NCBI GenBank assembly: GCA_017434455.1 | Contig: JAFRFG010000036.1 | Span: forward strand, 1-64,000 | DNA length: 64,000 nucleotides | Direction: 5' to 3' | Origin: Thermoguttaceae bacterium | Lineage (GTDB): Bacteria; Planctomycetota; Planctomycetia; Pirellulales; Thermoguttaceae | Shown here: positions 1 through 64,000 of the stretch, piece by piece | Numbering within the stretch: the first letter of the stretch is position 1 | Layout: each line of letters begins with the position of its first letter | Program-made: the position numbers and the translations under genes | Notes under the pieces: generated by a model | The model's database searches: none | The model's input: only the letters and a program-made list of their open reading frames with translations | Told to the model about the DNA's origin: nothing

Positions 1-1
1 A

Positions 2-1174
2 AGAACCGGGGGCGTTTGGGGGCTCGCGGCGCTGGGGATTCTTCTGGCGCTTTCGGCGTTTGCCGCGGCGCCGGCGGCGCGCGGCGAGATATCCGACGAG
101 GAAAAAGCGCGCCTTTTTCAGACGGCCGACCGATGCTGCGAGAGCGTCCGGCGGGTTTCGTTCCGTTTTGAATGGGCGACCCACTGCGGCGATATAGAAA
201 CGGGCTCGCGCCGTGATGGGTACGCTCACTTCGATCTGGAGGGGAACCGCTTCTATCTGTCGTATGACCGCCGTCTTCTCCACGGTGATCAACTCGAACC
301 GTACACCCATCGACAGGACCTGTTCAACGGCGAGGTCTATTATGCCGAATATGACCCGAAGAAGATACCCAAGGTGATAGAGACCGGCCCTATGCCGGAG
401 AAGTACGATGATATCATCGCCCTGTCCGAAATGCTTTTGGATCCGATCCTTTTTTGTGTGATGGATCACCGAGAAGACGACAGCGCCCCCCCCGCCGGCG
501 CGATTAAAAAATACGCCATCCCGCTTGGGGACGCCGTCAGGAAAATGTCGTTCCGAGAAATCACCGGCGAAAACGGCGAGCGTCTGATTCGAGGCGATTT
601 CAAGGGCGAATGGCATTGGTTTATTATCGATTTTGATCCCGCCCGTGATTATCGATGGGTCCGGATCACCACGATTGTTACCAAACCGGTCAGCACCGGG
701 GATAAACCGCGGTTCACGTCGATCGCGCGGGAATGGACCGAAATCGACGGGGTCTGTCTGCCGACCGCCATCGAACATACATTCGATCGGGGAACCTTCA
801 ACGACGAAACGCTGGACTTCGTCCCGGCGGAAGGGACGCCCGTGATGATCACACAGATCCGCGCGTGGGATTACAAACTCGGCGACGAAACCGACGATTT
901 TTCTCTGCGCGATATCCCGAACGGGACAAAGGTCGACAATCGCGGCGATCAGTCCCGTTGGTTCGTTTGGAAGGACGGCAAAGTTGTCCCGGGGAAAACC
1001 AAGAAAGCGCCCCGGAAACAAACCGAGCGGCCCCAAGGGCGGGCTAAAGAAAAGCGAAACGCCCCGTCCGGGGTTCAGATCTTCCGCCGGTGTCTGATCG
1101 GCGTGGCGATTTTGCTTTTGATCGGCTCCGGCGGCTGGAAGATCTTCCGCTTCCTGTCCCGGAAAAAAGCGTGA
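2..1174 (+). CDS. Secreted protein with C-terminal membrane anchor (5' truncated by window edge)
   Basis: The frame is open from the first bases of the window, so the true start lies upstream and this is the 3' part of the gene. The beginning reads as the hydrophobic core of a signal peptide (ALGILLALSAFAAAPAARGE). A polar, beta-rich region of about 330 residues follows, then a Lys/Arg/Pro-rich linker, one membrane segment (LIGVAILLLIGSGG) and a basic tail ending SRKKA. This plan (signal peptide, ectodomain, single C-terminal helix, basic tail) recurs in the genes at 17.7 kb, 36.9-45.1 kb and 45.9 kb. The ectodomain style is reminiscent of LolA-like lipoprotein-carrier folds, but I recognise no family. 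It is convergent with the next gene, with only 9 bases between them. Function unknown. Confidence 0.75.
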   Translation, partial: RTGGVWGLAALGILLALSAFAAAPAARGEISDEEKARLFQTADRCCESVRRVSFRFEWATHCGDIETGSRRDGYAHFDLEGNRFYLSYDRRLLHGDQLEPYTHRQDLFNGEVYYAEYDPKKIPKVIETGPMPEKYDDIIALSEMLLDPILFCVMDHREDDSAPPAGAIKKYAIPLGDAVRKMSFREITGENGERLIRGDFKGEWHWFIIDFDPARDYRWVRITTIVTKPVSTGDKPRFTSIAREWTEIDGVCLPTAIEHTFDRGTFNDETLDFVPAEGTPVMITQIRAWDYKLGDETDDFSLRDIPNGTKVDNRGDQSRWFVWKDGKVVPGKTKKAPRKQTERPQGRAKEKRNAPSGVQIFRRCLIGVAILLLIGSGGWKIFRFLSRKKA

Positions 1175-1183
1175 AAAAGGGGT

Positions 1184-2395
1184 TTAATAGGCCGACCGCC
1201 GCCCGCTGGCCGATTCCGACTCGCGGCGGGCGGTCTCGATCATCCGGTGCCGTTCCTCGGCGCTGACGGCGTAGATCTCCACGGCGAAGCGCTCGGCTAG
1301 GTCGGTCTCGTACTTCTGCTTCTGCGACTCTTTGCGCTCTTTCTTCATCCGTTCGAGGACGTCTTCCTGAACCTCGTAGAACGGCTTGACATGGCGAATC
1401 TTCCGATCGGTGACCAGCACAATGGTGTAGCCGAACCCGTCGTCGATGACCCGGCTTAACGTCCCGATCGGCAGTTCCTCGCTGAAGAGCGCCTCGGCGA
1501 TCTCGCGCGAATTGAGATCCTCCCGGCCGGTCCAGCCGCAGTCGCCCCCCTTGCCGGCGAGGAAATCCTCCGAGTCGGCCGCGGCCACCCGCTCAAAGAG
1601 CCGCAGCCGCTGCTCCTCGCTTTGGGCGACCATCACGGCGTTCCCCATGTAGGCGATTTTCCGCATCGCCTCGTCGCGGTCGGCGTGGTTGGCGAACAGC
1701 ACGCTCATGCGGTGCCACCGGACCTGATCGGGCTCGGTGTAGAGAATCTCGTGCGCGCTGTACCAGCGGCGCAGTTCCACGACGGTCGGACGGTACGCGT
1801 GATTCCCCAGGGAGTAATCCAGCCAGCTGTCCCCGAGCGTCTGCTGAATAAACAGACGCTTGTCCTGCTCCACCGACGAGCCGAGTTTCTCGGAAAAGAC
1901 CTTCTTCACCTCGTCGAGTTTCTCGCAGCCGAAGGGCTTCAGCAGCGAGGGAAGGTAGTCGCGGTCGTAGACCTTGCCGAGATTTTTCTTCTGCTCCTCG
2001 ACCTCCTCTTTCGACCGGGTCGTGACGTAGTCGCTGTAGTACAGAAGTTTTTTGATCGAGTCGTCGAGCACCTGGGAGTAAAACTGATCGGAAGCCAAAA
2101 ACTGGGCGCAGAACTCAGGGAAACGCTCGTCGGAATATTGTGCCTTTTGCGGCTCGGGCGCCTCGTTCCGCTGGCGGATGAATTCCATATAGGCGAACTT
2201 CTTCATCTGATGAAGAATGTCGCGCTTGAGGATCGGCTCGTTCCCGACCCGGCCGAGGGTCTCGGCCCCGTCGAAATAGGTGCGGTCGGAAAGAACGGGG
2301 GACGAAAAGGGAAAATCCCCCGTCTTGGGCTCCTGCGCCAAGGCGCCTAGGCCCAGTATCAGAAAGAGCGTCCCGAGCGGCAGTATCCCTTTCAT
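1184..2395 (-). CDS. Periplasmic parvulin-type peptidyl-prolyl isomerase (SurA/PpiC-like)
   Basis: 403 residues. After a signal peptide (LFLILGLGALAQ) comes a SurA-type N-terminal region, including the phrase GRVGNEPILKRDIL that typically opens SurA/PpiC chaperone domains, then long charged helices. A parvulin domain lies at roughly residues 210-340, with GGDCGWTGREDL and the closing FGYTIVLVTDRK. Parvulins isomerise X-Pro bonds and assist folding of exported proteins, so the site of action is periplasmic. The start is set at the ATG at 2395 because GAGGA lies about 9 nt upstream; the longer TTG-initiated frame begins inside that ribosome site. The frame runs toward the convergent gene on its left. 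Family assignment is fairly secure; the particular clients are unknown. Confidence 0.8.
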   Translation of the reverse strand: MKGILPLGTLFLILGLGALAQEPKTGDFPFSSPVLSDRTYFDGAETLGRVGNEPILKRDILHQMKKFAYMEFIRQRNEAPEPQKAQYSDERFPEFCAQFLASDQFYSQVLDDSIKKLLYYSDYVTTRSKEEVEEQKKNLGKVYDRDYLPSLLKPFGCEKLDEVKKVFSEKLGSSVEQDKRLFIQQTLGDSWLDYSLGNHAYRPTVVELRRWYSAHEILYTEPDQVRWHRMSVLFANHADRDEAMRKIAYMGNAVMVAQSEEQRLRLFERVAAADSEDFLAGKGGDCGWTGREDLNSREIAEALFSEELPIGTLSRVIDDGFGYTIVLVTDRKIRHVKPFYEVQEDVLERMKKERKESQKQKYETDLAERFAVEIYAVSAEERHRMIETARRESESASGRRSAY

Positions 2396-2418
2396 CGATC
2401 GCTTCCTCAAGAAATCAC

Positions 2419-3255
2419 CTATTCACCGGGCACGGCCCGGTTGATACTATCCCGCTGCCGGCGCGCCTCGTAAAAGAAGACCGCCGCCGCGTTGGAAATG
2501 TTCAAACTGTCGGCCACCCCGAGCATCGGCACAACCGCGCCGCGGGCCGGCTCGCCGCGCCAGCGCTCGGTCAGCCCGTCGGCCTCGCTGCCCAAAACGA
2601 TCGCCGTCGCGCCGGTGTAGTCGTACTCGGTGTAGGGGCGGCTCTCCTGGCAGATCGCCGAAATAATGCCGATCTCCAGGCCGGTGAGCCAGCCGTGGAT
2701 CCGCTCGGCGTCGGCCGAGACGCTCGGGACCGAAAAGACGGTCCCCAGCGAGGCGCGGATCGTGTTCGGGTGGAAAAAATCGTCCCCGCAGCCGGCCAGA
2801 AGAACCCCGTCGACCCCGGCGGCGTCCGCGCTGCGGAAGACCGCCCCGATATTCCCCGGTTTCTCGATCCCCTCGAGGACCGCCAGAAGGGGACGCTCGG
2901 GGAGACGCTCCTCGAACCGCCGCCACGAGCGGTCGGGCTCGGCGGCCAGCGCGATGAGCGACTCGTTCCGGTCGCCGAAGGCGATCTTCCGGAACAGCGG
3001 CGGCGCCACCGGCCAGACGGCGACGCGCTCTTGTTCGAGGCGGGCCGTCAGCGGCTCGAGCGACTCGTTGGCGGCGCGGCTCGCGGCGCTGTCGCGGTAG
3101 ACCTCCTCGATCACGACCCCCGAAAGCAGCGCCCGCAGGATCTCGCGCGCCCCGTCGATCAGGAAACGGCGCTCCCGGCGCCGGGCGCGGCTTTCGCGCA
3201 GCTTGACGGCGCGCTTGAGGCGCGGATTCGCCGGGCTGACGATTTCGGGGAGCAT
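2419..3255 (-). CDS. TrmH/SpoU-family RNA 2'-O-methyltransferase
   Basis: 278 residues, the normal size for this family. The N-terminal part (SPANPRLKRAVKLRESRARR) is the usual RNA-binding substrate domain of RlmB-like enzymes. The C-terminal SPOUT domain shows the three diagnostic motifs: NIGAVFRSADAAGVDG, then GSEADGLTERW, then LNISNAAAVFFYEARRQR, which together form the trefoil-knot SAM site. The reaction is 2'-O-methylation of a ribose in rRNA or tRNA; the exact target cannot be read from the sequence. A good AAGGA ribosome site precedes the ATG at 3255. The gene lies 23 nt upstream of the foldase start and may be co-transcribed with it. Confidence 0.9.
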   Translation of the reverse strand: MLPEIVSPANPRLKRAVKLRESRARRRERRFLIDGAREILRALLSGVVIEEVYRDSAASRAANESLEPLTARLEQERVAVWPVAPPLFRKIAFGDRNESLIALAAEPDRSWRRFEERLPERPLLAVLEGIEKPGNIGAVFRSADAAGVDGVLLAGCGDDFFHPNTIRASLGTVFSVPSVSADAERIHGWLTGLEIGIISAICQESRPYTEYDYTGATAIVLGSEADGLTERWRGEPARGAVVPMLGVADSLNISNAAAVFFYEARRQRDSINRAVPGE

Positions 3256-3303
3256 CGGTTCCTTTCGGTTGATTTCCTTAGTACTCGCGGACGGGCAATA
3301 TCT

Positions 3304-4029
3304 TTAGTGCCGCAGCCGGGCGACGTCGTTGTCGAGAGCGTATTTTTCCGCCTTTTCGTAGGGATAGAAAAGGCAGCCGACCTCGTTGGCCAGTTTCATT
3401 AGGAAGATGTTCTGAAAGTCCTCCTGGCTGACGTCGTTGACCGACCACGGGGCGTTGGGCGGGTAGGTATACTGCGGCAGCGCCTTGGTCATAATCAGTT
3501 TGCCGGTCGCCACCTCGACCAGCCGAACGTGAACGCGCGCCTTCCCCTGATAGTACTGCGGGGAATGGCGGGTGCTGAACGAATCGATATCGACCCCGAT
3601 GACGTAGTCGGCGTCGACCTTCGCCCCCATTTTCTCGTAACTCTCGTTGGCGTAGGCGCTTTCGTCAAAGAGCGCCTCGACCCGGTCGATCGAGACCCAC
3701 TTGAATTTCTTCTTCTCCAGCTTCTCGGACATGAGCTTGGTGAGCATCAGCGACATCGTTCGGCTCGGGTTGTCGCTGCCGAAGAGGTTCTGATAGGGGG
3801 ACCGGCAGATCACGACAATCGTCGATTCTTTCGGAAGCGCCTTGACCTCTTTCTTGAACTCGGGGTCAACCTCGTTCCCCTTCAGCAGGTACAACGGCGT
3901 CATCAAAGCCCCCGCGCAGCCGACGGTTCCCAGCAGAATCGTCAGCAGCGCCAGAAGCGTCAGACCGCGACAGCGTATCTCGTTCATCGGCCGCCCGTTC
4001 ATCGGTTTTCTCTTAAGGTTGCTTGCCAT
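3304..4029 (-). CDS. Putative lipoprotein, CsgG/LpoB-like fold suspected
   Basis: 241 residues. The N terminus has a basic region, a hydrophobic stretch and a lipobox (LLGTVGC), so the protein is probably lipid-anchored after signal peptidase II cleavage. The mature part contains a nucleotide-independent alpha/beta pattern (STIVVICRSPYQNLF, ADYVIGVDIDSFS, VEVATGKLIMTKALPQ) like the CsgG/LpoB/DUF799 group of outer-membrane-associated lipoproteins, but the resemblance is by eye only. The start at 4029 is preceded by AAGGG at 5 nt spacing. The gene is divergent from tilS and upstream of the methyltransferase on the same strand. Specific function unknown. Confidence 0.65.
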   Translation of the reverse strand: MASNLKRKPMNGRPMNEIRCRGLTLLALLTILLGTVGCAGALMTPLYLLKGNEVDPEFKKEVKALPKESTIVVICRSPYQNLFGSDNPSRTMSLMLTKLMSEKLEKKKFKWVSIDRVEALFDESAYANESYEKMGAKVDADYVIGVDIDSFSTRHSPQYYQGKARVHVRLVEVATGKLIMTKALPQYTYPPNAPWSVNDVSQEDFQNIFLMKLANEVGCLFYPYEKAEKYALDNDVARLRH

Positions 4030-4049
4030 CTATCCCTTGCGCGGGGGAA

Positions 4050-4078
4050 TTGCGCCTTGCCGTTCCCCCCCCTATAAT
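4050..4078 (+). promoter_or_regulatory. Promoter of tilS (TTGCGC-N17-TATAAT)
   Basis: TTGCGC at 4050-4055 and a consensus TATAAT at 4073-4078 are separated by 17 nt. Transcription would start near 4085, about 78 nt before the tilS ATG. The same TTGCGC -35 box occurs at several other promoters in this window. Confidence 0.6.
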
Positions 4079-4162
4079 TTTTCTGTGGACGCGGGAGGAT
4101 AATCTTTTTTTCCGGATCATCCAAGGCGAATTTCGTACCGGGGAACGTAAACTTCAGAAAAT

Positions 4163-5251
4163 ATGACCGATCGGTTTGAGGAGGCCCTTTTAAAGAGCTG
4201 GCCGCTGAGGCCGGGGACCGAATACAAGGCGGTCGCCGCCATCTCGGGGGGGGCCGACTCGACCGCGCTTTTGGTCGGCCTGGCCTCGCTGCTCGAACGC
4301 TTCGGCCGGCAAATGGGGCTTCGCGAGGTGACGGTGGTGCACGTTCATCACGCCCTGCGCGGCGCGGAGGCCGACGAAGACGCCGCGTTCGTCGAGCGGA
4401 CCGCCCGGCGGCTGGGCCTGCCGTACCGCCTGGCGCGGCTCGACCCGCGGCGGCTGCGCCGGAGGATCCCGCTGGAGGGGGGGCTCGAGTCCGCCGCCCG
4501 GGCGATGCGCTACGAGGCGCTCGCCGAGCGGGCCGAGATGATCGGCGCCCGCTATATCCTCACCGCGCACCAGCGCCAGGACGTGCTCGAAACGCTCCTC
4601 CAGCGGCTGTTTCGGGGCAGCGCCCTCTCGGGGCTGACCGGCATCGCGCCGCTGCGTCCCTTGAACGAGGCGGTGGTGCTGGTTCGGCCGATGCTCGGCC
4701 TCACGCGCGAAGAGATCCTCGATTACCTGGCCCGCAAGAACGAAACGTACCGGGTCGATTCCTCGAACCGCTCGGCGCTGTTCACCCGCAATCGGATCCG
4801 GGGGGAGCTGATTCCGCTTTTGGAGTCGATCTTCCCTCAAAAGTGGGACGCGTCGCTGCGGCGGTTCAGCCGGCTGGCCGCCGAGCTGGTCCCGATGATC
4901 GACCGGCGGGTCGACGCCCTGGCCGAGGAACTGGCCCGCCGGGGCCCGATCACCGTGCGGGAAGACCGGATCATCCTCCCCATCGAGGCGCTGGTCCGCG
5001 GCGAAGTTTGCCCCGGCGATTACGTGCTGCGCGATTTGTTCCGCCGGCTGTGGACGCGGCAGAACTGGCCGCTTCGCGACATGAGCGCCCGGCACTGGGA
5101 ACGGCTCGCCGCGATGGCCCGCGGCGAGGGGAGCGACGCCGCCGACTTCCCCGGCCGGGTCACGGCCCGCCGCGGCGCCGAGACGCTGACCCTGACCCGG
5201 TCGGCGGACGATACCGAGCAAGCCGGCGATAACCGGCGGGCCGGCGGCTGA
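4163..5251 (+). CDS. tilS: tRNA(Ile)-lysidine synthetase
   Basis: 362 residues. The N-type ATP pyrophosphatase signature AISGGADSTALL sits at about residues 26-37 (the PP-loop SGGxDS). It is followed by the family motifs VVHVHHALRGAEADEDAAFV and TAHQRQDVLETLLQRLFRGS, and the C-terminal part contains DSSNRSALFTRNRIRGELIPLL, which is characteristic of TilS. The enzyme attaches lysine to C34 of the CAU-anticodon tRNA-Ile so that it decodes AUA; it is cytosolic and normally essential. It lacks the long extra C-terminal domains of the E. coli type. The gene has its own promoter and ends at a strong terminator, so it is probably monocistronic. Confidence 0.93.
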   Translation: MTDRFEEALLKSWPLRPGTEYKAVAAISGGADSTALLVGLASLLERFGRQMGLREVTVVHVHHALRGAEADEDAAFVERTARRLGLPYRLARLDPRRLRRRIPLEGGLESAARAMRYEALAERAEMIGARYILTAHQRQDVLETLLQRLFRGSALSGLTGIAPLRPLNEAVVLVRPMLGLTREEILDYLARKNETYRVDSSNRSALFTRNRIRGELIPLLESIFPQKWDASLRRFSRLAAELVPMIDRRVDALAEELARRGPITVREDRIILPIEALVRGEVCPGDYVLRDLFRRLWTRQNWPLRDMSARHWERLAAMARGEGSDAADFPGRVTARRGAETLTLTRSADDTEQAGDNRRAGG

Positions 5252-5374
5252 CCCGGGCGAAGGGGCCGAGCGGGATCGGCCGCCGAAAGAAGAACAAGAA
5301 ATTTTTCGCGAACGAAACATCACCTTGCGGCAACATCTTTAAACAAGACGGGACCGCGCGAAAACAGTATCTCA

Positions 5375-5405
5375 CGGGGGGCGGCGGTGCCCCCCGGTTT
5401 GTTTT
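5375..5405 (+). terminator. Intrinsic terminator after tilS
   Basis: An 8-bp GC stem (CGGGGGGC / GCCCCCCG) with a 6-nt loop is followed by GTTTGTTTTT. It separates tilS from the moxR operon. Confidence 0.8.
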
Positions 5406-5475
5406 TCCCCCCAAAAGGGTATAACGAAAAAAAACAATCACTTAACGAAACCGACATAAAAAACGGGAGTGTTCT

Positions 5476-6462
5476 ATGCCAGATGTCAATCAGAATCGGG
5501 AAGAGGTTCAGCGGCTCGCCGCGAAGGTGGCGCGGCTGCGAAGCGAAATCGGCCAGGTGATCGTCGGCCAAGAGAAGATGATCTCGCGGCTGCTGATCGG
5601 GCTGCTGTGCGGGGGGCATATCCTCCTGGAAGGGGTTCCGGGGCTGGCGAAGACCACCGCGATTAAATCACTGGCCGATTCGCTCGCGACGAAGTTTCAG
5701 CGGATTCAGTTCACCCCCGACCTGCTCCCCGCCGACTTGGTCGGAACGATGATCTACCTCCCCAACGAGGGAAAGTTCACCACCCGCAAGGGGCCGATCT
5801 TCGCCAACTTCGTCCTGGCCGACGAAATCAACCGCGCCCCGTCGAAGGTGCAGTCGGCGCTGCTGGAGGCGATGCAGGAAAAGCAGGTGACCATCGGGGA
5901 CGAGACCTTCCCCCTCGATCAGATCTTTTTGGTGATGGCGACCCAAAACCCGATCGAGCAGGAGGGGACCTATCCGCTCCCCGAGGCGCAGGTCGACCGC
6001 TTTATGCTCAAACTGAAGATCGACTACCCGACGATGACCGAGGAGCGCAAGGTGCTCGACCGCGCCTTAGACAACCTGGCCGCCGCCGCGTCCCCCGTGC
6101 TGGGGGCCGAGGATATCCTCGAGATGCAGCGCGTCACGTCGAACATCTACATCGACGATTCCGTCCGAGATTATATTTTGAACATTGTCCAGGCGACCCG
6201 TTCGCCCGAGAAATTCGGCCTGGAATCGATCAAGAGCTTCATCGAGTTCGGCGCCTCCCCGCGCGGAAGCATCTGGCTGGGGAAAGGGGCGCGCGCCGCC
6301 GCCTTCCTCGCCGGGCGCGGCTACGTGACGCCGCAGGATGTCAAAGAGATCGTCCACGACGTCCTGCGGCACCGGGTCATCCTGACCTACGAGGCCGAGG
6401 CCGAATCGATCACCGCCGAGGAGATTATCTCGCGGGTGATCAACGTCGTTCCCGTGCCGTGA
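5476..6462 (+). CDS. MoxR-family AAA+ ATPase
   Basis: 328 residues, typical for MoxR. Walker A is GVPGLAKT at residues 53-60, Walker B LADEIN lies near 115, and the downstream MATQNPIEQEGTYPLPEAQ is the MoxR sensor-1 region with its conserved extension. MoxR ATPases act as chaperones that remodel or activate partner proteins bearing von Willebrand A domains, several of which are encoded directly downstream. The start has a GGGAG ribosome site at 5465-5469. A weak TATAAC at 5420-5425, just after the tilS terminator, may be the -10 box for the operon. The gene leads the series moxR, DUF58, BatD-like, batA, batBC, batDE. Confidence 0.92.
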   Translation: MPDVNQNREEVQRLAAKVARLRSEIGQVIVGQEKMISRLLIGLLCGGHILLEGVPGLAKTTAIKSLADSLATKFQRIQFTPDLLPADLVGTMIYLPNEGKFTTRKGPIFANFVLADEINRAPSKVQSALLEAMQEKQVTIGDETFPLDQIFLVMATQNPIEQEGTYPLPEAQVDRFMLKLKIDYPTMTEERKVLDRALDNLAAAASPVLGAEDILEMQRVTSNIYIDDSVRDYILNIVQATRSPEKFGLESIKSFIEFGASPRGSIWLGKGARAAAFLAGRGYVTPQDVKEIVHDVLRHRVILTYEAEAESITAEEIISRVINVVPVP

Positions 6463-6548
6463 GTGTCGCTGCCGTACCGTGAGCGCCGCTTCTGTACGAA
6501 AATTCTCCCGCGGATCCAAGCCGCGGGTTCTATCCACAAAAAATACCT

Positions 6549-7460
6549 ATGCCACAGGAAATCAACGATCTGCTCAAACGGGTCAGGCGGCTGGAGATTG
6601 TCTCGAACCGCTTCGCCAACGACCTGTTCGCGGGGCAGTACCAATCGGTCTTTCGCGGCCGGGGGATGGAGTTCTCGGAGGTGCGCGAGTACCAGCCGGG
6701 GGACGATATTCGTCAGATCGACTGGAACGTCACCGCCCGGACGGGGCATCCCTTCGTCAAGCGCTTCGTCGAGGAACGGGAACTGACCCTTCTGTTTTTG
6801 GTCGACGCCTCGGCGTCGGGGCTGTTCGGTTCGAGCCGCTCGAAGATCGAAACGGCCCTGGAGACCGTCGCCACCTTGATGTTCTCGGCGCTGAAGAACA
6901 ACGATAAAGTCGGCCTCCTGACCTTCGCCGACGAGGTGATCGGTTACACCCAGCCGCGCAAGGGGCGCACGCACGTACTCAACCAGCTGCGGCAGCTGGT
7001 GGCGCTGAGGCCCCGCGGCGGCCGGACCGAATTCATCACCGCGCTGGACTACGCCGACCGGGTCACCAAGCGCCGCTCGGTTATCTTTCTGGTGAGCGAC
7101 CTGTTCGCCGAGGAGGCGCAGCGTCCCGAGCTGGAGAAAAAACTCGCGCGGCTGCGCCGCCGGCACGATCTGATCGTCCTGACGCTGACCGACCCGCGGG
7201 AGGTCGAGTTCCCCAATATCGGGCTGCTGCGGCTGCGCGACCCGGAAACCGGCCAAACCGCGACGGTCGATACCGCCAGCCGCCAGGTGCGCGAAGAGCT
7301 CGCGCGCCGTATGCGGGTCAATAAAGAGGCGACCGAGCGTCTGCTGCGCCGCGCCAAGACCGACACTCTGGCGATCGGAACCGACCGCGACTTCCTCGGC
7401 GACCTGAGGGGGTTCTTCAAAAATCGTCAGCGCCTCCGCCATCGGGAGAATCCGTCATGA
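6549..7460 (+). CDS. DUF58 domain protein (vWA-like), MoxR partner
   Basis: 303 residues. The DUF58 signature GMEFSEVREYQPGDDIRQID followed by WNVTARTGHPFVKRF lies at about residues 39-70. A von Willebrand-type A fold follows (LLFLVDASASGLFGSSRSK), in which the MIDAS residues D-x-S-x-S are present. DUF58 proteins are almost always encoded beside moxR and are thought to be its direct clients; many are membrane-associated, though no strong membrane helix is evident here. No clear ribosome site precedes the ATG at 6549. The stop overlaps the next start as ATGA, implying translational coupling. Confidence 0.88.
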   Translation: MPQEINDLLKRVRRLEIVSNRFANDLFAGQYQSVFRGRGMEFSEVREYQPGDDIRQIDWNVTARTGHPFVKRFVEERELTLLFLVDASASGLFGSSRSKIETALETVATLMFSALKNNDKVGLLTFADEVIGYTQPRKGRTHVLNQLRQLVALRPRGGRTEFITALDYADRVTKRRSVIFLVSDLFAEEAQRPELEKKLARLRRRHDLIVLTLTDPREVEFPNIGLLRLRDPETGQTATVDTASRQVREELARRMRVNKEATERLLRRAKTDTLAIGTDRDFLGDLRGFFKNRQRLRHRENPS

Positions 7461-8494
7461 ACCGATACCGAATCACCTTCCTGGCCGCGGCGCTGCTGCT
7501 GTTCGCCGCGCTCCCCGCGCGGGGGGCCGAACGTCAGGCCCAAAGCGCCGACGGCTCGATCGAAGCGGTCTGTTCCCTCCCGGGCGACGGCGCGGGGATC
7601 GCCGATACGATCGACATGACGATCACCGTCCGCCAGAGCTTGTCCGACGACCAAGAGGCGGCCGCCGTCACTTTCCCCGAGTTCGGCCCGAAGTACGGCG
7701 ATTTCGACGTCGAGCGCACCGACAGCGCCCCGCAGATCATCGCCGCGCGCGCCGCGCAGCAGGGGTGCGTCGTGACGCTCGCCCCGACGCGCGTCGGGAC
7801 GGCCGTCCTCCCCCCGATCCCGATTGTTCTGACCCGCGGCGGCGCCTCCGAGACAATACTGATCCCCGCCGGGACCTTTCCTATCACCTCGATCCACGAC
7901 CCGGCCGGCGCCTCGCTCGACGCCTTGGCCCCCCCGCGCCCGCTGCGCGGCCCCTTCCCCTGGCGGTGGGTACTCGGCCTGGGGCTTGTCGCGGCGCTTT
8001 TGGCCGCGGCGCTGCGGGCGTACTTGGTCCATCGCCGGGGCGCGCCGGCCGGTTCCGCACAGGTGCCGCCGCGTTTGAGCGCCTCGCAAAAGGCGCTGCG
8101 GGCGCTCGATGTCCTCGTCGGCTCGAATCTGGCGAAGCGGAACATCGCCGAGTTCTATCTGCATCTCACCCGGATCGTCCGCGCTTACATCGAGGAGACG
8201 ACCGAGCTGAAAGCGATCGAGCAGACGACCGAGGAGTTTCTTCAGGCGGCGCGCTCCCGCCCCGAGGCGCTCGGCGTCCATCAGCGCTCGGCGCTGGGGG
8301 AGTTCCTCGAGTTCGCCGACCTGGTGAAATTCGCCCGTTTCCGGCCGACCGACGAGCAGATCGACGACGGCCTGCGGAAGGCCCGGCGGTTTGTCACCGA
8401 AGAAAACAATACCCCCGAAGATACCGGTTCCCCCAAAGATACCGATACCCCCGGGGCGGCCGTCGGGCGGGACGCCAAACGCTTGACGGAATAA
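7457..8494 (+). CDS. BatD-like membrane protein of the MoxR/Bat operon
   Basis: 345 residues. A signal peptide (LAAALLLFAALPARGAE) is followed by an extracytoplasmic beta-rich domain of about 130 residues (TIDMTITVRQSLSDDQ is a typical BatD-style strand). One transmembrane helix near residues 172-195 (VLGLGLVAALLAAALRAYLV) precedes a cytoplasmic helical domain (NIAEFYLHLTRIVRAYIEET) of the kind seen in DUF4381/BatD proteins. The start overlaps the DUF58 stop by 4 nt. The tail is Asp/Thr/Pro-rich. It probably belongs to the membrane complex serviced by MoxR; the biochemical role is not established. Confidence 0.7.
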   Translation: MNRYRITFLAAALLLFAALPARGAERQAQSADGSIEAVCSLPGDGAGIADTIDMTITVRQSLSDDQEAAAVTFPEFGPKYGDFDVERTDSAPQIIAARAAQQGCVVTLAPTRVGTAVLPPIPIVLTRGGASETILIPAGTFPITSIHDPAGASLDALAPPRPLRGPFPWRWVLGLGLVAALLAAALRAYLVHRRGAPAGSAQVPPRLSASQKALRALDVLVGSNLAKRNIAEFYLHLTRIVRAYIEETTELKAIEQTTEEFLQAARSRPEALGVHQRSALGEFLEFADLVKFARFRPTDEQIDDGLRKARRFVTEENNTPEDTGSPKDTDTPGAAVGRDAKRLTE

Positions 8495-8567
8495 CACAAA
8501 TAACCAACAGCCCGCGCGGGACAATCACACACGCCGCGCGGGGACGACACACAGGTAATAGAACACC

Positions 8568-9716
8568 ATGACACTGTCAGCGATAATACTGCCGACGATG
8601 ACGCTGCCGACGACGCTGCCGTCCGCCTCCCTCTTCGCCGCGGGGCGGACACTGCGGCTGGCCGATCCGCTGTGGCTGCTGGCCGCCGTTCCCTTTTTGG
8701 CGGTTCTTGTGTGGTGTACCAAACGCCGGGGGCGCCAGGCGGTTCTCTTCCCGGCGGTCGGGCTGCTGCGCTCGATTCGGCCGACGATCCGCCAGCGGCT
8801 GCTGGTCTTGGTCCCGATTCTCTTCGGTGCCGGCGGCCTGGCCGCGATCATCGCCCTGGCCCGGCCGCAGGCCGGCGAGGAGGACTACCGGGTTCGAAGC
8901 GAGGGGATCGATATGGTCCTGTGCCTCGACCGAAGCGGCTCGATGGCGGCGATGGACTTTACGATGGACCGAAAGCGGGTCGATCGGTTCACCGTCGTCA
9001 AGCAGATCTTCCGCGACTTTATCCTCGGCAGCGACCGCTACTCGGGGCGTCCGGACGATCGGGTCGGGCTGATCACCTTCGGCGGCTATGTCGATTCCCT
9101 CTGTCCGCTGACGCTCGATCACGAGGCCCTGGCCGAGACGCTTGAAATGGTCAACCTCCCCGAGCCGCTGCGCGACGCCCACGGACGGATCATCAGCAAC
9201 GACATCCTCGACGAGGAGAGCGCCACGGCGATCGGCGACGCGCTGGTCACCGCCGTGGAGCGGCTCGAAACCAGCCGGGCCCGCAGCCGGGTGGTCGTTC
9301 TTCTGTCCGACGGCAAGCAGAATACCGGCGCGGTCAGCGCCGAGGAAGCCGCGGCGATCGCCAAGAAGAAGGGGATTCGGGTCTACACGATCGGGATCGG
9401 CTCCACCGGGGTCGCCCCCTTCCCGCAGTACGGCCCCGACGGGCAGAAGGTGCTGGTCAATCAGCCGGTGGAACTCGACGAGAGGGCGCTTAAGCAGATC
9501 GCCTCGGCGACCGGCGCGGAATATTTCAACGCCCGCTCGTCCGGCGCGCTGGACGAGATCTGCCGAAAGATCGACGAACTCGAAAAGACCGAGCATACCG
9601 AACGGGTCTTCACCCGGTACCGCGAGCTGTACTTCCCCTGGCTGGCGTGGGGGGCCGCCCTGATCGGCCTGGCCTCGGTGCTGAACCTCACCTGGCTGAA
9701 GACGACGCCGCAGTAA
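8568..9716 (+). CDS. batA: BatA-like von Willebrand factor A membrane protein
   Basis: 382 residues with the BatA layout: two N-terminal membrane helices (WLLAAVPFLAVLVWC and VPILFGAGGLAAIIALA), a periplasmic or cytoplasmic vWA domain and a C-terminal helix (LAWGAALIGLASVLNLTWL). The metal-ion-dependent adhesion site is intact: D121-R-S-G-S, later LLSDGKQNTG. Bat (Bacteroides aerotolerance) proteins form membrane complexes with MoxR-type ATPases and are tied to envelope stress tolerance. It is preceded by a 73-nt gap without a good ribosome site and is followed by the batBC gene. Confidence 0.85.
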   Translation: MTLSAIILPTMTLPTTLPSASLFAAGRTLRLADPLWLLAAVPFLAVLVWCTKRRGRQAVLFPAVGLLRSIRPTIRQRLLVLVPILFGAGGLAAIIALARPQAGEEDYRVRSEGIDMVLCLDRSGSMAAMDFTMDRKRVDRFTVVKQIFRDFILGSDRYSGRPDDRVGLITFGGYVDSLCPLTLDHEALAETLEMVNLPEPLRDAHGRIISNDILDEESATAIGDALVTAVERLETSRARSRVVVLLSDGKQNTGAVSAEEAAAIAKKKGIRVYTIGIGSTGVAPFPQYGPDGQKVLVNQPVELDERALKQIASATGAEYFNARSSGALDEICRKIDELEKTEHTERVFTRYRELYFPWLAWGAALIGLASVLNLTWLKTTPQ

Positions 9717-9857
9717 AAGCACCGCCGCGGCAAGAGCAGCGCCGCGGCGGCGATCGTAAATGACGGCGGCGCGCAAAACAAAATATCATAAATACCCTTT
9801 CCCCTTCCCCCCCGCGGGCAAGGGAAAAAAGCGATAGAAAACTAAGGATTTAACCCT

Positions 9858-12800
9858 ATGAACTGGACATCGCCCGGCATCTTAACGGCGCTTTGGATAC
9901 TTCCGGTTTTTGCCCTTTTGCTTTGGCGGCAAAGAAAGCGGCAGAAGCGGCGCGAGGAGCTCTTTCTCCAATCGCCGATGACCGGCCGGCTCTTCCCCGA
10001 GGCGACCGCCCGCCGGGCGTTTTGGCGCGGGGCGCTTTTGCTCGCCTCGTTGGCGCTGCTGATCACCGCCTTGGCCGGTCCGCGCTTTGGGGTTTATTTT
10101 GAAAAAGTCACGCGGCGCGGTGCCGATATTCTCATTCTTCTGGATACCTCCCGCTCGATGCTCGCCGAGGACCTTGCCCCCAACCGGCTGGAGGCGGCCA
10201 AACTCGATATCGAGGACCTCTTGAGCGCCGTGTCGGGCGATCGGGTCGGGCTGATCGCCTTTGCCGGAAAACCGGTCATTAAGGTTCCGCTGACCAGCGA
10301 TTTCGGTTTCTTCCGCGAGACGCTCAAGGGGCTCGATACCCACGCCGCGCCGATGGGGGGAACGGCGATCGGCGACGCCGTCCGGCTGGCCCTGCGCGCC
10401 ATGGCTCCCGACGCGGCGCGCGATCAGGCGATTTTGCTGATCACCGACGGGGAGGATCACGAGTCGATGCCGATCGAGGCGGCTCAAAGCGCCGCCCAGC
10501 GGAATGTCCGTCTGTTTACCGTCGCCCTCGGCGATACCAAAGAGGGGGCGCGGATCCCGCTGTTCGACAAGAACGGGAAACGAACCGGCTTCGAGCAGTA
10601 CAACGGGCAGGAGGTCTGGAGCAAGGCCGACGTCGATCTGCTGGCGCGTCTGGCCGAGACCGCCAACGGTACCTTCCTCAGCGCGGGAACCGGGCCGTGC
10701 GATCTCGGGGAGTTTTACCTCTCGGCGATGGAGGACCTCAGCCGCGCCGGTTACGGCCAGTCGCAGCAGCGGCTGCTGCACGAAAAGTATCAGCTCTTCC
10801 TGGCCCTGGGCTTAGCGGCCCTGACGCTCTGGCTGGCCATTCCCGCGGCGGCGCGTCCCCGGTGGGAAGAGGAGATTCAGCCGGCGGCGCGGGACGCGGC
10901 CGAGCGAAAGACAGGGGCCGGGGCGTTTCTTCGCCGCGCGATAATGCCGGCCGCCGCCGCGGCGCTGATCCTCATCGGCGGCACGACCCCGGCCGATACG
11001 CCGCCGCGGACACCGCCGATAACAACCGCGCAGCCAACCGCCGAGGGAGCGGATCCTCGGCCGGCGCCGGAAGATATTTCTTCGGAGGGGATATCACCGG
11101 AGGAATTTTCGCCGGAAGAGATGACGCCGGAAGAATGGGACGAATCGGCGGGGGTGGAAAGCGCCCAAAAAGAAAAGAAACTCTCCCCCCTCGAGCGTTA
11201 CCGCGAGGCGTGCGCCAAGCGGGACGACCCCGCCGCCAGCGCCGAAGCGGAGGAGATCTTCGACGCGCTGCTGCGCGGCAACGAGGACAAGCGCCTCACC
11301 CCCCTTTGCGCCTATAACCTGGCGCTGATCAAGGCCCGCCGATTGAGTGAGGCGGCCGAGGCGGCCAACGCCGAAGAGCCGGACAAAAGCCAACCGCCGA
11401 ACAGCGCCGAAGAGCCGGCCATCCCGGCCGACCCGAACGGCGGCACCCCCCAGGCGCGGCCAAAAGACCCGCTGACCCTCTACCGCGAGGGCCGCGCCGC
11501 GCGGGAGGGGAAGCGCCGGGAGGTCCGCCGACAGACCGCCGAGGCGGCCGATCTGTTTCACGAGGCGGACGACCCCAAGGACAGCCGCCTCCATCGGGAG
11601 GTAACAGGAAATATCGATCTTCTGCGCAGCTGGCTGATCGGCCAGGAAAAACGCTGGGCGGACGCGGAGCGCCAAAAACGCCTCGCCCTCGGCCTGCCGA
11701 CGCACCTGGCCTGGCTGGCCGGGGAACTCGACGCGGTTCTGGCCGAGCCGGCCTTGGCGAAAGATCCGGCCGCCTCTAAACAATACCAGGGGCTCTATGA
11801 CCTGGCGGGGCGTATCGACGAAGCCCGCGCCGACCTGCGCGAACTGGCCGACGCCGCCGAAATGCGCGGGGCGGTCGAGGGGGAGAAAACCGACGAACCG
11901 GCGCTCGACCCGCAAACGGCCTCGGCGGCGGCCGAGGCGCTCCAGCGGGCCGTCGGCGACGCCCGGCGGTTTGCCCGGGCCGACACGCGCGACGCGGTCC
12001 GCCTGGGGGCCGAAAAGCTCGACGCGGGGTTCAACGCCGTGATGGATTATCGAACGGTGTTAAGCGACGCCCTGGCGCGGCAGGAGAAGGTCGTACAGCG
12101 GGGGAAAGCCCTCGCCGAAAAGACGGCCAAGAACGCTGCCGATAACCAGGCCGACAGCAAAGCCGACAACCAGGCCGACAACCAGGCCAATAATGAGGCC
12201 GTCGGCGCGATGTGCTGGGGGGACGATTTCGCCGGCCGGAAAGTCGAGCGGCTGATCGGCGAGGCCGAGGCGGAGTTCCAACGCCAACCGTGGTCGGACG
12301 AGGAAGAACAGGCCGCCGGCGAGGAAGAAAGCGCCGGTGAGGAGGACAGTACCGGAGAGCAGCCCGATGAAGAACAGCCGAACCCCGCCCTTGGGGGAGA
12401 GGATCAGCAGCGGGCCAAACTCCGCCGGTCGATGAAGGCCGCCCTCGACCTTGGCCCGGAGGTGGGCCAGATCCTCGCCTCGCTCCCGGCCTCGGCCGAA
12501 GAACTCCCCGCCATTCGCGCCGGGGAGGGGCGGATCCTGGAGATCCTGCGCGAGATCGAGCGCCCCCTGCGGGACGATCAGGATCAAAACAGCGATAGCC
12601 AAGACCAGAACAATCAGGATAATAAGAACCAAAACGACAAGAACCAAGATAATCAAGACAACCAAAACCGGGATAATCAAAATCAAGATAACCAAAACCA
12701 AGATAATCAAGACCAAAACCAAGATCAGGATAATCAAGACCAAAACAGCCAAAACGAAGAGGAGCAATCCGCCGAGGAGCAGTCCGCCGACGAGCAAGAC

Positions 12801-12938
12801 CAGCGCCAGCGGGCCGACGAGCAACAGGCCGAGGCGGCGATGCGCAAGGTTCGGCAGCGTCAGCAGCGGGCCGAGCAGATGCGCCGTCTGCGCGACGAGT
12901 ACCAGCGCCGTGTTGACAAACCGGAAAAAGATTGGTAG
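9858..12938 (+). CDS. BatB-BatC fusion: vWA membrane domain plus TPR/Asn-Gln-Asp-rich region
   Basis: 1026 residues, far longer than BatB alone. Residues 1-80 hold two helices, about 88-300 a vWA domain with intact MIDAS (D96-T-S-R-S, LLITDGEDHESMP), then a helix near 310 (LFLALGLAALTLWLAI), which is BatB. After a second hydrophobic stretch (AAAAALILIGG) the remaining roughly 650 residues are helical and charged, with TPR-like segments (AYNLALIKARRLSEAAEA), ending in a low-complexity Asn/Gln/Asp tract and a basic coiled coil. BatC proteins of Bacteroides-type operons have exactly such TPR plus N/Q-rich tails, so I read this as a BatB-BatC fusion. A ribosome site AAGGA precedes the ATG. Confidence 0.78.
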   Translation: MNWTSPGILTALWILPVFALLLWRQRKRQKRREELFLQSPMTGRLFPEATARRAFWRGALLLASLALLITALAGPRFGVYFEKVTRRGADILILLDTSRSMLAEDLAPNRLEAAKLDIEDLLSAVSGDRVGLIAFAGKPVIKVPLTSDFGFFRETLKGLDTHAAPMGGTAIGDAVRLALRAMAPDAARDQAILLITDGEDHESMPIEAAQSAAQRNVRLFTVALGDTKEGARIPLFDKNGKRTGFEQYNGQEVWSKADVDLLARLAETANGTFLSAGTGPCDLGEFYLSAMEDLSRAGYGQSQQRLLHEKYQLFLALGLAALTLWLAIPAAARPRWEEEIQPAARDAAERKTGAGAFLRRAIMPAAAAALILIGGTTPADTPPRTPPITTAQPTAEGADPRPAPEDISSEGISPEEFSPEEMTPEEWDESAGVESAQKEKKLSPLERYREACAKRDDPAASAEAEEIFDALLRGNEDKRLTPLCAYNLALIKARRLSEAAEAANAEEPDKSQPPNSAEEPAIPADPNGGTPQARPKDPLTLYREGRAAREGKRREVRRQTAEAADLFHEADDPKDSRLHREVTGNIDLLRSWLIGQEKRWADAERQKRLALGLPTHLAWLAGELDAVLAEPALAKDPAASKQYQGLYDLAGRIDEARADLRELADAAEMRGAVEGEKTDEPALDPQTASAAAEALQRAVGDARRFARADTRDAVRLGAEKLDAGFNAVMDYRTVLSDALARQEKVVQRGKALAEKTAKNAADNQADSKADNQADNQANNEAVGAMCWGDDFAGRKVERLIGEAEAEFQRQPWSDEEEQAAGEEESAGEEDSTGEQPDEEQPNPALGGEDQQRAKLRRSMKAALDLGPEVGQILASLPASAEELPAIRAGEGRILEILREIERPLRDDQDQNSDSQDQNNQDNKNQNDKNQDNQDNQNRDNQNQDNQNQDNQDQNQDQDNQDQNSQNEEEQSAEEQSADEQDQRQRADEQQAEAAMRKVRQRQQRAEQMRRLRDEYQRRVDKPEKDW
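12580..12760 (+). repeat. Low-complexity Asn/Gln/Asp repeat tract inside batBC
   Basis: Degenerate repeats of the units AAT-CAA-GAT and AAC-CAA-GAT encode runs of N, Q and D. The coding strand is strikingly purine rich. The tract is in frame and uninterrupted, so it is part of the protein rather than a CRISPR or satellite. Confidence 0.85.
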
Positions 12939-12983
12939 CCATACCGTCATCGGCGAAGAAATAAATATTCCCCACCAAGAGCG

Positions 12984-15956
12984 ATGGCAAAGCACAGTGC
13001 GATGGATAAGCGATATACAAAATTTTCGACTACGTTCCCCTTGCGCCCGGCGTGGGCGGTGATCCTCACCGTCGGCGCGGTGATATTCACCGCCGCCGCG
13101 GCTCCGGCCGCCGACTCCGCGGCGGTGATGCGGCTGGAGGCCTCCTCGAGCAAGGTCTATGAGGGAAGCGCCTTTAAGCTCCTGGTTCATCTGGACAACA
13201 CCGACGCCGAGACCCCGCCGGATATGAGTTACCTGGAATCGGAGTTTCAGGTGGAGTACCTGGGCCCCTCCCGGCGAAACGCCACGCGCATCACCATCAT
13301 CAACGGCCGTCAGGTCAAAGACGAAGACAAGGGGATCACCTTCGCCTACGCGCTGACCCCCAAATCGAGCGGAAAGATCGAGATCGCTTCCCCCGAAATG
13401 ACCGTCGGCGGCCAAACCCTCAGCGCCCCGTCGGTCTTGATCGAGGTCATTCCCCCCAACGGGCAGGACCTGGTCGAACTGCAGCTAAGCGCCGACACCG
13501 ATTCGGTCTATCCGCTGGTCCCGTTCGAGGTGACGCTGACGGTCTTGGTGCGCGAGCTGCCCGGGAAATACGCCCTGCGCGACCCGATCCGACTGATCGC
13601 CGGGGAGGTCTCCCCGCCGGTGCTGGGGATCTCCTGGGCCGACGACAGCACCCTTCCCGATTCTCTCAAACCGGCCGAGCCGTGGGACGAGTGGATCACC
13701 CGGTATCAGGATCAGCGGCAGGGGGGCTTTTCCATCAACGGGATTCGGGCCGGCGGAATGTTCGACCTAAGCTGGGCGTTCGGCGGCCAAACGCAGAACC
13801 TCGCGATGTTCCTCCCTCAGCCGCAGCGGATCGAGCGGGCCAACCCCGACGGGGGGACCGACCGCTTCTGGCAGTACCAGTTCAAACGGACGTTCACCGC
13901 CGAGCGAACCGGGCCGCTGACGTTCGACGCCGTCTCGCTCAAGGGGGTGCTCGCCAAGGAGGGGGACGACGGCAAACTCGCCGCCGAGCCGATCTACGCC
14001 CTCTCCCAGCCGCTGGAGATCACCATCCGCGACGTCCCCGAACAGGGACGTCCCGATAACTACGTCGGCGCGTTCGGGAGCTTTTCGCTCAGCGCGTCGC
14101 TCACCCCCCAAAACGCCCAGGTCGGGGAGGCCCTCACCTTGAGCGTGACGCTCCAAGGAACCGGTTCGGTACTGAATGTCAAAGCGCCCGACCTGGAGGC
14201 GGATCCCCGGATCGCCGAGCGGTTCCGCGTCTACCCGCCGAGCGAAAAATTCGGCGACGGGCAGGTTCAGTGGACCTGGTCGCTGCGGCCGACCGAGCCG
14301 ATCGACGGGGAATTTCCGCCGATCGAGCTGTCGTACTTCAACGTCGAAAGCGAACAGTTCGTCCCGCTGGCCAGCGACCCGGTGCCGCTGAAAATCGAAA
14401 AAGCCCAAGCCGGCACTGCGGCGCGCCCGGCGCGCCTGCCCTCGGCGGCCCGGCTTCTTCAGTCCGAGGGGGGGATCTTCGGAAACGCCTCGGCCGCCAG
14501 CGGTCCGCTCGGCCGGGCGCTGCCGGCCCGGCGCTGGTGGAAGGCGCTGGGGCTGATCTGGTCGATTCCGCTGGTCGTCTGGGGGGGCGTTTGGCTCCTG
14601 CGCCGCCACACAGAGAGCGCCTCGGTGCGGCTCGCCCGCCGGATCGCCGACAGCCGCGTCCCGCTGGCCGAGGGGATCGACCTGTTCGCCTCCTCCGACC
14701 GGAAGAACCGCGCCGGGGGCAGCCGCCGGATCTTCGAGGCGTTCCTCCTCCCGGTGGCCGACCGCTTCCCGATGGCCGCCGGCGCCGTCTCGGCCGCGGA
14801 GTTCCTCCGCTTGGTCGAGACGCTGCGGGCCGGCGACCCCGACGGCGAGGGACTGTACCGCGAAGTCGCCGCGGCGGTCGAGTCGCTCGAACAGGTTCAG
14901 TACGGCTGGCTCGACGCGGCCAAGGCGGTCGACTGGCGCGACCTGCACAAGCGCTGGAGCGAGCGTCTGAGCCGGGTCAAACCAAGGAGCTTGCCCAAGA
15001 CCGACAGCAAGAGGAACAAAGCGGCGCTTTTGCTGCTGCCGGCGCTGGTCGGCGCGCTGATGACCGGCGCGCTGAGCGGCTGCGGCGGCGCGGGAATCGA
15101 CGCGGACTTCTCGGCCGCCGAGGAGCAGTTCCGCCGGGCCGAGGCGCTTTTGGGGGACGACAGCGGCGCGGATAATACCGCCAAGGACAGCGCCGAGAGT
15201 AATACCGAGGGCAGCAATACCGAGGGCAGCAATACCGAGGACAGCGGCGCGGAGAACGCCAAAAACGGTACCGAAAACAGTGCCGAAAACAACAGCGCCG
15301 AGGCCGAATTCCTCAAAGCCGCCGCGCTCTACGAACAGATGATCGACAAGTACGGCGAAAACGGCGCGGTCCTCTTCAACCTGGGGAACGCCTATCTTCG
15401 CGCCTCGCGCAGCGCCGAGGCCCTGGCCGCCTGGCGGCGCGCCGAGGCGTATATCCCGGGCGACCCCTACCTGAAGGCGAACATCGAGTCGGTTCTGCCG
15501 CGCCTCCCCTCCGAGAAGCGTCCCCTCTTCGAGACGCTCCTTCCCTGGCAGAACCACCTTAGCGTCGCCGCCAAAGGTTACGCGGCGCTGCTGTTTTCCG
15601 CCGCGGCCGCGGTGTTTATGGTGATCCTCCTAATCGCCGGGAACCGCCTCGGCGGCGCTTCGGCCCTGCGGTCGGCCCTGCGCCGCGGCGCCTGGGTTCT
15701 TCTGGCGCTGACGCTCATCGCCGGGGTCTCGTATCTGTACGACGTCGACCGCTTCGCCCCCGGCACGCACGGCGTCGCCGTGGTCGACACCCTCCCCCGC
15801 AAAGGGGCCTCGGACCGGTACGACCCCCTCTACCGCGACCGGCTCCCCGCCCTGTCGGAGATGAAAATCGTCGACCGCCAGCCCGGCTGGCTCCTGGCCA
15901 AGTTCCCCGACGCCCAAACCGGCTGGCTCCCCGCCGACGACGTGTTGGTCTGGTAA
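12984..15956 (+). CDS. BatD-BatE fusion: beta-domain protein, TPR and SH3-like C terminus
   Basis: 990 residues. A signal peptide (VILTVGAVIFTAAAAPAADS) leads into a BatD-type region of repeated beta domains (residues about 45-500; SSKVYEGSAFKLLVHLDN and GEALTLSVTLQGTGSVLNVK are characteristic), then a helix (LGLIWSIPLVVWGGVWLL). A second half resembles BatE: a hydrophobic, lipobox-like segment now internal (GALMTGALSGCGG), an acidic S/N/T/E repeat, TPRs (GAVLFNLGNAYLRASRSAEA), two helices and a C-terminal SH3-like domain (QPGWLLAKFPDAQTGWLPAD). The internal lipobox suggests that an ancestral BatE lipoprotein was fused onto BatD. It is the last gene of the operon. Confidence 0.78.
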   Translation: MAKHSAMDKRYTKFSTTFPLRPAWAVILTVGAVIFTAAAAPAADSAAVMRLEASSSKVYEGSAFKLLVHLDNTDAETPPDMSYLESEFQVEYLGPSRRNATRITIINGRQVKDEDKGITFAYALTPKSSGKIEIASPEMTVGGQTLSAPSVLIEVIPPNGQDLVELQLSADTDSVYPLVPFEVTLTVLVRELPGKYALRDPIRLIAGEVSPPVLGISWADDSTLPDSLKPAEPWDEWITRYQDQRQGGFSINGIRAGGMFDLSWAFGGQTQNLAMFLPQPQRIERANPDGGTDRFWQYQFKRTFTAERTGPLTFDAVSLKGVLAKEGDDGKLAAEPIYALSQPLEITIRDVPEQGRPDNYVGAFGSFSLSASLTPQNAQVGEALTLSVTLQGTGSVLNVKAPDLEADPRIAERFRVYPPSEKFGDGQVQWTWSLRPTEPIDGEFPPIELSYFNVESEQFVPLASDPVPLKIEKAQAGTAARPARLPSAARLLQSEGGIFGNASAASGPLGRALPARRWWKALGLIWSIPLVVWGGVWLLRRHTESASVRLARRIADSRVPLAEGIDLFASSDRKNRAGGSRRIFEAFLLPVADRFPMAAGAVSAAEFLRLVETLRAGDPDGEGLYREVAAAVESLEQVQYGWLDAAKAVDWRDLHKRWSERLSRVKPRSLPKTDSKRNKAALLLLPALVGALMTGALSGCGGAGIDADFSAAEEQFRRAEALLGDDSGADNTAKDSAESNTEGSNTEGSNTEDSGAENAKNGTENSAENNSAEAEFLKAAALYEQMIDKYGENGAVLFNLGNAYLRASRSAEALAAWRRAEAYIPGDPYLKANIESVLPRLPSEKRPLFETLLPWQNHLSVAAKGYAALLFSAAAAVFMVILLIAGNRLGGASALRSALRRGAWVLLALTLIAGVSYLYDVDRFAPGTHGVAVVDTLPRKGASDRYDPLYRDRLPALSEMKIVDRQPGWLLAKFPDAQTGWLPADDVLVW

Positions 15957-15971
15957 GGCGCGCGCCGGGGG

Positions 15972-16087
15972 TTCACAAAGAGACCTTCCTCTGCCGCGTT
16001 CGAAACGCCGGCAAGCCGATCGGCGATATCGAAAGCCGCATTCAATCGGACGGGCGGGGGTGCCGCTTAAGCGCCATCGCCGCGCGG
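15972..16087 (+). pseudogene. Relic of a Gfo/Idh/MocA oxidoreductase C-terminus
   Basis: This intergenic stretch aligns with bases 21141-21252 of the intact Gfo/Idh gene: the first 75 positions show about 11 mismatches, then a 3-nt length difference, then a 27-nt block (from TGCC to GCGCG) with one mismatch. Translated in one frame it reads HKETFLCRVRNAGKPIGDIE, matching HKENFLYCIRNGGKPISDIE. There is no start, and no coding context before or after, so it is debris from a former paralogue or partial duplication. A promoter for the next gene begins 30 nt downstream. Confidence 0.8.
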
Positions 16088-16117
16088 AAATCCGAAAGGC
16101 GCCGAAATTTTTTCCGC

Positions 16118-16147
16118 TTGACAACGCCTGTCGCGATCGGGTACAAT
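16118..16147 (+). promoter_or_regulatory. Promoter of the MauE/thioredoxin cluster (TTGACA-N18-TACAAT)
   Basis: A consensus TTGACA at 16118-16123 and TACAAT at 16142-16147 are 18 nt apart. Transcription would begin near 16154, leaving about 60 nt of leader before the ATG at 16217. A reading frame that could nominally start with the TTG at 16118 in fact begins inside the -35 box, which excludes that start. Confidence 0.8.
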
Positions 16148-16216
16148 CGGCGACGGTTTTGGTGGTCCTTTCGTACGATTTTTTTCTCGGCTTTCGATGC
16201 GGAGTGTCAGGTTTCT

Positions 16217-17104
16217 ATGTCCCCTTCCCTTTCCACGCGCGGCGCGATAACAGCGGGGTTTGGCCGCTGGTCTTGCGTCAGAATTCTCGCGGCGCTTGTC
16301 CTCCTTGCCGCCGCGGTGATGAAGACCGCGCAGCTGGCGACGGTTCCCGTGTTGGGGGAAGGGCTTTTTCACGCCCGCTGGTTTGTCTTTTGTCTGATCG
16401 AGTTCGAACTCGGCTTCGCTCTTTGGCTGCTCGCCGGTCCGTTTCCGAAGCCGACGCGCCTTGCCGTGATCGCTCTGTTCTCGGTGTTCGGCCTGGTTTC
16501 GCTCTATAAGGCCCTCTCGGGGGAGGCGAGCTGCGGATGTTTCGGCGCGGCGAAGGTCGATCCCCGGTTCACGGCCGCGCTCGACGCGGCGCTTGCGACT
16601 TTGGCGGTTTTGTTTCCGCCCAAGACGGTCCAAGCGGTACCGACGCCTAAAAAATTCGCGCTTGGCCTTGTTGTCTGGGCGCTCGCCGGCGTCCCGGTCG
16701 TATTAGCGGCGCTTTCGACGCGCACCGAAGCGCTCTCGGCCCTCGGCCGGGTACATATCTCCTCGAACGGCCGGCGGACGATCGAGCTGGAACCGGACAA
16801 GTGGACCGGCGGCGCGATCCCGATTCTCTCCCATATCGAGCCGGCCGAAGTTCGCCGCCGTCTGGAAGAAGGAACCTGGACGGTTCTGTTCTTTCAGCGC
16901 GATTGCCTCGACTGTCAAGGCCAAATCCGTACCCTGGCGCGGCAGCGCGCTTCCGATACCGACGGGGATATTGTCTGCGTGGAACTCCCCCCCTATGGGG
17001 ACCGGACCGCGCTTCCGGCCGGGCCGCTTTATGTCCGGTTAAGTGATCAATACGACTGGTATATCGAAACGCCGGCACTTTTTAGTGCCGTGCGGCTAAG
17101 GTAA
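16217..17104 (+). CDS. MauE/DoxX-type membrane protein fused to a thioredoxin-like domain
   Basis: 295 residues from the ATG at 16217, chosen because the promoter ends at 16147. The first 130 residues hold four membrane helices with the MauE-type signature C106-G-C-F-G after the third. A fifth helix (LALGLVVWALAGVPVVLAAL) precedes a C-terminal domain with C230-L-D-C in the context VLFFQRDCLDCQ, which looks like a thioredoxin-fold active site. MauE-type proteins pass electrons or disulfides across the membrane, so this is probably a self-contained thiol-disulfide relay with its redox site outside the cytoplasm. It heads a group containing two short cysteine-rich exported proteins, which are plausible substrates (inference). 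A frameshifted truncated copy lies at 45258-45845. Confidence 0.75.
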   Translation: MSPSLSTRGAITAGFGRWSCVRILAALVLLAAAVMKTAQLATVPVLGEGLFHARWFVFCLIEFELGFALWLLAGPFPKPTRLAVIALFSVFGLVSLYKALSGEASCGCFGAAKVDPRFTAALDAALATLAVLFPPKTVQAVPTPKKFALGLVVWALAGVPVVLAALSTRTEALSALGRVHISSNGRRTIELEPDKWTGGAIPILSHIEPAEVRRRLEEGTWTVLFFQRDCLDCQGQIRTLARQRASDTDGDIVCVELPPYGDRTALPAGPLYVRLSDQYDWYIETPALFSAVRLR

Positions 17105-17181
17105 ACCACGGCGTTTTAGGGGTGTTTTTGCATTTGTCTCTGAAAATATCAAAATTTTCAGATTTTTATCGACATTACCCA

Positions 17182-17210
17182 TTGCGCGGACAAAAACAGT
17201 GTGTTACACT
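17182..17210 (+). promoter_or_regulatory. Possible promoter (TTGCGC-N17-TACACT)
   Basis: TTGCGC at 17182-17187 and TACACT at 17205-17210 with 17 nt spacing, lying in the 237-nt gap before the cysteine-rich gene. The -35 box matches the TTGCGC type seen elsewhere in the window; the -10 box is weaker. Confidence 0.45.
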
Positions 17211-17341
17211 ACGAATAGTTGGGCGGTTCCGATGTTCCCCATTCCTCAGTTCCGCCCTTTTTCCTCTGTGTCCGTGTCTCGTTTGGGTACAGTGGAGGGT
17301 GTTAATGGGGGGTTCTGTTACCTGATTTGGAGGAGGACAAG

Positions 17342-17701
17342 ATGGGAAGGGTTGTGATCCGACTCGGTCTGTGGGTGTTTGTCTTTTCTGTTGTGCTGTC
17401 GGTTGTTGTCTATGCTGGCCGCGTTTGCAGCAGGTGTGGGAAGGTAAATACACTTGTCACCGCCGGGGGACAGTGCGGGGTGCTGATTCCGGAAGAGGAT
17501 CCGAATCACCCTGGGGTCTACTATAACGTCCTTCATAATGGCAATTGGGCCGAGACGGTGACGTATAAAACCTGCTCACTTGGTGCCGGGATCTGTAACG
17601 AGACTACAGAAGATTTCTATCCCAAATGTGTGGTTTTTATCGGTTCGGTAAATATGTTCTTCTACCCGATCCAACATACGGTTGTTGGTGTGTGTCATTA
17701 A
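17342..17701 (+). CDS. Short cysteine-rich exported protein
   Basis: 119 residues. The start is the ATG at 17342, preceded by the very strong ribosome site GGAGGAGGA at 17329-17337; the in-frame TTG upstream lies at the edge of that site. A clear signal peptide (LGLWVFVFSVVLSVVVYA) is followed by a mature part of about 90 residues with seven cysteines, beginning RVCSRCGK and ending VVGVCH. This suggests a disulfide-rich or metal-binding extracytoplasmic protein. I recognise no family. The stop overlaps a possible start of the next gene (TAATG). It sits between a MauE/thioredoxin-like gene and a large secreted protein, so it may be processed by the former. Confidence 0.72.
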   Translation: MGRVVIRLGLWVFVFSVVLSVVVYAGRVCSRCGKVNTLVTAGGQCGVLIPEEDPNHPGVYYNVLHNGNWAETVTYKTCSLGAGICNETTEDFYPKCVVFIGSVNMFFYPIQHTVVGVCH

Positions 17702-17736
17702 TGACTCGGGAACGACTATTGGGAGAATATGCAGTG

Positions 17737-19014
17737 ATGCGGCAGACCTCGTTCCTCTTGCCGAAAGTTTTTGATATGAAGCCAATTCAGAGATGCCGGG
17801 TTCCGCGGTTTTTCCTCCCAGTCGTCCTGCTGTTGATCGGTGCCCTGTTTGCCGGACAATCTATGGCCGATGATACGGACGCCATGACCGTCGACGCCCT
17901 GTTCGAAAAACATGAAGCGGCGCTGGCGAAGACCGGTCGGATTAAAATGCGATACAAGATCAGGGAGTTCCAGACCGAGAGCGAGTATCTCTGGATCGAG
18001 TCGGGGGAAGAGAAATTCTTGCAGCCGATAGAAGGATCGCCCAATGACAGGGGAGCAACCGGTCAGCCAACTTATTTCACTCACGGCGGCGCTGTTTTCT
18101 CGACATACCTCGACGCTGACCATCTCACTACCTTCGCTCCGCAATCGCTTGCCGAATCGCTGAACAGCGGCCACGGTTTCACGTGTCATCACGCTAACCT
18201 GAATTGGGATTTGCGATCCCCCAGAAGACTAATCTTTTTCTCACCGGTTCTCGGGCAGCAGGGGTCGCGCTCGACCTTAAGAGAAGCTTTTTTCAGCAGC
18301 CCCTGGCAGAGTGAACCGAAAAAATCAACCAATGATCGGGGCGAGGTTCTCTGGACGGTCTTTTCCGCGGCCGAGCCGCTGACCGAAGAAGAGATGTCGC
18401 TGGACAGACCAGAGAAGGGCTGGACGATGGTTCAGTTCAACCAGACCAAAGGGTTCTGGGTTGAGTGTTTCGCGACCTTTGTCCCTGCTATGGACACAAG
18501 TGAAGGGCATTCACCCCAAGTCTTTAGCGGTTGTATCACCGAGTATAAAGATACCGCCTCCGGTCAGGCGGTTCCCGGCAAGGTTATCCACAGCAACTCG
18601 TCGCCGAAGGGGTTTCAGGAGAGACGGGGACGGATTGAGACGCCGGCCGCATGGACGGTCTTGGAGATTCTCGAGGGGACAATCGACGACGATTCGATCC
18701 GTGTCCCCGAGGTTCCGATCCGGCAATACGTCAAGGTGTTTCGCGAAGACCTTCAGGATCCGAACGGAAAAGAAGCCGAAGCTTTCACCCCGGTATCTTT
18801 CTGGGGGAAAGATGACGCCCCCGAAGTGACATTTCTTTCCTCGGAAGAGAAACAGTACGACGAATATGTTCGCCAGCGGTATAACGTGGAACAAACGCCG
18901 CTTCCGGAATCGGGGTTTTCCTCGATACCTCTTTGGCGCGTCGTCCTGCTGGGCGTCGGTATTTTGCTGGTAGCCGCCGCTTTGGTTCTTAGAAGGCGCC
19001 TGTCGGCCGCCTAA
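17737..19014 (+). CDS. Large secreted protein with C-terminal membrane anchor
   Basis: 425 residues from the ATG at 17737, which has GGGAGA about 10 nt upstream. Alternative starts are 17701, overlapping the previous stop, and 17776. A signal peptide (FLPVVLLLIGALFAGQSMA) is followed by a mature region opening AMTVDALFEKHEAALAKTGR, which resembles the start of LolA-like secreted domains. The C terminus has one helix (VVLLGVGILLVAAALVL) and the basic tail RRRLSAA. The architecture parallels the array proteins at 36.9-45.1 kb, without obvious direct identity. It is probably co-transcribed with the small cysteine-rich genes on either side. Function unknown. Confidence 0.7.
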   Translation: MRQTSFLLPKVFDMKPIQRCRVPRFFLPVVLLLIGALFAGQSMADDTDAMTVDALFEKHEAALAKTGRIKMRYKIREFQTESEYLWIESGEEKFLQPIEGSPNDRGATGQPTYFTHGGAVFSTYLDADHLTTFAPQSLAESLNSGHGFTCHHANLNWDLRSPRRLIFFSPVLGQQGSRSTLREAFFSSPWQSEPKKSTNDRGEVLWTVFSAAEPLTEEEMSLDRPEKGWTMVQFNQTKGFWVECFATFVPAMDTSEGHSPQVFSGCITEYKDTASGQAVPGKVIHSNSSPKGFQERRGRIETPAAWTVLEILEGTIDDDSIRVPEVPIRQYVKVFREDLQDPNGKEAEAFTPVSFWGKDDAPEVTFLSSEEKQYDEYVRQRYNVEQTPLPESGFSSIPLWRVVLLGVGILLVAAALVLRRRLSAA

Positions 19015-19067
19015 AAGCGCAGAACGGTTATGAAATGAGGTTTTTCATCCAACACAGGGAGTTAATG

Positions 19068-19274
19068 ATGTCCGAGAAGCTGTTTAATCTGGTTACGTTC
19101 AAACATCATTGGGCGGTTGCCGGTCTCTTTTACATTGGTATCGGCCTGATCCTTCTGGCGATCACCCCGGGGCAGTCGACCACCCAGGCAACCGACGGCT
19201 GCGGCGGCTGCCCCGAAGGACAGGTCTGTGTCCAGGTGGGCGAAGACTATCAGTGTATGTGCCCCGAGGAATGA
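19068..19274 (+). CDS. Very short exported or membrane-anchored cysteine-rich peptide
   Basis: 68 residues from the ATG at 19068; the adjacent ATG at 19065 is also possible. AGGGAG at 19056-19061 is the ribosome site. An N-terminal basic region and one hydrophobic helix (VAGLFYIGIGLILLAI) are followed by a 30-residue tail with five cysteines (DGCGGCPEGQVC, QCMCPEE), resembling half of an EGF-like knot. The stop overlaps the start of the DUF1573 gene (ATGA). The combination of a tiny Cys-rich exported peptide with a DUF1573 gene recalls the NVEALA-peptide loci of Bacteroidota, but I see no sequence match to them. Function unknown. Confidence 0.65.
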   Translation: MSEKLFNLVTFKHHWAVAGLFYIGIGLILLAITPGQSTTQATDGCGGCPEGQVCVQVGEDYQCMCPEE

Positions 19275-19753
19275 TGTCGGCGATAGCGATAAACAAGCGC
19301 CTCGCCGCGAAGCTGCTCTTCGCCGCGGGGGCGGCCGTGCTTGTGTTCGGGGCATTCCGCTTCGTTCGCGGGGTCGTTGATGTCTGCGGTGTTCTTCTCA
19401 GCGACGAGCGCCTCGAGGCGGCTTCGGACAACTGTCAGTTCGGCGAGGTGCCCCGGAGGGAGCGGCTGACGCACACTTTCCGTCTGACCAATCGGGGGAA
19501 TAAGCCGATCTTTATTCGGGACGTCGTCCCGGGGTGCCGTTCGTGCGTCGAGGTCGCTCCCTTCCCCCAAGAGGCGATCGAACCGGGGCAGACGGCCGAG
19601 GTCACCGGGACCCTGCTGACCGACCACCTCCGCGGGCCTGTCCACAAGCCGATGCTCGTCAAGTACGGCCGCCGCCGATCATCGACGCTTCTTCTTTATT
19701 TTGACGCGACTATTATCGAAGGGGAGCCGGTGACGATGCCGGAAGAGCCATAG
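19271..19753 (+). CDS. DUF1573 domain protein, membrane-anchored
   Basis: 160 residues from the ATG at 19271, which overlaps the previous stop by 4 nt. One N-terminal helix (LLFAAGAAVLVFGAFRFV) is followed by a DUF1573-type immunoglobulin-like domain: FGEVPRRERLTHTFRLTNRG, then VVPGCRSCVEV and PGQTAEVTGTLLTD. DUF1573 domains are extracytoplasmic; the C-x-x-C in VPGCRSC may bind metal or form a disulfide. It is the last gene of the promoter-led cluster starting at 16118. Its exact partner is unknown, but the neighbourhood suggests export or maturation of the small cysteine-rich proteins. Confidence 0.78.
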   Translation: MMSAIAINKRLAAKLLFAAGAAVLVFGAFRFVRGVVDVCGVLLSDERLEAASDNCQFGEVPRRERLTHTFRLTNRGNKPIFIRDVVPGCRSCVEVAPFPQEAIEPGQTAEVTGTLLTDHLRGPVHKPMLVKYGRRRSSTLLLYFDATIIEGEPVTMPEEP

Positions 19754-19783
19754 GTGAGGGGAACAGGTGACGCTCGACGCAGA

Positions 19784-19815
19784 GGCCTGCCGCTGGGGAC
19801 GCGCTTCGAGGGGGA
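19784..19815 (+). pseudogene. Second small relic of the Gfo/Idh gene
   Basis: These 32 bases match 21080-21111 of the intact Gfo/Idh gene with only three mismatches (encoding GLPLGTRFEGE there). The following CGCCTTTCTTTT may continue the match after a deletion. In the parent gene this piece lies upstream of the piece found at 15972, yet here it lies 3.7 kb downstream, so the two relics are in inverted order around the intervening cluster. Confidence 0.6.
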
Positions 19816-19844
19816 CTCGCCTTTCTTTTCGCGCGTAATCCTCT

Positions 19845-19850
19845 TATAAT
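19845..19850 (+). promoter_or_regulatory. -10 box for the Gfo/Idh-GH2 operon
   Basis: A perfect TATAAT, 48 nt before the start of the oxidoreductase gene. The matching -35 region (around 19822-19827) is poor. Confidence 0.45.
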
Positions 19851-19897
19851 AGGGCTAATTGATTTTTTTACAGCCCTACCTTCCATAGGAGCCCATA

Positions 19898-21367
19898 ATG
19901 TCCAGCAATCATACTGCCTCCGGCGGCAATATTTCCCGACGCCGGTTTCTTCAAAATTCGCTGATCGCCTCCTGCGCCGCGGCCGGCGCGGTTCCCTATG
20001 TCTTCTCCTCCCGCGCCCGCGCCGATGAGGGACTCGACCGGATCCGGATCGGGGCGATCGGCTGCGGAGACCAGGGCCGCAACGACTTAAGCTACTTCGA
20101 CCAGATCGCCGATATCCCCGTCATTTGCGATATCGACACGGTCTACGGCCTCGACAAGACCCTCAAGACGGGGATCGGCGTGCACCGCGGCGGCGAGACG
20201 ATCGCCCCGGAAACATGCACCGACTACCGCCGGGTTCTGGACCGGGACGATATCGATGCGGTGATGATCGTCACGCCGGACCATTGGCACACGAAGATCG
20301 CCATCGAGGCGCTGCAGGCCGGCAAACATGTCTTCTGCGAAAAACCGCTGACGCTCACCATCGCCGAGAGCTTAGCCCTGAGAAAGGCCGCCGCCAAGTA
20401 CGGCAAGGTCTTCCAGGTCGGAACGATGCAGCGCTGCTTCCTCAACGAGTTTATGCTCGCGGCGCTGATCGTCCGGGGGGGGCACCTGGGGACGATCAAA
20501 AAAATCACCGTCGATATCGGCGGCGGCGACGTCTCGCCCGAGATCCCCGCGGCCGAGGCCCCCTCGTGGCTGGACTGGAACACCTGGCTCGGTCAGGCGC
20601 CCCAGACCGATTACCTCGCCACGGCGGCCGAGCCGGGCTGGGATGTCGCGGTGGGGCAGATCCCCCGCTACACCCGCGGCCACTACTCGTTCCGCTGGTG
20701 GTACGAGTACGCCGGGGGAAAATTCACCGACTGGGGAGCCCACCATATCGATATCGCGATGTGGGCGACCAATCGGCTCGAAAAGGGGGACGGCCCGGTC
20801 TCGATCGACGGGACCGACTCGGAGCATCCGGTCGAGTTCAAAGACGGTTATCCGACCGTCCATAACCGGTACAATACCGCCAACAGGTTCAACATTTACC
20901 ATACCTTCGCCGACGGAATGGTGATGAACGTCTGCTCCGAATCCCCCGACGGAAACGGCGTCCTCTTCGAGGGGACCGAAGGGCGCATCCACGTCTCGCG
21001 CGGCCGCGTCAAGGGAAAATGTATCGAGGAGGGGATCTCCGATCTGTTCACCGAGGACGACTACATCGCCCTGAACAACGGCCTGCCGCTGGGAACCCGC
21101 TTCGAGGGAGAGTACGACGCGCAGCGCCGCGCCTTTTTGGTACACAAAGAGAACTTCCTCTACTGCATCCGAAACGGCGGCAAGCCGATCAGCGATATCG
21201 AAAGCCATATCCAGTCGCTGCACCTGTGCCACTTAAGCGCCATCGCCGCGCGCCTTAAGCGAACGATCGCCTGGGACTCGAAAAACGAGACGATCGTCGG
21301 CGACGACCAGGCCGCGTCGTTCCTCTCCCGAGAGCAGCGCGCGGGGTTCGAGATTCCCGAGCCGTAA
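19898..21367 (+). CDS. Gfo/Idh/MocA-family oxidoreductase with twin-arginine signal
   Basis: 489 residues. The N terminus is a Tat leader (SRRRFLQNSLIASC) ending near SRARADEG, so the folded, cofactor-loaded enzyme is exported. The Rossmann motif is IRIGAIGCGDQGRND, and the family motif VFCEKPLTLT supplies the catalytic Lys of the EKP signature. The C-terminal domain includes GGKFTDWGAHHIDIAMWA, common in planctomycete and Bacteroidota members acting on sugars. The reaction is NAD(P)-dependent oxidation or reduction of a sugar or cyclitol; some Tat-type relatives are glycosidases, so the chemistry is not certain. A TATAAT box and AGGAG ribosome site precede it. The two downstream GH2 genes suggest a shared glycan pathway. 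Confidence 0.9.
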   Translation: MSSNHTASGGNISRRRFLQNSLIASCAAAGAVPYVFSSRARADEGLDRIRIGAIGCGDQGRNDLSYFDQIADIPVICDIDTVYGLDKTLKTGIGVHRGGETIAPETCTDYRRVLDRDDIDAVMIVTPDHWHTKIAIEALQAGKHVFCEKPLTLTIAESLALRKAAAKYGKVFQVGTMQRCFLNEFMLAALIVRGGHLGTIKKITVDIGGGDVSPEIPAAEAPSWLDWNTWLGQAPQTDYLATAAEPGWDVAVGQIPRYTRGHYSFRWWYEYAGGKFTDWGAHHIDIAMWATNRLEKGDGPVSIDGTDSEHPVEFKDGYPTVHNRYNTANRFNIYHTFADGMVMNVCSESPDGNGVLFEGTEGRIHVSRGRVKGKCIEEGISDLFTEDDYIALNNGLPLGTRFEGEYDAQRRAFLVHKENFLYCIRNGGKPISDIESHIQSLHLCHLSAIAARLKRTIAWDSKNETIVGDDQAASFLSREQRAGFEIPEP

Positions 21368-21455
21368 AAGGCGGGCCGGGCGAAATTCTTCCCGGCGGCC
21401 GCCTACGGACGGCCGGCGGCGCCGCTTTTGTCCCCGTCACAAGAAAATTTCAACA

Positions 21456-24356
21456 ATGTTTCACGATACAATGCTTCAGAAATTGATGCCCCGTCATTTT
21501 ATGCCCCGTACTGAAAACCGCCTCGGCCGCGGCGCCGCGGCGATGATTCTCTTCCCGATCTTCTTCCTCTCGGCGTTTTTCCTCCAGGCGCCCGGCGGCG
21601 CGCTTCGTGCCGAGGGGTGGGGGACGCGCCCCGCCACGCCCGCGGTGGTTCACCCGGCGGTGCTCTCGGATCGGCAGCAGGTTCTGTCGCTGCGCGGCAC
21701 GTGGGATTTTCTCCTCGACGAGGACCGCTCTTTGGCGCAGGCCGCCGAGGAGGGGACCCTTGACCCCGGCTGCTGGGAAGAAGCGCGCGGCCTCGAGGTC
21801 CCCGGCTGCTGGGAGGCGCAGGGGGTCGGAACGCCCGACATGAGTCAGCCGTGGGATATGTTCTGGGATTGGAACCCCCGGCCGATGAGTCACGTCTATA
21901 TGGGCTCGGTCCTCTACCGCAAAAAGGCGGAAATCCCCGCCTCCTGGAAGGACAAAGTCGTCCATCTGAAGGTCGGCGGTGTCCGGACCGAGGCGCGCTT
22001 CTGGGTCAACGGCCATCCGGTCGGCGAAATCAATACCTTCTGCGGAACCTATAAGTTCGATATCACCGACTTCCTCACGCCGGGGGAAGAGGCCGAGATC
22101 GTCGCCTCGGTCCGGAACGACACCCCCAGCCGCAAGGGGCAGATGTGCGACTTCCATCGCTTCGGCGGCTTCTACCGCGACATCGAGCTGGAAGCGACCC
22201 CCTCGACCTGGATCGACGACGTCTGGGTTCAGGGAAAGATCGAGGACGCCGGCGCGAAGCCCGACCGCACGGCGCGCGTTCATGTCACCCTCGGCTCGGC
22301 CGACGAGAAGATCCTCTCGGGCTCGGCGAAGCCGGGACAAATCCGCGTCGTGGTGAAGACATTGGACGGAAAGCAGGCGGCGCAAAAGCAGTTTCCCGCC
22401 GTGTTCGGGGAAGAGATGCTCCTCGAGATCCCCGTCCCCAACGCCCTGCTCTGGACCCCCGAGGCGCCGAACCTCTACCGCGCCGACGTGGAGCTGATCA
22501 ACCGCGACGGGACGCGCCACGGCTGGGTCGAGCGCTTCGGCTTCAGGAAATTGGAAGTTATCGGGAAGCGTTTCTTTTTCAACAACCTCCCCTTCTTCGT
22601 GCGAGGTTACGGCGAGGTCTTTATCTACCCGCTGACGATCATCTCGCCGCCGGACAGGCAGACGCATATCGACAATATGAAGATCATCAAACAAAGCGGT
22701 TTCGCCGCCTGCCGCATGCACACCCACTGCGAGATCCCCGAGTACTTCGAGGCGGCCGACGAGATGGGCATTCTCATCGAGCCGGAGCTGCCGTACTACA
22801 ACGATAATCCGTGCGAGGCATTCGAGTTCGATCCGATGCGCGATCTTGAGGAACTCTACCGCCACTACCGCCGCTACACCTCGTTCGCCTTCTACTCGAT
22901 GGGGAACGAAGGGAATATCGCCCATCCCAATCCGTCGCTCAATGTCATGAACCCTATCCCCGAGCATCCGGGGCTCGACGTGGAGCTGCACCGGTGGTGC
23001 CGCGAAAACGACCCCGACCGGCCGGCGCAGCACCAGGACGGCGGGGAGAACACCCCCGAGAACGCCGACTTCACTTCGAAACCGTATATGATCTGGCAGC
23101 CCGGTCAGTTCGACGATCTCCCCTTCCCGTTCACCGCGCACGAATACCTGAACCTCACGGTCAAACTCGATCCCCGCTTAGAGCCGCTCTTCACCGGAAC
23201 GCTTCTTTCGCCGGTCTCGATGGCCGCCTATGAGGAAGAGCTCGACGAGCTGAAACTCTCCCGTCCATGGGGGGACCGCTGCATTGTCGCGGCCCACAAA
23301 CTCCAGGCGTATCAGCAGAAGGTCGGGCTCGAGTCGGCCCGGCTCGACCCGGAGTGCGACGGCTACAACTTCTGGGACTTCCTCGATCAGATGGTGGTCC
23401 AGGAAGGGGCGTACACCTCGCAGGGATATATGAACGGCTTCTATCAGGTCAAAGACGGGGGGCTCACTCCCGAGCAATTCGCCGAGTTCAACTCCCCCCG
23501 CGCCGTTTTGTGCCGGTTCGACGCCGACCGTCGCTGCTTCAGCGGCGGCGATGCGCTTAAGGCCGACCTGACGCTGGCGGTTTTCGGCGACGAGCCGCTG
23601 ACCGCCGGCCAGATCGACTGGACGCTCGAGACCGACGCTCAGCGCCGCTTAAGCGGCAGCGTCCCGTTCGACGAATACGCCGTCGGCGACGTGCGCCCCG
23701 CCGGGACGCTCGAAGCGGCGCTGCCGAGAGTCGACCGCGCGGGAAAATGGACCCTCCGCGCGACGGTTCGCGGGACGGACATCACCAACCACTGGGACTT
23801 CTACCTCTTCCCCGAGCGCGGGGAGGTGTCGCTTTGCGGCGCGGCGGTCGATCCGGAGCTGATCGAAGAGCTCGCCGACGGCTATACCGACCTGGTGTCG
23901 TTCGACAGCGAAGAGGTCCAACCGACCGACGCGGTGATCGCCCGTTACGGCAGCGAATGCTATGAGAAGGCGGTGGAAGAGGGGCGGCGCGTTTTGGCGA
24001 TCCGCCCGGCCGAAGGGGACCCGAACGTCTCCCTGGGCTGGTGGTGGATGGGCTCGCAGCTGGGGACGGCGTTCGCCGACCACGACGCGCTGGGCGACTT
24101 CCCCCACGAGGGGTGGATGTCGCCGGGGCTGTGGTCCGAGATCATCAAGAGCGACCCGCTCGATGTTTCCGAGGCGCCGGGAGAATTCCAGCCGCTGGCC
24201 CTCGGCAGCCGCATCCACGGGTATAACCTCTATCTGGGGGAAAAACGGCAGGGGGACGCCGAGATCATCGCCGCCTTCGGTCTGGATCTGTTCGGCGACA
24301 CCCCCGAGCAGCGCGCCCTGCTCGACAACCTGATCGATTACATCCGGCGCAAGTGA
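21456..24356 (+). CDS. Secreted glycoside hydrolase family 2 protein (beta-galactosidase/glucuronidase-like)
   Basis: 966 residues; the first part of the N terminus is uncertain because several in-frame ATGs precede the signal peptide (FPIFFLSAFFLQAPGGALRA). GH2 order is visible: sugar-binding jelly roll (RTEARFWVNGHPVGEINTF, DFHRFGGFYRDIELEA), immunoglobulin-like domain, then a TIM barrel opening with FFVRGYGEVF. The acid/base is E485 in YSMGNEGNI; the nucleophile is likely the Glu in TAHEYLN. The barrel is followed by a glycosidase-type beta domain. It would act outside the cytoplasm on a glycan side chain; the substrate cannot be read. It lies 88 nt after the Gfo/Idh gene and 82 nt before another GH2 gene, probably one operon. 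Confidence 0.85.
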   Translation: MFHDTMLQKLMPRHFMPRTENRLGRGAAAMILFPIFFLSAFFLQAPGGALRAEGWGTRPATPAVVHPAVLSDRQQVLSLRGTWDFLLDEDRSLAQAAEEGTLDPGCWEEARGLEVPGCWEAQGVGTPDMSQPWDMFWDWNPRPMSHVYMGSVLYRKKAEIPASWKDKVVHLKVGGVRTEARFWVNGHPVGEINTFCGTYKFDITDFLTPGEEAEIVASVRNDTPSRKGQMCDFHRFGGFYRDIELEATPSTWIDDVWVQGKIEDAGAKPDRTARVHVTLGSADEKILSGSAKPGQIRVVVKTLDGKQAAQKQFPAVFGEEMLLEIPVPNALLWTPEAPNLYRADVELINRDGTRHGWVERFGFRKLEVIGKRFFFNNLPFFVRGYGEVFIYPLTIISPPDRQTHIDNMKIIKQSGFAACRMHTHCEIPEYFEAADEMGILIEPELPYYNDNPCEAFEFDPMRDLEELYRHYRRYTSFAFYSMGNEGNIAHPNPSLNVMNPIPEHPGLDVELHRWCRENDPDRPAQHQDGGENTPENADFTSKPYMIWQPGQFDDLPFPFTAHEYLNLTVKLDPRLEPLFTGTLLSPVSMAAYEEELDELKLSRPWGDRCIVAAHKLQAYQQKVGLESARLDPECDGYNFWDFLDQMVVQEGAYTSQGYMNGFYQVKDGGLTPEQFAEFNSPRAVLCRFDADRRCFSGGDALKADLTLAVFGDEPLTAGQIDWTLETDAQRRLSGSVPFDEYAVGDVRPAGTLEAALPRVDRAGKWTLRATVRGTDITNHWDFYLFPERGEVSLCGAAVDPELIEELADGYTDLVSFDSEEVQPTDAVIARYGSECYEKAVEEGRRVLAIRPAEGDPNVSLGWWWMGSQLGTAFADHDALGDFPHEGWMSPGLWSEIIKSDPLDVSEAPGEFQPLALGSRIHGYNLYLGEKRQGDAEIIAAFGLDLFGDTPEQRALLDNLIDYIRRK

Positions 24357-24438
24357 TCAAAGCCGATCACGCCAAAGAGAATCGATCAAAGCCGGCAAAC
24401 CACCGCCGGAAACGCCCACGAACAGGAAAGCGGCCGTT

Positions 24439-27249
24439 ATGAAACGCGTCAAACAAAGCTCCGTTCTTTACCCGGTTTTCGCTTTTTTAGCGGTCTTCTT
24501 CCCTTCCCTCTCGGCGGAAGAAAAAGCCCCCGACCCGCTGACTCTGGTCCCCTACCGGGTCTGCGAGCGAACCGGCGGGGCCCATGTGCCGCTGGAAAGC
24601 GACTGGCTCTTCGGCGCGGCCGAGACCTTCCCGAAGACCGCCGAGGAGGCCGCCGCGGTCGACCGCTGGCGAACGATGCCCCGGCCGATGAGCGTCGAGA
24701 AGGCGCTTTCGCTCTTCGACAATCTTCCCGATCCGTACGAGCATCTCAACTCGGCCCTGTACGACGGACTCCACACCAAGAGCTGGTGCTTCAAAAAGAC
24801 GTTTACCCTTCCCCCCCGCGAGGAGGAAGGATACGTTTATCTCTCGTTCGAGGGGGTCGATTACTACTCGGCCGTCTGGCTCAACGGTCAGCCGCTGGGA
24901 CGGCACGAGGGGATGTTCGGCGGCCCGGTCTTTGAGATTTCATCCCTTTTGAACCGGGAGGGGGAAAACACCCTTCTGGCAGCGGTCGACTCGGCGCTGC
25001 GGCGCGAGCCGGAGGTCTCCGGCTTTAAGGTCGGTCACGCGATCAAGCCGTGGGGGACCGCCGGCGGCGACAACGCCAAGCCGTTCTTCTCGTGCGGCCT
25101 TTGGCGCGGCGCGCGGATAGACATTGTTCCGAAAACCCATCTGGAGCGCCCCTATCTGACGACCGTAAGCGCCGACGAAGACAAGGCGCTTCTGCGTCTT
25201 CAGACCGAGATCCTCTGCGGCGTCGATTCGACGAAACTCCTTCTTCACCCGGCGAAGAACCGCCAGCTGATCGATCTTTCCGACGGGGGCTCCCCGCGCG
25301 CGGCAAGCGACGATACCCGGCCGTACAGCGTTCGCGTTACCCTCACCGGCGCGGGGGAAAGCCGCAGCGAGGAGTTCCCCGTCGACGTCCGGCCGGGGCG
25401 CGGCTGGTTCCAAACCGATCTGACCGTTCCCCGCCCCGCCTTGTGGTACCCCAACCGGATCGGCTCACAGCCGCTTTACCGCGTCACGGTGGAGCTGTCG
25501 CGCGGCGGGGAAATCATCGACCGTATCGCCTTCCCCTTCGGGATTCGAACCGTCGAGTGGATCGATACCCCCGGCCCGCGCCTGGCGGACCGCTGGGGAA
25601 AATGGCAATGCGTCGTCAACGGCAAAAAGTTCTTCGTCAAGGGTATCAACTGGATCCCGATCGACGCGCTGCTCGACCTGCCGAAAGAGAAATACCGCTG
25701 GTACCTTCAAATGGCCGCCGACGCGGGCATCGAGATGATCCGCGTCTGGGGACCGGGGCTGCGCGAGTCGGACGAGTTCTACGATCTGTGCGACGAGCTG
25801 GGACTGATGGTCTGGCAGGACTTTCCGCTCGGCAACGCCGACGCCTCCCCCTGGCCGCAGGACGTCTGGGAAGAGCAGGCGCTGCTGACGATCTTCCGGC
25901 TGCGCAACCGCGCCTCGCTGGCCGTCTGGTGCGGGGGGAACGAGTTCAATCCCTACTGCCCGGGGAACAGCGCCCTGATCGGTATTTTGGAACGGTCGCT
26001 GGCGATCTTCGATCCGTCCCGAAAATTCCTCCGGACCTCTCCCGACGAGGGTTCGTTCCACTGCTACCCCAATATGGACCCAACCTGGTACAAGAAGCGT
26101 TTCGCCGACTACCCGGCGATGGCCGAAAGCGGGATCCACTCGGTCGCGGCGGCGCGCACGTTAAAAAGCGGGATCATCGATACCGAGGAATTCGACCATA
26201 TCGGGACGATGTACGACGAGAGCTTCCGGGAACTTTGTCCCGAGTCGCTCCACCACTTTGTCGAATATATCCCCTCGCGCATTCCGAGGATGCTCAGCCG
26301 CGCCTCGCACTTCGCCGATATGAAAGAGCCGACCCTCGACGATATGGCGCTGGCGACTCAGCTGGGCGCGGGGGAATTCTACCAGCTTCTCTCCGAGGGG
26401 ATGCAGGGGAACTACCCGACGACGGCGCTGATGCTCCCGTGGGTCTTCGCCCGCAGCTGGCCGGTCGTCTCGGCGGTTCAGCTCGTCGACGGGGTCGGAC
26501 AGCCGGCCGCCCCCTACTACTTCCTCAAGCGGACCTACGAGCCGATCCACGTCTGCTTCGACTTGGACCGACTTCTGTGGCGCCCCGGGGAAACTTTTAG
26601 CGCGGGGGTGAAGATATTAAACCTCGATACCGGCGCCGCCGGAGAAGGTAATCTGCGCGTCGAAATCCTCAGCGACCGATTCGAGCCGCTTCACCGGTGG
26701 GAGGCCCCCTGCGCGTGGGACGCCGCCCCGTCGGCCGCCCGCGCCGCTCTGGACGACTGGACGATTCCGGCCGATTACATCGATCGGTTCTTCTTTGTCG
26801 TCGCCGAGCTGTACCAAGGGGAGACATTGATCTCCCGTTCGGTCCTGATGCCCCGCGTCTTCGAGACGATGAGCGACGGGGAGTTCTATGAAAAATACAT
26901 TAGTGAACCGACCCCCTGGCCGACGATGGAAACGGGGACGCCGCTGAAAACGGCGCTGGCCCGCGGCCCCCAAACCACCCTCGCGTGCGAGCAGCTCGCG
27001 CGCGAAACACGGATCGACGGCCGGTACCGAATCACCTCCCTGCGCGTAAAGGTCTCCAACCTCGGGGAGGTCCCCTCTCCGGTCACCTGTCTCGATCTGG
27101 AAGAAATCGGCCCGGTCTTTTACGCGCAGGACGATTTCTTCTATCTGCCGGCCGGCCAGACCAGGGAGCTGACGCTGACCGTCCGCGAGGACGCCGACCG
27201 ACAGCCGCGGCCGCTCAGGCCGCTGGTCCGCTCGTGGAACGCGCGGTGA
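24439..27249 (+). CDS. Secreted glycoside hydrolase family 2 protein (beta-mannosidase-like)
   Basis: 936 residues with signal peptide (YPVFAFLAVFFPSLSAEE). The N-terminal sugar-binding domain has YVYLSFEGVDYYSAVWLNGQ, a hallmark of mannosidase-type GH2 enzymes. The barrel begins KKFFVKGINWIPIDALLD, and the acid/base is E502 in VWCGGNEFNPYC. The nucleophile is probably the Glu in HHFVEYIPSRIP, which sits where mannosidases have a SEFGxQSxP-type motif. Clade resemblance is to beta-mannosidases and exo-beta-glucosaminidases. The ATG at 24439 has an AGGA ribosome site. It follows the other GH2 gene and closes the apparent operon. Confidence 0.85.
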   Translation: MKRVKQSSVLYPVFAFLAVFFPSLSAEEKAPDPLTLVPYRVCERTGGAHVPLESDWLFGAAETFPKTAEEAAAVDRWRTMPRPMSVEKALSLFDNLPDPYEHLNSALYDGLHTKSWCFKKTFTLPPREEEGYVYLSFEGVDYYSAVWLNGQPLGRHEGMFGGPVFEISSLLNREGENTLLAAVDSALRREPEVSGFKVGHAIKPWGTAGGDNAKPFFSCGLWRGARIDIVPKTHLERPYLTTVSADEDKALLRLQTEILCGVDSTKLLLHPAKNRQLIDLSDGGSPRAASDDTRPYSVRVTLTGAGESRSEEFPVDVRPGRGWFQTDLTVPRPALWYPNRIGSQPLYRVTVELSRGGEIIDRIAFPFGIRTVEWIDTPGPRLADRWGKWQCVVNGKKFFVKGINWIPIDALLDLPKEKYRWYLQMAADAGIEMIRVWGPGLRESDEFYDLCDELGLMVWQDFPLGNADASPWPQDVWEEQALLTIFRLRNRASLAVWCGGNEFNPYCPGNSALIGILERSLAIFDPSRKFLRTSPDEGSFHCYPNMDPTWYKKRFADYPAMAESGIHSVAAARTLKSGIIDTEEFDHIGTMYDESFRELCPESLHHFVEYIPSRIPRMLSRASHFADMKEPTLDDMALATQLGAGEFYQLLSEGMQGNYPTTALMLPWVFARSWPVVSAVQLVDGVGQPAAPYYFLKRTYEPIHVCFDLDRLLWRPGETFSAGVKILNLDTGAAGEGNLRVEILSDRFEPLHRWEAPCAWDAAPSAARAALDDWTIPADYIDRFFFVVAELYQGETLISRSVLMPRVFETMSDGEFYEKYISEPTPWPTMETGTPLKTALARGPQTTLACEQLARETRIDGRYRITSLRVKVSNLGEVPSPVTCLDLEEIGPVFYAQDDFFYLPAGQTRELTLTVREDADRQPRPLRPLVRSWNAR

Positions 27250-27364
27250 AGCGTTCCCTCTGACCGCCCTGGGGTGTTCGATAACATTCATTTCCGGTAA
27301 AATTCATTTTCATTAAATATCCTTTGGTGCCAAGCGCCGCAGTCATTTGAAGGGAGATACGATA

Positions 27365-28237
27365 ATGAAAGCCCCTACCGTTCGTCGGATCGTCCTCTTC
27401 GCGGTCGTCGCCGTTTTGGCGGTCGGGCCGCTGGTCATACGCTCCCTGAAAAAAGGACAGCCCCTTTTCTCGCCGGACGGGGCGCCTTACGATAGAATCT
27501 CGGTGGACCCCGGATCGATCCAAACCGATCTGTCCCCCGAGGAGCTTCAGCGCGCCTTCGATACGCTCTCGGCCGAGCGGGAGAGGTGGCTGCGGTTCCG
27601 TGGGGTCTCGGGGAAGATCAAAATCATCGAGGGGGGGACCGAGACCGAAGACGCCGACGCCGAGCCGGTCTGCGAGGGGTTTGTCCGGCTGACGCTGGAC
27701 AAGATTCATCTCGACGGCAATCTGAGGGTCTTTCCCTTTACCTCCAAGTTGGTCTTCTCAAAGGCAAAAGACGGCCGGCCGCTGACGGAATTTACCTTAG
27801 ACCGCGGCAAAAATCGCCGCCATACCAAAGGCGAGAAAATCGAGGGCTTGGAACCGGACGATCTCTCGCAGCTGCTGCCGATCCCGCTGGAAATAATGGC
27901 GGGATTCTCCAACCCGATCCTGCGCCAAATTTTCCCCTATTGGACAGTGAAACAAGTTTCTCCCGATCACTGGCTCTTTCTCCCCGCGGAGGAGACCCCG
28001 TCCATCGGGTTTTTCCTCCCGGAATTAGAGTTTGACGGGGGACACCTGGTGAGGTTCGTCTCCAAACATATGGAGGGGCAGCCGTTTACGGAGATCACGT
28101 TCGGCTCCCACGTCGAGTCGAACGGCTTTTATTATCCCAGCCGAATCCATGAGGCGGGCAACCCCAACGGGGACGAATCGGTCGAGGAAGCCCATTTCAC
28201 CATCCTGCTGTCGGACATCGAGGTTATGGTGGAGTAA
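27365..28237 (+). CDS. Secreted or N-anchored protein, member of a tandem pair
   Basis: 290 residues from the ATG at 27365, where AGGGAG lies at 27351-27356. One N-terminal hydrophobic segment (IVLFAVVAVLAVGPLVI) probably anchors the protein, followed by a beta-rich domain. It is clearly homologous to the next gene: both share LSPEELQ, AERE-WLRFRGVSG, FVSK-MEGQPF and FGSHVESNGFYYPSRIH. The sequence WLRFRGVSGKIKI and the overall strand pattern hint at a LolA/LolB-like carrier fold, but this is by eye. No enzyme motif is visible. It begins a run of duplicated genes extending to 31762. Confidence 0.72.
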   Translation: MKAPTVRRIVLFAVVAVLAVGPLVIRSLKKGQPLFSPDGAPYDRISVDPGSIQTDLSPEELQRAFDTLSAERERWLRFRGVSGKIKIIEGGTETEDADAEPVCEGFVRLTLDKIHLDGNLRVFPFTSKLVFSKAKDGRPLTEFTLDRGKNRRHTKGEKIEGLEPDDLSQLLPIPLEIMAGFSNPILRQIFPYWTVKQVSPDHWLFLPAEETPSIGFFLPELEFDGGHLVRFVSKHMEGQPFTEITFGSHVESNGFYYPSRIHEAGNPNGDESVEEAHFTILLSDIEVMVE

Positions 28238-28288
28238 ATGATAAGCCGGAACCATTCTTGAAAAAAACAGGGGCGCTGCCAAAATAGG

Positions 28289-28317
28289 TTGACAATTAAA
28301 CCGGGCATTCCTACAAT
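28289..28317 (+). promoter_or_regulatory. Promoter (TTGACA-N17-TACAAT)
   Basis: Consensus TTGACA at 28289-28294 and TACAAT at 28312-28317 with exactly 17 nt between them, about 100 nt before the next start. It gives the second member of the pair its own promoter. Confidence 0.8.
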
Positions 28318-28418
28318 GGACATAGATGTAGTTCGGTTTTTTTGAGACGTTTTCCGCCGGGAGAAAGCGTATTTCTCTTTGTGCTAACCGCTGTCGTTAA
28401 CTTGAAGGAGATAAAAAA

Positions 28419-29300
28419 ATGGACGCGAAAGTTTCCAGACGAGCCGCCTTGGGGGTGATTATTGCCGCTCTGGCGGCGGGCCCGTTTGTGATACGCTCTT
28501 TGCGAAAGAAAAAACCGAACCTCTCCCCCGACGAGGCCCCCTACGACAATACCATTTCGGTCAATCCCGACTTAGTACAAACGGAACTTTCTCCCGAGGA
28601 ACTGCAGGACGCTTTGAATATGGTTCTCGCCGAGCGGGAGATGTGGCTGCGGTTCCGGGGGGTCTCGGGGACGATCCAAGTGATCTCGGGGAAAACCGAG
28701 GCCGACGTCGATGCCGCCGAGCCGGCCTGCGAGGGGTTTGCCCGGCTGACGTTGGACAACGTTCATCTCGACGGCGATCTGAAGGTCTATCCCTTTGCCA
28801 TAAAGTTCACCTTCTCGGAATCAAAGGACGGCGAGCCGCTGATCGAATCTACCTTGGACCGCAACAATAATATTCGCCAGACCAAGGGAGAGAATGTTGA
28901 GGGGCTGGAACCGGACTTTGTCGCCCAGCTGCTGACGACCCCGCTGGAGATCTTCGCGGCGATCCCCAATCAGGCCATTCGCGATGTTCTTTCCTGCTCG
29001 CTTTGGAACGTAAAAAAAGATTCTCCCGATCACCTGGTCTTTGAGCCGACAAACGAACTCAACGCCGATGGCTTTTTCGCCCCGGAAATGGAGTTCGATC
29101 AAGGCCACTTCGCGAAGTTTGTCTCCAAACGGATGGAGGGGCAGCCGTTTACGGTGTTCACGTTCGGCTCCCACGTCGAGTCGAACGGTTTTTACTATCC
29201 CAGCCGGATCCATTTCACGCTTGACCCCAACGGGAACGATTCTGTCGAGCAGACCCATCTCACCATCCTTCTGTCGGACATCGAGGTCATAGTGGAGTAA
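28419..29300 (+). CDS. Secreted or N-anchored protein, second member of the tandem pair
   Basis: 293 residues, paralogous along its whole length to the preceding gene (shared RSLRKKKPNLSPDEAPYDN-type start, MWLRFRGVSGTIQVISG, FVSKRMEGQPFTVFTFGSHV). The N terminus carries Arg residues before a hydrophobic helix (LGVIIAALAAGPFVI). AAGGAG precedes the ATG at 28419. The central part has diverged more than the ends. It has its own promoter and may be transcribed with the membrane-protein gene starting 39 nt after its stop. Function unknown. Confidence 0.74.
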   Translation: MDAKVSRRAALGVIIAALAAGPFVIRSLRKKKPNLSPDEAPYDNTISVNPDLVQTELSPEELQDALNMVLAEREMWLRFRGVSGTIQVISGKTEADVDAAEPACEGFARLTLDNVHLDGDLKVYPFAIKFTFSESKDGEPLIESTLDRNNNIRQTKGENVEGLEPDFVAQLLTTPLEIFAAIPNQAIRDVLSCSLWNVKKDSPDHLVFEPTNELNADGFFAPEMEFDQGHFAKFVSKRMEGQPFTVFTFGSHVESNGFYYPSRIHFTLDPNGNDSVEQTHLTILLSDIEVIVE

Positions 29301-29339
29301 AGGGATCGAGGCGCGGTAAAATAAGGAACAGGCATTATC

Positions 29340-30437
29340 ATGATAAAGGTGCTCCATTTCATCTACTACCCGCTGATGAATCTCTTGTGGATCATCTTGG
29401 GTATCCTTTGTCTTTTGAAGGCGACGCGCTCGAGCGTTCTCCTTTCGCCGACTCCTGAGGTACGCCGAATCAAGGTGATCTATTACTACCTATGCGCCGT
29501 CATCCTGCTGGTCTTCCTGGGGACTACAATCGCCCTCCTATCCTTTTGTCGGAAATATGACACATTTCAGGAATATATCTCGTCGCACACTATTTTAAAA
29601 ATGCTTCTCGATCACTTTCAGTGGTATATCGCGCCGGTCTACTGTGCCTTATCCATCGGTTTCAATCAATGGATTCACAGACGGACTTCTGTGACACAAA
29701 GCGATTCCGGGCATCGTATCGCCTCTTTGGACAAGTACGTTGACCTCGCCTATCTCGCGGCGATGGCAAGCGTGTTTTGCGCCTTCGTGCCGCCGATCCT
29801 CTATTTCTCTTTGTTCTACTCCGGTCTGCTGTTTTTTCTCCCCTATGTATTCTCGTTCCTTTTCGCCGCGCTCGTCTGGGGACTGTATCGGTTCCACCAC
29901 CGCCGAATGCTCCCCCTGCTGCGCGGCGGGGAAACGGCCCTTTCGCCTCAGAGCGAAGATTTCCGCGGAAAGCGGAATTGGGGTGTTTTCTTTGGGGATA
30001 TTGCCATCATCGGGTTCACTCTCCTGCCGGTGGAATATTTCTCCTTCTTTGATGTAATAGCCCTGTTTTCCCCTCACTCCGATCAGTTCGAAGTCTCCGC
30101 GCTGTGCACGGCCGCGTCCGTTGCTTTTGTCTGCGTTCTCTTCCTCACGATCGGCTTGTGGAGCGGGATTCCGGGAAAGCGTTATTTAACGTTCATCGCC
30201 GTTGGGGTTTCCGTGATTGTTTTCGACATTGTTTGTCTCGGTACGCTTCGGCATACGTACCCCCCCGAGATGCGTTCTTACGTGATCAATTATCCGCTCT
30301 TCTACCACGGAATCACGTTGCTGTGCACCTTCGGAAGTTTGATCGTCTCGGGAATCGTGGGCTTCGTCGATTACCGCCTCCGCGCCGGCCGGCAATCAAA
30401 CCAAACGCCCCCGGAGCAGGCGCCGATCGGGGAATAA
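29340..30437 (+). CDS. Polytopic membrane protein, first of a tandem pair
   Basis: 365 residues with about eight hydrophobic segments, for example LLWIILGILCLLKAT, VILLVFLGTTIALLSF and GLLFFLPYVFSFLFAAL. It is paralogous to the gene at 30701: both contain the phrase RNWGVF followed by a helix, arginine-rich loops (YRFHHRRMLPLLRGGE against VYRRVIPLPRGE), and a C-terminal tail with RQS-x-x-TPP. No catalytic or transporter signature is apparent. AAGGA lies about 12 nt upstream. It follows the secreted pair with a 39-nt gap, so it may be co-transcribed with it. Function unknown. Confidence 0.72.
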   Translation: MIKVLHFIYYPLMNLLWIILGILCLLKATRSSVLLSPTPEVRRIKVIYYYLCAVILLVFLGTTIALLSFCRKYDTFQEYISSHTILKMLLDHFQWYIAPVYCALSIGFNQWIHRRTSVTQSDSGHRIASLDKYVDLAYLAAMASVFCAFVPPILYFSLFYSGLLFFLPYVFSFLFAALVWGLYRFHHRRMLPLLRGGETALSPQSEDFRGKRNWGVFFGDIAIIGFTLLPVEYFSFFDVIALFSPHSDQFEVSALCTAASVAFVCVLFLTIGLWSGIPGKRYLTFIAVGVSVIVFDIVCLGTLRHTYPPEMRSYVINYPLFYHGITLLCTFGSLIVSGIVGFVDYRLRAGRQSNQTPPEQAPIGE

Positions 30438-30514
30438 GCGGCGGGGGAAGAATAACCTTTTCTCGCGCGCCGCGGGGTTTTTCGAAAAGTTCGAGGAAAA
30501 TCCCCGCAAAGACG

Positions 30515-30543
30515 TTGACAAAGAAATAACGCGCACCTACAAT
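30515..30543 (+). promoter_or_regulatory. Promoter (TTGACA-N17-TACAAT)
   Basis: TTGACA at 30515-30520, TACAAT at 30538-30543, spacing 17. The start point would be near 30550, leaving a leader of about 150 nt before the next gene. Confidence 0.8.
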
Positions 30544-30560
30544 GAAAAGTTGGCGTACGG

Positions 30561-30574
30561 CGGGGAATTCCCCG
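30561..30574. promoter_or_regulatory. 14-bp perfect palindrome just after the transcription start (possible operator)
   Basis: CGGGGAATTCCCCG is its own reverse complement and lies about 11-25 nt after the predicted start of transcription. Its position suits a repressor site or an early leader hairpin. Confidence 0.35.
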
Positions 30575-30632
30575 CGCGGCGCGCCCCTTCGCCCCGACCG
30601 GGAATGACGGAACCCTATTCGGTCGGGCCGTC

Positions 30633-30652
30633 CCGCCTTGCGGCGGTTTTTT
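30633..30652 (+). terminator. Terminator-like hairpin in the leader of the second polytopic gene (possible attenuator)
   Basis: Stem CCGCC/GGCGG with loop TTGC, followed by six T residues, lies between the promoter and the coding start at 30701. A second 8-bp inverted repeat (CCCGACCG at 30593-30600, CGGTCGGG at 30620-30627) lies just upstream. This order of promoter, hairpin, terminator and gene fits attenuation. Confidence 0.45.
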
Positions 30653-30700
30653 CCGATCCGATCGGTTCGGTGAACAATCAATGAATAAGGAGTGTTGGTT

Positions 30701-31762
30701 ATGACCACGGCGCAAATGGTGATCGGCTTGCTCTTTGTTTCGCTGATGATCTTCCTGTTGACCCGTTCCCCTAAAAATCTCCGATCGTCGCTGCTGCTTT
30801 TGCCGACGCAAAGGCAGCGTCAAATCAAGGTGATCAGTTACTTCCTCTTCCCCATCGCGTGGCTGGCCGCCGTCGGTATTCTGACCGTTTGTTCGGCCGT
30901 CGTCCGTTCCTCCTTTTCGCAGCACTACCCCTTATACAGGAGTCTTTACCCTCTGGTAATATTCTTCCTTTTTCTCGCGGTCTATTTTGGCCTGCCCGTT
31001 CTCGTCAAAATCATACTCCCCCGGCAAACGTCCCTCCCCGCGAAAGACGATTCCGAACAAAACCCCGAGGCCTTGGATCGGTCTGTCGCCCGCGCCTATC
31101 GCGCGGGGGTCATTTCCGTACTGCTCACCTTGGTGCCGTTGGGCTTCGTCTGCGCCTTTTTCGCCTTGGCCGGCCGTCCCGGACCTTGGCGGGTGTTAAC
31201 GGTCCTGTTCCTCGTGATGGGCGGCGTGTTTGCCTGGGCGCTGAGCCGGGTCTACCGCCGCGTGATCCCGCTGCCGCGCGGCGAGTCCCCCCGCCGGCAA
31301 GAGAAGCGGAATTGGGGCGTCTTCCTCGGCGTGGCCGCCGTGGTGGGGCTTGCTCTCCTGTCGCTGGCGTATCAATGTTTGTCCTTTAACTCTTCGTATC
31401 CGCCGCTCGATTCACGGCTGTTTATGGTCGAGTCGGCTTTTTTCTGCTGCGTGATCTTCCTCGTGGCCGGTTTGTGGGGCGGAATTCCCTTGGCGGACCG
31501 CCGCGGGTTTATTCTCGTCGGTTTTTTGTTGTTTCTCGTGAATCTTTTCCTGCTTTGCCGGCCCGCGGATTCGCCGCAATCGGAACTCAACACGCTCTTG
31601 TGTCCGTTCTTCCCCAACGGGGCGATCCTGCTGGGCGCCTTCGCGAGCGTGATCGTCTCGGCGATCGCGGGCCTGGTCGGTTACCGCCGCGCCTGTCGGC
31701 AATCGGACGAAACGCCCCCCTCGGAACAAACCCTCGGCCCGGAGCGGCCCGAGAGAGTGTAA
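30701..31762 (+). CDS. Polytopic membrane protein, second of the tandem pair
   Basis: 353 residues from the ATG at 30701, with AGGAG just upstream. About eight membrane segments (LLFVSLMIFLLT, LYPLVIFFLFLAVYFGLPVL, GVFLGVAAVVGLALLSLAY and others) match the layout of the gene at 29340. Shared features include the motif RNWGVF, the loop VYRRVIPLPRGE, and the tail RQSDETPP. It has its own promoter with an intervening leader hairpin and ends before a strong terminator. No functional motif is recognised. Confidence 0.72.
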   Translation: MTTAQMVIGLLFVSLMIFLLTRSPKNLRSSLLLLPTQRQRQIKVISYFLFPIAWLAAVGILTVCSAVVRSSFSQHYPLYRSLYPLVIFFLFLAVYFGLPVLVKIILPRQTSLPAKDDSEQNPEALDRSVARAYRAGVISVLLTLVPLGFVCAFFALAGRPGPWRVLTVLFLVMGGVFAWALSRVYRRVIPLPRGESPRRQEKRNWGVFLGVAAVVGLALLSLAYQCLSFNSSYPPLDSRLFMVESAFFCCVIFLVAGLWGGIPLADRRGFILVGFLLFLVNLFLLCRPADSPQSELNTLLCPFFPNGAILLGAFASVIVSAIAGLVGYRRACRQSDETPPSEQTLGPERPERV

Positions 31763-31802
31763 CAAAGCCCTTGCCCGCTCACCGCGCGCCGGCATAAATA
31801 AG

Positions 31803-31835
31803 GCGGACCGTCCGCCGAGGATACGAACGGTCCGC
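31803..31835. repeat. 9-bp perfect inverted repeat
   Basis: GCGGACCGT at 31803-31811 and ACGGTCCGC at 31827-31835 with a 15-nt loop. It lies 41 nt after the membrane-protein stop, and is not followed by a T tract. Confidence 0.6.
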
Positions 31836-31887
31836 TGATGGAACGCAAGATAAACGCAACGGTAAACAAACGCCCAACGGCAGCACC

Positions 31888-31920
31888 CGGCGGCCGCCTA
31901 AAGGCAGCCGCCGTTTTTTT
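31888..31920 (+). terminator. Intrinsic terminator after the tandem membrane-protein genes
   Basis: Stem CGGCGGC/GCCGCCG with a 12-nt loop and seven T residues. The T run overlaps the stop codon of the convergent glycosidase gene. Confidence 0.8.
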
Positions 31921-34900
31921 ACCGCCGCTGCTGCTCCACCAGGATAAAGGGCCGCGTCAGCCCGTAGGGAATCAGGTCGTACCGGTCTCCCGCCGTCGGC
32001 TGGTCGGGGAACGCGTCGAAGTCGTCGTAGTAGCCCCGCTCGATGTAGTACTTCCCCTTGAAGTGCGGGCCGCACCAGTTCCGGGGGCAGGCGGTGAGAA
32101 TGACCTCGACGGTATTGGCCCCGTCTTCTAACAGATCGGTCACGTCGACTCGGCACGGCTCGCAGTAGACGACCCCCGCCTCTTGGCCGTTGACGCGGAC
32201 ATGAGCGGTCGCCGCGTTCCAGTCGACCCCCGGCTCGTGTCCGAGATAACCGAGCCGCGGCAGCTGCGCGAAATAGCGGCACGCGTCGTTCTTCTCGACG
32301 GTGAATGTTTCCCGATAGGCGACCCGATGGCCGTAGAACGGCATGCCAAGATGGGTCCACCACAGCGATTCGGGATCGTCGCTCCAGGCCTTCGGCGCCG
32401 CGGCGGTGATTTTAAACCCGTCGGACGTGTAAGCCACGTCGAAATCCCCCAGCAGATAGATCGGGACAATCTCGCAGAAGATATTCATCGTCTCCAGCGT
32501 AAGGGTGATCTGGTTTTCCCCCGCGCGGATCGCCGAACCGATATCGACCTTTTTCGCGCTGCGGTCGAACCACCAATCTTCCGACGGGGCGACCGTCTGG
32601 CCGTTGCACGAGATCTCCATCAAGCGCGGCTCTTCGACCACCGCGTAAAACGGCTTTTTACCGCCGTCGGCGAAGTACGATTCGTCGATCGTGAACTTCC
32701 ATCGGGTCTGGTACCCCGTCCCCGGTTCAAACTTCCGGTCGACCAATTCGCCCTTGCGCTGCGGAATATGGTACCACGGGTTACACTTATAACCGAAGTG
32801 CTCCCACATCTTTTTATCCAGCGCTCTGTAATACTGGTTTTCCGCCGCGATTTGGCCGTCAAGCACCAGGGTGCCGTAGTCGACGACCATCACGTTATCG
32901 TCGAGCCGCTCGATCGTCGGGGCGGCGTCGGGGGCGATGACTTTTTGGGTGAAGACAGGCGGCTTCCGCTCGGCGGCCGGCTGTGTCCCTTCTTTAAAGA
33001 CGAGGGCCAAAGAGCCGATCGCCGGAAGGGTCGCCTCGATTTCGACCCCCGCGCGGCCGCCGACGGTCACCGGCGTGATCGGGTAAGGGGCGACCTCGCC
33101 GGTGAACAGGTCGCAGCGCAGGACATCTTCCCAGCATTTATCGGCCGAGTCGGGGAAGACGCGGCATCGGAACGACCGCTCACCGTCGCGGTTGGAGTTG
33201 ACGAAGAAGAAAATCTCGCCGTCCTTGGTCTTCTTGCGCTGATGGTACAGCGCGGGGATCGAGAAAGCCCCCTCGGTCCCGTCGGCGCTTAAGAAGCGGG
33301 TCGAGCCGTTCCACGGCGTGGTTAAAAATTCGTCCCGGCCCGCCGTGTAGACCCCGCCGGGGAGCGTCACCGGGAAGCTCAGCCCGCTCGGCAGGGGACG
33401 GATCTTCTCGGGGTCGAACAGCCGCCGGAACCGCTCGGCCGCGCCGCTTTCGGCCGCGGGGGTTCCGCCGATGGTACCGGGGAGGGAACCGAGCAGAATG
33501 ACCGCCCCGCCGTTTTCGACGAACCGGGAAAGCAGATCGATCGTCGATTCCTCGATATTATCGAAGCACTCCGGCAGAACCACCCGGCGGTAACGCGCCG
33601 GGCCGATCGAAAGAATCCCCGCCTCCTTGGCCGAGCCGAGCTGGGCCATAATATTTTCGTTTCCGATCTCGTACTCGATTTGAGCCGCCTCGCACTTTTT
33701 AACAAGATCGCAGAACGACGAGGCGGTTTTTTCGCACAAGCTCCCCCGGTACAAATATTTCCACAGCGTCGTCGTCGGCTGAAGAATCAGCGTATCGACC
33801 GGTCGGCGCCCCTGCGACAGCAGGTAGCTGACCCGCTGATTGTACCGCAGCAGCAGGTGATAATCGGACCAATAGGGCATGTGGTAGAAGAGGGAAGGCC
33901 CCTCGTCGAATTTTCTTCCCCCCCGGACGGAGAACTGCGGGCCCATCTCCATCGGGTGCGTCACGCCGAGGACAAAGAGCCAGTCGGTGAGCCGCTTCAA
34001 ATCGGACGGCAGGATCCCCCAGCCCGCCGCGCCGCTGGTCTCGGCCGAGGCGCGCTGGCGGTTCGTCTGCGAGGCGACCGAGCCGAGTTCGCGAACCATT
34101 CGGTCGTTTCCCGCCTGTCCGTTCTGCGCGTCGCTCCATTGATTAAAGATCAGGTCGATGGCCGGCTGCTGCTCCCACACATAGAGCGAGGCGGCGTCGA
34201 CATTGTGCACCATCGAGGCCCAGAGATGCTCCTCGTAATGCCCGGTCGCGACAATATCGTGCTCTTCGCAGAATCGGAAGATCGGCTTCGACCAGCGCTG
34301 CACGATCAGATCGAGCAGGGTCGACAGATAGTGATGCCGCGCCTCGAAAGAAGTGACGGTCCTTCCGTCGGGCAGAACCGTATCGGCCCCGTCGCTGAGC
34401 AGGGGAAGAACCTCAAAAATCGAATAGCCGAATTTTTTCTCGAACCACTCGGGCAGATCGTCGGTCCACGGGAAGGGCCCGCAGCGGCACAGCGTCATCT
34501 CGTCGGTAAAGATACCCGGAATCGTTTTGCCGAACTCCCCGCCGGAATGTTTCAAATAGCCCTCGTGCGTCAGCTCGATGAATTTTTCGGTCACCCCCTT
34601 TTGCAGCATATCGCAGTAGACCCCTCCGGCGAGCCGATCCTCGCGTCCGGCGCGGTTTCGGACCACCAGCAGGGCATTCGGCTCGGTGACGCTCTTTTCT
34701 TTCACCTCTTGGGTGATATTCCGCCAGCGGTTATCCTCGCGGCGATAGACGGCGAGGGCATTTTCCGGCAGCGCGGTGTCGGTATCGACGGCAAGACCGG
34801 AGAACGCCAGGGAACTGGCCGCCGCCGTCGGAAGGGCCTCGATCAGCTTTCCCCCGGCGAAACCGGACGGCCAGGAGTACTCATCGTAGAGCCAAAGTTT

Positions 34901-35248
34901 CATCCCCCGGCGTTTGGCCTCGGCGAGCGACCGCTCGAATTCGCGGAAGAACTCTTCGGAGAGGTATTCCGAGGCGAGCCCGAACGTCGGGTAGAAAAAG
35001 GTCTGTTTCACCCCCTGGGAAGCCAGCTCGTCATAGACCGTTCGGATCGATTCGGTGTCGGTCTTATCGTTCCAAAAGAGCATCTCGCCGGCGCCGTACC
35101 CGTCCATTTCCCCTTGGGAAAAACGCTCCAGCACCTCATCGACCGACGGGAAGACCGGAAGATTAAGACGCGATTCCTGCGCCGTGAGAAAACCGGTGAT
35201 GCCGACCGCCAAACAAACGGCGAAAATAAAAATTCTGTGATTGCTCAT
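31919..35248 (-). CDS. Secreted GH106-like glycoside hydrolase (alpha-L-rhamnosidase-like)
   Basis: 1109 residues from the ATG at 35248 (AAAGGA upstream). The frame stays open a further 148 codons upstream, but that extension crosses the promoter and terminator and has no protein character. A signal peptide (FIFAVCLAVGITGFLTAQES) is followed by a barrel-type domain with MKLWLYDEYSWPSGFAGG and GIFTDEMTLCR, a pairing typical of GH106 and related large rhamnosidase-like enzymes. The C-terminal region carries galactose-binding-type beta domains (MEISCNGQTVAPSEDWWFDR, TAHVRVNGQEAGVVY). A role in pectin or rhamnose-glycan breakdown outside the cell is likely, but the exact linkage is unknown. Confidence 0.75.
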   Translation of the reverse strand: MSNHRIFIFAVCLAVGITGFLTAQESRLNLPVFPSVDEVLERFSQGEMDGYGAGEMLFWNDKTDTESIRTVYDELASQGVKQTFFYPTFGLASEYLSEEFFREFERSLAEAKRRGMKLWLYDEYSWPSGFAGGKLIEALPTAAASSLAFSGLAVDTDTALPENALAVYRREDNRWRNITQEVKEKSVTEPNALLVVRNRAGREDRLAGGVYCDMLQKGVTEKFIELTHEGYLKHSGGEFGKTIPGIFTDEMTLCRCGPFPWTDDLPEWFEKKFGYSIFEVLPLLSDGADTVLPDGRTVTSFEARHHYLSTLLDLIVQRWSKPIFRFCEEHDIVATGHYEEHLWASMVHNVDAASLYVWEQQPAIDLIFNQWSDAQNGQAGNDRMVRELGSVASQTNRQRASAETSGAAGWGILPSDLKRLTDWLFVLGVTHPMEMGPQFSVRGGRKFDEGPSLFYHMPYWSDYHLLLRYNQRVSYLLSQGRRPVDTLILQPTTTLWKYLYRGSLCEKTASSFCDLVKKCEAAQIEYEIGNENIMAQLGSAKEAGILSIGPARYRRVVLPECFDNIEESTIDLLSRFVENGGAVILLGSLPGTIGGTPAAESGAAERFRRLFDPEKIRPLPSGLSFPVTLPGGVYTAGRDEFLTTPWNGSTRFLSADGTEGAFSIPALYHQRKKTKDGEIFFFVNSNRDGERSFRCRVFPDSADKCWEDVLRCDLFTGEVAPYPITPVTVGGRAGVEIEATLPAIGSLALVFKEGTQPAAERKPPVFTQKVIAPDAAPTIERLDDNVMVVDYGTLVLDGQIAAENQYYRALDKKMWEHFGYKCNPWYHIPQRKGELVDRKFEPGTGYQTRWKFTIDESYFADGGKKPFYAVVEEPRLMEISCNGQTVAPSEDWWFDRSAKKVDIGSAIRAGENQITLTLETMNIFCEIVPIYLLGDFDVAYTSDGFKITAAAPKAWSDDPESLWWTHLGMPFYGHRVAYRETFTVEKNDACRYFAQLPRLGYLGHEPGVDWNAATAHVRVNGQEAGVVYCEPCRVDVTDLLEDGANTVEVILTACPRNWCGPHFKGKYYIERGYYDDFDAFPDQPTAGDRYDLIPYGLTRPFILVEQQRR

Positions 35249-35344
35249 TTCTGTACGATCCTTTTTCCGCGTCCGGAGATATCGCCCTCCCCGCGCCGAG
35301 CGCTCAAACGCCCGTCCGGCTGAGCGGGGGAGGCAGTCATATTT

Positions 35345-35373
35345 ATTGTACCCCCCGCGGCGTCCGGGCGCAA
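35345..35373 (-). promoter_or_regulatory. Promoter of the GH106-like gene (TTGCGC-N17-TACAAT)
   Basis: Read on the minus strand: TTGCGC at 35373-35368, TACAAT at 35350-35345, spacing 17. About 95 nt before the start. Confidence 0.7.
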
Positions 35374-35512
35374 CAAAAGAGGAAAATAACGGCCCTCCCC
35401 AAAAAACGGCCCAAAAAAGACGAAACAACGCCGGAACCGGCGGGAAGCGACGAATAAGCGCTTGGCCGCCTCGCGCCGCGGCGCTTTCCCCCGCGGGGCA
35501 TAGGTTATCATA

Positions 35513-35549
35513 AAAAAAACGGTCTCGGCCCGGCGGGCCGAAACCGTTT
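35513..35549 (-). terminator. Terminator after the phosphodiesterase pseudogene
   Basis: A 15-bp stem with one mismatch (AAACGGTTTCGGCCC on the minus strand) and a 3-nt loop, followed by eight T residues. It lies 34 nt after the stop codon. Confidence 0.85.
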
Positions 35550-35582
35550 GAACGTCTTTGCCTGATCCCGTCCGGCGGAAAA

Positions 35583-36499
35583 TTACCGCTTGCCGAACGC
35601 CGAGAGAACCGGCCTTCCGCGCCAGGCCTGCGGCGCTTCGAGCCCCAGAACCCACGCGATCGTGGCGGCGACATCGTAATCGGCGACCACATCGGTGATT
35701 TCCCCCGGCTTCACCCCGCAGCCCAGCGCCAGGAACGGGGTCTCCATCTCTTCCATCGTCTCCCCTCCGTGGCCGTTCCCCGTCCCGCCGTGGTCGGAGA
35801 CGAACAGAACCACGGTGTCCTTCATTCGGTCATTCGCCTCCAGGTAATCGAGCAGCTGACCGAGCAGCGCGTCCTGCAGGCGAACCACCTCGTAATATTC
35901 CGGCGTTCCCCATCCCTTCTCGTGGCCGGCGCCGTCCGGTCCGCTGAAATAGATAAACGTCAGCGTCGGGTTGTTCGCCAGGTATTCGAGCCCCTTCGAG
36001 CAGACCTCCTCGGCCGACTGCGCGTGCAGAACATCGTTCATCACCTTGTTGTCAAACAGAAAACCGATTCCGACCCACGTATAGACGCAGTACAGCGACG
36101 AGTCCGGGATTTCTTTTCGGGTAAGATAGAAAATATCGGGGAAGAGCCCGTCTTCGTCAGAACCGCGCTGGGAAGGTCCGGCTCCCGGCTTCCCCACGTC
36201 CGGAACCCGTGGATTTCCGACGGAGTCCCCATCAGGATCGACGCCCAGTTGATCGCGCTCGACGACGGAATGACCGACCGCATTTTTTGTGTCCAGGCGC
36301 CGTGGTCCTTAAAGCGGGACAGATTCGGCAGCTCGTCCCAGTGAATATAATTCCCCCCGAAACCGTCGTAGCCGATTAAGACCACATGCTTTGCCCCGAC
36401 CGGGGAAGGGATCTCCTGCCCCGAAACCGGCCAGAGCGCCGCGCCCGCCGAAAACACAGCCGCCGCGAGAATAACCGCCGCCAAAAAGAACTTTTTCAT
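35583..36499 (-). pseudogene. Frameshifted alkaline-phosphatase-superfamily phosphodiesterase
   Basis: Two overlapping frames together make one protein of about 305 residues. The N-terminal frame starts at the ATG at 36499 (AAGGA upstream), with a signal peptide (FFLAAVILAAAVFSAGAAL), then KHVVLIGYDGFGGNYIHW (metal-binding Asp) and SVIPSSSAINWASILMG (nucleophile region of nucleotide pyrophosphatase-type enzymes). The C-terminal frame supplies FIYFSGPDGAGHEKGWGTPE and VVLFVSDHGGTGNGHGG, the remaining metal ligands. The switch lies near 36145-36165, where the frames overlap at a run encoding TKTG in one and DEDG in the other. One missing base (or two extra) would restore the gene. It may be a real pseudogene or a sequencing/assembly error; the promoter and terminator are intact. 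Confidence 0.8.
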
Positions 36500-36654
36500 A
36501 CCTGATCCTTGTGTTGTTCCTTTCTTCGGTACCGGTCCCGGCTCCGGCGAGGTTTTGCGAAAGAGCCGGGATGATACCCGGGATGATACCAATGTTTTCG
36601 GTAACGCTCCCCCGAGCGGGGAAAACACGCGAGGAATCATCCGCCCGCCTTCAC

Positions 36655-36684
36655 ATTGTACGGCCGACCGGGGCGGCGTGTCTA
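36655..36684 (-). promoter_or_regulatory. Promoter of the phosphodiesterase locus (TAGACA-N18-TACAAT)
   Basis: Minus-strand TAGACA at 36684-36679 and TACAAT at 36660-36655, spacing 18, about 150 nt before the ATG at 36499. The following stretch to 36871 contains no gene that I can support. Confidence 0.55.
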
Positions 36685-36871
36685 TAGGAGGCAAAGAATA
36701 CAGGCGGCAGAAATAGTGACGGCAAGAAACAAGAAAAAGAAAGGGGGGGAACCGATGACCGCCAAAGTCCCCTTCCCCCCGCGCGACCGGGCAAACCGTA
36801 TGGAGAGAGCGCTCACCCTCGATGAATCGCTCCCTCGGGGAGATACCTTAGTAGCGCCGAAAATGGTTCTC

Positions 36872-37846
36872 CTATTGCTTCGGCAACGCGGAGCCGGCGC
36901 TCGCGCGGCGCTTCAGGTAAATCCCCGCGGCGATAAGGATGAGCCCTGTAACAACAAAAATCGCGGGGGACGGCGGGTTTCTTGGGGAGGCCGGTTCGGG
37001 GATACCGTAGTACTTCAGGTAGAACTCTTTTTTATTGGGGGGCCCCAGACGAAAGGAACGGATGGTTGTCTGAGTGTGGCGAGTTTTTTCATTATCGCTG
37101 TAGTCGTCCTCTATCAGCTTCGGATACTTTATTCCTTCCCACTCACTATAAGTATATTTAGTATGATTAGTACACTGTTTCTTGAGAACATCGGGGATAA
37201 AAATCTCACGTTCGATCGCCCACTCCTCCAGGGAATAATCATCGGCATTGAAGAACAGTTCACCGCCCAGAACGCGGTCAATCTCGTCCATCATAACGTT
37301 GCTGCGGAAGACCAACCGGTATTGATCCTCATACTTTTCGACCGATTCCACCTTGAAGGTATCCGACTCGAAGAGGTCTCGCAGCCGCAATAGCATGATA
37401 AATACACCGACAAGGTTTCCGGGGGTACCGTCGAATGTAGTATCGCTAACCTGGCCCGAAATGATGCCATCCCGATCATTGAACAACTCAGTGACTGCGT
37501 ACTCCGAAATCCCTCTTTTTTTAGCCAGAGCAAACGAGTACTCAGGGTTCCTCACCGTAAGAGTTTCCTTTATCCCTTGGTATTCTGTAATGTACTCCGT
37601 ATGCCACATTTCGTAGAGGCCTTGATAAACCGAGCGTTCGACAATGGGGAGGGAAGTACCGTCTTGCGCTGTTGTTTCATCCTCGAACTCGACATCGATG
37701 CCCTGTTCGTACAGAGATTCCAGGTAGGCGATACGTTCAAGGATACGCGCGATAAGAGTATCGGCGTCGATGCTCTCCTCCCCGCGCGAGACCGGGCAGA
37801 CAAGCAACAACAAAGCAGTGATAATGACTTGTAGGTTCCTTCGCAT
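36872..37846 (-). CDS. Array protein 1: secreted, C-terminally anchored paralogue
   Basis: 324 residues from the ATG at 37846 (AAAGGG upstream); the frame stays open upstream only because it enters the end of the neighbouring paralogue. Signal peptide: NLQVIITALLLLVCPVSRG. The ectodomain starts ADTLIARILERIAYLESLYE and includes the family core ESVEKYEDQYRLVFRSN and GELFFNADDYSLEEW. The C terminus carries LKYYGIPEPASPRNPPSP, then a membrane helix (IFVVTGLILIAAGIYL) and the basic tail KRRASAGSALPKQ. It is the last gene of the left sub-array and its ectodomain is the most divergent. No enzymatic motif; probably a cell-surface protein. Confidence 0.8.
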   Translation of the reverse strand: MRRNLQVIITALLLLVCPVSRGEESIDADTLIARILERIAYLESLYEQGIDVEFEDETTAQDGTSLPIVERSVYQGLYEMWHTEYITEYQGIKETLTVRNPEYSFALAKKRGISEYAVTELFNDRDGIISGQVSDTTFDGTPGNLVGVFIMLLRLRDLFESDTFKVESVEKYEDQYRLVFRSNVMMDEIDRVLGGELFFNADDYSLEEWAIEREIFIPDVLKKQCTNHTKYTYSEWEGIKYPKLIEDDYSDNEKTRHTQTTIRSFRLGPPNKKEFYLKYYGIPEPASPRNPPSPAIFVVTGLILIAAGIYLKRRASAGSALPKQ

Positions 37847-38032
37847 CTTTATACCCTTTGTTATTATTTCGATTCCACGGATCCTGTGACCGCGCGGCGC
37901 TTCAGGTAAATCCCCACGCCGATGAGAAGGATCCCAACAAGGATAAAGACCGTAGGGGACGGCGGGTTTCTTGGGGGGGTCGGTTCGTCGATACCGTAGT
38001 ACTTCAGGTAAAACTCCTCCTTGTTGGGGGGG
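37741..38032. repeat. Left-array junction repeat, copy 1
   Basis: This block spans the signal-peptide codons of array protein 1, the 17-nt spacer and the anchor codons of array protein 2. It is nearly identical, without length difference, to 38787-39079. Confidence 0.85.
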
Positions 38033-38892
38033 CCGACGTGAAAAGAACGGATGGTCGTGTGATGATGAAGAATTTGGCCGATATCGTGGTACTCGTGTTC
38101 TTCGATCGACTTCGGGTATTTTAAACCCTGCCAATCACCGTAGGTAAAAATCGTTCGATCCGTCCATTGATTCATAGATTCACCAGTGATGGATCCTGTA
38201 TCCACCTTCCAGCCCTCCAGGGCAAAATCTATGACCACTTCCCATCCCTCCAGGGAATAATCTTCCGCGTTAACATAAAGTTCACCGCGAAGAAGCCGAT
38301 TACAATTATCGATGAGAATATCACTCTTGAACACCAATCGGTATTGGTCTTGATTTTTTTCGATCGATTCTGCCTCAAAAGTATCCGAACAAAGAATTTC
38401 CCGCAAAGATAACCATGCGACATACAGACCGACGAGGGATTCCGCGGTATTGGTGAAAAGCCCGTTAAGAATTTGATCCGGCAATACACCATCTCTGTCG
38501 TTATACAAATCATCAAGCGAGTATTGTACGCTTGCCTTTTCTTTTTTCAGAACGAACGAATATCGCGGATTTCTTATTGTTAAGAATTCTTCGACACCGC
38601 CTATCAATGGGGAATCCTGAAATTCCGAAAGATACTTTCGCTGATCCATTTCGAAGAGCCCCTGACAAACGACGCGATGAGCGACCAGCGCGGCGGGGGA
38701 TTCGTCCCCTTCGGTTACCGTTTCCTTTTCGTACTCAACATCGACTCCTTTGTCGTACAACGCCTCAAGATAGTCAACGCGCTCGAGGATACGCGCGACG
38801 AGAGTATCGGCGTCGATGCTCTCCTCCCCGCGCGAGACCGGGCAGACAAGCAGCAACAAGGCAGTGATAATGACTTGTAGGTTCCTTCGCAT
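37864..38892 (-). CDS. Array protein 2: secreted, C-terminally anchored paralogue
   Basis: 342 residues. The signal peptide is identical in sequence to that of array protein 1 over MRRNLQVIITALLLLVCPVS. The ectodomain contains YEKETVTEGDESPA, SEFQDSPLIGGVEE and NPRYSFVLKKEKA, which match array protein 5 (43016-44023) much better than its own neighbours. It has an extra repeat-like insertion (LEGWEVVIDFALEGWKVD). The anchor is YYGIDEPTPPRNPPSP, a helix (VFILVGILLIGVGIYL) and KRRAVTGSVESK. The 17-nt spacer before array protein 1 contains the next ribosome site, so the genes are co-transcribed. Confidence 0.82.
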   Translation of the reverse strand: MRRNLQVIITALLLLVCPVSRGEESIDADTLVARILERVDYLEALYDKGVDVEYEKETVTEGDESPAALVAHRVVCQGLFEMDQRKYLSEFQDSPLIGGVEEFLTIRNPRYSFVLKKEKASVQYSLDDLYNDRDGVLPDQILNGLFTNTAESLVGLYVAWLSLREILCSDTFEAESIEKNQDQYRLVFKSDILIDNCNRLLRGELYVNAEDYSLEGWEVVIDFALEGWKVDTGSITGESMNQWTDRTIFTYGDWQGLKYPKSIEEHEYHDIGQILHHHTTIRSFHVGPPNKEEFYLKYYGIDEPTPPRNPPSPTVFILVGILLIGVGIYLKRRAVTGSVESK

Positions 38893-39079
38893 CTTTTTAC
38901 CCTTTGTTATTATTTCGATTCCGCGGATCCTGTGGCCGCGCGGCGCTTCAGGTAAATCCCCGCGGCGATGAGAAGAATCCCAACAACGATAAAGACCGCG
39001 GGGGACGGCGGATTTCTTGGGGAGGCCGGTTCGGGGATACCGTAATACTTCAGGGAGAATTCCTCCTTATTGGGGGGGC
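38787..39079. repeat. Left-array junction repeat, copy 2
   Basis: Covers the signal-peptide codons of array protein 2, the 17-nt spacer and the anchor codons of array protein 3. See copy 1 at 37741-38032. Confidence 0.85.
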
Positions 39080-39950
39080 CTAGGTGAACCGATTTGTAAT
39101 TCACCGTTATATGCGCGATTCGATCATCGCCATGATCCTGTCTCTCCTCCAGCGTCTTTGGAAATTTCAGTCCTTCCCAGTCGCCGTAAGCAATTTTCAT
39201 ACTGCTTGACCAGGGGGAAGCGGTGACATCGGGGATGAAAAACTCTAAATCGACATCCCACCCTTCTAGAGAATAATCATCGGCGCTGAACAGAAGCACA
39301 CCGCCAACGATACGGTTGTTCTTGTCCATCAAGGCATCGCTGCGGAAGGCCAGACGATACAGATCCCCTTGCTTTTCGACCGACTCCACCCGGAAAGTGT
39401 CGGAACCGAAAAGGTCGCGCAACCGCATCTCGACAACAAACTGCCCCGGCAGAACATAGGGGGTTTCATGAAAGAGACCGTTGAGCGATTGATCGGTCAC
39501 CAGGGCGCTTCGATCATCGCTGTAATTTTCGAGTCCGAACTCAGAAGCGCCCCGGTGTTTCACCAGTACGAACATGTAGTCGGCGTTTCTCGCGTACAGC
39601 CGTTCTTCAATATCCCCGCCCAGGGGAGTTCGTTCTTCCTCGCCGAGAAACCGGATTTGGTGAATCTCGTTAAGTCCACAGAGAACCGAACGCTGGGCAT
39701 ACCTAAGCGGGGAAGCGTCTGTATCCTCTTTGAGCATTTCAAGGTCGTACCGTACATCGATTCCCCGCTTACAAAGGGATTCGAGTTCATCCTGACGCCG
39801 CAAAACGCTCGCGATAAGAGTATCGGCGTCGATGCTCTCATCCCCGCGCGAGACCGGGCAGACAAGCAGCAGGATAACGAGGAAGATCGGCAGGTTCTTT
39901 TTCATCTTCGCGGCCCCCTTGGTCAGAAAACGGCGCATGGATGTTAACAT
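38910..39950 (-). CDS. Array protein 3: secreted, C-terminally anchored paralogue
   Basis: 346 residues from the ATG at 39950, which has a perfect AAGGAGG site. The internal ATG at 39905 also has AAGGGGG, is where the other paralogues start, and may be used. Signal peptide: NLPIFLVILLLVCPVSRGDE. The ectodomain keeps the core (FRVESVEKQGDLYRLAFRSD, LLFSADDYSLEGWDVD) but differs in the segment after LESLCKRGIDVRYD. Anchor: LKYYGIPEPASPRNPPSP, helix (VFIVVGILLIAAGIYL), KRRAATGSAESK. It is the first gene of the left sub-array and follows a promoter at 39981-40009. Confidence 0.8.
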   Translation of the reverse strand: MLTSMRRFLTKGAAKMKKNLPIFLVILLLVCPVSRGDESIDADTLIASVLRRQDELESLCKRGIDVRYDLEMLKEDTDASPLRYAQRSVLCGLNEIHQIRFLGEEERTPLGGDIEERLYARNADYMFVLVKHRGASEFGLENYSDDRSALVTDQSLNGLFHETPYVLPGQFVVEMRLRDLFGSDTFRVESVEKQGDLYRLAFRSDALMDKNNRIVGGVLLFSADDYSLEGWDVDLEFFIPDVTASPWSSSMKIAYGDWEGLKFPKTLEERQDHGDDRIAHITVNYKSVHLGPPNKEEFSLKYYGIPEPASPRNPPSPAVFIVVGILLIAAGIYLKRRAATGSAESK

Positions 39951-39980
39951 TCAAACCTCCTTCGCCGGGGATATATGGAG

Positions 39981-40009
39981 TATATAACACACCATCACAG
40001 GGAAGTCAA
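39981..40009 (-). promoter_or_regulatory. Promoter of the left sub-array (TTGACT-N17-TATATA)
   Basis: Minus-strand TTGACT at 40009-40004 and TATATA at 39986-39981, spacing 17, about 30 nt before the first ATG of array protein 3. Confidence 0.65.
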
Positions 40010-40083
40010 TATCCCGGCGGGTTTCTTCTTTTTAGAAATTACGATAACCCCAGCCCCACAAAAAGAGATGCGGGGCGGCGCGT

Positions 40084-41988
40084 TTATTCCCGCGGCCTTT
40101 CCTCCTCGGCGGTGAATCCCTCGGGGAAGACCGCGTCGATATCCTCTTGTGTGAGGTGGTAAATATAGACCGTATAGCCGAGGACCTCTTGAGGGGTGAA
40201 TTGCCAAAAATAGCGGTAACGCGATTTCTCGGCGTACAGTTCACACACGCGCGCGGCGTACCAGCCCGGCTCGGGCTCGGCGGGGAGTCCCTTGTTGTGC
40301 CACGGAACATTGATCAATTCCGGCAGGTAGTCCGACCAGATCGAAATTTTGATCTGGTCGACTTCGGGGTGTCGGCGGCACCATCGTTCTAAGGTGAAGC
40401 AGTCTTGTCCCCAGTCGATATTGGAATCGAGCAGATGTCTCGGCCCGTTGAGCGGGCCGGCGTCGAGGAAACGAATCACGGCCGGGCCTTCGGGCGGCTT
40501 GGGAGCCGCCGGGGCGGCCGGGGTCGGCACAACGGCCGCCAGTTCGTTGAAGAAGGCGATGCTGTGAGGATAGACCCACAGCGAGCCCCCCGCGCCGATA
40601 AGAAGAAACAGGACCGTCAGGAACCGGACGATCCGAGAGCTCTTCGGCGCGCCGGCGCGAACCGACGGCGTGAACGCTCGCGCCGGCTTCGATATCCAGA
40701 TCAGAAGGAAGGGGATCGCGGGGATCATATAGCGGGAATGGACCGAGAAACCGGTCTGGGAACTGACCAGCAGCAGGATCGCCGCGGCCGGCAGCAGAAG
40801 CGTCAGCTCGTCGCGCCAGGGGGCGTTGTATCCGCGCGGGAAAAAGGTGCAAAACAGCGCCAGGAGAAACAGTGCCAAAGTCCCCAGCGGGGTCTTGAGG
40901 AGGAGGGCGTAGAAATAGTAACCGAACCAGCCGTGTTCGGCCCATTGCCCGCGCCAGTACGAGGGGAGGCCGGTCTCGAAATCAAGCCGCTGGGTATCGA
41001 TTCCCTGAACATAGTCGCTCGGAAGGGGAACGGGGAGATACCCCAAGAGCGTCTCGAACCGATTGCCGCTGCCGTCGAACCGATTCGCCAGAGCGCCGGG
41101 GCCCTTTGTCCGGCCGTCGGGACTTGTCTGGAGCGGGCGGCCGGTAAAAAGGGTGGACTGAAATTGGTAGTTCCGAAGCGGTTTTCCGATGCCGCTGAAG
41201 GCGTAGCCGGCGTTGATTACAAGTACGCTCCCCAGCGCGATTAAAAGAAGCCGAAGCGGCCGCAGGCGCGAGAAAAAGGTATCGTTCTTCGGCCGGTCTT
41301 CCCCCGCCCCGCGGAAAGGAATGGCGTAAAGAACCGCCAGAAGAAGAAACACCGGGTAGAAAACCAACAGCGTAAACTTGCACAGCTGGGCTCCCCCCAG
41401 GGCGACCGCCGCCAAAAACGTGTGAAAACCGTTCGGACTCTTGAGCCACCGGTGGAAGAAATAAACGCTCAGCAGCCCCATCGAGGCGGCGTGCGCGTCG
41501 GGCATAATCGTCGCGGCGTGGCCTAGAAAAAAGGGGGAGGTTCCCGCGAGAATCAGCGCCGTCAGACCGGCCCACGGCGCGCGGTAGATGTTTTGGGAAA
41601 ACAGCAGCACCACCACCAGACCCGTGACGGCGAAGATCAAACAGCCCAGACGCGCCGTGACAAACCTGGGGAAGATCGTCTCCCGGTTCTCCCGCATGTA
41701 GGCGTTGCCCATCTCGAACTCTTTGCGCAGGGCGGCGTAATTCGAGAACGTCCGCCAGGAACTGTGGTCCTCGAAAAAAAGAACCACCGGAAGAGCCGCG
41801 GTCATGCGGACCAGCGGCGGGTTGACGCGGTAAAGCGCGAACGACGAAAGTTCCCAATGGCTGGCGCCGGCGGCCAGATGGGCCGACTCGCTTTGGACGG
41901 GGGCATAAAGGACGATATTCCCGATAAGCAGCGCCGTAAAGGCCGCGATCAGGAACAGGTCAATCCATCGTTTATATCTCGTGTACAT
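40084..41988 (-). CDS. GT39-type membrane glycosyltransferase (PMT/ArnT-like)
   Basis: 634 residues with about eleven membrane helices. The first extracytoplasmic loop (VQSESAHLAAGASHWELSSF, then YRVNPPLVRMTAALP) matches the conserved acidic loop of dolichyl-phosphate-mannose protein mannosyltransferase and ArnT-like enzymes, in which the acidic pair is catalytic. The C-terminal soluble region (HLLDSNIDWGQDCFTLERW) is a form common in planctomycete members. These enzymes transfer a sugar from a polyprenyl-phosphate carrier to an exported protein or lipid. The start overlaps the end of array protein 4 by 17 nt, placing it as the last gene of the right sub-array operon. Substrates may include the array proteins (inference). 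Confidence 0.8.
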   Translation of the reverse strand: MYTRYKRWIDLFLIAAFTALLIGNIVLYAPVQSESAHLAAGASHWELSSFALYRVNPPLVRMTAALPVVLFFEDHSSWRTFSNYAALRKEFEMGNAYMRENRETIFPRFVTARLGCLIFAVTGLVVVLLFSQNIYRAPWAGLTALILAGTSPFFLGHAATIMPDAHAASMGLLSVYFFHRWLKSPNGFHTFLAAVALGGAQLCKFTLLVFYPVFLLLAVLYAIPFRGAGEDRPKNDTFFSRLRPLRLLLIALGSVLVINAGYAFSGIGKPLRNYQFQSTLFTGRPLQTSPDGRTKGPGALANRFDGSGNRFETLLGYLPVPLPSDYVQGIDTQRLDFETGLPSYWRGQWAEHGWFGYYFYALLLKTPLGTLALFLLALFCTFFPRGYNAPWRDELTLLLPAAAILLLVSSQTGFSVHSRYMIPAIPFLLIWISKPARAFTPSVRAGAPKSSRIVRFLTVLFLLIGAGGSLWVYPHSIAFFNELAAVVPTPAAPAAPKPPEGPAVIRFLDAGPLNGPRHLLDSNIDWGQDCFTLERWCRRHPEVDQIKISIWSDYLPELINVPWHNKGLPAEPEPGWYAARVCELYAEKSRYRYFWQFTPQEVLGYTVYIYHLTQEDIDAVFPEGFTAEEERPRE

Positions 41989-42997
41989 CGTTCTTCGCGC
42001 CGTTGTTCGTATGGCTGCGCGCCCCGGCGGCGGCGCGGCGCTTTAGGTAAATCCCCATGCCGATGAGGATGAGTCCCACCGCGATAAAAATCGCGGGAGA
42101 GGGCGCGTTTTTCGGGGAGGCCGGTTCGGGGATACCGTAGTACTTCAGGTAGAATTCCTTCTTATTGGGGGAACCCAAGTGAAAAGATCGGATAATTGTC
42201 CGAGAATGACTAACTATCTCATTTCCGCTAAAGCGGCTTTCCTTCGACTTCGGATACTTAACACCTTCCCAATCACCATAGGTGTATCTGAGCTGACGAG
42301 TCCATGGAATCACGCGGTCAGGGATAAAAAACTCACCTTGATAATTCAATTCCTCCAAAGAGTAATCCTCGGCGTTAAAAAACAATTCTCCTCCCAGAAT
42401 ACGATTGCAATCATCCTCCAGAATGTTGGAGCGGAAGGCCAGCCGGTATTGATTCTCCCGCTTTTCGACCGATTCCACCTTGAAATCATCCGATTCAAGA
42501 AGATCCCGCAGCCGAGCCAGTCCGACATATAACCCAACAAGAGCTTTAGGGGTATCATCTATCAGACCATTAGTAGTCTGATCAGGCAAAACGCCGTCTC
42601 GATTGTCGTATAAATCAAGAACGGCATACCCCGAATTCCCCGGCCCCTTAGTTACAATAAACGAATACTTCGGGTTCCTCACGATAAGGGCTTCCTCGTA
42701 ACCCTCTTCCAGGGGAGAAGGCCGATGGTCGGAAAGAAATTTCAGACGTCTCAGTTCGTAGAGACCCAGGTAAACCACGCGCTGAGCGTGAGGATTTACC
42801 GGCTCTTCATCCCCTTCTTCCATTCGTCCATCTTCAGTTTCGACATCGATACCCTGTTCGTACAGAGACTCAAGATAGGTGATACGTTCCTTGATGTGGG
42901 CAATGAGCGCATCGGCGTCAGCGGCCTCCTCACCGCGCAAAGCGCAGCAGACACCCATCAGCAGGAAAGTGATGACGACTTGAATGTTCGTTCGCAT
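41972..42997 (-). CDS. Array protein 4: secreted paralogue with an altered C-terminal tail
   Basis: 341 residues. Signal peptide: NIQVVITFLLMGVCCALRGE (right sub-array type). The ectodomain is sister to array protein 6 (YELRRLKFLSDHRPSPLEEG, VLDLYDNRDGVLPDQ, EELNYQGEFF). The anchor is mosaic: GIPEPASP of the left type followed by KNAPSPAIFIAVGLILIGMG of the right type. After KRRAAAG the usual SAESK end is replaced by ARSHTNNGAKNDVHEI, reading into the glycosyltransferase gene, so a recombination or deletion joint lies near 42020. Transcribed with 43016 and 44042 upstream. Confidence 0.82.
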   Translation of the reverse strand: MRTNIQVVITFLLMGVCCALRGEEAADADALIAHIKERITYLESLYEQGIDVETEDGRMEEGDEEPVNPHAQRVVYLGLYELRRLKFLSDHRPSPLEEGYEEALIVRNPKYSFIVTKGPGNSGYAVLDLYDNRDGVLPDQTTNGLIDDTPKALVGLYVGLARLRDLLESDDFKVESVEKRENQYRLAFRSNILEDDCNRILGGELFFNAEDYSLEELNYQGEFFIPDRVIPWTRQLRYTYGDWEGVKYPKSKESRFSGNEIVSHSRTIIRSFHLGSPNKKEFYLKYYGIPEPASPKNAPSPAIFIAVGLILIGMGIYLKRRAAAGARSHTNNGAKNDVHEI

Positions 42998-43182
42998 CTT
43001 GACGACCCTCTTTTGTTATTTCGATTCCGCGGATCCGGCGGCGGCGCGGCGCTTGAGGTAAATCCCCATGCCGATGAGGATGAGCCCCACCGCGATAAAA
43101 ATCGCGGGAGAGGGCGCGTTTTTCGGGGAGTCCGGCTCGGCGATGCCGTAGTACTTTAGGTAGAATTCCTTCTTGTTGGGGG
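42898..43182. repeat. Right-array junction repeat, copy 1
   Basis: Spans the signal-peptide codons of array protein 4, the 18-nt spacer and the anchor codons of array protein 5. It is nearly identical to 43923-44208. Confidence 0.85.
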
Positions 43183-44023
43183 AAACCATCTGAACCGATT
43201 GGAACGTCACTTGGTAATCGATGACTTCACCGGAACTGTGTTCTATGTGACATTCAATGGACTTCGGGTATCTAATCCCCTGCCACTGACCATAGGTATA
43301 GCGGGTTCTGTCCGTCCATTGTTTCGATGGTTTGTCTACATGCAGAAAGGAGAATTTACCGACCACATCCCATCCGACGACGGAATAATCTTCCGCGCTG
43401 AAATATAGTTCACCGCGAACCAGACGATTACACAAGTCGATCGGAACATCACAATGGAAAACCAGCCGGTACTCGTTCTGTTGTTTTTCGACCGACTCAA
43501 CCTTAAAAGTGTCCGAACAAAGAAGTTCCCGCAGCGACAATTCGACGATATACAGACCAACGAGGGACTGGGCGGTTTCTTCGAACAGACCATTCGTATT
43601 CTGCTCCATCATAATACCGTTCCTGTCGTTGTACAGATCTTCCATTGCGTATAACGTGTTCGCCTTTTCTTTATTCAGAATAAACGAATATTTCGGGTTT
43701 TTCACCTCTAAGGTTTCCTCGACACCATCCTTTAAAGGGGAATCACGGGATTCGGAAAGATACTTCCATTGATCCAATTCGAAGAGATCGTGATAAACGA
43801 CGCGATGAGCGATCCGCTCCTCGGCAGGGGATTCGTCTCCCTCCATTACCTTTTCCTTTTCGTACTCGACCTCAATCCCCTTGTCGTACAACGACTCAAG
43901 ATAAGCAACGCGCTCGAGAACATGGGCGATGAGCGCATCGGCGTCAGCGGCCTCCTCACCGCGAAGGGCGCAGCAGACACCCATCAGCAGGAAAGTGATG
44001 ACGACTTGAATGTTCCTTCGCAT
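43016..44023 (-). CDS. Array protein 5: secreted, C-terminally anchored paralogue
   Basis: 335 residues. Signal peptide MRRNIQVVITFLLMGVCCAL is of the right sub-array type. The ectodomain (EYEKEKVMEGDESPAEERIA, LSESRDSPLKDGVEE, NPKYSFILNKEKA, SKQWTDRTRYTYGQWQG) is the counterpart of array protein 2 in the left sub-array. The anchor (YYGIAEPDSPKNAPSP, IFIAVGLILIGMGIYL, KRRAAAGSAESK) is instead identical to that of its neighbour, array protein 6. This mismatch between ectodomain and end relationships is the key sign of segment exchange. The ribosome site lies in the 18-nt spacer. Confidence 0.82.
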   Translation of the reverse strand: MRRNIQVVITFLLMGVCCALRGEEAADADALIAHVLERVAYLESLYDKGIEVEYEKEKVMEGDESPAEERIAHRVVYHDLFELDQWKYLSESRDSPLKDGVEETLEVKNPKYSFILNKEKANTLYAMEDLYNDRNGIMMEQNTNGLFEETAQSLVGLYIVELSLRELLCSDTFKVESVEKQQNEYRLVFHCDVPIDLCNRLVRGELYFSAEDYSVVGWDVVGKFSFLHVDKPSKQWTDRTRYTYGQWQGIRYPKSIECHIEHSSGEVIDYQVTFQSVQMVSPNKKEFYLKYYGIAEPDSPKNAPSPAIFIAVGLILIGMGIYLKRRAAAGSAESK

Positions 44024-44208
44024 CTTGACGACCCTTTCTTGTTATTTCGATTCCGCGGATCCGGCGGCCGCGCGGCGCTTTAGGTAAATTCCCATGCCGA
44101 TGAGGATGAGCCCCACCGCGATAAAAATCGCGGGGGAGGGCGCGTTTTTCGGGGAGTCCGGCTCGGCGATGCCGTAGTACTTTAGGTAGAATTCCTTCTT
44201 GTTGGGGG
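43923..44208. repeat. Right-array junction repeat, copy 2
   Basis: Covers the signal-peptide codons of array protein 5, the 18-nt spacer and the anchor codons of array protein 6. See copy 1 at 42898-43182. Confidence 0.85.
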
Positions 44209-45079
44209 GACCGAGGCGAAAGGAACGGACGGTCGTGTGATAATGGAGGGGTTTATTATCAAACAAAGAGTTGTGTTCCTTTGTCTTTGGATACTTAATC
44301 CCGTCCCAGTCGCCATAAGTATATTTATTCTTACGAGACCACGGGATCGAGGGGACATAGGAGGAAAAAAATTCACCTTGGTAATTCAGCTCCTCCAGAG
44401 CGTAATCCTCCGCGTTGAAAAACAATTCTCCGCCAAGGATACGATTGCATTTATCTTCCAAGACGTTGCTGCTGAAGGCCAGCCGGTATTGATTTCCGCG
44501 CTTTTCGACCGATTCCGCCTTAAAGGTATCCGAATCAAAGAGGTCTCGCAGCCGACAGCCGCCAATATAAAGTCCAGACAACGCTCCGGTGGAACTGTCC
44601 AGCAGACCGCTCGAATTCTGGTCATCCAAGATTCCGTCTCGATTGTCGTATAAATCAAGAACGGAATACGCAGATTTTCCACTATTGTTAACCACGGCAA
44701 ACGAATACTTCGGATTTCTCACGATAACCCCTCCATCGTAACCCTCATCCAGAGGGGATGGTCGGGTTTCCGAAAGAAATCGCAGCTGTCTTAGTTCGTA
44801 GAGGCCTTTATAAACCACTCTTATAGCCATAGGATCTTGAAGTTCTTCTTTCCCTTCTTCGATCTCCCCGCCTTCAACTTCAACCTCAATCCCCTTGTCG
44901 TACAACGACTCAAGATAAGCAACGCGCTCGAGAACATGGGCGATGAGCGCATCGGCGTCGGGAACAAGGGTGTCGGTATCGGCGGCCTTGGGGTTTTCGG
45001 CAAACACCGTGCCGATCGACAGCAGGACGGCGGTGAGCAAAATCCGCGCGGCGAGATTTCTCCTGATCGGTTTTATCAT
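44042..45079 (-). CDS. Array protein 6: secreted, C-terminally anchored paralogue
   Basis: 345 residues. It has its own signal peptide (LAARILLTAVLLSIGTVFAE) and a short Asp/Thr insert before the shared VPDADALIAHVLERVAYLES. The ectodomain is sister to array protein 4 (LRFLSETRPSPLDEG, VLDLYDNRDGILDDQ, EELNYQGEFF). The anchor is identical to that of array protein 5. It is the promoter-proximal gene of the right sub-array: a TTGCGC/TATATT promoter lies 64 nt upstream and GGAGG precedes the ATG. The differing leader suggests that the internal copies were homogenised with each other but not with this outer one. Confidence 0.82.
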   Translation of the reverse strand: MIKPIRRNLAARILLTAVLLSIGTVFAENPKAADTDTLVPDADALIAHVLERVAYLESLYDKGIEVEVEGGEIEEGKEELQDPMAIRVVYKGLYELRQLRFLSETRPSPLDEGYDGGVIVRNPKYSFAVVNNSGKSAYSVLDLYDNRDGILDDQNSSGLLDSSTGALSGLYIGGCRLRDLFDSDTFKAESVEKRGNQYRLAFSSNVLEDKCNRILGGELFFNAEDYALEELNYQGEFFSSYVPSIPWSRKNKYTYGDWDGIKYPKTKEHNSLFDNKPLHYHTTVRSFRLGPPNKKEFYLKYYGIAEPDSPKNAPSPAIFIAVGLILIGMGIYLKRRAAAGSAESK

Positions 45080-45142
45080 ATATCAACCTCCGGCAAAAAA
45101 CGCGGCGGGGCCGGGAACCTGAGATCCCCCCGCGCCATTTGT

Positions 45143-45171
45143 AATATACCGCGCCGTAATCGCCGGCGCAA
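45143..45171 (-). promoter_or_regulatory. Promoter of the right sub-array (TTGCGC-N17-TATATT)
   Basis: Minus-strand TTGCGC at 45171-45166 and TATATT at 45148-45143, spacing 17, between the pseudogene at 45258 and array protein 6. Confidence 0.65.
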
Positions 45172-45257
45172 CATGAGGAACAAGACGGAATCGGATCTTT
45201 TTCAGAAAGCCCGCGGGGCGAAAGCGCCGCGGCCCGGCGGAAAGGCGATGAAAAAAG

Positions 45258-45845
45258 TCACTTCAGCCGCGCGGCCGGCAATAGTTTTGGGGTCTCGATA
45301 TACCAGTCGTATCGGTCCGTAAGTTTGACGTGAATAAGATTGTCCGGAACGCACGACTCTTCCCCATAGGGGGGAATCTCCACGCAGACGACATCGCGGC
45401 CGCCGCGCCCCGCCAGGGTTTGAATCTCGTGTTGACACTCCCGGCAGTCGTGCTGGAAAAAAAGAACTGTCCAGCGCCCCTCGCTCAGCCGCTTCCGCGC
45501 TTCGGCCGGTTCGATATAGGAAAGGATCGGGATCACGCCGCCGGTCCATTTGTCCGGTTCCAGATCGATCGTCCGACGGCCGCTGGAGGAAAGATGCTCC
45601 CGGCCGAGGGCCGCCAGAGGGTTTGTCCGCGCCGACAGCGCCGCGGCGGCGGCCGGGATGGTGCAAACCGCCCAGATAACGGCGGTCAGCGCCGTTTTTT
45701 TGACCGACAGCGAAGCGCCGCCGGCCCTCGGCCGGGAACAAAGCGCCAGGATCACCATCGCCGCGTCCAGCGCGGTCGTGAACCAGGGATTGACCTTCGC
45801 CGCGCCGAAACAGCCGCAGAAGCGCCGCGCCCGAGAGGGCTTTAA
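45258..45845 (-). pseudogene. 5'-truncated, frameshifted copy of the MauE/thioredoxin-like gene
   Basis: From CGCFGAAKV onward this frame is closely homologous to the gene at 16217-17104 (shared RRTIDLEPDKWTGGVIPILS, the C-x-x-C site FFQHDCRECQ, TDRYDWYIETP). Upstream, the homology continues for only about 18 more bases (AAAGCCCTCTCGGG) and in a different frame, with one extra base between ALSG and CGCFG. The four membrane helices before that point are missing. The reading frame could begin at 45878, but those codons have no counterpart in the intact gene. It is therefore a decayed duplicate; the thioredoxin-like half could still be made only if some new start were used. Confidence 0.82.
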
Positions 45846-45926
45846 TAATAGAGGGTAGTCCCCCTTTTCGCGTTTCACACGCGTGAAGGGCTGCCGAACG
45901 AGGCCCTTGCTTTCGCAACACCATAA

Positions 45927-47204
45927 TTATACAGCGCTGGTTTTTCTTCTTCTCCTTCTGACGAAAGACCAGACGATGATGCACAATCCTATCGCGATCA
46001 GGGCAATACGCGGAGCAAGACGAATTTGCTGAAAGATGGAAAAATCCTTCGGCGCCAATTCCCCGACCTTGCTTAACCAAGGCATTTTTTCTAAATCAAA
46101 CCCACCTTCCTCAAGAGATAGTGTCCCGGCCTCAATGGAGTAATACTCCACATTCTTTTCGTATCTCGAGTCGAGCACCCTAAGACCCTCGGGAACGTCT
46201 AAAGAGAAGTCTTTGGGACTCATCGGCTCATTTAAGGATAACGACTCTTGGTTGATCTTATACTCTCGTCTTTCGATCAATTTTCCGGTGGTGTTATCAT
46301 ACCGTGATTCGGTGTAATTTGTGGGGTAGTAGATTCCCGTACGGGGCTGCTGAACAAAATCACTCGCCTCGTATTTCTCCGTCAGATTTCCCGTACTTGA
46401 ATCATACAGCTCGATGTCGGGACAAACGTACCCCAAGCTGGGGACTACGGTATAGCGCTGGGTAACTTGACCATCCACTTTGCTTTCCAGCGTGTAGGAG
46501 GTTGGCCCGCCATCAAACGGTTTTGTTTCAGTAACCTCTAAAACCGAAATATCTTCACTGTCGCCGGCGATGGCGCGCGTCTGTTTTTTGATTTCCTCTT
46601 TCGCGATACCCTCCCCTTTCTCTTCGATCACGGCGTTCATAAGAAAAGCCAAAACACCCCTCACCCGTCCGAATTGGCTAAAATCCGCGACATTCGATAT
46701 GGTGTTGTTGACAATGACTTGCGAGATTGAAGGATCGAGCATGGCCGATTCTATGCTAGGCGAGGTTCGGTTAATGACACGCTTGTCGATAACGGTAACC
46801 GGCTTCTCGGAATCATCGTCATAGATCACTTGGTTCTTGACATATCGATATCCCTTTTGAGAGAAATCGAAGCGGCACAGACCACTGAATGTCTTCTTTT
46901 GTGTATACTGGGCCCTTACGGAATCGGGGATCATACTTACGATTTTATCAGTGTCTGGATCATTCGGAAACGATTTTTTAAATTGCTTAATCCTTTCCTC
47001 GCACTCCGCTTGAATCTCTTCTTCTGTTTTTTCTCCGGCATTTTTAGACATATCATAGGAGACCGTACCGGAATCTATGCGTGTTTGAAGAAGTGCCTTT
47101 AAGAAGATGTCCACGCCATCTTCCCCGGCAAAACCGCAGCGGCTTACAACCCCGATCAGGAGGATCAAGCCCCATCGAATCAGTCGGCGTTGGATAGTTG
47201 TCAT
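45927..47204 (-). CDS. Secreted protein with C-terminal membrane anchor
   Basis: 425 residues from the ATG at 47204, fixed by a strong GGAGGAGG ribosome site about 9 nt upstream. Signal peptide: IRWGLILLIGVVSRCGFAGE. The ectodomain is polar and rich in Asp, Glu, Lys and Tyr (FSGLCRFDFSQKGYRYVKNQ, PRTGIYYPTNYTESRYDNTT), with a carrier-like beta pattern. One C-terminal helix (IALIAIGLCIIVWSFV) is followed by a very basic tail RRRRRKTSAV. It has the same architecture as the gene at 17737. The base composition is noticeably A+T richer than the flanking cytochrome gene. Function unknown. Confidence 0.72.
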   Translation of the reverse strand: MTTIQRRLIRWGLILLIGVVSRCGFAGEDGVDIFLKALLQTRIDSGTVSYDMSKNAGEKTEEEIQAECEERIKQFKKSFPNDPDTDKIVSMIPDSVRAQYTQKKTFSGLCRFDFSQKGYRYVKNQVIYDDDSEKPVTVIDKRVINRTSPSIESAMLDPSISQVIVNNTISNVADFSQFGRVRGVLAFLMNAVIEEKGEGIAKEEIKKQTRAIAGDSEDISVLEVTETKPFDGGPTSYTLESKVDGQVTQRYTVVPSLGYVCPDIELYDSSTGNLTEKYEASDFVQQPRTGIYYPTNYTESRYDNTTGKLIERREYKINQESLSLNEPMSPKDFSLDVPEGLRVLDSRYEKNVEYYSIEAGTLSLEEGGFDLEKMPWLSKVGELAPKDFSIFQQIRLAPRIALIAIGLCIIVWSFVRRRRRKTSAV

Positions 47205-47393
47205 AGGGAGATCCTCCTCCGCTGCCATTTCCACGGGAACTTCTGCTGTCAGCCATTGTTAGCTAGCACGCGTGGCCGCCATAGCGAACAAATCTTGTCG
47301 ACAGGTCTTGTGTACACGTTGTAAACATGCAACCGTCGATAAAAAAAATGCCGCGGCACACGCTTCACCACTAAACGATAACAAACGCCGATC

Positions 47394-47440
47394 AAAAAAA
47401 CAAGGGGGGAAAACCCGCCGTCGGCGCGTTTCCCCCCTTG
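47394..47440 (-). terminator. Terminator after the HzsA-related gene
   Basis: Minus-strand 12-bp perfect stem CAAGGGGGGAAA / TTTCCCCCCTTG, loop of 16 nt, then TTTTTTT. Confidence 0.88.
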
Positions 47441-47466
47441 GGATCGTCTTGTTATCCGAAGCGGCG

Positions 47467-50364
47467 TTACTTCGGCAAAATGACCATCTTGTTTTCGGCG
47501 AAGCTCACATGCTTCACCTCGCCGTCGTTGATCTTGTAGCCGATCTCCAGGGTCTTGACCTGCTGGGGAACCAGGTCGCCGAACAGGGCGTTGTAGTTCC
47601 CGACCTGAAGATAACGGGTTCCGGTGAAACGCTCCCGAAGCTTATCGAGAACATCGAAACGCTTCTCGTCGGTTCCGTAGGTCGCCGAGACAAGCTCCAC
47701 CTTCATACCGTCCGACTGAACCCCTTTGATCGCCTCTTCGACCTCGGCTTCGGACATGCGCGTGTTCGGGTCGAAGTTTTCGACCGGATCGGGCAGAAGC
47801 ACCGGAGGCCCCAGCATCGCCATCGTGTCGCCGTCCTGACGAACGTCAAAGCGGTTGTTCCGCGGGGCGGTGCGGATACGGGGGTAGATCGGCGGGATAT
47901 TCGCCACGGTCCACGTCTGCGGATCGTACATCTGACGAATCTCCTCGTCGCCGAGGTACGGGCCGTTGCAGTCGACCCAGGCGATCAGCCGCTCGCGCGC
48001 CTGGCCCTCAACCTTGACGTCGTGATGCTCGCCGCTGAGGGCGTTGTGAACCAGGCGGCTGACCGGCGAGTAGGCCGAGTACGGCGGAAGGGTCTTGAGG
48101 TTCTCCGGGTCGCAGGTATCGTACCCCTCGACCACAAAGACGCCGGCGATATTCTTTGGGACGTTGTGCTCATCACGCTCTTTGGCGCCCCCCCACGGGG
48201 TCGGGCCGCTGACCATCGACAGATACGGCTCGGTGAAGGGGCTCACGTCGTTGGGACGGTGGTGAACCCATCCCCACCAGCCGTGGCTGGAGGGGCGCTC
48301 GGTCATGTTGAGGACCTGGTACGCCTCGTTTTCGGGGTCTTGATGGCACTTGGCGCAATAGACGTCGAGGACCGGCTTCTGAACGAAACGCTCGTAGCTG
48401 AGCGACTCTCCCACCCCCCAGCTGGGCGGGGTCAGTTTCACCGGCGGCTTGCGCACGGCGATGCCGACCTGGGCGCCCGAGGCGGTGCTGTTGCCGTGAG
48501 CGTTGAGCTGCTGCTCGTGGCAGCCGGTGCAGCCGCGCTGCTCCCCCGGCATTACGTTGGTGAACGAACGCATGACATAGATCGCCATTCCGTTCTCGTC
48601 GAGCATCTCGAAGAAGATCGCCTCGCCGGAGGGAACCTCGAAGTTGACGCTTCCGTCGGCCTCGATCGGGACGGTGCCGAGGATGCGCTTCACCCCCTCG
48701 GCCTGGAAGACCGAGACGGCCGGGCCGTCGTGCTGGACGGTCTTGTGCCAGGTGGTGTAGGTCTTCGGATCCATCTGGACCACGCGGATCGCCTTCCCCT
48801 TCTCTTTGAGAATCGCGGGGGCGTCCTCAAAGACGTTGTTGCTGTAAAGAACCCCCGGGGCCGGCTTGGCGCCGACACCGATTTCCGGCCAGTCGACCAT
48901 ATCGGGCTTGAACGGCTCGACCCGGCGCTCACGCAGGGGGCTTGCGTAGTAGGCGTTGTACTGACCGGTGTAGATCAGTTCTTTATTGCCGTAGACATCC
49001 ATAAAGTACAGGTCGAAGAACCACTCGTGATCGTCGCCGCTGTAAAGATGATCGCCGTCGCGCGCCGAAACGAGGAAGTACTCTTCCGAAAGGGGATAGG
49101 GAGACTTATACGCGTAGTGCTTGCCGCTGACGTGGTAGTCGTACTGCGGGGCCGGGTCTTCCGGGCCGTTCCCGACCTCGGGCCAGGGGACCTCGCGGGT
49201 GATCCGCTGAAGACCGTCGGGATAGTTCAGGCCGAGGTTCGAGTCGACCGTGCCGATCGAACCGTTGAACCAGGCGTGGTGCCCCAGGGCGGTGAACATC
49301 ACCTTCGTGGTGCCGGGGATCGCGCGCCCCTCGGTCAGGACGTCGGGCCAGACCGATTGGTTCCCCCAGAACGTCTGGGAATTGGTCCCGTCGGGGTTCA
49401 TCGTCCAGAGCGACTGAACGCGCCACAGGGCTTTATCGGTGTATTCCCAGCGGGTGTACAGAACCCGGCCGTCGGGGAGCATCGAGGGGAGGTATTCCGG
49501 CTCGCCGTTGGCCGAGATGACGTAGATGTTCTTGCCGTCGGCGTCGCAGCGGGTCACGGCGAACGAGTGGGTCATCGGCATGCAGCGGACATAACTGTGC
49601 TGACGGCTCGAACAGAAGATAATCTTCCCTTCGGGGGTGTAGATCGGGTCAAGGTCGTCGTAGTCGCCGTAGGTCAGCTGCTTGAAATCGGAACCGTCGA
49701 GATTGCACTCGTACAGGTGGAACGATTTTTCCCCCTTCGGCTGGAAGCTGAACAGAAGCTTTTTGGCGTCGTACGACAGGTCGGGACGCCAGAAGCTCCC
49801 CTCGTGCCCGGCCAGAACGTCTTGAACCTCGCCGCCGGGGTTCAGGCCGACGATCAGCATGCGGCCGCCCGGGGTCGCCATATAGCCGTTGCGGTGACGG
49901 GCCTCGTGCCCCCACTCGTCGGTCGCGTCCCCCGGTTTCCCGTGCGGGTAGGGGTTGTCGATCAAAACCACCTTGTCGAAGTCGATCAGGGGGTTTTTAA
50001 AGACAATGCCGCGCTTGACGGCGCGCACCGCCAGGTAGAACTCCTCGGCCGATTCGGGGGTCTCCTGCGCGTCGGCGTATTTTTTCTCGAGCTGGTCGAG
50101 CGCGGCGAGATCGTCGTCGAAACACACCTCGTCGTCGAGCTGCTCCAGGCGCTCGGCCACCTCGCGCGCCCAGGTGATCTCTTGACGGGCACGCTGGAAG
50201 GTCGGCTGATTGTCGCATTGGAAGAGCCAGTCGGTCTTCAGCTGTTGGCGGCCAAGTTCGGTCAGCTCCTCGGCCGCGGCCGCTTGGAACGAAAGGGCGA
50301 TCGCCAGGGCGGCCAGGACCAAAAGCACCGCTTGCCCGGCGCGGAAGGGGGAGGGGTGTCTCAT
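47467..50364 (-). CDS. HzsA-related beta-propeller / cytochrome c protein
   Basis: 965 residues from the ATG at 50364 (GGAG at 7 nt); the frame opens 12 codons earlier without support. Signal peptide: VLLVLAALAIALSFQAAAAE. A TolB/WD-like propeller region follows (PDLSYDAKKLLFSFQPKGEK, SMLPDGRVLYTRWEYTDKA, LWTMNPDGTNSQTFWG). Two c-type haem sites come next, CTGCH near residue 612 and CAKCH near 670. This matches the HzsA-related proteins widespread in planctomycetes, named after the hydrazine synthase alpha subunit; there is no sign here of a hydrazine synthase operon. A further C-terminal domain of about 90 residues (VKTLEIGYKINDGEVKHVSF) is absent from the second copy at the right edge. The substrate is unknown. 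Confidence 0.85.
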   Translation of the reverse strand: MRHPSPFRAGQAVLLVLAALAIALSFQAAAAEELTELGRQQLKTDWLFQCDNQPTFQRARQEITWAREVAERLEQLDDEVCFDDDLAALDQLEKKYADAQETPESAEEFYLAVRAVKRGIVFKNPLIDFDKVVLIDNPYPHGKPGDATDEWGHEARHRNGYMATPGGRMLIVGLNPGGEVQDVLAGHEGSFWRPDLSYDAKKLLFSFQPKGEKSFHLYECNLDGSDFKQLTYGDYDDLDPIYTPEGKIIFCSSRQHSYVRCMPMTHSFAVTRCDADGKNIYVISANGEPEYLPSMLPDGRVLYTRWEYTDKALWRVQSLWTMNPDGTNSQTFWGNQSVWPDVLTEGRAIPGTTKVMFTALGHHAWFNGSIGTVDSNLGLNYPDGLQRITREVPWPEVGNGPEDPAPQYDYHVSGKHYAYKSPYPLSEEYFLVSARDGDHLYSGDDHEWFFDLYFMDVYGNKELIYTGQYNAYYASPLRERRVEPFKPDMVDWPEIGVGAKPAPGVLYSNNVFEDAPAILKEKGKAIRVVQMDPKTYTTWHKTVQHDGPAVSVFQAEGVKRILGTVPIEADGSVNFEVPSGEAIFFEMLDENGMAIYVMRSFTNVMPGEQRGCTGCHEQQLNAHGNSTASGAQVGIAVRKPPVKLTPPSWGVGESLSYERFVQKPVLDVYCAKCHQDPENEAYQVLNMTERPSSHGWWGWVHHRPNDVSPFTEPYLSMVSGPTPWGGAKERDEHNVPKNIAGVFVVEGYDTCDPENLKTLPPYSAYSPVSRLVHNALSGEHHDVKVEGQARERLIAWVDCNGPYLGDEEIRQMYDPQTWTVANIPPIYPRIRTAPRNNRFDVRQDGDTMAMLGPPVLLPDPVENFDPNTRMSEAEVEEAIKGVQSDGMKVELVSATYGTDEKRFDVLDKLRERFTGTRYLQVGNYNALFGDLVPQQVKTLEIGYKINDGEVKHVSFAENKMVILPK

Positions 50365-50417
50365 AAAAACTCCACGGTTGTGATGATTCGTCGGAAACAT
50401 TTGTGTACGCTAGATAT

Positions 50418-50445
50418 ATTGTACTTCCCGGCCGGGGATTGTAAA
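50418..50445 (-). promoter_or_regulatory. Promoter of the HzsA-related gene (TTTACA-N16-TACAAT)
   Basis: Minus-strand TTTACA at 50445-50440 and TACAAT at 50423-50418, spacing 16; start of transcription near 50411, about 47 nt before the ATG. Confidence 0.6.
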
Positions 50446-50530
50446 GCATTCGTCCGCGGGCGCGCGGGGGGCGGGAAGGGAGTATTTCTGACAAGAAATA
50501 ACAGTTAAAGAAATAGCAATCAAGAAATGA

Positions 50531-50560
50531 CAATGGGGAGAGTGAGACCCCTCCCCATTG
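50531..50560. terminator. 10-bp perfect inverted repeat between opposed 3'/5' ends (weak terminator)
   Basis: CAATGGGGAG / CTCCCCATTG with a 10-nt loop. A second C7GG/CCG6 inverted repeat lies at 50574-50601, nearer the lipoprotein stop. Neither has a clean T tract on the minus strand, so termination is only probable. Confidence 0.4.
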
Positions 50561-50610
50561 CCGGCTGTTTTTTCCCCCCCGGTAAAAAAAGCGCCGGGGG
50601 GAATAGTGCC

Positions 50611-52470
50611 TTACAGTACCCGGACCATAAAGCTGATCACCCCGTACTGATGAGGCGGCACTTCCTCGTTGATCTCCCATCGGAGCATCTTCGAACCGAC
50701 CTCGTTGACCTTTTGGGTGAACGACGCCGGACGGGACGACCGGGACGACTGGTCCACATACTGAAGACGGGCCGAAAGGGAGTCAAAAATGGACAAATTG
50801 TTAATCGGCGTTTCACCGATGTTCTCGTAGCGGATGGCGATCTCGACCAGCTCCCCCGCGGCGGCCTGACGCTTGGAGGCGGTTTTGAGCAGACGCAGTT
50901 TCGACGATTTGGTATCGGTTTCGACCACATAGACCGATTCGGCCGCCTGCAGAAGTTCCAATCCCTGGGCGCTGGTGCGCTCGATCTCGACCCCGACTTC
51001 CTGAAGTTTATCCCACGAGGCGACGTACTGCGTCCCCTCCGCGGCGATGATCCCTTCCAAAACGGTGGTGTCGCTGGTCATCAGCGAGCCGCCCAGATCG
51101 CCGAGCCGGATCTGCGCGATGTTCTCGTCGGTCCCCTCGGCCGAGGAGAGCCCGCCGCCGGGCTGATTCGCCGAGGTCCCCGTCGCCGTGACTCTTCCGC
51201 GGGCCAGATTCGAACGCTCTTCCTGCGACCGAATGTCAATGCCGACGGCCGACTCCTGATTGCCGATCGTCACGTCGGTGGTCGACTGATTGAGAATCGT
51301 GCTGTGAACCCCCGCCCGCGTCCCCTGAACCAGCCGGACCGATCCGAAGCGGGGGCTGTAGATCCGAACGCGGTTCGACGGCTCGGTCATTCGATGGCCG
51401 TCAGCGGTCTGGAACGAGGCGACCGTTTCGTCCGATTCCAGGTGATAGATCTCCCCCTTGTCGGTCGTGTGGGCTTCGGACCCCCCGTCGCCGCCGTTGA
51501 CAATGTACTCGTAGCCGGAGGTGTTTTCGCTTCGGCGCGACTCCTCGCGAAGGTACTCTCGGTTGATCGACCGCCACGACTCGGCCAGCGACGGATCGGC
51601 GGGGATCTCGGCCGGTTCCCCGGCCCGGTCGGTGAGAACGTCCTTCTCGTCGGCCGCGGTTTCGCTGGCCTCGGCGGGCTGGCTTTCCTCCCCGCCGCTG
51701 TCGGCTTCGTCGGCCTGGTCGGCCTCCTGGCCGCGCATCGTCGCCTCGCCGGCGGTTTTATCGTTGGTGTGGCCGGTCATATTATTGACGGCCTGCGCGA
51801 TCGAGTGGAGCGTCCCCAGGGGAAGAGCGCTCTTGGGGGCGGTAAAGGTCCAGCCGTTCATCCAGGCGGGTTTCTCCTCGGCCGGCTGTGGCGCGCCGTA
51901 TCGGTCGTCGCCGTTTTGCCGCGCCGGGTCTAAGTAGGGCGCCTGGCGCGAGAGCGGCTCGCCGTAATCTTCGGCGGAACCGTAATCCCCGGCGGAAGAA
52001 GACGGCGCCTGCGATTGATACGACGTCTGCGGCTGATACGACCGCTCGGCGGAGCGGTAGCTGTCGCTCGGCAGCGCGGCTTCGGAAGGATACCCGCTGT
52101 AGGGGTCCTCCCCCCTTCCGGCGGCCATCGCCTGCTGCGCCTGGTAGTTCTCTTCGTAGACCTGCGACATCGGCTTGGCGCCGTGCGGCAATTCCATTGT
52201 CCAGTGCGCCGGCGGCTTCGTCGCGACCGAGGTCTTTCCGATCCCGAGGTCGCCGACTAAGTTCCGTTCCTTCTTCCAGTCGCCCGAGTAGACGTCGGCG
52301 TAGTAGGCCTCTTCTTCTTTGGTCCGCGGCGCGTTAGCCGCGTATGGATCGTCGGGCGAGGGCTTCGAAAGCCCACCGGTTCGGCAGGCGCCCAGCCCCA
52401 GGCACAGCCCGAGACCGACGAAAATCAGAACAGACCGTCTATAGTGCGGAAAAAACCGGGGTCGAGCCAT
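50611..52470 (-). CDS. Large lipoprotein with C-terminal DUF11 domain
   Basis: 619 residues. The N terminus is a lipoprotein signal (VLIFVGLGLCLGLGAC). The first half is low complexity, rich in Ser, Tyr, Gln, Pro and acidic residues (for example DSYRSAERSYQPQTSYQSQ), suggesting an extended linker. The C-terminal 110 residues form a DUF11-type immunoglobulin-like domain: ELVEIAIRYENIGETPINNL, then FDSLSARLQYVDQSS and RWEINEEVPPHQYGVISFMV. DUF11 domains occur in cell-envelope structural proteins such as the OmcB family. A GGGGAG ribosome site precedes the start. It lies 74 nt downstream of another secreted-protein gene on the same strand, probably an operon. Confidence 0.82.
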   Translation of the reverse strand: MARPRFFPHYRRSVLIFVGLGLCLGLGACRTGGLSKPSPDDPYAANAPRTKEEEAYYADVYSGDWKKERNLVGDLGIGKTSVATKPPAHWTMELPHGAKPMSQVYEENYQAQQAMAAGRGEDPYSGYPSEAALPSDSYRSAERSYQPQTSYQSQAPSSSAGDYGSAEDYGEPLSRQAPYLDPARQNGDDRYGAPQPAEEKPAWMNGWTFTAPKSALPLGTLHSIAQAVNNMTGHTNDKTAGEATMRGQEADQADEADSGGEESQPAEASETAADEKDVLTDRAGEPAEIPADPSLAESWRSINREYLREESRRSENTSGYEYIVNGGDGGSEAHTTDKGEIYHLESDETVASFQTADGHRMTEPSNRVRIYSPRFGSVRLVQGTRAGVHSTILNQSTTDVTIGNQESAVGIDIRSQEERSNLARGRVTATGTSANQPGGGLSSAEGTDENIAQIRLGDLGGSLMTSDTTVLEGIIAAEGTQYVASWDKLQEVGVEIERTSAQGLELLQAAESVYVVETDTKSSKLRLLKTASKRQAAAGELVEIAIRYENIGETPINNLSIFDSLSARLQYVDQSSRSSRPASFTQKVNEVGSKMLRWEINEEVPPHQYGVISFMVRVL

Positions 52471-52544
52471 CCTTGCTCCCCTTCTTTATCGGATCAAGAT
52501 ATTCAGGTCAAATGTATTTATAGGTGTACGTGCCGCCGATTCGC

Positions 52545-53252
52545 TCACTGGCCGGCGGTCTGCCGGGCCAAATCCCGCGAGGGGAGAGCGAAGGACGGAA
52601 GGCCGAAGTAGAACGGCGACTGCGCGTTCGGCTCCTCCTCGGGGAGACGGCTTCCGACACGAATGATCGCCATCACCGTCCCGCGCGTCTCGGCCACCGA
52701 GACCGGAGACAGCCCCGTCGGGACGTCGATCGACAGTCCCTCGTCGCTGAACGACGAGTCGGCCGGCAGGGCGTCTTTGATATTCTCAAGAAAGACGACC
52801 CGGGTGACGAACTGCCCATCGAGCGCGAACTCGAGGTCTTCCTGCGTCAGCAGAAGCTGGACGGGAAAGTCCAGCGCCTTCCCTTCCGGGGGAAAGGTCC
52901 GATTCAGGACCTCTACGGACGGAAACAGCTCGGCCCCCTCGTGAAAGGGGATGTTGAAGATTTTAAACCGATAGACATCCCCGGGCCGCAGCGCGAATAA
53001 GTCGGGCATCGACCGGTTCTCGAGGAAGCCGTTCTCGGAGGCGATCGCGGCGATCGCTCCCTGAGGGAGAATGAATTTCATCGGCTGAAGATAGCCGTCC
53101 CCTTTTTGCCTCATCCGGGAGCCGGCCGCCAGCGCGCCGGCCACTTCCCCTTCGCCGAGAAAGCGCCCCCCGGACGTCTGGGCAAGAGCGGTACCCGAAA
53201 AGAGTACCAGCGCGAAAACTAACCATCCGCCGAGTTTGGAATGAATCCTCAT
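52545..53252 (-). CDS. Secreted protein of unknown function
   Basis: 235 residues. Signal peptide: LGGWLVFALVLFSGTALAQT. The mature part appears globular, with beta strands (LRPGDVYRFKIFNIPFHEGA, LDFPVQLLLTQEDLEFALDG) and several planctomycete-typical Gly/Arg loops. I see no catalytic motif. CGGAAG stands before the ATG. It lies upstream of the DUF11 lipoprotein on the same strand, so a shared envelope role is plausible. A TTTACA box at about 53290 with weak TAGAAT or TATAGG could be its promoter. Confidence 0.7.
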   Translation of the reverse strand: MRIHSKLGGWLVFALVLFSGTALAQTSGGRFLGEGEVAGALAAGSRMRQKGDGYLQPMKFILPQGAIAAIASENGFLENRSMPDLFALRPGDVYRFKIFNIPFHEGAELFPSVEVLNRTFPPEGKALDFPVQLLLTQEDLEFALDGQFVTRVVFLENIKDALPADSSFSDEGLSIDVPTGLSPVSVAETRGTVMAIIRVGSRLPEEEPNAQSPFYFGLPSFALPSRDLARQTAGQ

Positions 53253-53441
53253 CTTCCGGTTCCTGTCCTATAGATTCTATAGAAACGTCCCTTTGTAAAT
53301 AAAACTCCGCCGAGACAATAGCAAATAAAGAAGCCCTTGGGGAGACGTTTTTTTTGGTTTTGGGGGATTTTTAAAAAGTTTTTTCGCCCCCCTCCCTCCC
53401 GGGGCGGGGAGACAAAAACAGAAAACCGGGCAGAAGACAAG

Positions 53442-53484
53442 AAAAAAACTCGGGCACCTCTCCCCGCGGGGGGAAAGGCGCCCG
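53442..53484 (-). terminator. Terminator after the small lipoprotein gene
   Basis: Minus-strand imperfect 14-bp stem beginning GGGCGCCTTTCCCC with a 4-nt loop, followed by GAGTTTTTTT. Confidence 0.75.
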
Positions 53485-53520
53485 GGCGTGTTGACGGACC
53501 GATTCGCGGCCGTTTCGCGG

Positions 53521-53865
53521 CTAGTTGGCCGGAGCGGCTTCGGGAGCGGCCTCGGCAGCGGCCTCATCGGCGCCGGTGACGGCATCCTTGACGTCACTGG
53601 CCGCGTCGGTGACGGCGTCCTTGGCGTCACTGACGGCGTTACCGACGGCATCGGCAGCGTCACTGGCGGCGTTCTCGACCGCCGTCCCGACGTCCTCGGC
53701 AGTTTGAGCCAGGTCGGTCTTGGCTTGGTCCACGTCACCGGCCTTGACATCGGCCCCGACATTCTGGACGTCGGTTTCGATCTGCTGCTTATCCTGCGGC
53801 TTGCAGCCGAACGAGCAGCAGATCACGAAAAGGGCAACGAGCCCCAGGGCAAAGAACTTTTTCAT
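53521..53865 (-). CDS. Small Ala/Asp-rich repeat lipoprotein
   Basis: 114 residues. Signal peptide and lipobox: LGLVALFVICCSFGC. The mature protein is almost entirely degenerate 11-residue amphipathic repeats (TAVENAASDAADAVGNAVSD-type), which would form a long helix like apolipoprotein or late-embryogenesis-type stress proteins, ending in an Ala/Pro/Glu tail. Such small lipoproteins often bind envelope surfaces or protect against stress; here that is inference. AGTGAGG lies a few bases upstream of the ATG. It is followed by a strong terminator. Confidence 0.78.
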   Translation of the reverse strand: MKKFFALGLVALFVICCSFGCKPQDKQQIETDVQNVGADVKAGDVDQAKTDLAQTAEDVGTAVENAASDAADAVGNAVSDAKDAVTDAASDVKDAVTGADEAAAEAAPEAAPAN

Positions 53866-54057
53866 GTTTTTTTCCTCACTTCAAAGGGTTCCTCAGCTGC
53901 CGCCGCGGCCGCTGACGCCGGGCCGGGCGGCACGAACCGACCGGCGAACACCGATCGGACACAATCCATACGAATATGTTACGGGACGGGAATCGGAAAT
54001 GCAATATCCACCCACCCCGTTTTTGATGAAATTTTCTATATGTTTTCCGACGGTCTT

Positions 54058-55083
54058 TTACCGCAAAAACAGCGATACCTCGTAGACCGCGAAACACAAA
54101 AGCAAAACCGCCCCCTCGCGCCGGGAAAGGACCCGGTCGGTGAAACACAGGTAACTGCCGAACACCGCGGTGAGGATCATCATCGGCAGGTCGATATAAA
54201 ACGCGTCGGAAGAGACCGGGATTCCCCCGGTCGTCAAAAGCGCCGTGACCCCGAGAATCGCCAGAATATTGAACGTATTGCTCCCGATGACGTTCCCGAT
54301 CGCCAGATCGTTTTTCCCCGACCGGGCGGAGAGGATCGAGACGGTCAGCTCCGGCAGCGAGGTGCCGATCGCCACGACCGTCAGACCGATCACCCATTGC
54401 GAGACCTTCAGCAGGGTCGCGATCCGCACCGCGCCGTCGACAAAACGATCGGCGCCGTAAATGAGCATCGCCAGCCCCGCTCCCAGGAAAAGGAGCGAAC
54501 GCAGCAGCGACAGAACCTTCGAACGGCTGTGCGCCGGGGCGGCTTGTTCGGCACCAAACTGGCTGTGAATATCGTCGCTCTTCTGGGGGAAGTGTCCCGA
54601 CTTCACCGAGACGACGGTCCAGATATAGTAACCGACGCACAGCGCCAATAGGATCGCCCCGCCCCAGCGCGGAATCGCCCGCGCCTGCTCGGCGTCCATC
54701 GGCGTCGAACCGGCCAAAAGCCATACCAGCGCCGAGACGGCGATCAAAAACGGGATCTCCATCTTCACCAGCCGGGCCGAGATGCCGACCGGGCGGATCA
54801 GCGCCGAGACGCCAAGTACCAGAAGGATATTGCAGATATTGCTCCCGACAACGTTCCCCAGGGCAATCGACGCGCGGGCGCTGTCGCCCGACAGTGCCGC
54901 CGTGAGGGAAACCGCCATCTCGGGAGCGCCGGTGCAGGCGGCGACGACCGTCAGACCGATGATCAGCGGGGGAACCTTGAGCAAAAGCGCCAGGCCGGTC
55001 GCGCCGCGGACAAAGATCTCTCCGCCGATGACCAGCAAAGCCCCGCCGGCCAAAAGCCAACCCAACGCGATCAAAAATTCCAT
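54058..55083 (-). CDS. Sodium/calcium antiporter, CaCA family (YrbG-like)
   Basis: 341 residues from the ATG at 55083 (GGAG at 9 nt). An alternative GTG at 55134 overlaps the upstream stop, but would add a non-hydrophobic leader before helix 1. Ten membrane helices in two inverted halves carry the alpha-repeat motifs APEMAVSL with GNVVGSNICNILLVLG, and LPELTVSI with GNVIGSNTFNILAILG, which line the ion path in this family. The loop between the halves is short and acidic/basic, as in prokaryotic members. The protein exchanges Na+ or H+ for Ca2+ across the inner membrane. Probably translated after the HAD gene. Confidence 0.92.
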   Translation of the reverse strand: MEFLIALGWLLAGGALLVIGGEIFVRGATGLALLLKVPPLIIGLTVVAACTGAPEMAVSLTAALSGDSARASIALGNVVGSNICNILLVLGVSALIRPVGISARLVKMEIPFLIAVSALVWLLAGSTPMDAEQARAIPRWGGAILLALCVGYYIWTVVSVKSGHFPQKSDDIHSQFGAEQAAPAHSRSKVLSLLRSLLFLGAGLAMLIYGADRFVDGAVRIATLLKVSQWVIGLTVVAIGTSLPELTVSILSARSGKNDLAIGNVIGSNTFNILAILGVTALLTTGGIPVSSDAFYIDLPMMILTAVFGSYLCFTDRVLSRREGAVLLLCFAVYEVSLFLR

Positions 55084-55130
55084 AACGCTCTTCTCCGCGG
55101 TTAAAAGGGGATAATATGCCTCGCGCCGCT

Positions 55131-55796
55131 TCACTCATCGCGCCGCGTTAAACGAACCTCGGCCAGGGAGCGCAGAACCGCGCGGGCCTGGGACAGGTCG
55201 GCGAACTTGTTGTGCTCGGCGCGAACGGCAAAACAGGGAGCCCCGGCGGCCGCCGCCGCGCGAACCCCCGCGGTGCTGTCCTCCAAGACGAGCATCTCGG
55301 CGGGGGAGACGCCGAATTTTTCGGCCGCCATCAGGTAGATCTGCGGGTCGGGCTTCCCCCGCGTGATCGATTCGCTCGTCAGGAGGAAGGCGAACCGGTC
55401 GGTCAGGCCGGCCCGGCCGAGAACGGCGCTGACCAGACGCGTCGAGCTGCTGGTGCAGACCCCCTTCGGGATCCCCGCCCGCTCGATCCGCTCGAGCAGT
55501 TCCATGAGCCCCGGCATGACGCGGAACCCGTCCTCGAGAAACTCGAGGAAAAGCGCCTCGGACTCGGCCTGAAGCTCTTCCCACGTCTCGGTGAAGCCGA
55601 AACGCCGGATGAACGTCTCGAAACAGTACCGGGGGGGGCGCCCCATGATCGCCTCGTTGAGCTCTTCGGTGTAGGGCTGGCCGCGGCGGCCCAAAAGCGC
55701 CTCGGCGGCCTTCCAGTAGACCGCCTCGGTGTCGAACATCAGGCCGTCCATATCGAACGCCACCGCCTTAAACATCGGTTCTGTGCCGGCTGTCAT
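55131..55796 (-). CDS. HAD-superfamily hydrolase, beta-phosphoglucomutase/CbbY-like
   Basis: 221 residues; the ATG at 55775 is an equally good start. HAD motif I is FDMDGLMFDTE (nucleophile Asp and acid/base Asp). The cap is helical; motif II is CTSSSTRLVSAVL, followed by GKPDPQIYLMAAEKFG (motif III Lys) and VLEDSTAGVRAAAAAG (motif IV). This order and the Glu after FDT are typical of beta-phosphoglucomutase-like phosphatases and mutases acting on sugar phosphates. The exact substrate is not determinable. It is cytosolic. The antiporter gene starts 47 nt after the stop, likely one transcript. Confidence 0.87.
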   Translation of the reverse strand: MTAGTEPMFKAVAFDMDGLMFDTEAVYWKAAEALLGRRGQPYTEELNEAIMGRPPRYCFETFIRRFGFTETWEELQAESEALFLEFLEDGFRVMPGLMELLERIERAGIPKGVCTSSSTRLVSAVLGRAGLTDRFAFLLTSESITRGKPDPQIYLMAAEKFGVSPAEMLVLEDSTAGVRAAAAAGAPCFAVRAEHNKFADLSQARAVLRSLAEVRLTRRDE

Positions 55797-55802
55797 GCTT
55801 GT

Positions 55803-55844
55803 TTAGTGTTCTTCACACTTGTTGGTTAGTGCTCTTCACACTTG
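55803..55844. repeat. Tandem duplication at the 3' end of the DUF1559 gene
   Basis: A 19-nt element (TTAGTG-TCTTCACACTTG with one variable base) is repeated with a period of 23 nt. The inner copy holds the last codons (KCEEH) and stop of the DUF1559 gene; the outer copy repeats them after the stop. Confidence 0.75.
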
Positions 55845-56833
55845 CGGCAGGCCCGCTCCTGCAGAACGTGCCGGTCGGTCGTCGTCGGGATAAAATCGAT
55901 CCCCCCGTCGCCGCGCAGGAAGTTGGAGCCGGTCGGATGGGAGCTGGAAAAACCGTGCCCCGTCCCCTTGTTGTCGAACGGCGAGCTGAAGCTCCCGACG
56001 ACGATCGCCGGGCTGGTCCCCGGGGGGACGCCGACCCAGGTGGAGTAGTGCATCTTGCTCGATCCCCGCTCCCCGACGATGAGCATATTCGAAAGCCCCT
56101 TGGGCACGTCGGAAAACGATAGTCCCCCGTTGTGCCAGAACGCCCCGTCGCCGGTAAAGTTGTATCCCTCGTAGAGGCCCCCGTGGCCGTACTGATCGGC
56201 GTCGTGGAGCGATTCGTTGCCGAAATTCCCGACGTAGTTGCTGATGGCCAGCGTCAGATCATGGTCGGTATGATGGTGATGATGGTGCTCATCCTCGTCC
56301 TCATCTTCATCTTCGTCCTCATCGTGGTCGTGGCAGTTGAGGAGACACCCTTCCTGCCCCACCAGGTCTTGAAGGGTGAAGGTCTTTACCGACTTGGGCT
56401 CGGATGGGCAGCGGAAATCGATGATAAACGTTTTGATCTCCTCGCCGTTGACCAGCTGGCCGTCGACCTTCTCTCCGATCGGGACACCCCTGTTGAGGGA
56501 TTCGACGTATTGGGCGTGTTCCATAAAGGGAAGGATAAACGACGCCCATCCCCACCCGGGATTCCCGTTCACGCAGGGTTGGGTTCGCGCGTCGTCGTCG
56601 TACCCCACCCATCCGGGGGGGAAATGCTTGTGGGTATCGGCGTACATATGCAGAGCCAGGCCGATCTGCCGGAGGCGATTGGTGCAGCTCATTCGCGAGG
56701 CGCTCTCTCGGGCCTTCTGGACGGCGGGGAGGAGAAGCCCCAGCATAATGCCGATGATCACGATGACCACCAGCAGCTCCACGAGGGAGAAACCGCTTCG
56801 CGGCAAGGCCGCTCGATGGGTCGAATGGTTCAT
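55826..56833 (-). CDS. DUF1559 pseudopilin-like protein with acidic/His-rich insert
   Basis: 335 residues. The N terminus is a type IV pilin-like prepilin signal (RSGFSLVELLVVIVIIGIML, cleaved before FSLVE), with the DUF1559 hallmark CTNRLRQIGLALHMYADTHK and the closing H-x9-DG region (SHPTGSNFLRGDGG). Such proteins are abundant and mostly planctomycete-specific; assembly by a type II secretion-like machine is assumed. Residues 167-192 are unusual: CHDHD, a run of alternating Asp/Glu, then six His and TDHD, inserted in the variable domain. The DNA there is a GAT/GAG/CAC repeat. AGAGGA precedes the ATG. Confidence 0.9.
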   Translation of the reverse strand: MNHSTHRAALPRSGFSLVELLVVIVIIGIMLGLLLPAVQKARESASRMSCTNRLRQIGLALHMYADTHKHFPPGWVGYDDDARTQPCVNGNPGWGWASFILPFMEHAQYVESLNRGVPIGEKVDGQLVNGEEIKTFIIDFRCPSEPKSVKTFTLQDLVGQEGCLLNCHDHDEDEDEDEDEDEHHHHHHTDHDLTLAISNYVGNFGNESLHDADQYGHGGLYEGYNFTGDGAFWHNGGLSFSDVPKGLSNMLIVGERGSSKMHYSTWVGVPPGTSPAIVVGSFSSPFDNKGTGHGFSSSHPTGSNFLRGDGGIDFIPTTTDRHVLQERACRKCEEH

Positions 56834-57062
56834 AATATATCCTCTTGCAGTTTATCTTTTTACGGTGTGTCCTTTTTCGTGCCGCCGACGCGCTTTGCCG
56901 AGCGCCGCGGCTAAGGTTTTTCAGATAAATTTCGGACGTTCGCCCGGCGGCCCGATACCCTTATTAGTTTACACACTTTTCCCGCGAAAGGAGTGACAGC
57001 GGCAAAACAAAATCGGTTCGGTCTTGAATCGCTCGGCCGCGCCGGGGAGTGAATCGGGAAGA

Positions 57063-57440
57063 TCAAGCGAACAAAAAGACAACAGCGGGAGGCGACCGCG
57101 CCGGATGGGAACCGGCCGGACAAGGAGCGAAAAAAAGGGCCGACGCCGCCGCCAGCGGGACCGTCAACCCAATAGACAACACCGCGGCAGGGAAAAACCA
57201 GCCGACCGTATGCCGGAGAAAGAACCGGCAAAGAAAACAATCATCCTCGGCGTGGGCAGCCGCGCGGAAGGCCGCGCCGCACCCGCCTAGGGAAAACTCA
57301 CCGTGCGGCGCCCCGGCGCCGTGATGACAAGCGTCGGGATCGTGGGGGAGAATGGTATGCAGCCCCGATCCGCCTACAGCCGGCAGACCAAAGACGAACA
57401 CCCACAACCAGAGGCACAGATGGCGGGCCTTCTCCATCAT
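57063..57440 (-). CDS. Small membrane protein with His/Cys-rich loop
   Basis: 125 residues from one of two consecutive ATGs (57440 or 57437; GGGGGGA just upstream). An N-terminal helix (CLWLWVFVFGLPAVGG) is followed by a loop HTILPHDPDACHHG and HAEDDCFLCRFF, whose His and Cys residues could bind a metal, then a second helix (PAAVLSIGLTVPLAAASALF). The pattern recalls DUF2946-type small membrane proteins found near metal-handling genes, but the match is uncertain. It lies 51 nt downstream of the 29-residue basic gene. The 230-nt stretch on its other side (to the DUF1559 start) shows no further gene. Confidence 0.48.
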   Translation of the reverse strand: MMEKARHLCLWLWVFVFGLPAVGGSGLHTILPHDPDACHHGAGAPHGEFSLGGCGAAFRAAAHAEDDCFLCRFFLRHTVGWFFPAAVLSIGLTVPLAAASALFFAPCPAGSHPARSPPAVVFLFA

Positions 57441-57465
57441 TCCCCCCAACACGAAACACAACGGC

Positions 57466-57487
57466 CCGGCGGGGCATCACCCGCCGG
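57466..57487 (-). terminator. Hairpin after the 29-residue gene
   Basis: An 8-bp perfect stem CCGGCGGG / CCCGCCGG with a 6-nt loop, placed 5 nt after the stop on the minus strand, followed by GCCGTTGTGTTT. Confidence 0.42.
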
Positions 57488-57491
57488 AAGA

Positions 57492-57581
57492 TCAGTCCTT
57501 ACGATGGCGGATCTTCGAACGCATACGACGCTTTTTCCGCCCGAGCTTCCTTCTTCCCTTACCAGTCTTTTTGGTTCCCAC
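57492..57581 (-). CDS. 29-residue very basic protein (AURKAIP1/COX24- or bS22-like ribosomal candidate)
   Basis: The frame reads VGTKKTGKGRRKLGRKKRRM followed by RSKIRHRKD, that is, 17 Lys/Arg in 29 residues. It starts with GTG at 57581, and GGAG lies 8 nt upstream, a good ribosome site. The KKRRMRSKIRHRK core resembles the AURKAIP1/COX24 and bS22 group of tiny ribosome-associated proteins; this resemblance is by eye. A TATACT box at 57701-57696 could drive it. A hairpin follows the stop. The size escapes most gene callers. Confidence 0.55.
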   Translation of the reverse strand: MGTKKTGKGRRKLGRKKRRMRSKIRHRKD

Positions 57582-57718
57582 TTGTTTTTCTCCAACTGCT
57601 AGAGTGTGTATCGTAATCGCCGCGGGCGAGCAAGGTGAGCGCCACGGAAGCGGCTTGCTTTATCTTAAGGCCCGGCCAACAACCCCCTTAACGGGAGTAT
57701 AGCACTTGGGGGGGTGTT

Positions 57719-57740
57719 AAAAAGGGGGAGCCCCCCTTAA
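57719..57740 (-). terminator. Terminator after spoVG
   Basis: Minus-strand AAGGGGG, loop GCT, CCCCCTT, then a short T run; located 26 nt after the spoVG stop. Confidence 0.7.
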
Positions 57741-57765
57741 CAGACGCGCTCCCGCGCGGCGCCTC

Positions 57766-58197
57766 TCACGCGGGAGGTTCCTCGTCGGGACCGAAGAACT
57801 CGGCGTGCGAGGGGCGGTAGTCGGGGTTCTGCGCCAGCTCCAGTTCCTTTTGGTAGGCCGACAGAACCCGCTCGGAAATCATCTCGCGGCACTGATTGCT
57901 GATCGGATGAGCGACGTCGAAAAACAGCCGCTGCGGTTCCCCGTTCTCGTTTGGCTGGGGAGCAAACCGAAAACCGCACTCACTGCAGTAGTGGGCGGTC
58001 AGGTGATTTTTGACGGAGCAGCGCGGACAGTGGAACGTCCGCCGCCGGCTCGGCATCGCGACAAAAAGGCGCTTTGCCCCCTGGACAATCTTCAGATCGC
58101 TGATGACAAACGATCCGTCGATCACGATGTAGCAGAACGCCCGCAAACGTTCATTCTGATCCGCCGCCAGACGTATTCCGACTTCGGTGATTTCCAT
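57766..58197 (-). CDS. spoVG: SpoVG-type regulator with inserted zinc ribbon
   Basis: 143 residues from the ATG at 58197 (GAGG at 8 nt). The first 53 residues are classic SpoVG (MEITEVGIRLAADQNERLRA, then SFVISDLKIVQGAKRLFVAMPSR without a break in spacing). The C-terminal helix is also present (FFDVAHPISNQCREMI). Between them sits C57-x2-C60-x10-C71-x2-C74, a zinc ribbon not found in Bacillus SpoVG. SpoVG proteins bind DNA or RNA and act as global regulators. The gene overlaps the ispE 3' end by 47 nt. Linkage to ispE recalls the Bacillus ispE-purR-spoVG region. Confidence 0.87.
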   Translation of the reverse strand: MEITEVGIRLAADQNERLRAFCYIVIDGSFVISDLKIVQGAKRLFVAMPSRRRTFHCPRCSVKNHLTAHYCSECGFRFAPQPNENGEPQRLFFDVAHPISNQCREMISERVLSAYQKELELAQNPDYRPSHAEFFGPDEEPPA

Positions 58198-59182
58198 GGT
58201 CGATACCTCGCCAATAAAAGGGTGCCTCAAATAAGGAGTCAGAACGACATTCCACAAAGGACTCCCGCTCGCCGGAGCGGGATTTTGAAAGAAACAGGTC
58301 TCCGTCGATCGATCGGGAAACGAGAACCTCGCCCAGTCGGTCGGCCAGTTTTTCCGCGGCGGTCGTGTCGCCGCATGGGCAGTAGAAGGCCGTGCCGCTG
58401 CCGGTCATTCGAGCGCCGGGGGCCCCGGCCGCCTCGAACGCCTCGGCGACGCGGGCCAGTTCGGGACACAGCCGCCGCGCGGGCTCTTCCAGCCGGTTGA
58501 ACAGCCGGTCGATAATCTGTTCCACCGGCCCGTCGGCCAGCGCCGATAAAAGCGTCTCGGGCGTCCGCCGTTCGGCGGAGCAGCCCAGCGCGCGATAGAC
58601 CTCGGCGGTGGAAAGGCCGACCTTCGGCTTAAAGAGAACGAACCACAGCGGCCTCGCCTCGAAGAGGGGCTCGACAAGCTCGCCCCGGCCGCGGCCCCGG
58701 GAAAGCCCGGGGGTAAAGAACAGGGGAACGTCGCTCCCCAGTTCGGCCCCCAGGTCGGCGAGCCGCTGCCGAGAAAAACCGCACTCCCAAAGCCGGTTGA
58801 GAAGGTAAAGCGCCGCGGCCGCGTCGCTGGAGCCCCCGCCAAGCCCCGCCTGGGCGGGGATGGTTTTGACCAGCGTCAACCGGGTCGGGACCCGCCGGCC
58901 GCAGCGGCTCGCCAGCAGGCAGGCGGCGCGATAGACCAGGTTTTCCCGGGCGGGGAACCGCTCGCCGATCTCACGGCCCGAGAAATCGAACGTCTTTAAA
59001 TCGAGAAAATCTTCCGCGCCGCCGGCCGGCACGATTTCGGCCTTAAGGGTATCGCTTAGGTCGATCGGCAGAAAGACGGCGTCCACCTCGTGATAGCCGT
59101 CGGCACGAAGGCCGAGCACCTCAAAGAAGAGGTTCAGCTTCGCCGGTGTTCGAACGCTCAGCTGCGCTATCGGGCGATCCAC
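58151..59182 (-). CDS. ispE: 4-diphosphocytidyl-2-C-methyl-D-erythritol kinase
   Basis: 343 residues. The GHMP-kinase signature is PAKLNLFFEVLGLRADGYHE at the start and the ATP loop is IPAQAGLGGGSSDAAAALYL. The third motif lies near EAAGAPGARMTGSGTAFYCP. The enzyme phosphorylates CDP-methylerythritol with ATP in the MEP isoprenoid pathway, in the cytosol. The last 25-30 residues (FYWRGIDHGNHRSRNTSGG) lack family character and are encoded where the frame overlaps spoVG, so the C terminus may be an extension of recent origin. The gene is preceded by a promoter and a ribosome site GGGAG. Confidence 0.92.
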   Translation of the reverse strand: MDRPIAQLSVRTPAKLNLFFEVLGLRADGYHEVDAVFLPIDLSDTLKAEIVPAGGAEDFLDLKTFDFSGREIGERFPARENLVYRAACLLASRCGRRVPTRLTLVKTIPAQAGLGGGSSDAAAALYLLNRLWECGFSRQRLADLGAELGSDVPLFFTPGLSRGRGRGELVEPLFEARPLWFVLFKPKVGLSTAEVYRALGCSAERRTPETLLSALADGPVEQIIDRLFNRLEEPARRLCPELARVAEAFEAAGAPGARMTGSGTAFYCPCGDTTAAEKLADRLGEVLVSRSIDGDLFLSKSRSGERESFVECRSDSLFEAPFYWRGIDHGNHRSRNTSGGGSE

Positions 59183-59273
59183 CTGTTCCTGCTCCCGCTT
59201 AGTTAAAGAAGGCCCTAAGAATTATGGAAAAACCAGATTATTGACGTTAGACGTGAAAAATACCCACACCCTC

Positions 59274-59302
59274 ATTATAACGGTGCCCCATTATTCTGAC
59301 AA
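59274..59302 (-). promoter_or_regulatory. Promoter of ispE-spoVG (TTGTCA-N17-TATAAT)
   Basis: Minus-strand TTGTCA at 59302-59297 and TATAAT at 59279-59274, spacing 17, about 92 nt before the ispE start. Confidence 0.75.
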
Positions 59303-59345
59303 GTTTTCGACGGCGGTTTGAAATAGAAAACTAACGTTTTTTTAG

Positions 59346-59388
59346 AAAAAAACCCGGCGGTGGACCATAAGCGGGCCATCGCCGGGCA
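59346..59388 (-). terminator. Terminator after the flavodoxin-like gene
   Basis: Minus-strand imperfect stem starting CCCGGCGATGG, loop CGCTTAT, partner ending CCACCGCCGGG, followed by TTTTTTT. Confidence 0.78.
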
Positions 59389-59424
59389 AGAGGCATTTCG
59401 GGCGGTTTCGCCGAACGGGGGAGG

Positions 59425-59991
59425 TTAGGCGATCTTTTTCAGAAGCCAGCCGAAGTTCTCGGCCAGGTTATCGAGAATCTTTACCCCCTCGGCGTCACGG
59501 TCAAACTCCCCCTTCTGGCAAGCGCTGACCACGTTCCAGTAGCTGGCGCCCGGGACGATCATCTCGGAGATTAAAAAGAAGTAGTTCAGCTGGGCGAAGG
59601 TGAAGTTCTTCCCCGCGCGGCGGGCGACCGCGATGGAGGCCCCCACTTTGTGCTTGAGCTTGTTCTCTCCCCGGCGGGCGACCGAACCGACCCGGTCGAT
59701 CAGCGACATCATCAGCGGGGTCGCCGAGCCGAACCAGACCGGGGAACCGAGGATGATGCCGTCGGATTCGACGAACTTGGAGTAGAGGAGATCAAAGTTC
59801 GGGTCGTCCAAGACGCAGCGTTTGGCCTCGACGCAGGCGTAGCACGCCGCGCAGCTCTTGACCGGATGCTGGCCGAGGGAAATAAACTCCGTCTCGATCC
59901 CCTGTTGGGCAAGGGCGCCGAGAACATGATGAACCGCGGCGTCGGTATTGCCGCCGACGCGGGGACTTCCGGAAACGCCAAGAACTTTCAT
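59425..59991 (-). CDS. Flavodoxin-fold NAD(P)H-dependent FMN reductase
   Basis: 188 residues from the ATG at 59991 (AAAGG upstream); the frame is open 7 codons further without benefit. MKVLGVSGSPRVGGNTDAAV is the FMN phosphate-binding loop of NADPH-dependent FMN reductases. GSPVWFGSATPLMMSLIDR is the second flavin contact. Between them is HPVKSCAACYACVEAKRC, a cysteine set usual in the iron-sulfur flavoprotein-like subgroup, so an Fe-S cluster is possible. The role would be flavin or quinone reduction in the cytosol. It lies between rpmB and ispE on the same strand. Confidence 0.82.
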   Translation of the reverse strand: MKVLGVSGSPRVGGNTDAAVHHVLGALAQQGIETEFISLGQHPVKSCAACYACVEAKRCVLDDPNFDLLYSKFVESDGIILGSPVWFGSATPLMMSLIDRVGSVARRGENKLKHKVGASIAVARRAGKNFTFAQLNYFFLISEMIVPGASYWNVVSACQKGEFDRDAEGVKILDNLAENFGWLLKKIA

Positions 59992-60180
59992 CGCGACACC
60001 TTTAGCCGGCACTACTGCGGCCGCCTATCTATAAAGAAAGCCCGCTTCCCGACGACGCCGCGGGACGCTTTGATAAACCAAAGCATGCGAACCGCGGCGT
60101 TAAGGAAGCGAGCGCCCGTTTTTTACCCACGCGCTTTTTGGGGCGCGCACAACGCCCGAAAAAGCGCCAGCGCGCCGAAT

Positions 60181-60453
60181 TTAGGCCTTGTCCTTTTCCA
60201 CCAGCTTGAACGGCTTGGCGACCACCTTTCGGGTGACGGCGCCGCTGCGGATGCACTGGGTGCAGACACGGACGGTCTTGGCCGCGCCCCCTTCGGTGGT
60301 GACCTTGATGCTCTGGAGATTGGGCTTGAACGCGCGGCGGGAGATACCGGTGACCTTCGTACCAACGCCCTTCAAGTACTTGGCGCGACCGCGGGTGGTC
60401 ACATGGTTACCGAGAATACGGCCTTTTCCGCAGATTTCACAAACGTTCGACAT
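60181..60453 (-). CDS. rpmB: 50S ribosomal protein L28
   Basis: 90 residues. MSNVCEICGKGRILGNHVTT and SRRAFKPNLQSIKV are the L28 signatures, and VRVCTQCIRSG closes the domain. Cysteines at 5, 8, 64 and 67 make the zinc-binding (C+) version. It is a structural part of the large ribosomal subunit. The gene has its own promoter with a leader of about 160 nt, longer than needed, which contains a GGTCT-type hairpin that could be regulatory. Confidence 0.94.
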   Translation of the reverse strand: MSNVCEICGKGRILGNHVTTRGRAKYLKGVGTKVTGISRRAFKPNLQSIKVTTEGGAAKTVRVCTQCIRSGAVTRKVVAKPFKLVEKDKA

Positions 60454-60622
60454 CGCTGAACCTCTCGCGCGCCGGAAACTTTCCGGCGAATATGATATTT
60501 ACGCTTGCCGGGGGAACCCCTCGGCGGACATTCACAACACCCCTTATCGCGCCTGGCGCGGGGGACCTGCCCTTTGGGGGAGAGACCTTAAACGGTCTGC
60601 CGCGCCACTAAAGGGATTGCCT

Positions 60623-60650
60623 ATTATAAAGGGTAGAATCACCCCTTCAA
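60623..60650 (-). promoter_or_regulatory. Promoter of rpmB (TTGAAG-N16-TATAAT)
   Basis: Minus-strand TTGAAG at 60650-60645 and TATAAT at 60628-60623, spacing 16. It lies between panD and rpmB. Confidence 0.6.
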
Positions 60651-60728
60651 GGGAGCCCCCCGAGGGAAAAAGCGCACCGCGGGAAAACCCGGGCCAAAGA
60701 GAACCGCCGCCCCTGCGGGCGGGGAAGA

Positions 60729-61088
60729 TCACTCCAGCACCTCGGTCAGCCGGTTCTTCGCGTCGACCTTCACCACGCGGCTTCGGCGCCGGGGGAGCTC
60801 CTCTTCCTCGTACTCGGCGTAGGTGATGATCACCAGCAGATCGCCGGGGACCCCGCAGCGGGCGGCCGGGCCGTTGAGCATCACCGTCGCGCTGCCGCTC
60901 GGCGCCGCGATGGCGTAGGTGACCAAACGCTCGCCGTTGCTCAGATTCAGGACATGAACCTGCTCGCCTGGAAGAATATCGGCCGCCGTCAAAAGATCGG
61001 TATCGACGGAGATGCTCCCCTCGTAGCCGAGATTGCAATCGGTCAGCGTCGCCCGATGAATCTTTGACTTAAGCATAATACGGCGCAT
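60729..61088 (-). CDS. panD: Aspartate 1-decarboxylase precursor
   Basis: 119 residues from the ATG at 61088; a GTG at 61094 is 6 nt from the AAGGA site and may compete. LKSKIHRATLT, NLGYEGSISVD and LNGPAARCGVPGDLLVI are diagnostic. The self-cleavage site is G24-S25, which with this start has the same numbering as the E. coli enzyme and favours it. Cleavage generates the pyruvoyl group that decarboxylates aspartate to beta-alanine for pantothenate and CoA. The gene has a good promoter and is probably transcribed alone. Confidence 0.93.
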   Translation of the reverse strand: MRRIMLKSKIHRATLTDCNLGYEGSISVDTDLLTAADILPGEQVHVLNLSNGERLVTYAIAAPSGSATVMLNGPAARCGVPGDLLVIITYAEYEEEELPRRRSRVVKVDAKNRLTEVLE

Positions 61089-61162
61089 CGGCACTAATGT
61101 TCCTTTCGTTGATATCTCAAGCCGGCGCGGCGGACACTCTTGCGGCCGTGCGGCTGGGGTTT

Positions 61163-61191
61163 ATTATAGTATCGTCCGCCATACCTGCCAG
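61163..61191 (-). promoter_or_regulatory. Promoter of panD (CTGGCA-N17-TATAAT)
   Basis: Minus-strand CTGGCA at 61191-61186 and TATAAT at 61168-61163, spacing 17, about 75 nt before the start. Confidence 0.6.
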
Positions 61192-61296
61192 ACGGCCCAC
61201 CCCCTTCCCCTTAAAAGACAAGGAGCGTTAAGACAGGCATTAAGACAGGGAAAAGACAAAAGCGGGAAACTTTTTCCCGCCGTCGGCACCGCCCCC

Positions 61297-61324
61297 TTGA
61301 CGATACAAGGAACCTTGCCATAAT
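61297..61324 (+). promoter_or_regulatory. Promoter of tRNA-Val (TTGACG-N16-CATAAT)
   Basis: TTGACG at 61297-61302, CATAAT at 61319-61324, spacing 16; transcription would start near 61331, 7 nt before the mature tRNA. Confidence 0.6.
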
Positions 61325-61337
61325 TGGCGGGTGTCGA

Positions 61338-61412
61338 GGGCAGTTAGCTCAGTTTGGTTAGAGCACTAGCTCGACAAGCTAGGGGTCGTTGGTTCGAGTC
61401 CAATACTGCCCA
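61338..61412 (+). tRNA. tRNA-Val (anticodon GAC)
   Basis: A complete 75-nt cloverleaf: acceptor stem GGGCAGT/ACTGCCC with seven pairs, D stem GCTC/GAGC, anticodon stem CTAGC/GCTAG, T stem GTTGG/CCAAT with loop TTCGAGT, discriminator A, and CCA not encoded. The anticodon loop is TCGACAA, giving anticodon GAC for valine. Position 33, almost always U in tRNA, is C in this reading. Confidence 0.9.
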
Positions 61413-61420
61413 TTGAGCAA

Positions 61421-61456
61421 AGGGTTTTCGGTCGAAAGACCGAAAACCCTTTTTTT
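61421..61456 (+). terminator. Terminator after tRNA-Val
   Basis: A perfect 13-bp stem AGGGTTTTCGGTC / GACCGAAAACCCT with a GAAA tetraloop followed by six T residues. Confidence 0.92.
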
Positions 61457-61508
61457 ATTGACCTATCCCGGCATTTCTTGATTGAAGTAATTGAAGTATG
61501 AGGCACAA

Positions 61509-61584
61509 CGTGCCGAACGGCTGCCGAAGAAGTTTTCAGGGGCATACCCGCTCCGGCCGTGCCGGACGTGCCGAACGGCTGCCG
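61509..61584. repeat. Tandem repeat, 58-nt period, next to the 3' end of the HzsA-related gene
   Basis: The 19-nt element CGTGCCGAACGGCTGCCGA occurs at 61509 and at 61567. The sequence between and after them is also similar (TTCAGGGGCATACCCGC against CTCAGGGGAATACCCGC), so a segment including the last codons of the downstream minus-strand gene was duplicated. No gene is seen in 61457-61589. Confidence 0.75.
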
Positions 61585-61589
61585 ACTAA

Positions 61590-64000
61590 TTACTCAGGGG
61601 AATACCCGCCGCCGGTCGTACCGGCCCGGCTGCTTCGGAACTGGTAGTCTCCCCACAGCGGGACGTTCAGGTCGGTCCAGCATTTGATCGCCTGCTCTTC
61701 CTCCGGGGCGAGTGAAACGCCCCGGTGGTTCTCGTCGCGCAGAATCTCCCACAGACGGCTCTGGAAGGTCCCGAAGGAAAACGGCGCCGCCTTGGTCGTC
61801 TTGCCGGCGCCCCAGGTGTAGTCGAAGTAATGAACATCGCCGCTTTGGATCAGCGAACGGTACGACGCGGGGATACGGTCCGCGTCGAGCCGGCCTGTCA
61901 GGTCGAACTGGCGGGGCTTCTTTTCGGCGGTTTCGGCGGTGTGGCACTCGACGCAGCGCTTATCGAGAACCGGCTGGACGACCCGCTCGTACCAGAACGG
62001 CCCGGCCCCCCACGGCGGGGCGCTCAGCGATCGGCCCGGGTTCTTCGAGGCGAGGGTCAGCGACCCGGTCGGGGTCGACAGCCGGCTTTCGTGACAGCCG
62101 ATGCAGGAGCGCTGTTCCCCCTTTTGCAGCTGGACGACCGAACGCATTCGCTGGATCTCGTTCATATTCTCGTCGAGCAGCTCGAAGAAGAGCACCTGTT
62201 CGGCCGGGACGAGGAAGTCGGCGGAGCCGTCCTCCTCAATCTCGATCGTCCCAATCACCCCCTTGGCGACATACGACGGCCAGCCGAACGGCCCCTGCAG
62301 AATATCGACCGGCGAGGCGTAGTATTCCATAAACGGCTCGTGGTCGGCCTGATAGGTTCCGTCGGCCAGCTGCGCCAGCGGGGTCGGCAACTCGCGGCAG
62401 ACCCGCAGGTAGCGCGCTTTGCCCGGCTCGACCTGGCCTTCCAAACCGCGGTAGACGTTCGCCACCGAGAACTGCCCCAAGCCCTTTTCGGCCAGATCGG
62501 GCTTGATCACCCCCTTGAGGACCGGCGGGACCGGCTGCGGGGCGAACGGCTGCGGGCAGATGGTATCGATCGCCGGATCGGTAAAGAGCAGCTCGCGGTT
62601 GCCGTATCGGTCGAGCAGGAAGATGCCGAACCGATCCAGCGGCGCGTGGGCGACTAAGTAAACGTCGCGCGAAATCGGGTACGCCTCGCGGAAAGTCTCG
62701 CCCCAGCTGCTGAAGCCGGGCCAGGCGACCTCGGGGGTAATGGAACGGATCATCGACGGATCGTGCGGTCCCTTGGTCAGGTCGATCAGCGCGATCGGGC
62801 CGTTGAGGTCACTAAAGTGAGAGATGAGGGTACAGCAGACCTCGCGCGTCTCGGGGACCTCGCGGCCGTTGGCGTACCCCTGGGGAAGGTTGATCGTATT
62901 GCCGAAGACCAGCTCGGGCATCGTCCCGTCGATTCGGATGGTCCAGAGGGTATGGCCGTAGTCGGCCCCCTTGTCGACGTACTCCGAACGGGTCCAGATG
63001 ATGCGGCCGTCGTCCATCACGCTGGGGGCGAACTCGGTGAGGTTCGCCATCGACAGGGCCTTTAAATCACTGCCGTCTTTCTCCATTCGATGGAGGACGA
63101 ACGCCTGGGGACGCCAGCAGATGAACTTCTTTTTGCAGCGGGTCGAGACGAACGCCAAACCGCCGTCGGGAAGCTCGGTCGGCCAAAAATCGTGGAACGG
63201 CCCCTCGGGACTGATCCGGCGCTTTTCGCCGGTCGCCAGATCGAGCTCATAGATTCGGAAGTACTCGTCCTGCGAGACCCGGTGGGCGTAGTAGATCTTG
63301 GTCGCGTCGCGGCTTTGCGACGGGTTGCGGATCACCCCGTCCCCGGCCTCGACGATACGGCGCACTTGGGCGCCGGCCGGGTCGAGCACACCGTCGACCC
63401 GGGGGATATCGATCAGCAGGACGGCGCCGCCGGGGACCCACTGCGAGTCGAACAGGTCGCTGTAGTTGTGCGACGGATGGAACGGGTGGCGCTGGTTCGC
63501 CAAAAGATGCTGCGCCGGCTGAAGATCGTCGCCGGAAAGGAACAGCCGCCGCTTCAGCAGGCGGATCTTCATAAAGAGGTCACGCTCGGCGAAAGCGGGG
63601 TAAAGCGAAAGCGGACGCTCGGCGCGATACCGGTTCCAAAGGGGGAGAAGTTCCTCTTCGACGGCGCGAAGGACCGGGTCGTCACTGCGCCTGCCGTCGG
63701 CCAGGGCGGCGGCGAAGTCATTGAGCTCAACGTACTCCGGGGGAAGGTTCAGCCCGGCGGCGATCGCCTCCGGGTCGCTGTAGCGGGGATTGAGCACCCC
63801 GGGGATCGTCACCCGCTTGAGGAAGTCTTTCTCTTCCCGCGCGTCGGACTCCGGGGCTTCCGCGCGGCGGAGCATATCGGTCAGCTGGCACAGCGGCCGA
63901 TAGCACGGATCGTAGCGAAAACCGTTGAGGAACCAGGCGGGCTGCCCCTCGCCGGTTGAGACGTGAACCTCGGTCTGCGGCCCGGCCTGGCCGAAGCGCA
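61590..64000 (-). CDS. HzsA-related beta-propeller / cytochrome c protein (5' truncated by window edge)
   Basis: At least 803 residues. The frame remains open from an internal ATG at 63875 to the window edge (reading TDMLRRAEAPES, and upstream GQPAWFLNGFRYDPCYRPL), so the start lies beyond the window. A propeller-like region (RIYELDLATGEKRRISPEGP, PSVMDDGRIIWTRSEYVDKG, HTLWTIRIDGTMPELVFGN) is followed by two haem c sites, CIGCH near 62105-62091 and CVECH near 61953-61939. It resembles the protein at 47467-50364 but lacks that protein's C-terminal extra domain. A periplasmic redox role is likely; the substrate is unknown. Confidence 0.82.
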   Translation of the reverse strand, partial: RFGQAGPQTEVHVSTGEGQPAWFLNGFRYDPCYRPLCQLTDMLRRAEAPESDAREEKDFLKRVTIPGVLNPRYSDPEAIAAGLNLPPEYVELNDFAAALADGRRSDDPVLRAVEEELLPLWNRYRAERPLSLYPAFAERDLFMKIRLLKRRLFLSGDDLQPAQHLLANQRHPFHPSHNYSDLFDSQWVPGGAVLLIDIPRVDGVLDPAGAQVRRIVEAGDGVIRNPSQSRDATKIYYAHRVSQDEYFRIYELDLATGEKRRISPEGPFHDFWPTELPDGGLAFVSTRCKKKFICWRPQAFVLHRMEKDGSDLKALSMANLTEFAPSVMDDGRIIWTRSEYVDKGADYGHTLWTIRIDGTMPELVFGNTINLPQGYANGREVPETREVCCTLISHFSDLNGPIALIDLTKGPHDPSMIRSITPEVAWPGFSSWGETFREAYPISRDVYLVAHAPLDRFGIFLLDRYGNRELLFTDPAIDTICPQPFAPQPVPPVLKGVIKPDLAEKGLGQFSVANVYRGLEGQVEPGKARYLRVCRELPTPLAQLADGTYQADHEPFMEYYASPVDILQGPFGWPSYVAKGVIGTIEIEEDGSADFLVPAEQVLFFELLDENMNEIQRMRSVVQLQKGEQRSCIGCHESRLSTPTGSLTLASKNPGRSLSAPPWGAGPFWYERVVQPVLDKRCVECHTAETAEKKPRQFDLTGRLDADRIPASYRSLIQSGDVHYFDYTWGAGKTTKAAPFSFGTFQSRLWEILRDENHRGVSLAPEEEQAIKCWTDLNVPLWGDYQFRSSRAGTTGGGYSPE

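Follow-up and report, generated by a model that had tools for sequence, protein, structure and literature searches.

A planctomycete gene cluster joining a MauE-thioredoxin-like fusion and DUF1573 to small exported cysteine-rich proteins

Between positions 16217 and 19753 on the + strand of the window (the whole 64 kb stretch of DNA that was analysed), five genes follow one another: a membrane fusion of MauE and thioredoxin-like parts of 295 aa (MauE-Trx; 16217..17104), an exported Cys-rich protein of 119 aa with 7 Cys and an N-terminal hydrophobic segment (gene A; 17342..17701), a secreted protein with a C-terminal membrane anchor (P3; 17701..19014, with alternative starts at 17737 and 17776), an exported Cys-rich peptide with 5 Cys (gene B; 19065..19274, 69 aa, or 68 aa from 19068), and a membrane-anchored DUF1573 protein with a CxxCV motif (19271..19753). 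All five were re-found as an earlier, sequence-only reading had given them, in coordinates, Cys counts and motifs, and so were the overlaps that it described, TAATG at 17699-17703 (A/P3) and ATGA at 19271-19274 (B/DUF1573). The ATG of gene A is preceded by an SD-like GGAGGAGG, and A-P3-B-DUF1573 is the tightly packed portion of the cluster. That reading had also placed the genes under one promoter. A promoter-like site does stand at 16118..16147 on the + strand (TTGACA-18-TACAAT, an 11/12 consensus match only, with 1 such site found and 1.2 expected from shuffled sequence). The MauE stop is, however, 237 nt away from A, so that MauE may or may not share a transcript with the remaining genes.

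Two of the five products belong to known families, and both carry paired cysteines. MauE-Trx passes the Pfam gathering cut-off of PF07291 (32.5 bits vs 27; E=1.2e-7), and its four cysteines, C106-G107-C108 and C230-x-x-C233, are invariant in 15/15 aligned homologues. Its C-terminal half has no Pfam thioredoxin match and resembles thioredoxin chains through a weak profile match (best PDB E=0.0032). The DUF1573 protein is well over the PF07610 cut-off (52.2 bits vs 26.1; E=6.2e-14) and also matches the NCBIfam OS_HP2 (seleno)protein model, under that model's cut-off (E=9e-7). An excerpt of PMC9312934 tabulates DUF1573 with a selenoprotein form (UGC), which points to a redox role for the domain.

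No ORF of the whole 64 kb window other than genes A and B, both strands scanned, passes a strict criterion that asks for a signal-like segment and at least 5 Cys making up at least 5.5% of the residues. Neither reached a family cut-off in Pfam or NCBIfam, nor did seven Cys-rich relatives searched in NCBIfam, four of them also in Pfam; this points to a class of small exported proteins overlooked by the family libraries. An EGF-like adhesin was considered for gene B and rejected, as the match scored 15.8 bits vs a Pfam cut-off of 21.5.

Within the planctomycete order to which the window belongs, the genes recur together more often than chance predicts. Validation loci were selected by MauE homology alone (40 from 24 genomes), and the exclusion of 2 with less than 3 kb downstream left 38; the controls were 80 windows taken from 20 regions of 20 kb each, chosen by hand and partly from genomes of other classes. 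Iteration of the family HMMs drew on discovery and validation loci, the controls being kept out of the rebuilding. Under the strict criterion, which was set once the discovery loci had been viewed but ahead of scoring the validation loci, 24/38 validation loci have an exported Cys-rich ORF on the same strand vs 2/80 controls (Fisher 3e-13); 14/38 loci lack such an ORF. Loci of one genome are not independent in these counts, and 13/24 validation genomes have at least one Cys-positive locus. DUF1573 was found in 28/38 validation loci vs 0/80 control windows, and it accompanies the Cys-rich ORF in 23/24 of the Cys-positive loci. In relatives, Cys-rich, P3-like, B, DUF1573 and MauE parts are clustered together at the loci L183 (as two units), L185, L134 and L212. 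Some of the parts are also joined in single proteins: MauE-DUF1573 fusions occur in the organism's own genome (L034) and, by HMM, in 11/38 validation loci, and C39-DUF1573 fusions exist in relatives; such fusions link the cluster parts to one another.

Several features of the locus would, taken by themselves, suit a chance neighbourhood or a mobile island, in which unrelated exported genes have collected in a variable region. The GC3 of A, P3 and B is below that of the flanks, oxidoreductase-gene fragments flank the cluster on both sides, and the distribution is patchy (48/297 genomes of the order). In an empty-site test, the BatD-like and oxidoreductase flank genes stood on separate contigs in congeneric genomes wherever both were detected, so insertion is not demonstrable. 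The recurrence of the combination in validation loci vs controls, the clustering of the parts and the domain fusions all speak against this account; with the control windows contradicting a chance neighbourhood, we rejected it and consider it very improbable. The neighbours of the validation loci lend themselves to another interpretation, namely that the Cys-rich proteins are disulfide-cross-linked parts of an envelope or appendage. DUF1559 pseudopilin-like genes lie near 19/38 loci vs 1/80 controls and PMT_2-like genes near 8/38 vs 1/80, and both could belong to a surface-assembly system; the tandemly duplicated Cys-rich copies in L141 also suit this interpretation. The same patchiness and the variability of the small proteins are, however, unlike an essential envelope part, and the small proteins showed no shared polymer or repeat motif, so that we hold a structural role to be rather unlikely.

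The association differs between the two small genes and between taxonomic ranks. Gene B is present in 16/119 genomes of the family, with 36-44% identity in the gene B family alignment (A5); a search for it listed 36 matches, the analysis covered the 30 of them reported as loci, and DUF1573 comes next after B in 22/24 loci with room for it, with CxxC in 21/22 of these. DUF1573, a widespread domain without an assigned function, thereby gains a context: it stands directly after one Cys-rich gene family, and elsewhere it shares a single protein with a thiol-redox membrane part or with a leader peptidase. Within the B family the leader shows 37% identity and the mature part without the shared Cys 29%, the leader being higher in 280/349 pairs, a comparison biased by the collection of these sequences with a profile that includes the leader. 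Gene A, on the other hand, had no homologue by sequence search in 98 other genomes and no Smith-Waterman match to three positional counterparts, and on these comparisons it recurs in relatives by position and type only. In other planctomycete classes, MauE-Trx relatives occur without the small genes (strict Cys-rich ORF in 1/17, seemingly spurious), and in L078 and L079 MauE-Trx lies inside an apparent type II secretion operon; the enzyme is thus not everywhere tied to Cys-rich peptides. The pattern that the same reading had named as counting against it, small genes absent or scattered with MauE and DUF1573 persisting, was accordingly seen in other classes and not in the order.

P3 has no match in Pfam or NCBIfam and its structure model is poor (pLDDT 38, unusable for fold matching), but it matches a P3-like protein of L212 (phmmer 1.6e-7), and the P3-like family is akin to a LolA-like family by family-level profile similarity (hhalign 94.7%). 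The LolA-like family (HMM family LOL2) is represented at a second locus on the - strand of the window by six secreted, C-terminally anchored paralogues (36872..45079; ORFs 36872-38134, 37864-38892, 38910-39950, 41972-42997, 43016-44023 and 44042-45079), among which sits a PMT_2-like membrane protein gene (40084..41988, - strand; PF13231 E=1.6e-6). Beside them is a second copy of MauE-Trx, a remnant without the N-terminal part (45258..45878, - strand; 59% aa identity to residues 101-295, 71% nt). A first LolA-like HMM was contaminated by DUF1559 pseudopilin-like proteins and was discarded; it was rebuilt and the loci were recounted. Foldseek matches of one paralogue were mostly LolA-type at the top, which gives a fold match to LolA/RseB/LprG proteins, with low TM-scores owing to a moderate model (pLDDT 62). 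The family differs from LolA/RseB/LprG in its C-terminal membrane anchor, its many paralogues and its lack of any Pfam match.

LolA-like carriers could also move a ligand. The small proteins contain CxxC and CxC pairs and DUF1573 has a redox motif, and one may imagine a reductive module in which MauE-Trx, with DUF1573 as reductase partner, prevents oxidation of the cysteines in A and B so that these can bind metal, as periplasmic metallochaperones or metallothionein-like scavengers. We think this improbable, since the Cys spacing of the small proteins differs widely between loci, unlike a fixed metal site, and no metal-transport gene appeared among the neighbours in a scan that was not systematic for metal genes.

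We estimate at roughly 60% the probability that these genes form an extracytoplasmic thiol-redox module dedicated to the oxidative folding of Cys-rich proteins that are variable and exported via Sec. A and B, with their N-terminal hydrophobic signals, would cross the membrane via Sec and arrive with their cysteines reduced. The MauE half (membrane, CGC) and the thioredoxin-like half (CxxC) of MauE-Trx would then hand them oxidising equivalents or shuffle their disulfides, a role modelled on that of MauE and the disulfide-rich small subunit of methylamine dehydrogenase, although the CxxC could equally serve reduction. The DUF1573 protein, with its own CxxC and presumably synthesised in step with B (4-nt overlap), may be the substrate-side partner, and P3, which has a distant LolA/RseB-like resemblance and would be synthesised in step with A, may act as chaperone or carrier. 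The end products would be variable disulfide-rich exported proteins. The "dedicated pathway maturing disulfide-rich peptides" of the sequence-only reading finds partial support: it agrees with the conserved association in the order and with the motifs, and less well with gene A, an orphan by sequence, with the 14/38 validation loci that lack a Cys-rich ORF, with the 237-nt gap, with the weak thioredoxin match and with the other settings of MauE-Trx outside the order. With likely folding enzymes of small Cys-rich proteins named, the idea becomes testable.

Parts of this arrangement have precedents. In the mau cluster, MauE and MauD take part in the maturation of methylamine dehydrogenase, as outlined in PMC7794033, and here too a membrane protein of the MauE family, with a thioredoxin-like partner, stands beside a small Cys-rich exported protein. 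The present cluster differs in having MauE and the thioredoxin-like domain within a single protein, and in its additional DUF1573 and LolA-like proteins. A plain mau cluster was rejected, with no dehydrogenase gene seen nearby and no methylamine dehydrogenase subunit genes among those window proteins that were run against Pfam. Another precedent is given by the candidate RiPP clusters found with decRiPPter in Streptomyces, where, in the portion of PMC7794033 concerned, MauE homologues (once MauD) adjoin precursors with at least 8 Cys and modification of the precursor is proposed. The earlier statement that no description of the combination was known is therefore too strong, and the planctomycete cluster appears to be a variant rather than wholly new. 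It belongs to another phylum, and the DUF1573, C39, PMT_2 and LolA-like neighbours go unmentioned in that portion.

The loci of some relatives add a C39 peptidase, in which Cys and His are conserved, and precursors with putative leaders of the GG type; these recall the C39 peptidases with GG leaders known from bacteriocin transporter-peptidases, and FapD-type C39 proteases. Unlike in those systems, the relatives' C39 is fused to DUF1573, behind an N-terminal membrane segment and with no ABC part, and the precursors carry a Sec-like signal ahead of the leader. A strict GG-leader pattern, from a set composed after examples had been viewed, was found, with the L039 and L041 examples included in the count, in 4/16 C39 loci, 0/64 loci without C39 and 1/20 controls. 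The window locus is C39-free, with no C39 match within the window and no GG-type leader seen by eye in A or B. As a tentative extension, which we hold to be possible though doubtful, planctomycetes may export via Sec an extensive and so far unrecognised set of variable disulfide-rich proteins that act as antagonists or signals, and may dedicate MauE and DUF1573 proteins to their folding. The precursors of one branch would carry a GG leader downstream of the Sec signal, and a C39-DUF1573 protease anchored in the membrane would remove it once translocation is complete, inverting the topology of the bacteriocin transporter-peptidases. The C39-DUF1573 protein itself resembles the NCBIfam models NHLM_micro_ABC1 (E=5e-7) and C39_FapD (E=3e-5), both far under cut-off.

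In the cluster, the five genes, their motifs, and their overlaps all lie at the coordinates that the sequence-only reading had assigned to them. On the plus strand these are the MauE-thioredoxin gene (MauE-Trx, 16217-17104, above the Pfam MauE cut-off), gene A (17342-17701, seven Cys), P3 (17701-19014, carrying both a signal segment and an anchor at its C-terminus), gene B (19065-19274, five Cys), and the DUF1573 gene (19271-19753), which overlaps B by 4 bases. C106, C108, C230, and C233 of MauE-Trx are invariant across 15 aligned homologues. By a strict criterion for exported Cys-rich proteins (a signal-like segment and at least five Cys at 5.5% or more), A and B are the sole ORFs passing on either strand of the 64 kb. 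Gene A had no homologue detectable by sequence search, and P3 no family match in Pfam or NCBIfam. GC3 is 0.55 in A, 0.64 in P3, and 0.71 in B, compared with 0.84-0.87 in the three flanking genes measured. The cluster had also been placed under one promoter; a promoter-like match (11/12 positions) does lie upstream of MauE, but 237 nt separate MauE from A, so that a single transcript of MauE with A onward stays putative. Fragments of an oxidoreductase gene (19898-21367) occur on both sides of the cluster: 15970-16086 resembles 21139-21252 of that gene (81%), and 19784-19815 resembles 21080-21111 (91%). The later part lies upstream and the earlier part downstream, as might result from a permuted insertion or from a rearrangement.

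MauE-Trx homologues were found in 25 of the 99 genomes searched as relatives, counting the window's own genome (four matches there), and in 48/297 genomes of its order, with a maximum of nine matches per genome, a distribution that is patchy and multi-copy. Under a loose definition, an exported Cys-rich ORF lay on the same strand in 24/41 discovery loci and on the opposite strand in 4/41. For validation, 40 new loci were chosen solely by MauE homology and the stricter criterion was applied; counts use the 38 whose downstream sequence extended 3 kb or more, and the controls were 80 windows of 10 kb each, one strand. A same-strand Cys-rich ORF was present in 24/38 loci vs. 2/80 control windows (Fisher 3e-13), and an opposite-strand one in 5/38 loci. 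With cleaned neighbour families, DUF1573 occurred in 28/38 loci (0/80 controls), DUF1559 in 19/38 (1/80), LolA-like genes in 9/38 (0/80), PMT_2-like genes in 8/38 (1/80), and C39 peptidases in 6/38 (0/80). The proposed association of the small genes with MauE and DUF1573 is thus kept within the order, where DUF1573 accompanies 23/24 Cys-positive validation loci and 17/17 discovery loci with a Cys-rich ORF, but it is gone in other planctomycete classes (Cys-rich association with MauE-Trx in 1/17, and that one looks spurious). Among 44 named loci with room, which partly overlap earlier places and include other orders, 16 have a Cys-rich ORF, all 16 with DUF1573, and 3/44 have one on the other strand. 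At one locus (L141), three very similar Cys-rich genes are grouped close to MauE and DUF1573. In the complete genome of Planctomycetes bacterium syqfu (CP087563.1), MauE-Trx lies in two very similar copies (L078, L079) of an apparent type II secretion/pseudopilin operon.

Gene B represents a family, with six sequences aligned (the window's B shares 36-44% identity with the rest) and members in 16/119 family genomes searched. Loci were retrieved for 30 of the 36 matches, and 24, the window included, have at least 450 nt downstream; DUF1573 directly follows B in 22 of these 24, and 21 of the 22 proteins carry CxxC, often as GCxSCVEV or close to that. Just upstream of B, 18/29 loci have a P3-like or LolA-like gene. 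Locus L185 reads Cys-rich, P3-like, B, DUF1573, esterase-like, MauE, and PMT_2-like; L183 holds two varied units of this type, and L134 and L212 have its parts differently ordered. Long family members (L248, L251, L252, L265) carry repeated Cys-rich modules behind a common leader.

In phmmer, P3 hits the P3-like protein of L212 (1.6e-7); at the family level, P3-like and LolA-like proteins are similar to each other (hhalign 94.7%). A model of one LolA-like paralogue from the window's second locus, described below (pLDDT 62), matched LolA3, LolA, RseB, LprG, and LolB in the PDB, the best match having E 9.6e-8, probability 1.0, and TM 0.33/0.43. One LolA-like protein (L072:7726-8745) has a type IV pilin signal-like N-terminus (GFTLVELLVV), as if a pseudopilin start were fused. 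Six LolA-like anchored paralogues, with a PMT_2 gene and a MauE-Trx remnant missing its N-terminus (45258-45878), form a second locus on the minus strand of the window (36872-47234); it has no Cys-rich ORF by the strict criterion on either strand and is perhaps a decaying copy.

Fusions tie together the redox membrane protein, DUF1573, and the leader peptidase. MauE is fused to DUF1573 on contig C5 of the window's own genome (L034; PF07291 1.4e-7, PF07610 5.3e-15), in L070 with both domains below cut-off, and, by HMM, in 11/38 validation loci, while C39 is fused to DUF1573 in L041 (3.5e-15 and 1.4e-17, respectively) and L211 (2.3e-14 and 6.4e-16).

The loci fall into two forms. Form I has C39 and Cys-rich proteins mostly of about 140-190 aa, several with a GG-type leader that follows the signal segment, such as LTNVELVAIRGG (L136), LTLDEMEKLYGG (L041), LAAAEAAALRGS (L120), and LSNRDMSQVTG and LSDRQMSRIFG (both L211). 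The strict leader pattern occurs in 4/16 C39 loci vs. 0/64 without C39 (Fisher 0.0012), and in 1/20 control regions, where the match looks spurious. Counted by eye, the alignment keeps Cys in 16/16 and His in 15/16, which we take to be the catalytic residues. Because it has an N-terminal membrane segment, the C39 protein probably acts outside the cytoplasm; its match to the NCBIfam FapD-type C39 (3e-5) is far short of the family cut-off. Form II, to which the window's locus is closest, lacks C39, has mostly shorter Cys-rich proteins with adjoining LolA-like or DUF1559 genes, and often includes the MauE-DUF1573 fusion.

The genes, motifs, association, fusions, and fold match are direct observations. 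From the disulfide-formation role proposed for MauE (PMC7794033), the invariant cysteines of MauE-Trx and its weak match to thioredoxins, and a selenocysteine form of DUF1573 (a table entry in PMC9312934), we infer that MauE-Trx may supply or shuffle disulfides of Sec-exported Cys-rich proteins. The DUF1573 protein, via its own CxxC, would be a partner on the substrate side, and the LolA-like protein a putative chaperone or carrier. The sequence-only reading knew of no description of the combination, and none was found in the portions of the literature searched (DUF1573, MauE, C39, LolA, planctomycetes). The nearest precedent is in the decRiPPter paper (PMC7794033): MauE in three candidate families from Streptomyces, joined by MauD in one of them, and precursors of at least 8 Cys. 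The Cys-rich products may serve in antagonism, signalling, or at the surface. On contig C3 of the window's own genome (158659-159150; L116:8660-9151), an exported protein of 163 aa carries CAPACAPAP-like repeats, with 34 Cys past its signal segment and no Pfam match.

Follow-up and report, generated by a model that had tools for sequence, protein, structure and literature searches.

What makes the ends of neighbouring paralogues nearly alike when their middles are far apart, the copying of ends or the exchange of middles? The question is raised by positions 36872-45079 of the window (the whole stretch of 64,000 nucleotides analysed here), where six paralogues stand in tandem, all on the minus strand, each with a signal peptide, an ectodomain and a C-terminal anchor. 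The earlier note had described them as genes with exchanged ectodomains between homogenised ends. Our computations show that the junctions are homogenised as contiguous units, that the trees of the gene segments are incongruent, that the pattern recurs in other arrays, and that the arrays are linked to a glycosyltransferase gene. On the whole, the locus clearly exemplifies local gene conversion, in a protein family not described before, and does not prove that surface antigens have been swapped. It also allows the copying of ends to be told apart from the exchange of middles, two histories that give mosaic arrays of much the same appearance.

Layout of the array and its junctions

In order of transcription, the right sub-array consists of A6 (44042..45079), A5 (43016..44023) and A4 (41972..42997), followed by a PMT_2 (GT-C) glycosyltransferase of 634 aa (40084..41988, minus strand; Pfam PF13231), and then by the left sub-array of A3 (38910..39905, with an alternative start at 39950), A2 (37864..38892) and A1 (36872..37846). 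The spacers between genes are about 18 bp in each sub-array, and the start of the glycosyltransferase overlaps A4 by 17 bp. The open reading frame start of A1 at 38134 (TTG) is an over-long artefact of the TTG rule, and homology sets the real start at 37846; with this correction the six tandem paralogues of the earlier note are borne out, each of the six copies being a complete open reading frame that has a start and a signal peptide of its own. The array genes have GC3 of 0.55-0.61, against 0.76 for the enclosed glycosyltransferase and 0.77-0.84 for two neighbouring genes. A promoter and terminator scan gives results near or modestly above chance.

The segments of these genes differ widely in divergence. 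By sliding DNA identity, the signal peptides of A1/A2 and A4/A5 are 95-97% identical, and anchor identity is 92-99% among the right genes and 75-93% among the left ones. The ectodomains are only about 40-65% identical except in A2/A5 (58-84%) and A4/A6 (57-85%), so that the ectodomain of A2 indeed matches A5 and not its neighbours, and A4 and A6 are indeed sisters, as had been noticed from the sequence. Synonymous divergence (NG86) gives the same picture, with dS of 0.14 for the signal peptides of both A1-A2 and A4-A5, 0.12-0.27 for the anchors of the right sub-array (A5-A6 0.12, A4-A5 0.19), and 0.22 (A2-A3) and 0.38 (A1-A2) for those of the left. Ectodomain dS is 0.95 for A2-A5, 0.93 for A4-A6, and from 1.2 to saturated for the remaining pairs. 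Across sub-arrays the ends have dS around 0.5-0.8, close to the 0.95 of the A2-A5 ectodomains. Identity is thus higher within arrays than between them at synonymous and non-coding sites alike, as concerted evolution predicts.

Separate phylogenies of the three segments, which the earlier note had proposed, were built for the six window copies and turn out to be incongruent (AU test, p from about 0.04 to <1e-3). The ectodomain data reject both the signal-peptide and the anchor tree (p <= 6e-5), the anchor data reject the other two segment trees (p < 1e-3), and the signal-peptide data reject the ectodomain tree (p 1.5e-4) and, as the weakest case, the anchor tree (p 0.04).

The homogenised unit is a single contiguous junction, comprising the anchor of one gene, the 18-bp spacer and the signal peptide of the next, that is, about the last 150 bp of one gene, the spacer and about the first 100 bp of the following one. 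Four such junctions are identified, all on the minus strand: A6/A5 (43922..44202), A5/A4 (42896..43176), A3/A2 (38790..39090) and A2/A1 (37744..38044). The two right junctions are 90-100% identical to each other per 30-bp bin, against about 50-76% in their flanks; the two left ones are 83-100% identical, with the minimum in the anchor part. The shared tracts of A1/A2, A4/A5 and A5/A6 each have p = 0.0002 by permutation of variable sites. The outer ends of the sub-arrays (the A6 signal peptide and the A4 and A1 tails) lie largely outside the homogenisation; hence the claim that signal peptides and anchors are almost identical within each sub-array stands inside the junctions and fails at these three ends.

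Two shorter tracts are also detected. In A6, positions 44882..44959 (minus strand; DADALIA...GIEV) are nearly identical to A5 43868-43945, with abrupt edges and a run of 43 variable sites shared without interruption (p 0.0002). The anchor of A4, which had been called a mosaic, is a real one at the DNA level, reading GGTATCCCCGAACCGGCCTCCCC (common to A1 and A3) and then about 93 bp of the right type (42023..42115, minus strand) nearly identical to A5. Since A1, A3 and A4 agree, the state common to them can be ancestral, and a source in the left sub-array is unneeded. Gene conversion between the paralogues is supported by these observations.

Ectodomain history and recurrence of the pattern

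The ectodomains appear to have an older history. A2/A5 on the one hand and A4, A6 and C15a1 on the other are well-supported groups, and the ectodomain of A3 is the most divergent. A2 and A5 both hold the middle position in their own sub-array. C15a1, on another contig (C15:110 kb), is the third gene of the A4/A6 type, and beside it lies what is left of a copy of the window's glycosyltransferase, with the middle deleted. This locus is a segmental duplicate of an A4-type gene together with the glycosyltransferase; at least one ectodomain type therefore moved by segmental duplication with its neighbour. The third-position difference between the A4 and C15a1 ectodomains is 48%, against 21% between the glycosyltransferase remnant and its source (Fisher p 1e-6), a contrast that is indecisive because codon bias differs (GC3 0.55 vs 0.76); part of the gene body may have been replaced after the duplication. 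Among the six window genes, near-identical ectodomain pairs number zero, and the recent copying of junctions appears to postdate the relationships between ectodomains. A simple history of whole-gene duplication plus local conversion of the ends fits best, because A2 and A5 are both middle genes and C15a1 lies beside the decayed glycosyltransferase copy, and the swapping of ectodomains is not required for the observed pattern. Thus, of the gene conversion or cassette exchange formerly suggested, conversion is supported, at the junctions, and the exchange of ectodomains is the less likely.

Over the whole ectodomain, omega lies at 0.19-0.56 in the pairs that permit its calculation, with a few short windows of pN >= pS, and variation is even over the helices, strands and loops of the structural model, with no hypervariable loops. 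This is relaxed constraint, not the usual sign of an antigen, and there is no overall diversifying selection; the suggested diversification finds no whole-domain omega above 1.

Homogenised ends with other sequences are found in two further arrays of the window genome (C15b and C19) and in one sister species (G003). C15b has five tandem genes and then a glycosyltransferase overlapping the last gene by 20 bp. Its junctions b2b3 and b3b4 are mostly 90-100% identical over about 420 bp, b0b1 and b1b2 are mostly 93-100% identical across the anchor, and its anchors are near-identical within the pairs b0/b1 and b2/b3 and strongly different between them (pN about 0.45). C19 (G000, L139 3475-8841) has three genes of about 400 aa with 17-bp overlaps and near-identical protein ends at the joints, and a PMT_2 gene comes next, likewise with a 17-bp overlap. 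These three match the family at the anchor only and appear to carry a second ectodomain type on the same architecture; an AlphaFold2 model of them from three sequences has a pLDDT of 33. In the sister species (G003 C16), two neighbouring genes have ends 93-100% identical and middles mostly 56-96% identical. At C5, conversion tracts are also present inside the domain, and divergence in the G003 and C5 domains varies from patch to patch. As independent arrays give the same outcome, the rule may extend to many tandem families of anchored proteins.

Overall, 21 copies are identified in the window genome with a profile from 25 members, and the family is present in each of the seven genomes from the genus and in 13 of 61 sampled genomes of the taxonomic family. 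In a phylum sample of 149 genomes it occurs in the window's own genome and in none of the 148 others, and a contig scan with the six-protein alignment gives no relative. One copy (L033 4661-5554; G000 C37) has an in-frame TAG inside the profile match and may be a pseudogene or contain a mis-sequenced base; copies with in-frame stops are also seen in G003 and G196. A literature search found nothing specific on the protein family, on LolA in planctomycetes, or on conversion in planctomycete arrays.

Predicted fold, location and linked glycosyltransferase

The array proteins, including 53 family members, have no match in Pfam or NCBIfam, and a sequence search of the PDB gives noise only. The AlphaFold2 model of A5, made with an alignment of the 53 members, has a pLDDT of 88.5. 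It shows a helix at the N-terminus, some thirteen strands, an ordered YYG-x-EP segment and a helix spanning 306-333. The best Foldseek match is the LolA-superfamily protein NE2245 (3buu; E 7.6e-8, probability 1.00), followed by LolA, DUF1329 and LolB, with moderate TM-scores against 3buu of 0.37 by query and 0.50 by target. The array proteins are thus predicted to combine a fold of the LolA superfamily with a transmembrane anchor at the C-terminus. LolA itself is a lipoprotein carrier between LolCDE and the outer membrane. With the LolA/LolB superfamily (PF03548; NE2245; DUF1329; RseB) the array proteins share the predicted half-barrel fold and the N-terminal helix; they differ in being longer, in the C-terminal membrane anchor and in the tandem arrangement, and PF03548 has no match in the 53 members and none in the window genome at E <= 0.1.

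A basic tail follows the C-terminal helix in 52 of 53 members, the N-terminus is hydrophobic in 50 of 53, and conservation across the family is among the highest in YYG-x-EP and the anchor. PEP-CTERM substrates of exosortase (EpsH; PMC1569441) are alike in being secreted, with a C-terminal helix, a basic tail, frequent x-EP ahead of the helix and several copies per genome. They have, however, a near-invariant Pro-Glu-Pro directly before the helix and then a basic cluster, whereas 21 of the 53 array family members have PEP before the helix, the helix core begins a median of 10 residues later (range 6-13), and profiles of PEP-CTERM families give no match above the cut-off. Exosortase (PF09721 and TIGR04178) is not detected in the window genome, which is 91.7% complete, and is detected in the control genomes, so exosortase sorting is rejected for the window genome. 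Because of the signal peptide, the C-terminal helix with its basic tail, the lack of a detectable exosortase and the LolA-like fold, the array proteins are probably periplasmic and anchored in the inner membrane, not surface antigens, and on the same grounds their former description as surface proteins is doubtful.

The glycosyltransferase of the window matches PF13231 with 28.9 bits (cut-off 26.1), and the array-linked PMT_2 proteins, this one included, pass the cut-off with 28.9, 27.8 and 28.6 bits. PMT_2 genes overlap or trail the array genes at C3, C15b and C19, with fragments at C5 and C15a, and the linkage is also seen in other genomes (G006 C129, G207 C307 and several MAGs). The link is conserved, and this recurrent linkage to the array family is what sets these proteins apart from other PMT_2/GT-C glycosyltransferases; the enzyme would act on the array proteins or on the same envelope component. 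A protein family without a Pfam or NCBIfam entry hereby gains a predicted LolA-like fold and a glycosyltransferase link. The named relatives of the glycosyltransferase belong to planctomycete MAGs, many of which, judging by the record titles, come from rumen and termite gut. In several planctomycete MAGs (L141, L142, L146, L147, L150), a small secreted gene lies between the family member and PMT_2.

Explanations, known systems and neighbouring genes

We consider it fairly likely that these anchored LolA-fold proteins form a lineage-specific tandem family whose junctions undergo local concerted evolution. The proteins would be secreted, single-span and anchored in the inner membrane, with a LolA-like domain, and the PMT_2 glycosyltransferase would probably be co-expressed with them. 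Copies would arise by tandem and segmental duplication, and homologous recombination within a sub-array, by gene conversion or unequal crossing-over, would keep the junction repeat nearly identical. The LolA-like domains would be too diverged to recombine easily and would evolve largely independently under relaxed purifying selection, perhaps binding different hydrophobic ligands in the periplasm. Conversion at the junctions is favoured because the homogenised tract takes in synonymous sites as well as the non-coding spacer and mostly leaves the outer ends of each sub-array untouched, because the short tracts have sharp edges, and because the same architecture recurs with unrelated junction sequence. 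Counting against this explanation are the contrast in third-position difference at C15a1, the patchy G003 and C5 domains, the weaker left anchors, and the moderate TM-scores of the fold, from which, together with the neighbouring genes, the proposed function is read. The first two of these, like the incongruent segment trees, would also follow if whole ectodomains were copied between loci with locus-specific ends fixed, the A4-C15a1 ectodomain having diverged more than the linked glycosyltransferase remnant. We nevertheless hold such copying to be unlikely: homogenisation of the ends within sub-arrays is needed in any case and is then enough, the ectodomain dS of A2/A5 means no recent transfer, these two genes are positional counterparts, and the six window genes lack a near-identical ectodomain pair. 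A bolder proposal, to which we give a slim chance, is a periplasmic recognition system specific to planctomycetes: the junction repeats would let arrays of glycosylated anchored LolA-fold modules, with one PMT_2 per array, gain, lose or swap ligand-binding domains; if true, it would be a heritable, diversifying repertoire for hydrophobic ligands.

Tandem paralogues with demonstrable conversion tracts might also suggest programmed antigenic variation with expressed and silent copies, but this is very improbable, since the window copies are intact, the variation covers the whole domain at purifying omega without hypervariable loops, and the location is predicted to be periplasmic. A more trivial cause would be an assembly error, with repeats collapsed or wrongly joined in a metagenome-assembled genome of 66 contigs; we think it slightly more improbable still, as the same pattern is present in other contigs and in the genome of another species. 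The least credible cause is strong purifying selection on signal peptides and anchors as the sole reason for their likeness. The conservation of YYG-x-EP and the anchor speaks for it, but the identity extends to synonymous sites and the spacer, end dS is low within sub-arrays and higher between them, and the C15b anchors differ between pairs that are internally near-identical. Purifying selection alone is rejected for the ends by the low synonymous divergence and the conserved spacer within sub-arrays.

Among known systems, the tandem outer-membrane protein families of Ehrlichia (PMC4534519) are alike in their mostly intact tandem paralogues that recombine with one another; they are, however, surface antigens of the outer membrane, whereas the array proteins are predicted to be LolA-fold proteins anchored in the inner membrane, with a linked glycosyltransferase. 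The vls cassettes of Borreliella and msp2 cassettes of Anaplasma (PMC4534519) share gene conversion between paralogous segments, but the window has neither silent truncated donors nor a single expression site, and the converted part is the junction instead of the variable domain.

Some other genes of the window are also noticeable. A BatA-like VWA protein (9858-12938, plus strand) is unusual for its N/Q/D-rich tandem repeats at 12651-12760. Upstream of A6, a 206-aa open reading frame (45258-45878, minus strand) shares 59% identity with the C-terminal portion of a MauE-type/thioredoxin-like protein of 328 aa (16118-17104, plus strand) and looks like an N-terminally truncated paralogue of it. 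Secreted proteins with a terminal helix and an Arg/Lys tail are encoded at 45927-47234 (minus strand) and 17626-19014 (plus strand), each beside a MauE-like gene, and the latter matches the anchor part only of the family profile.
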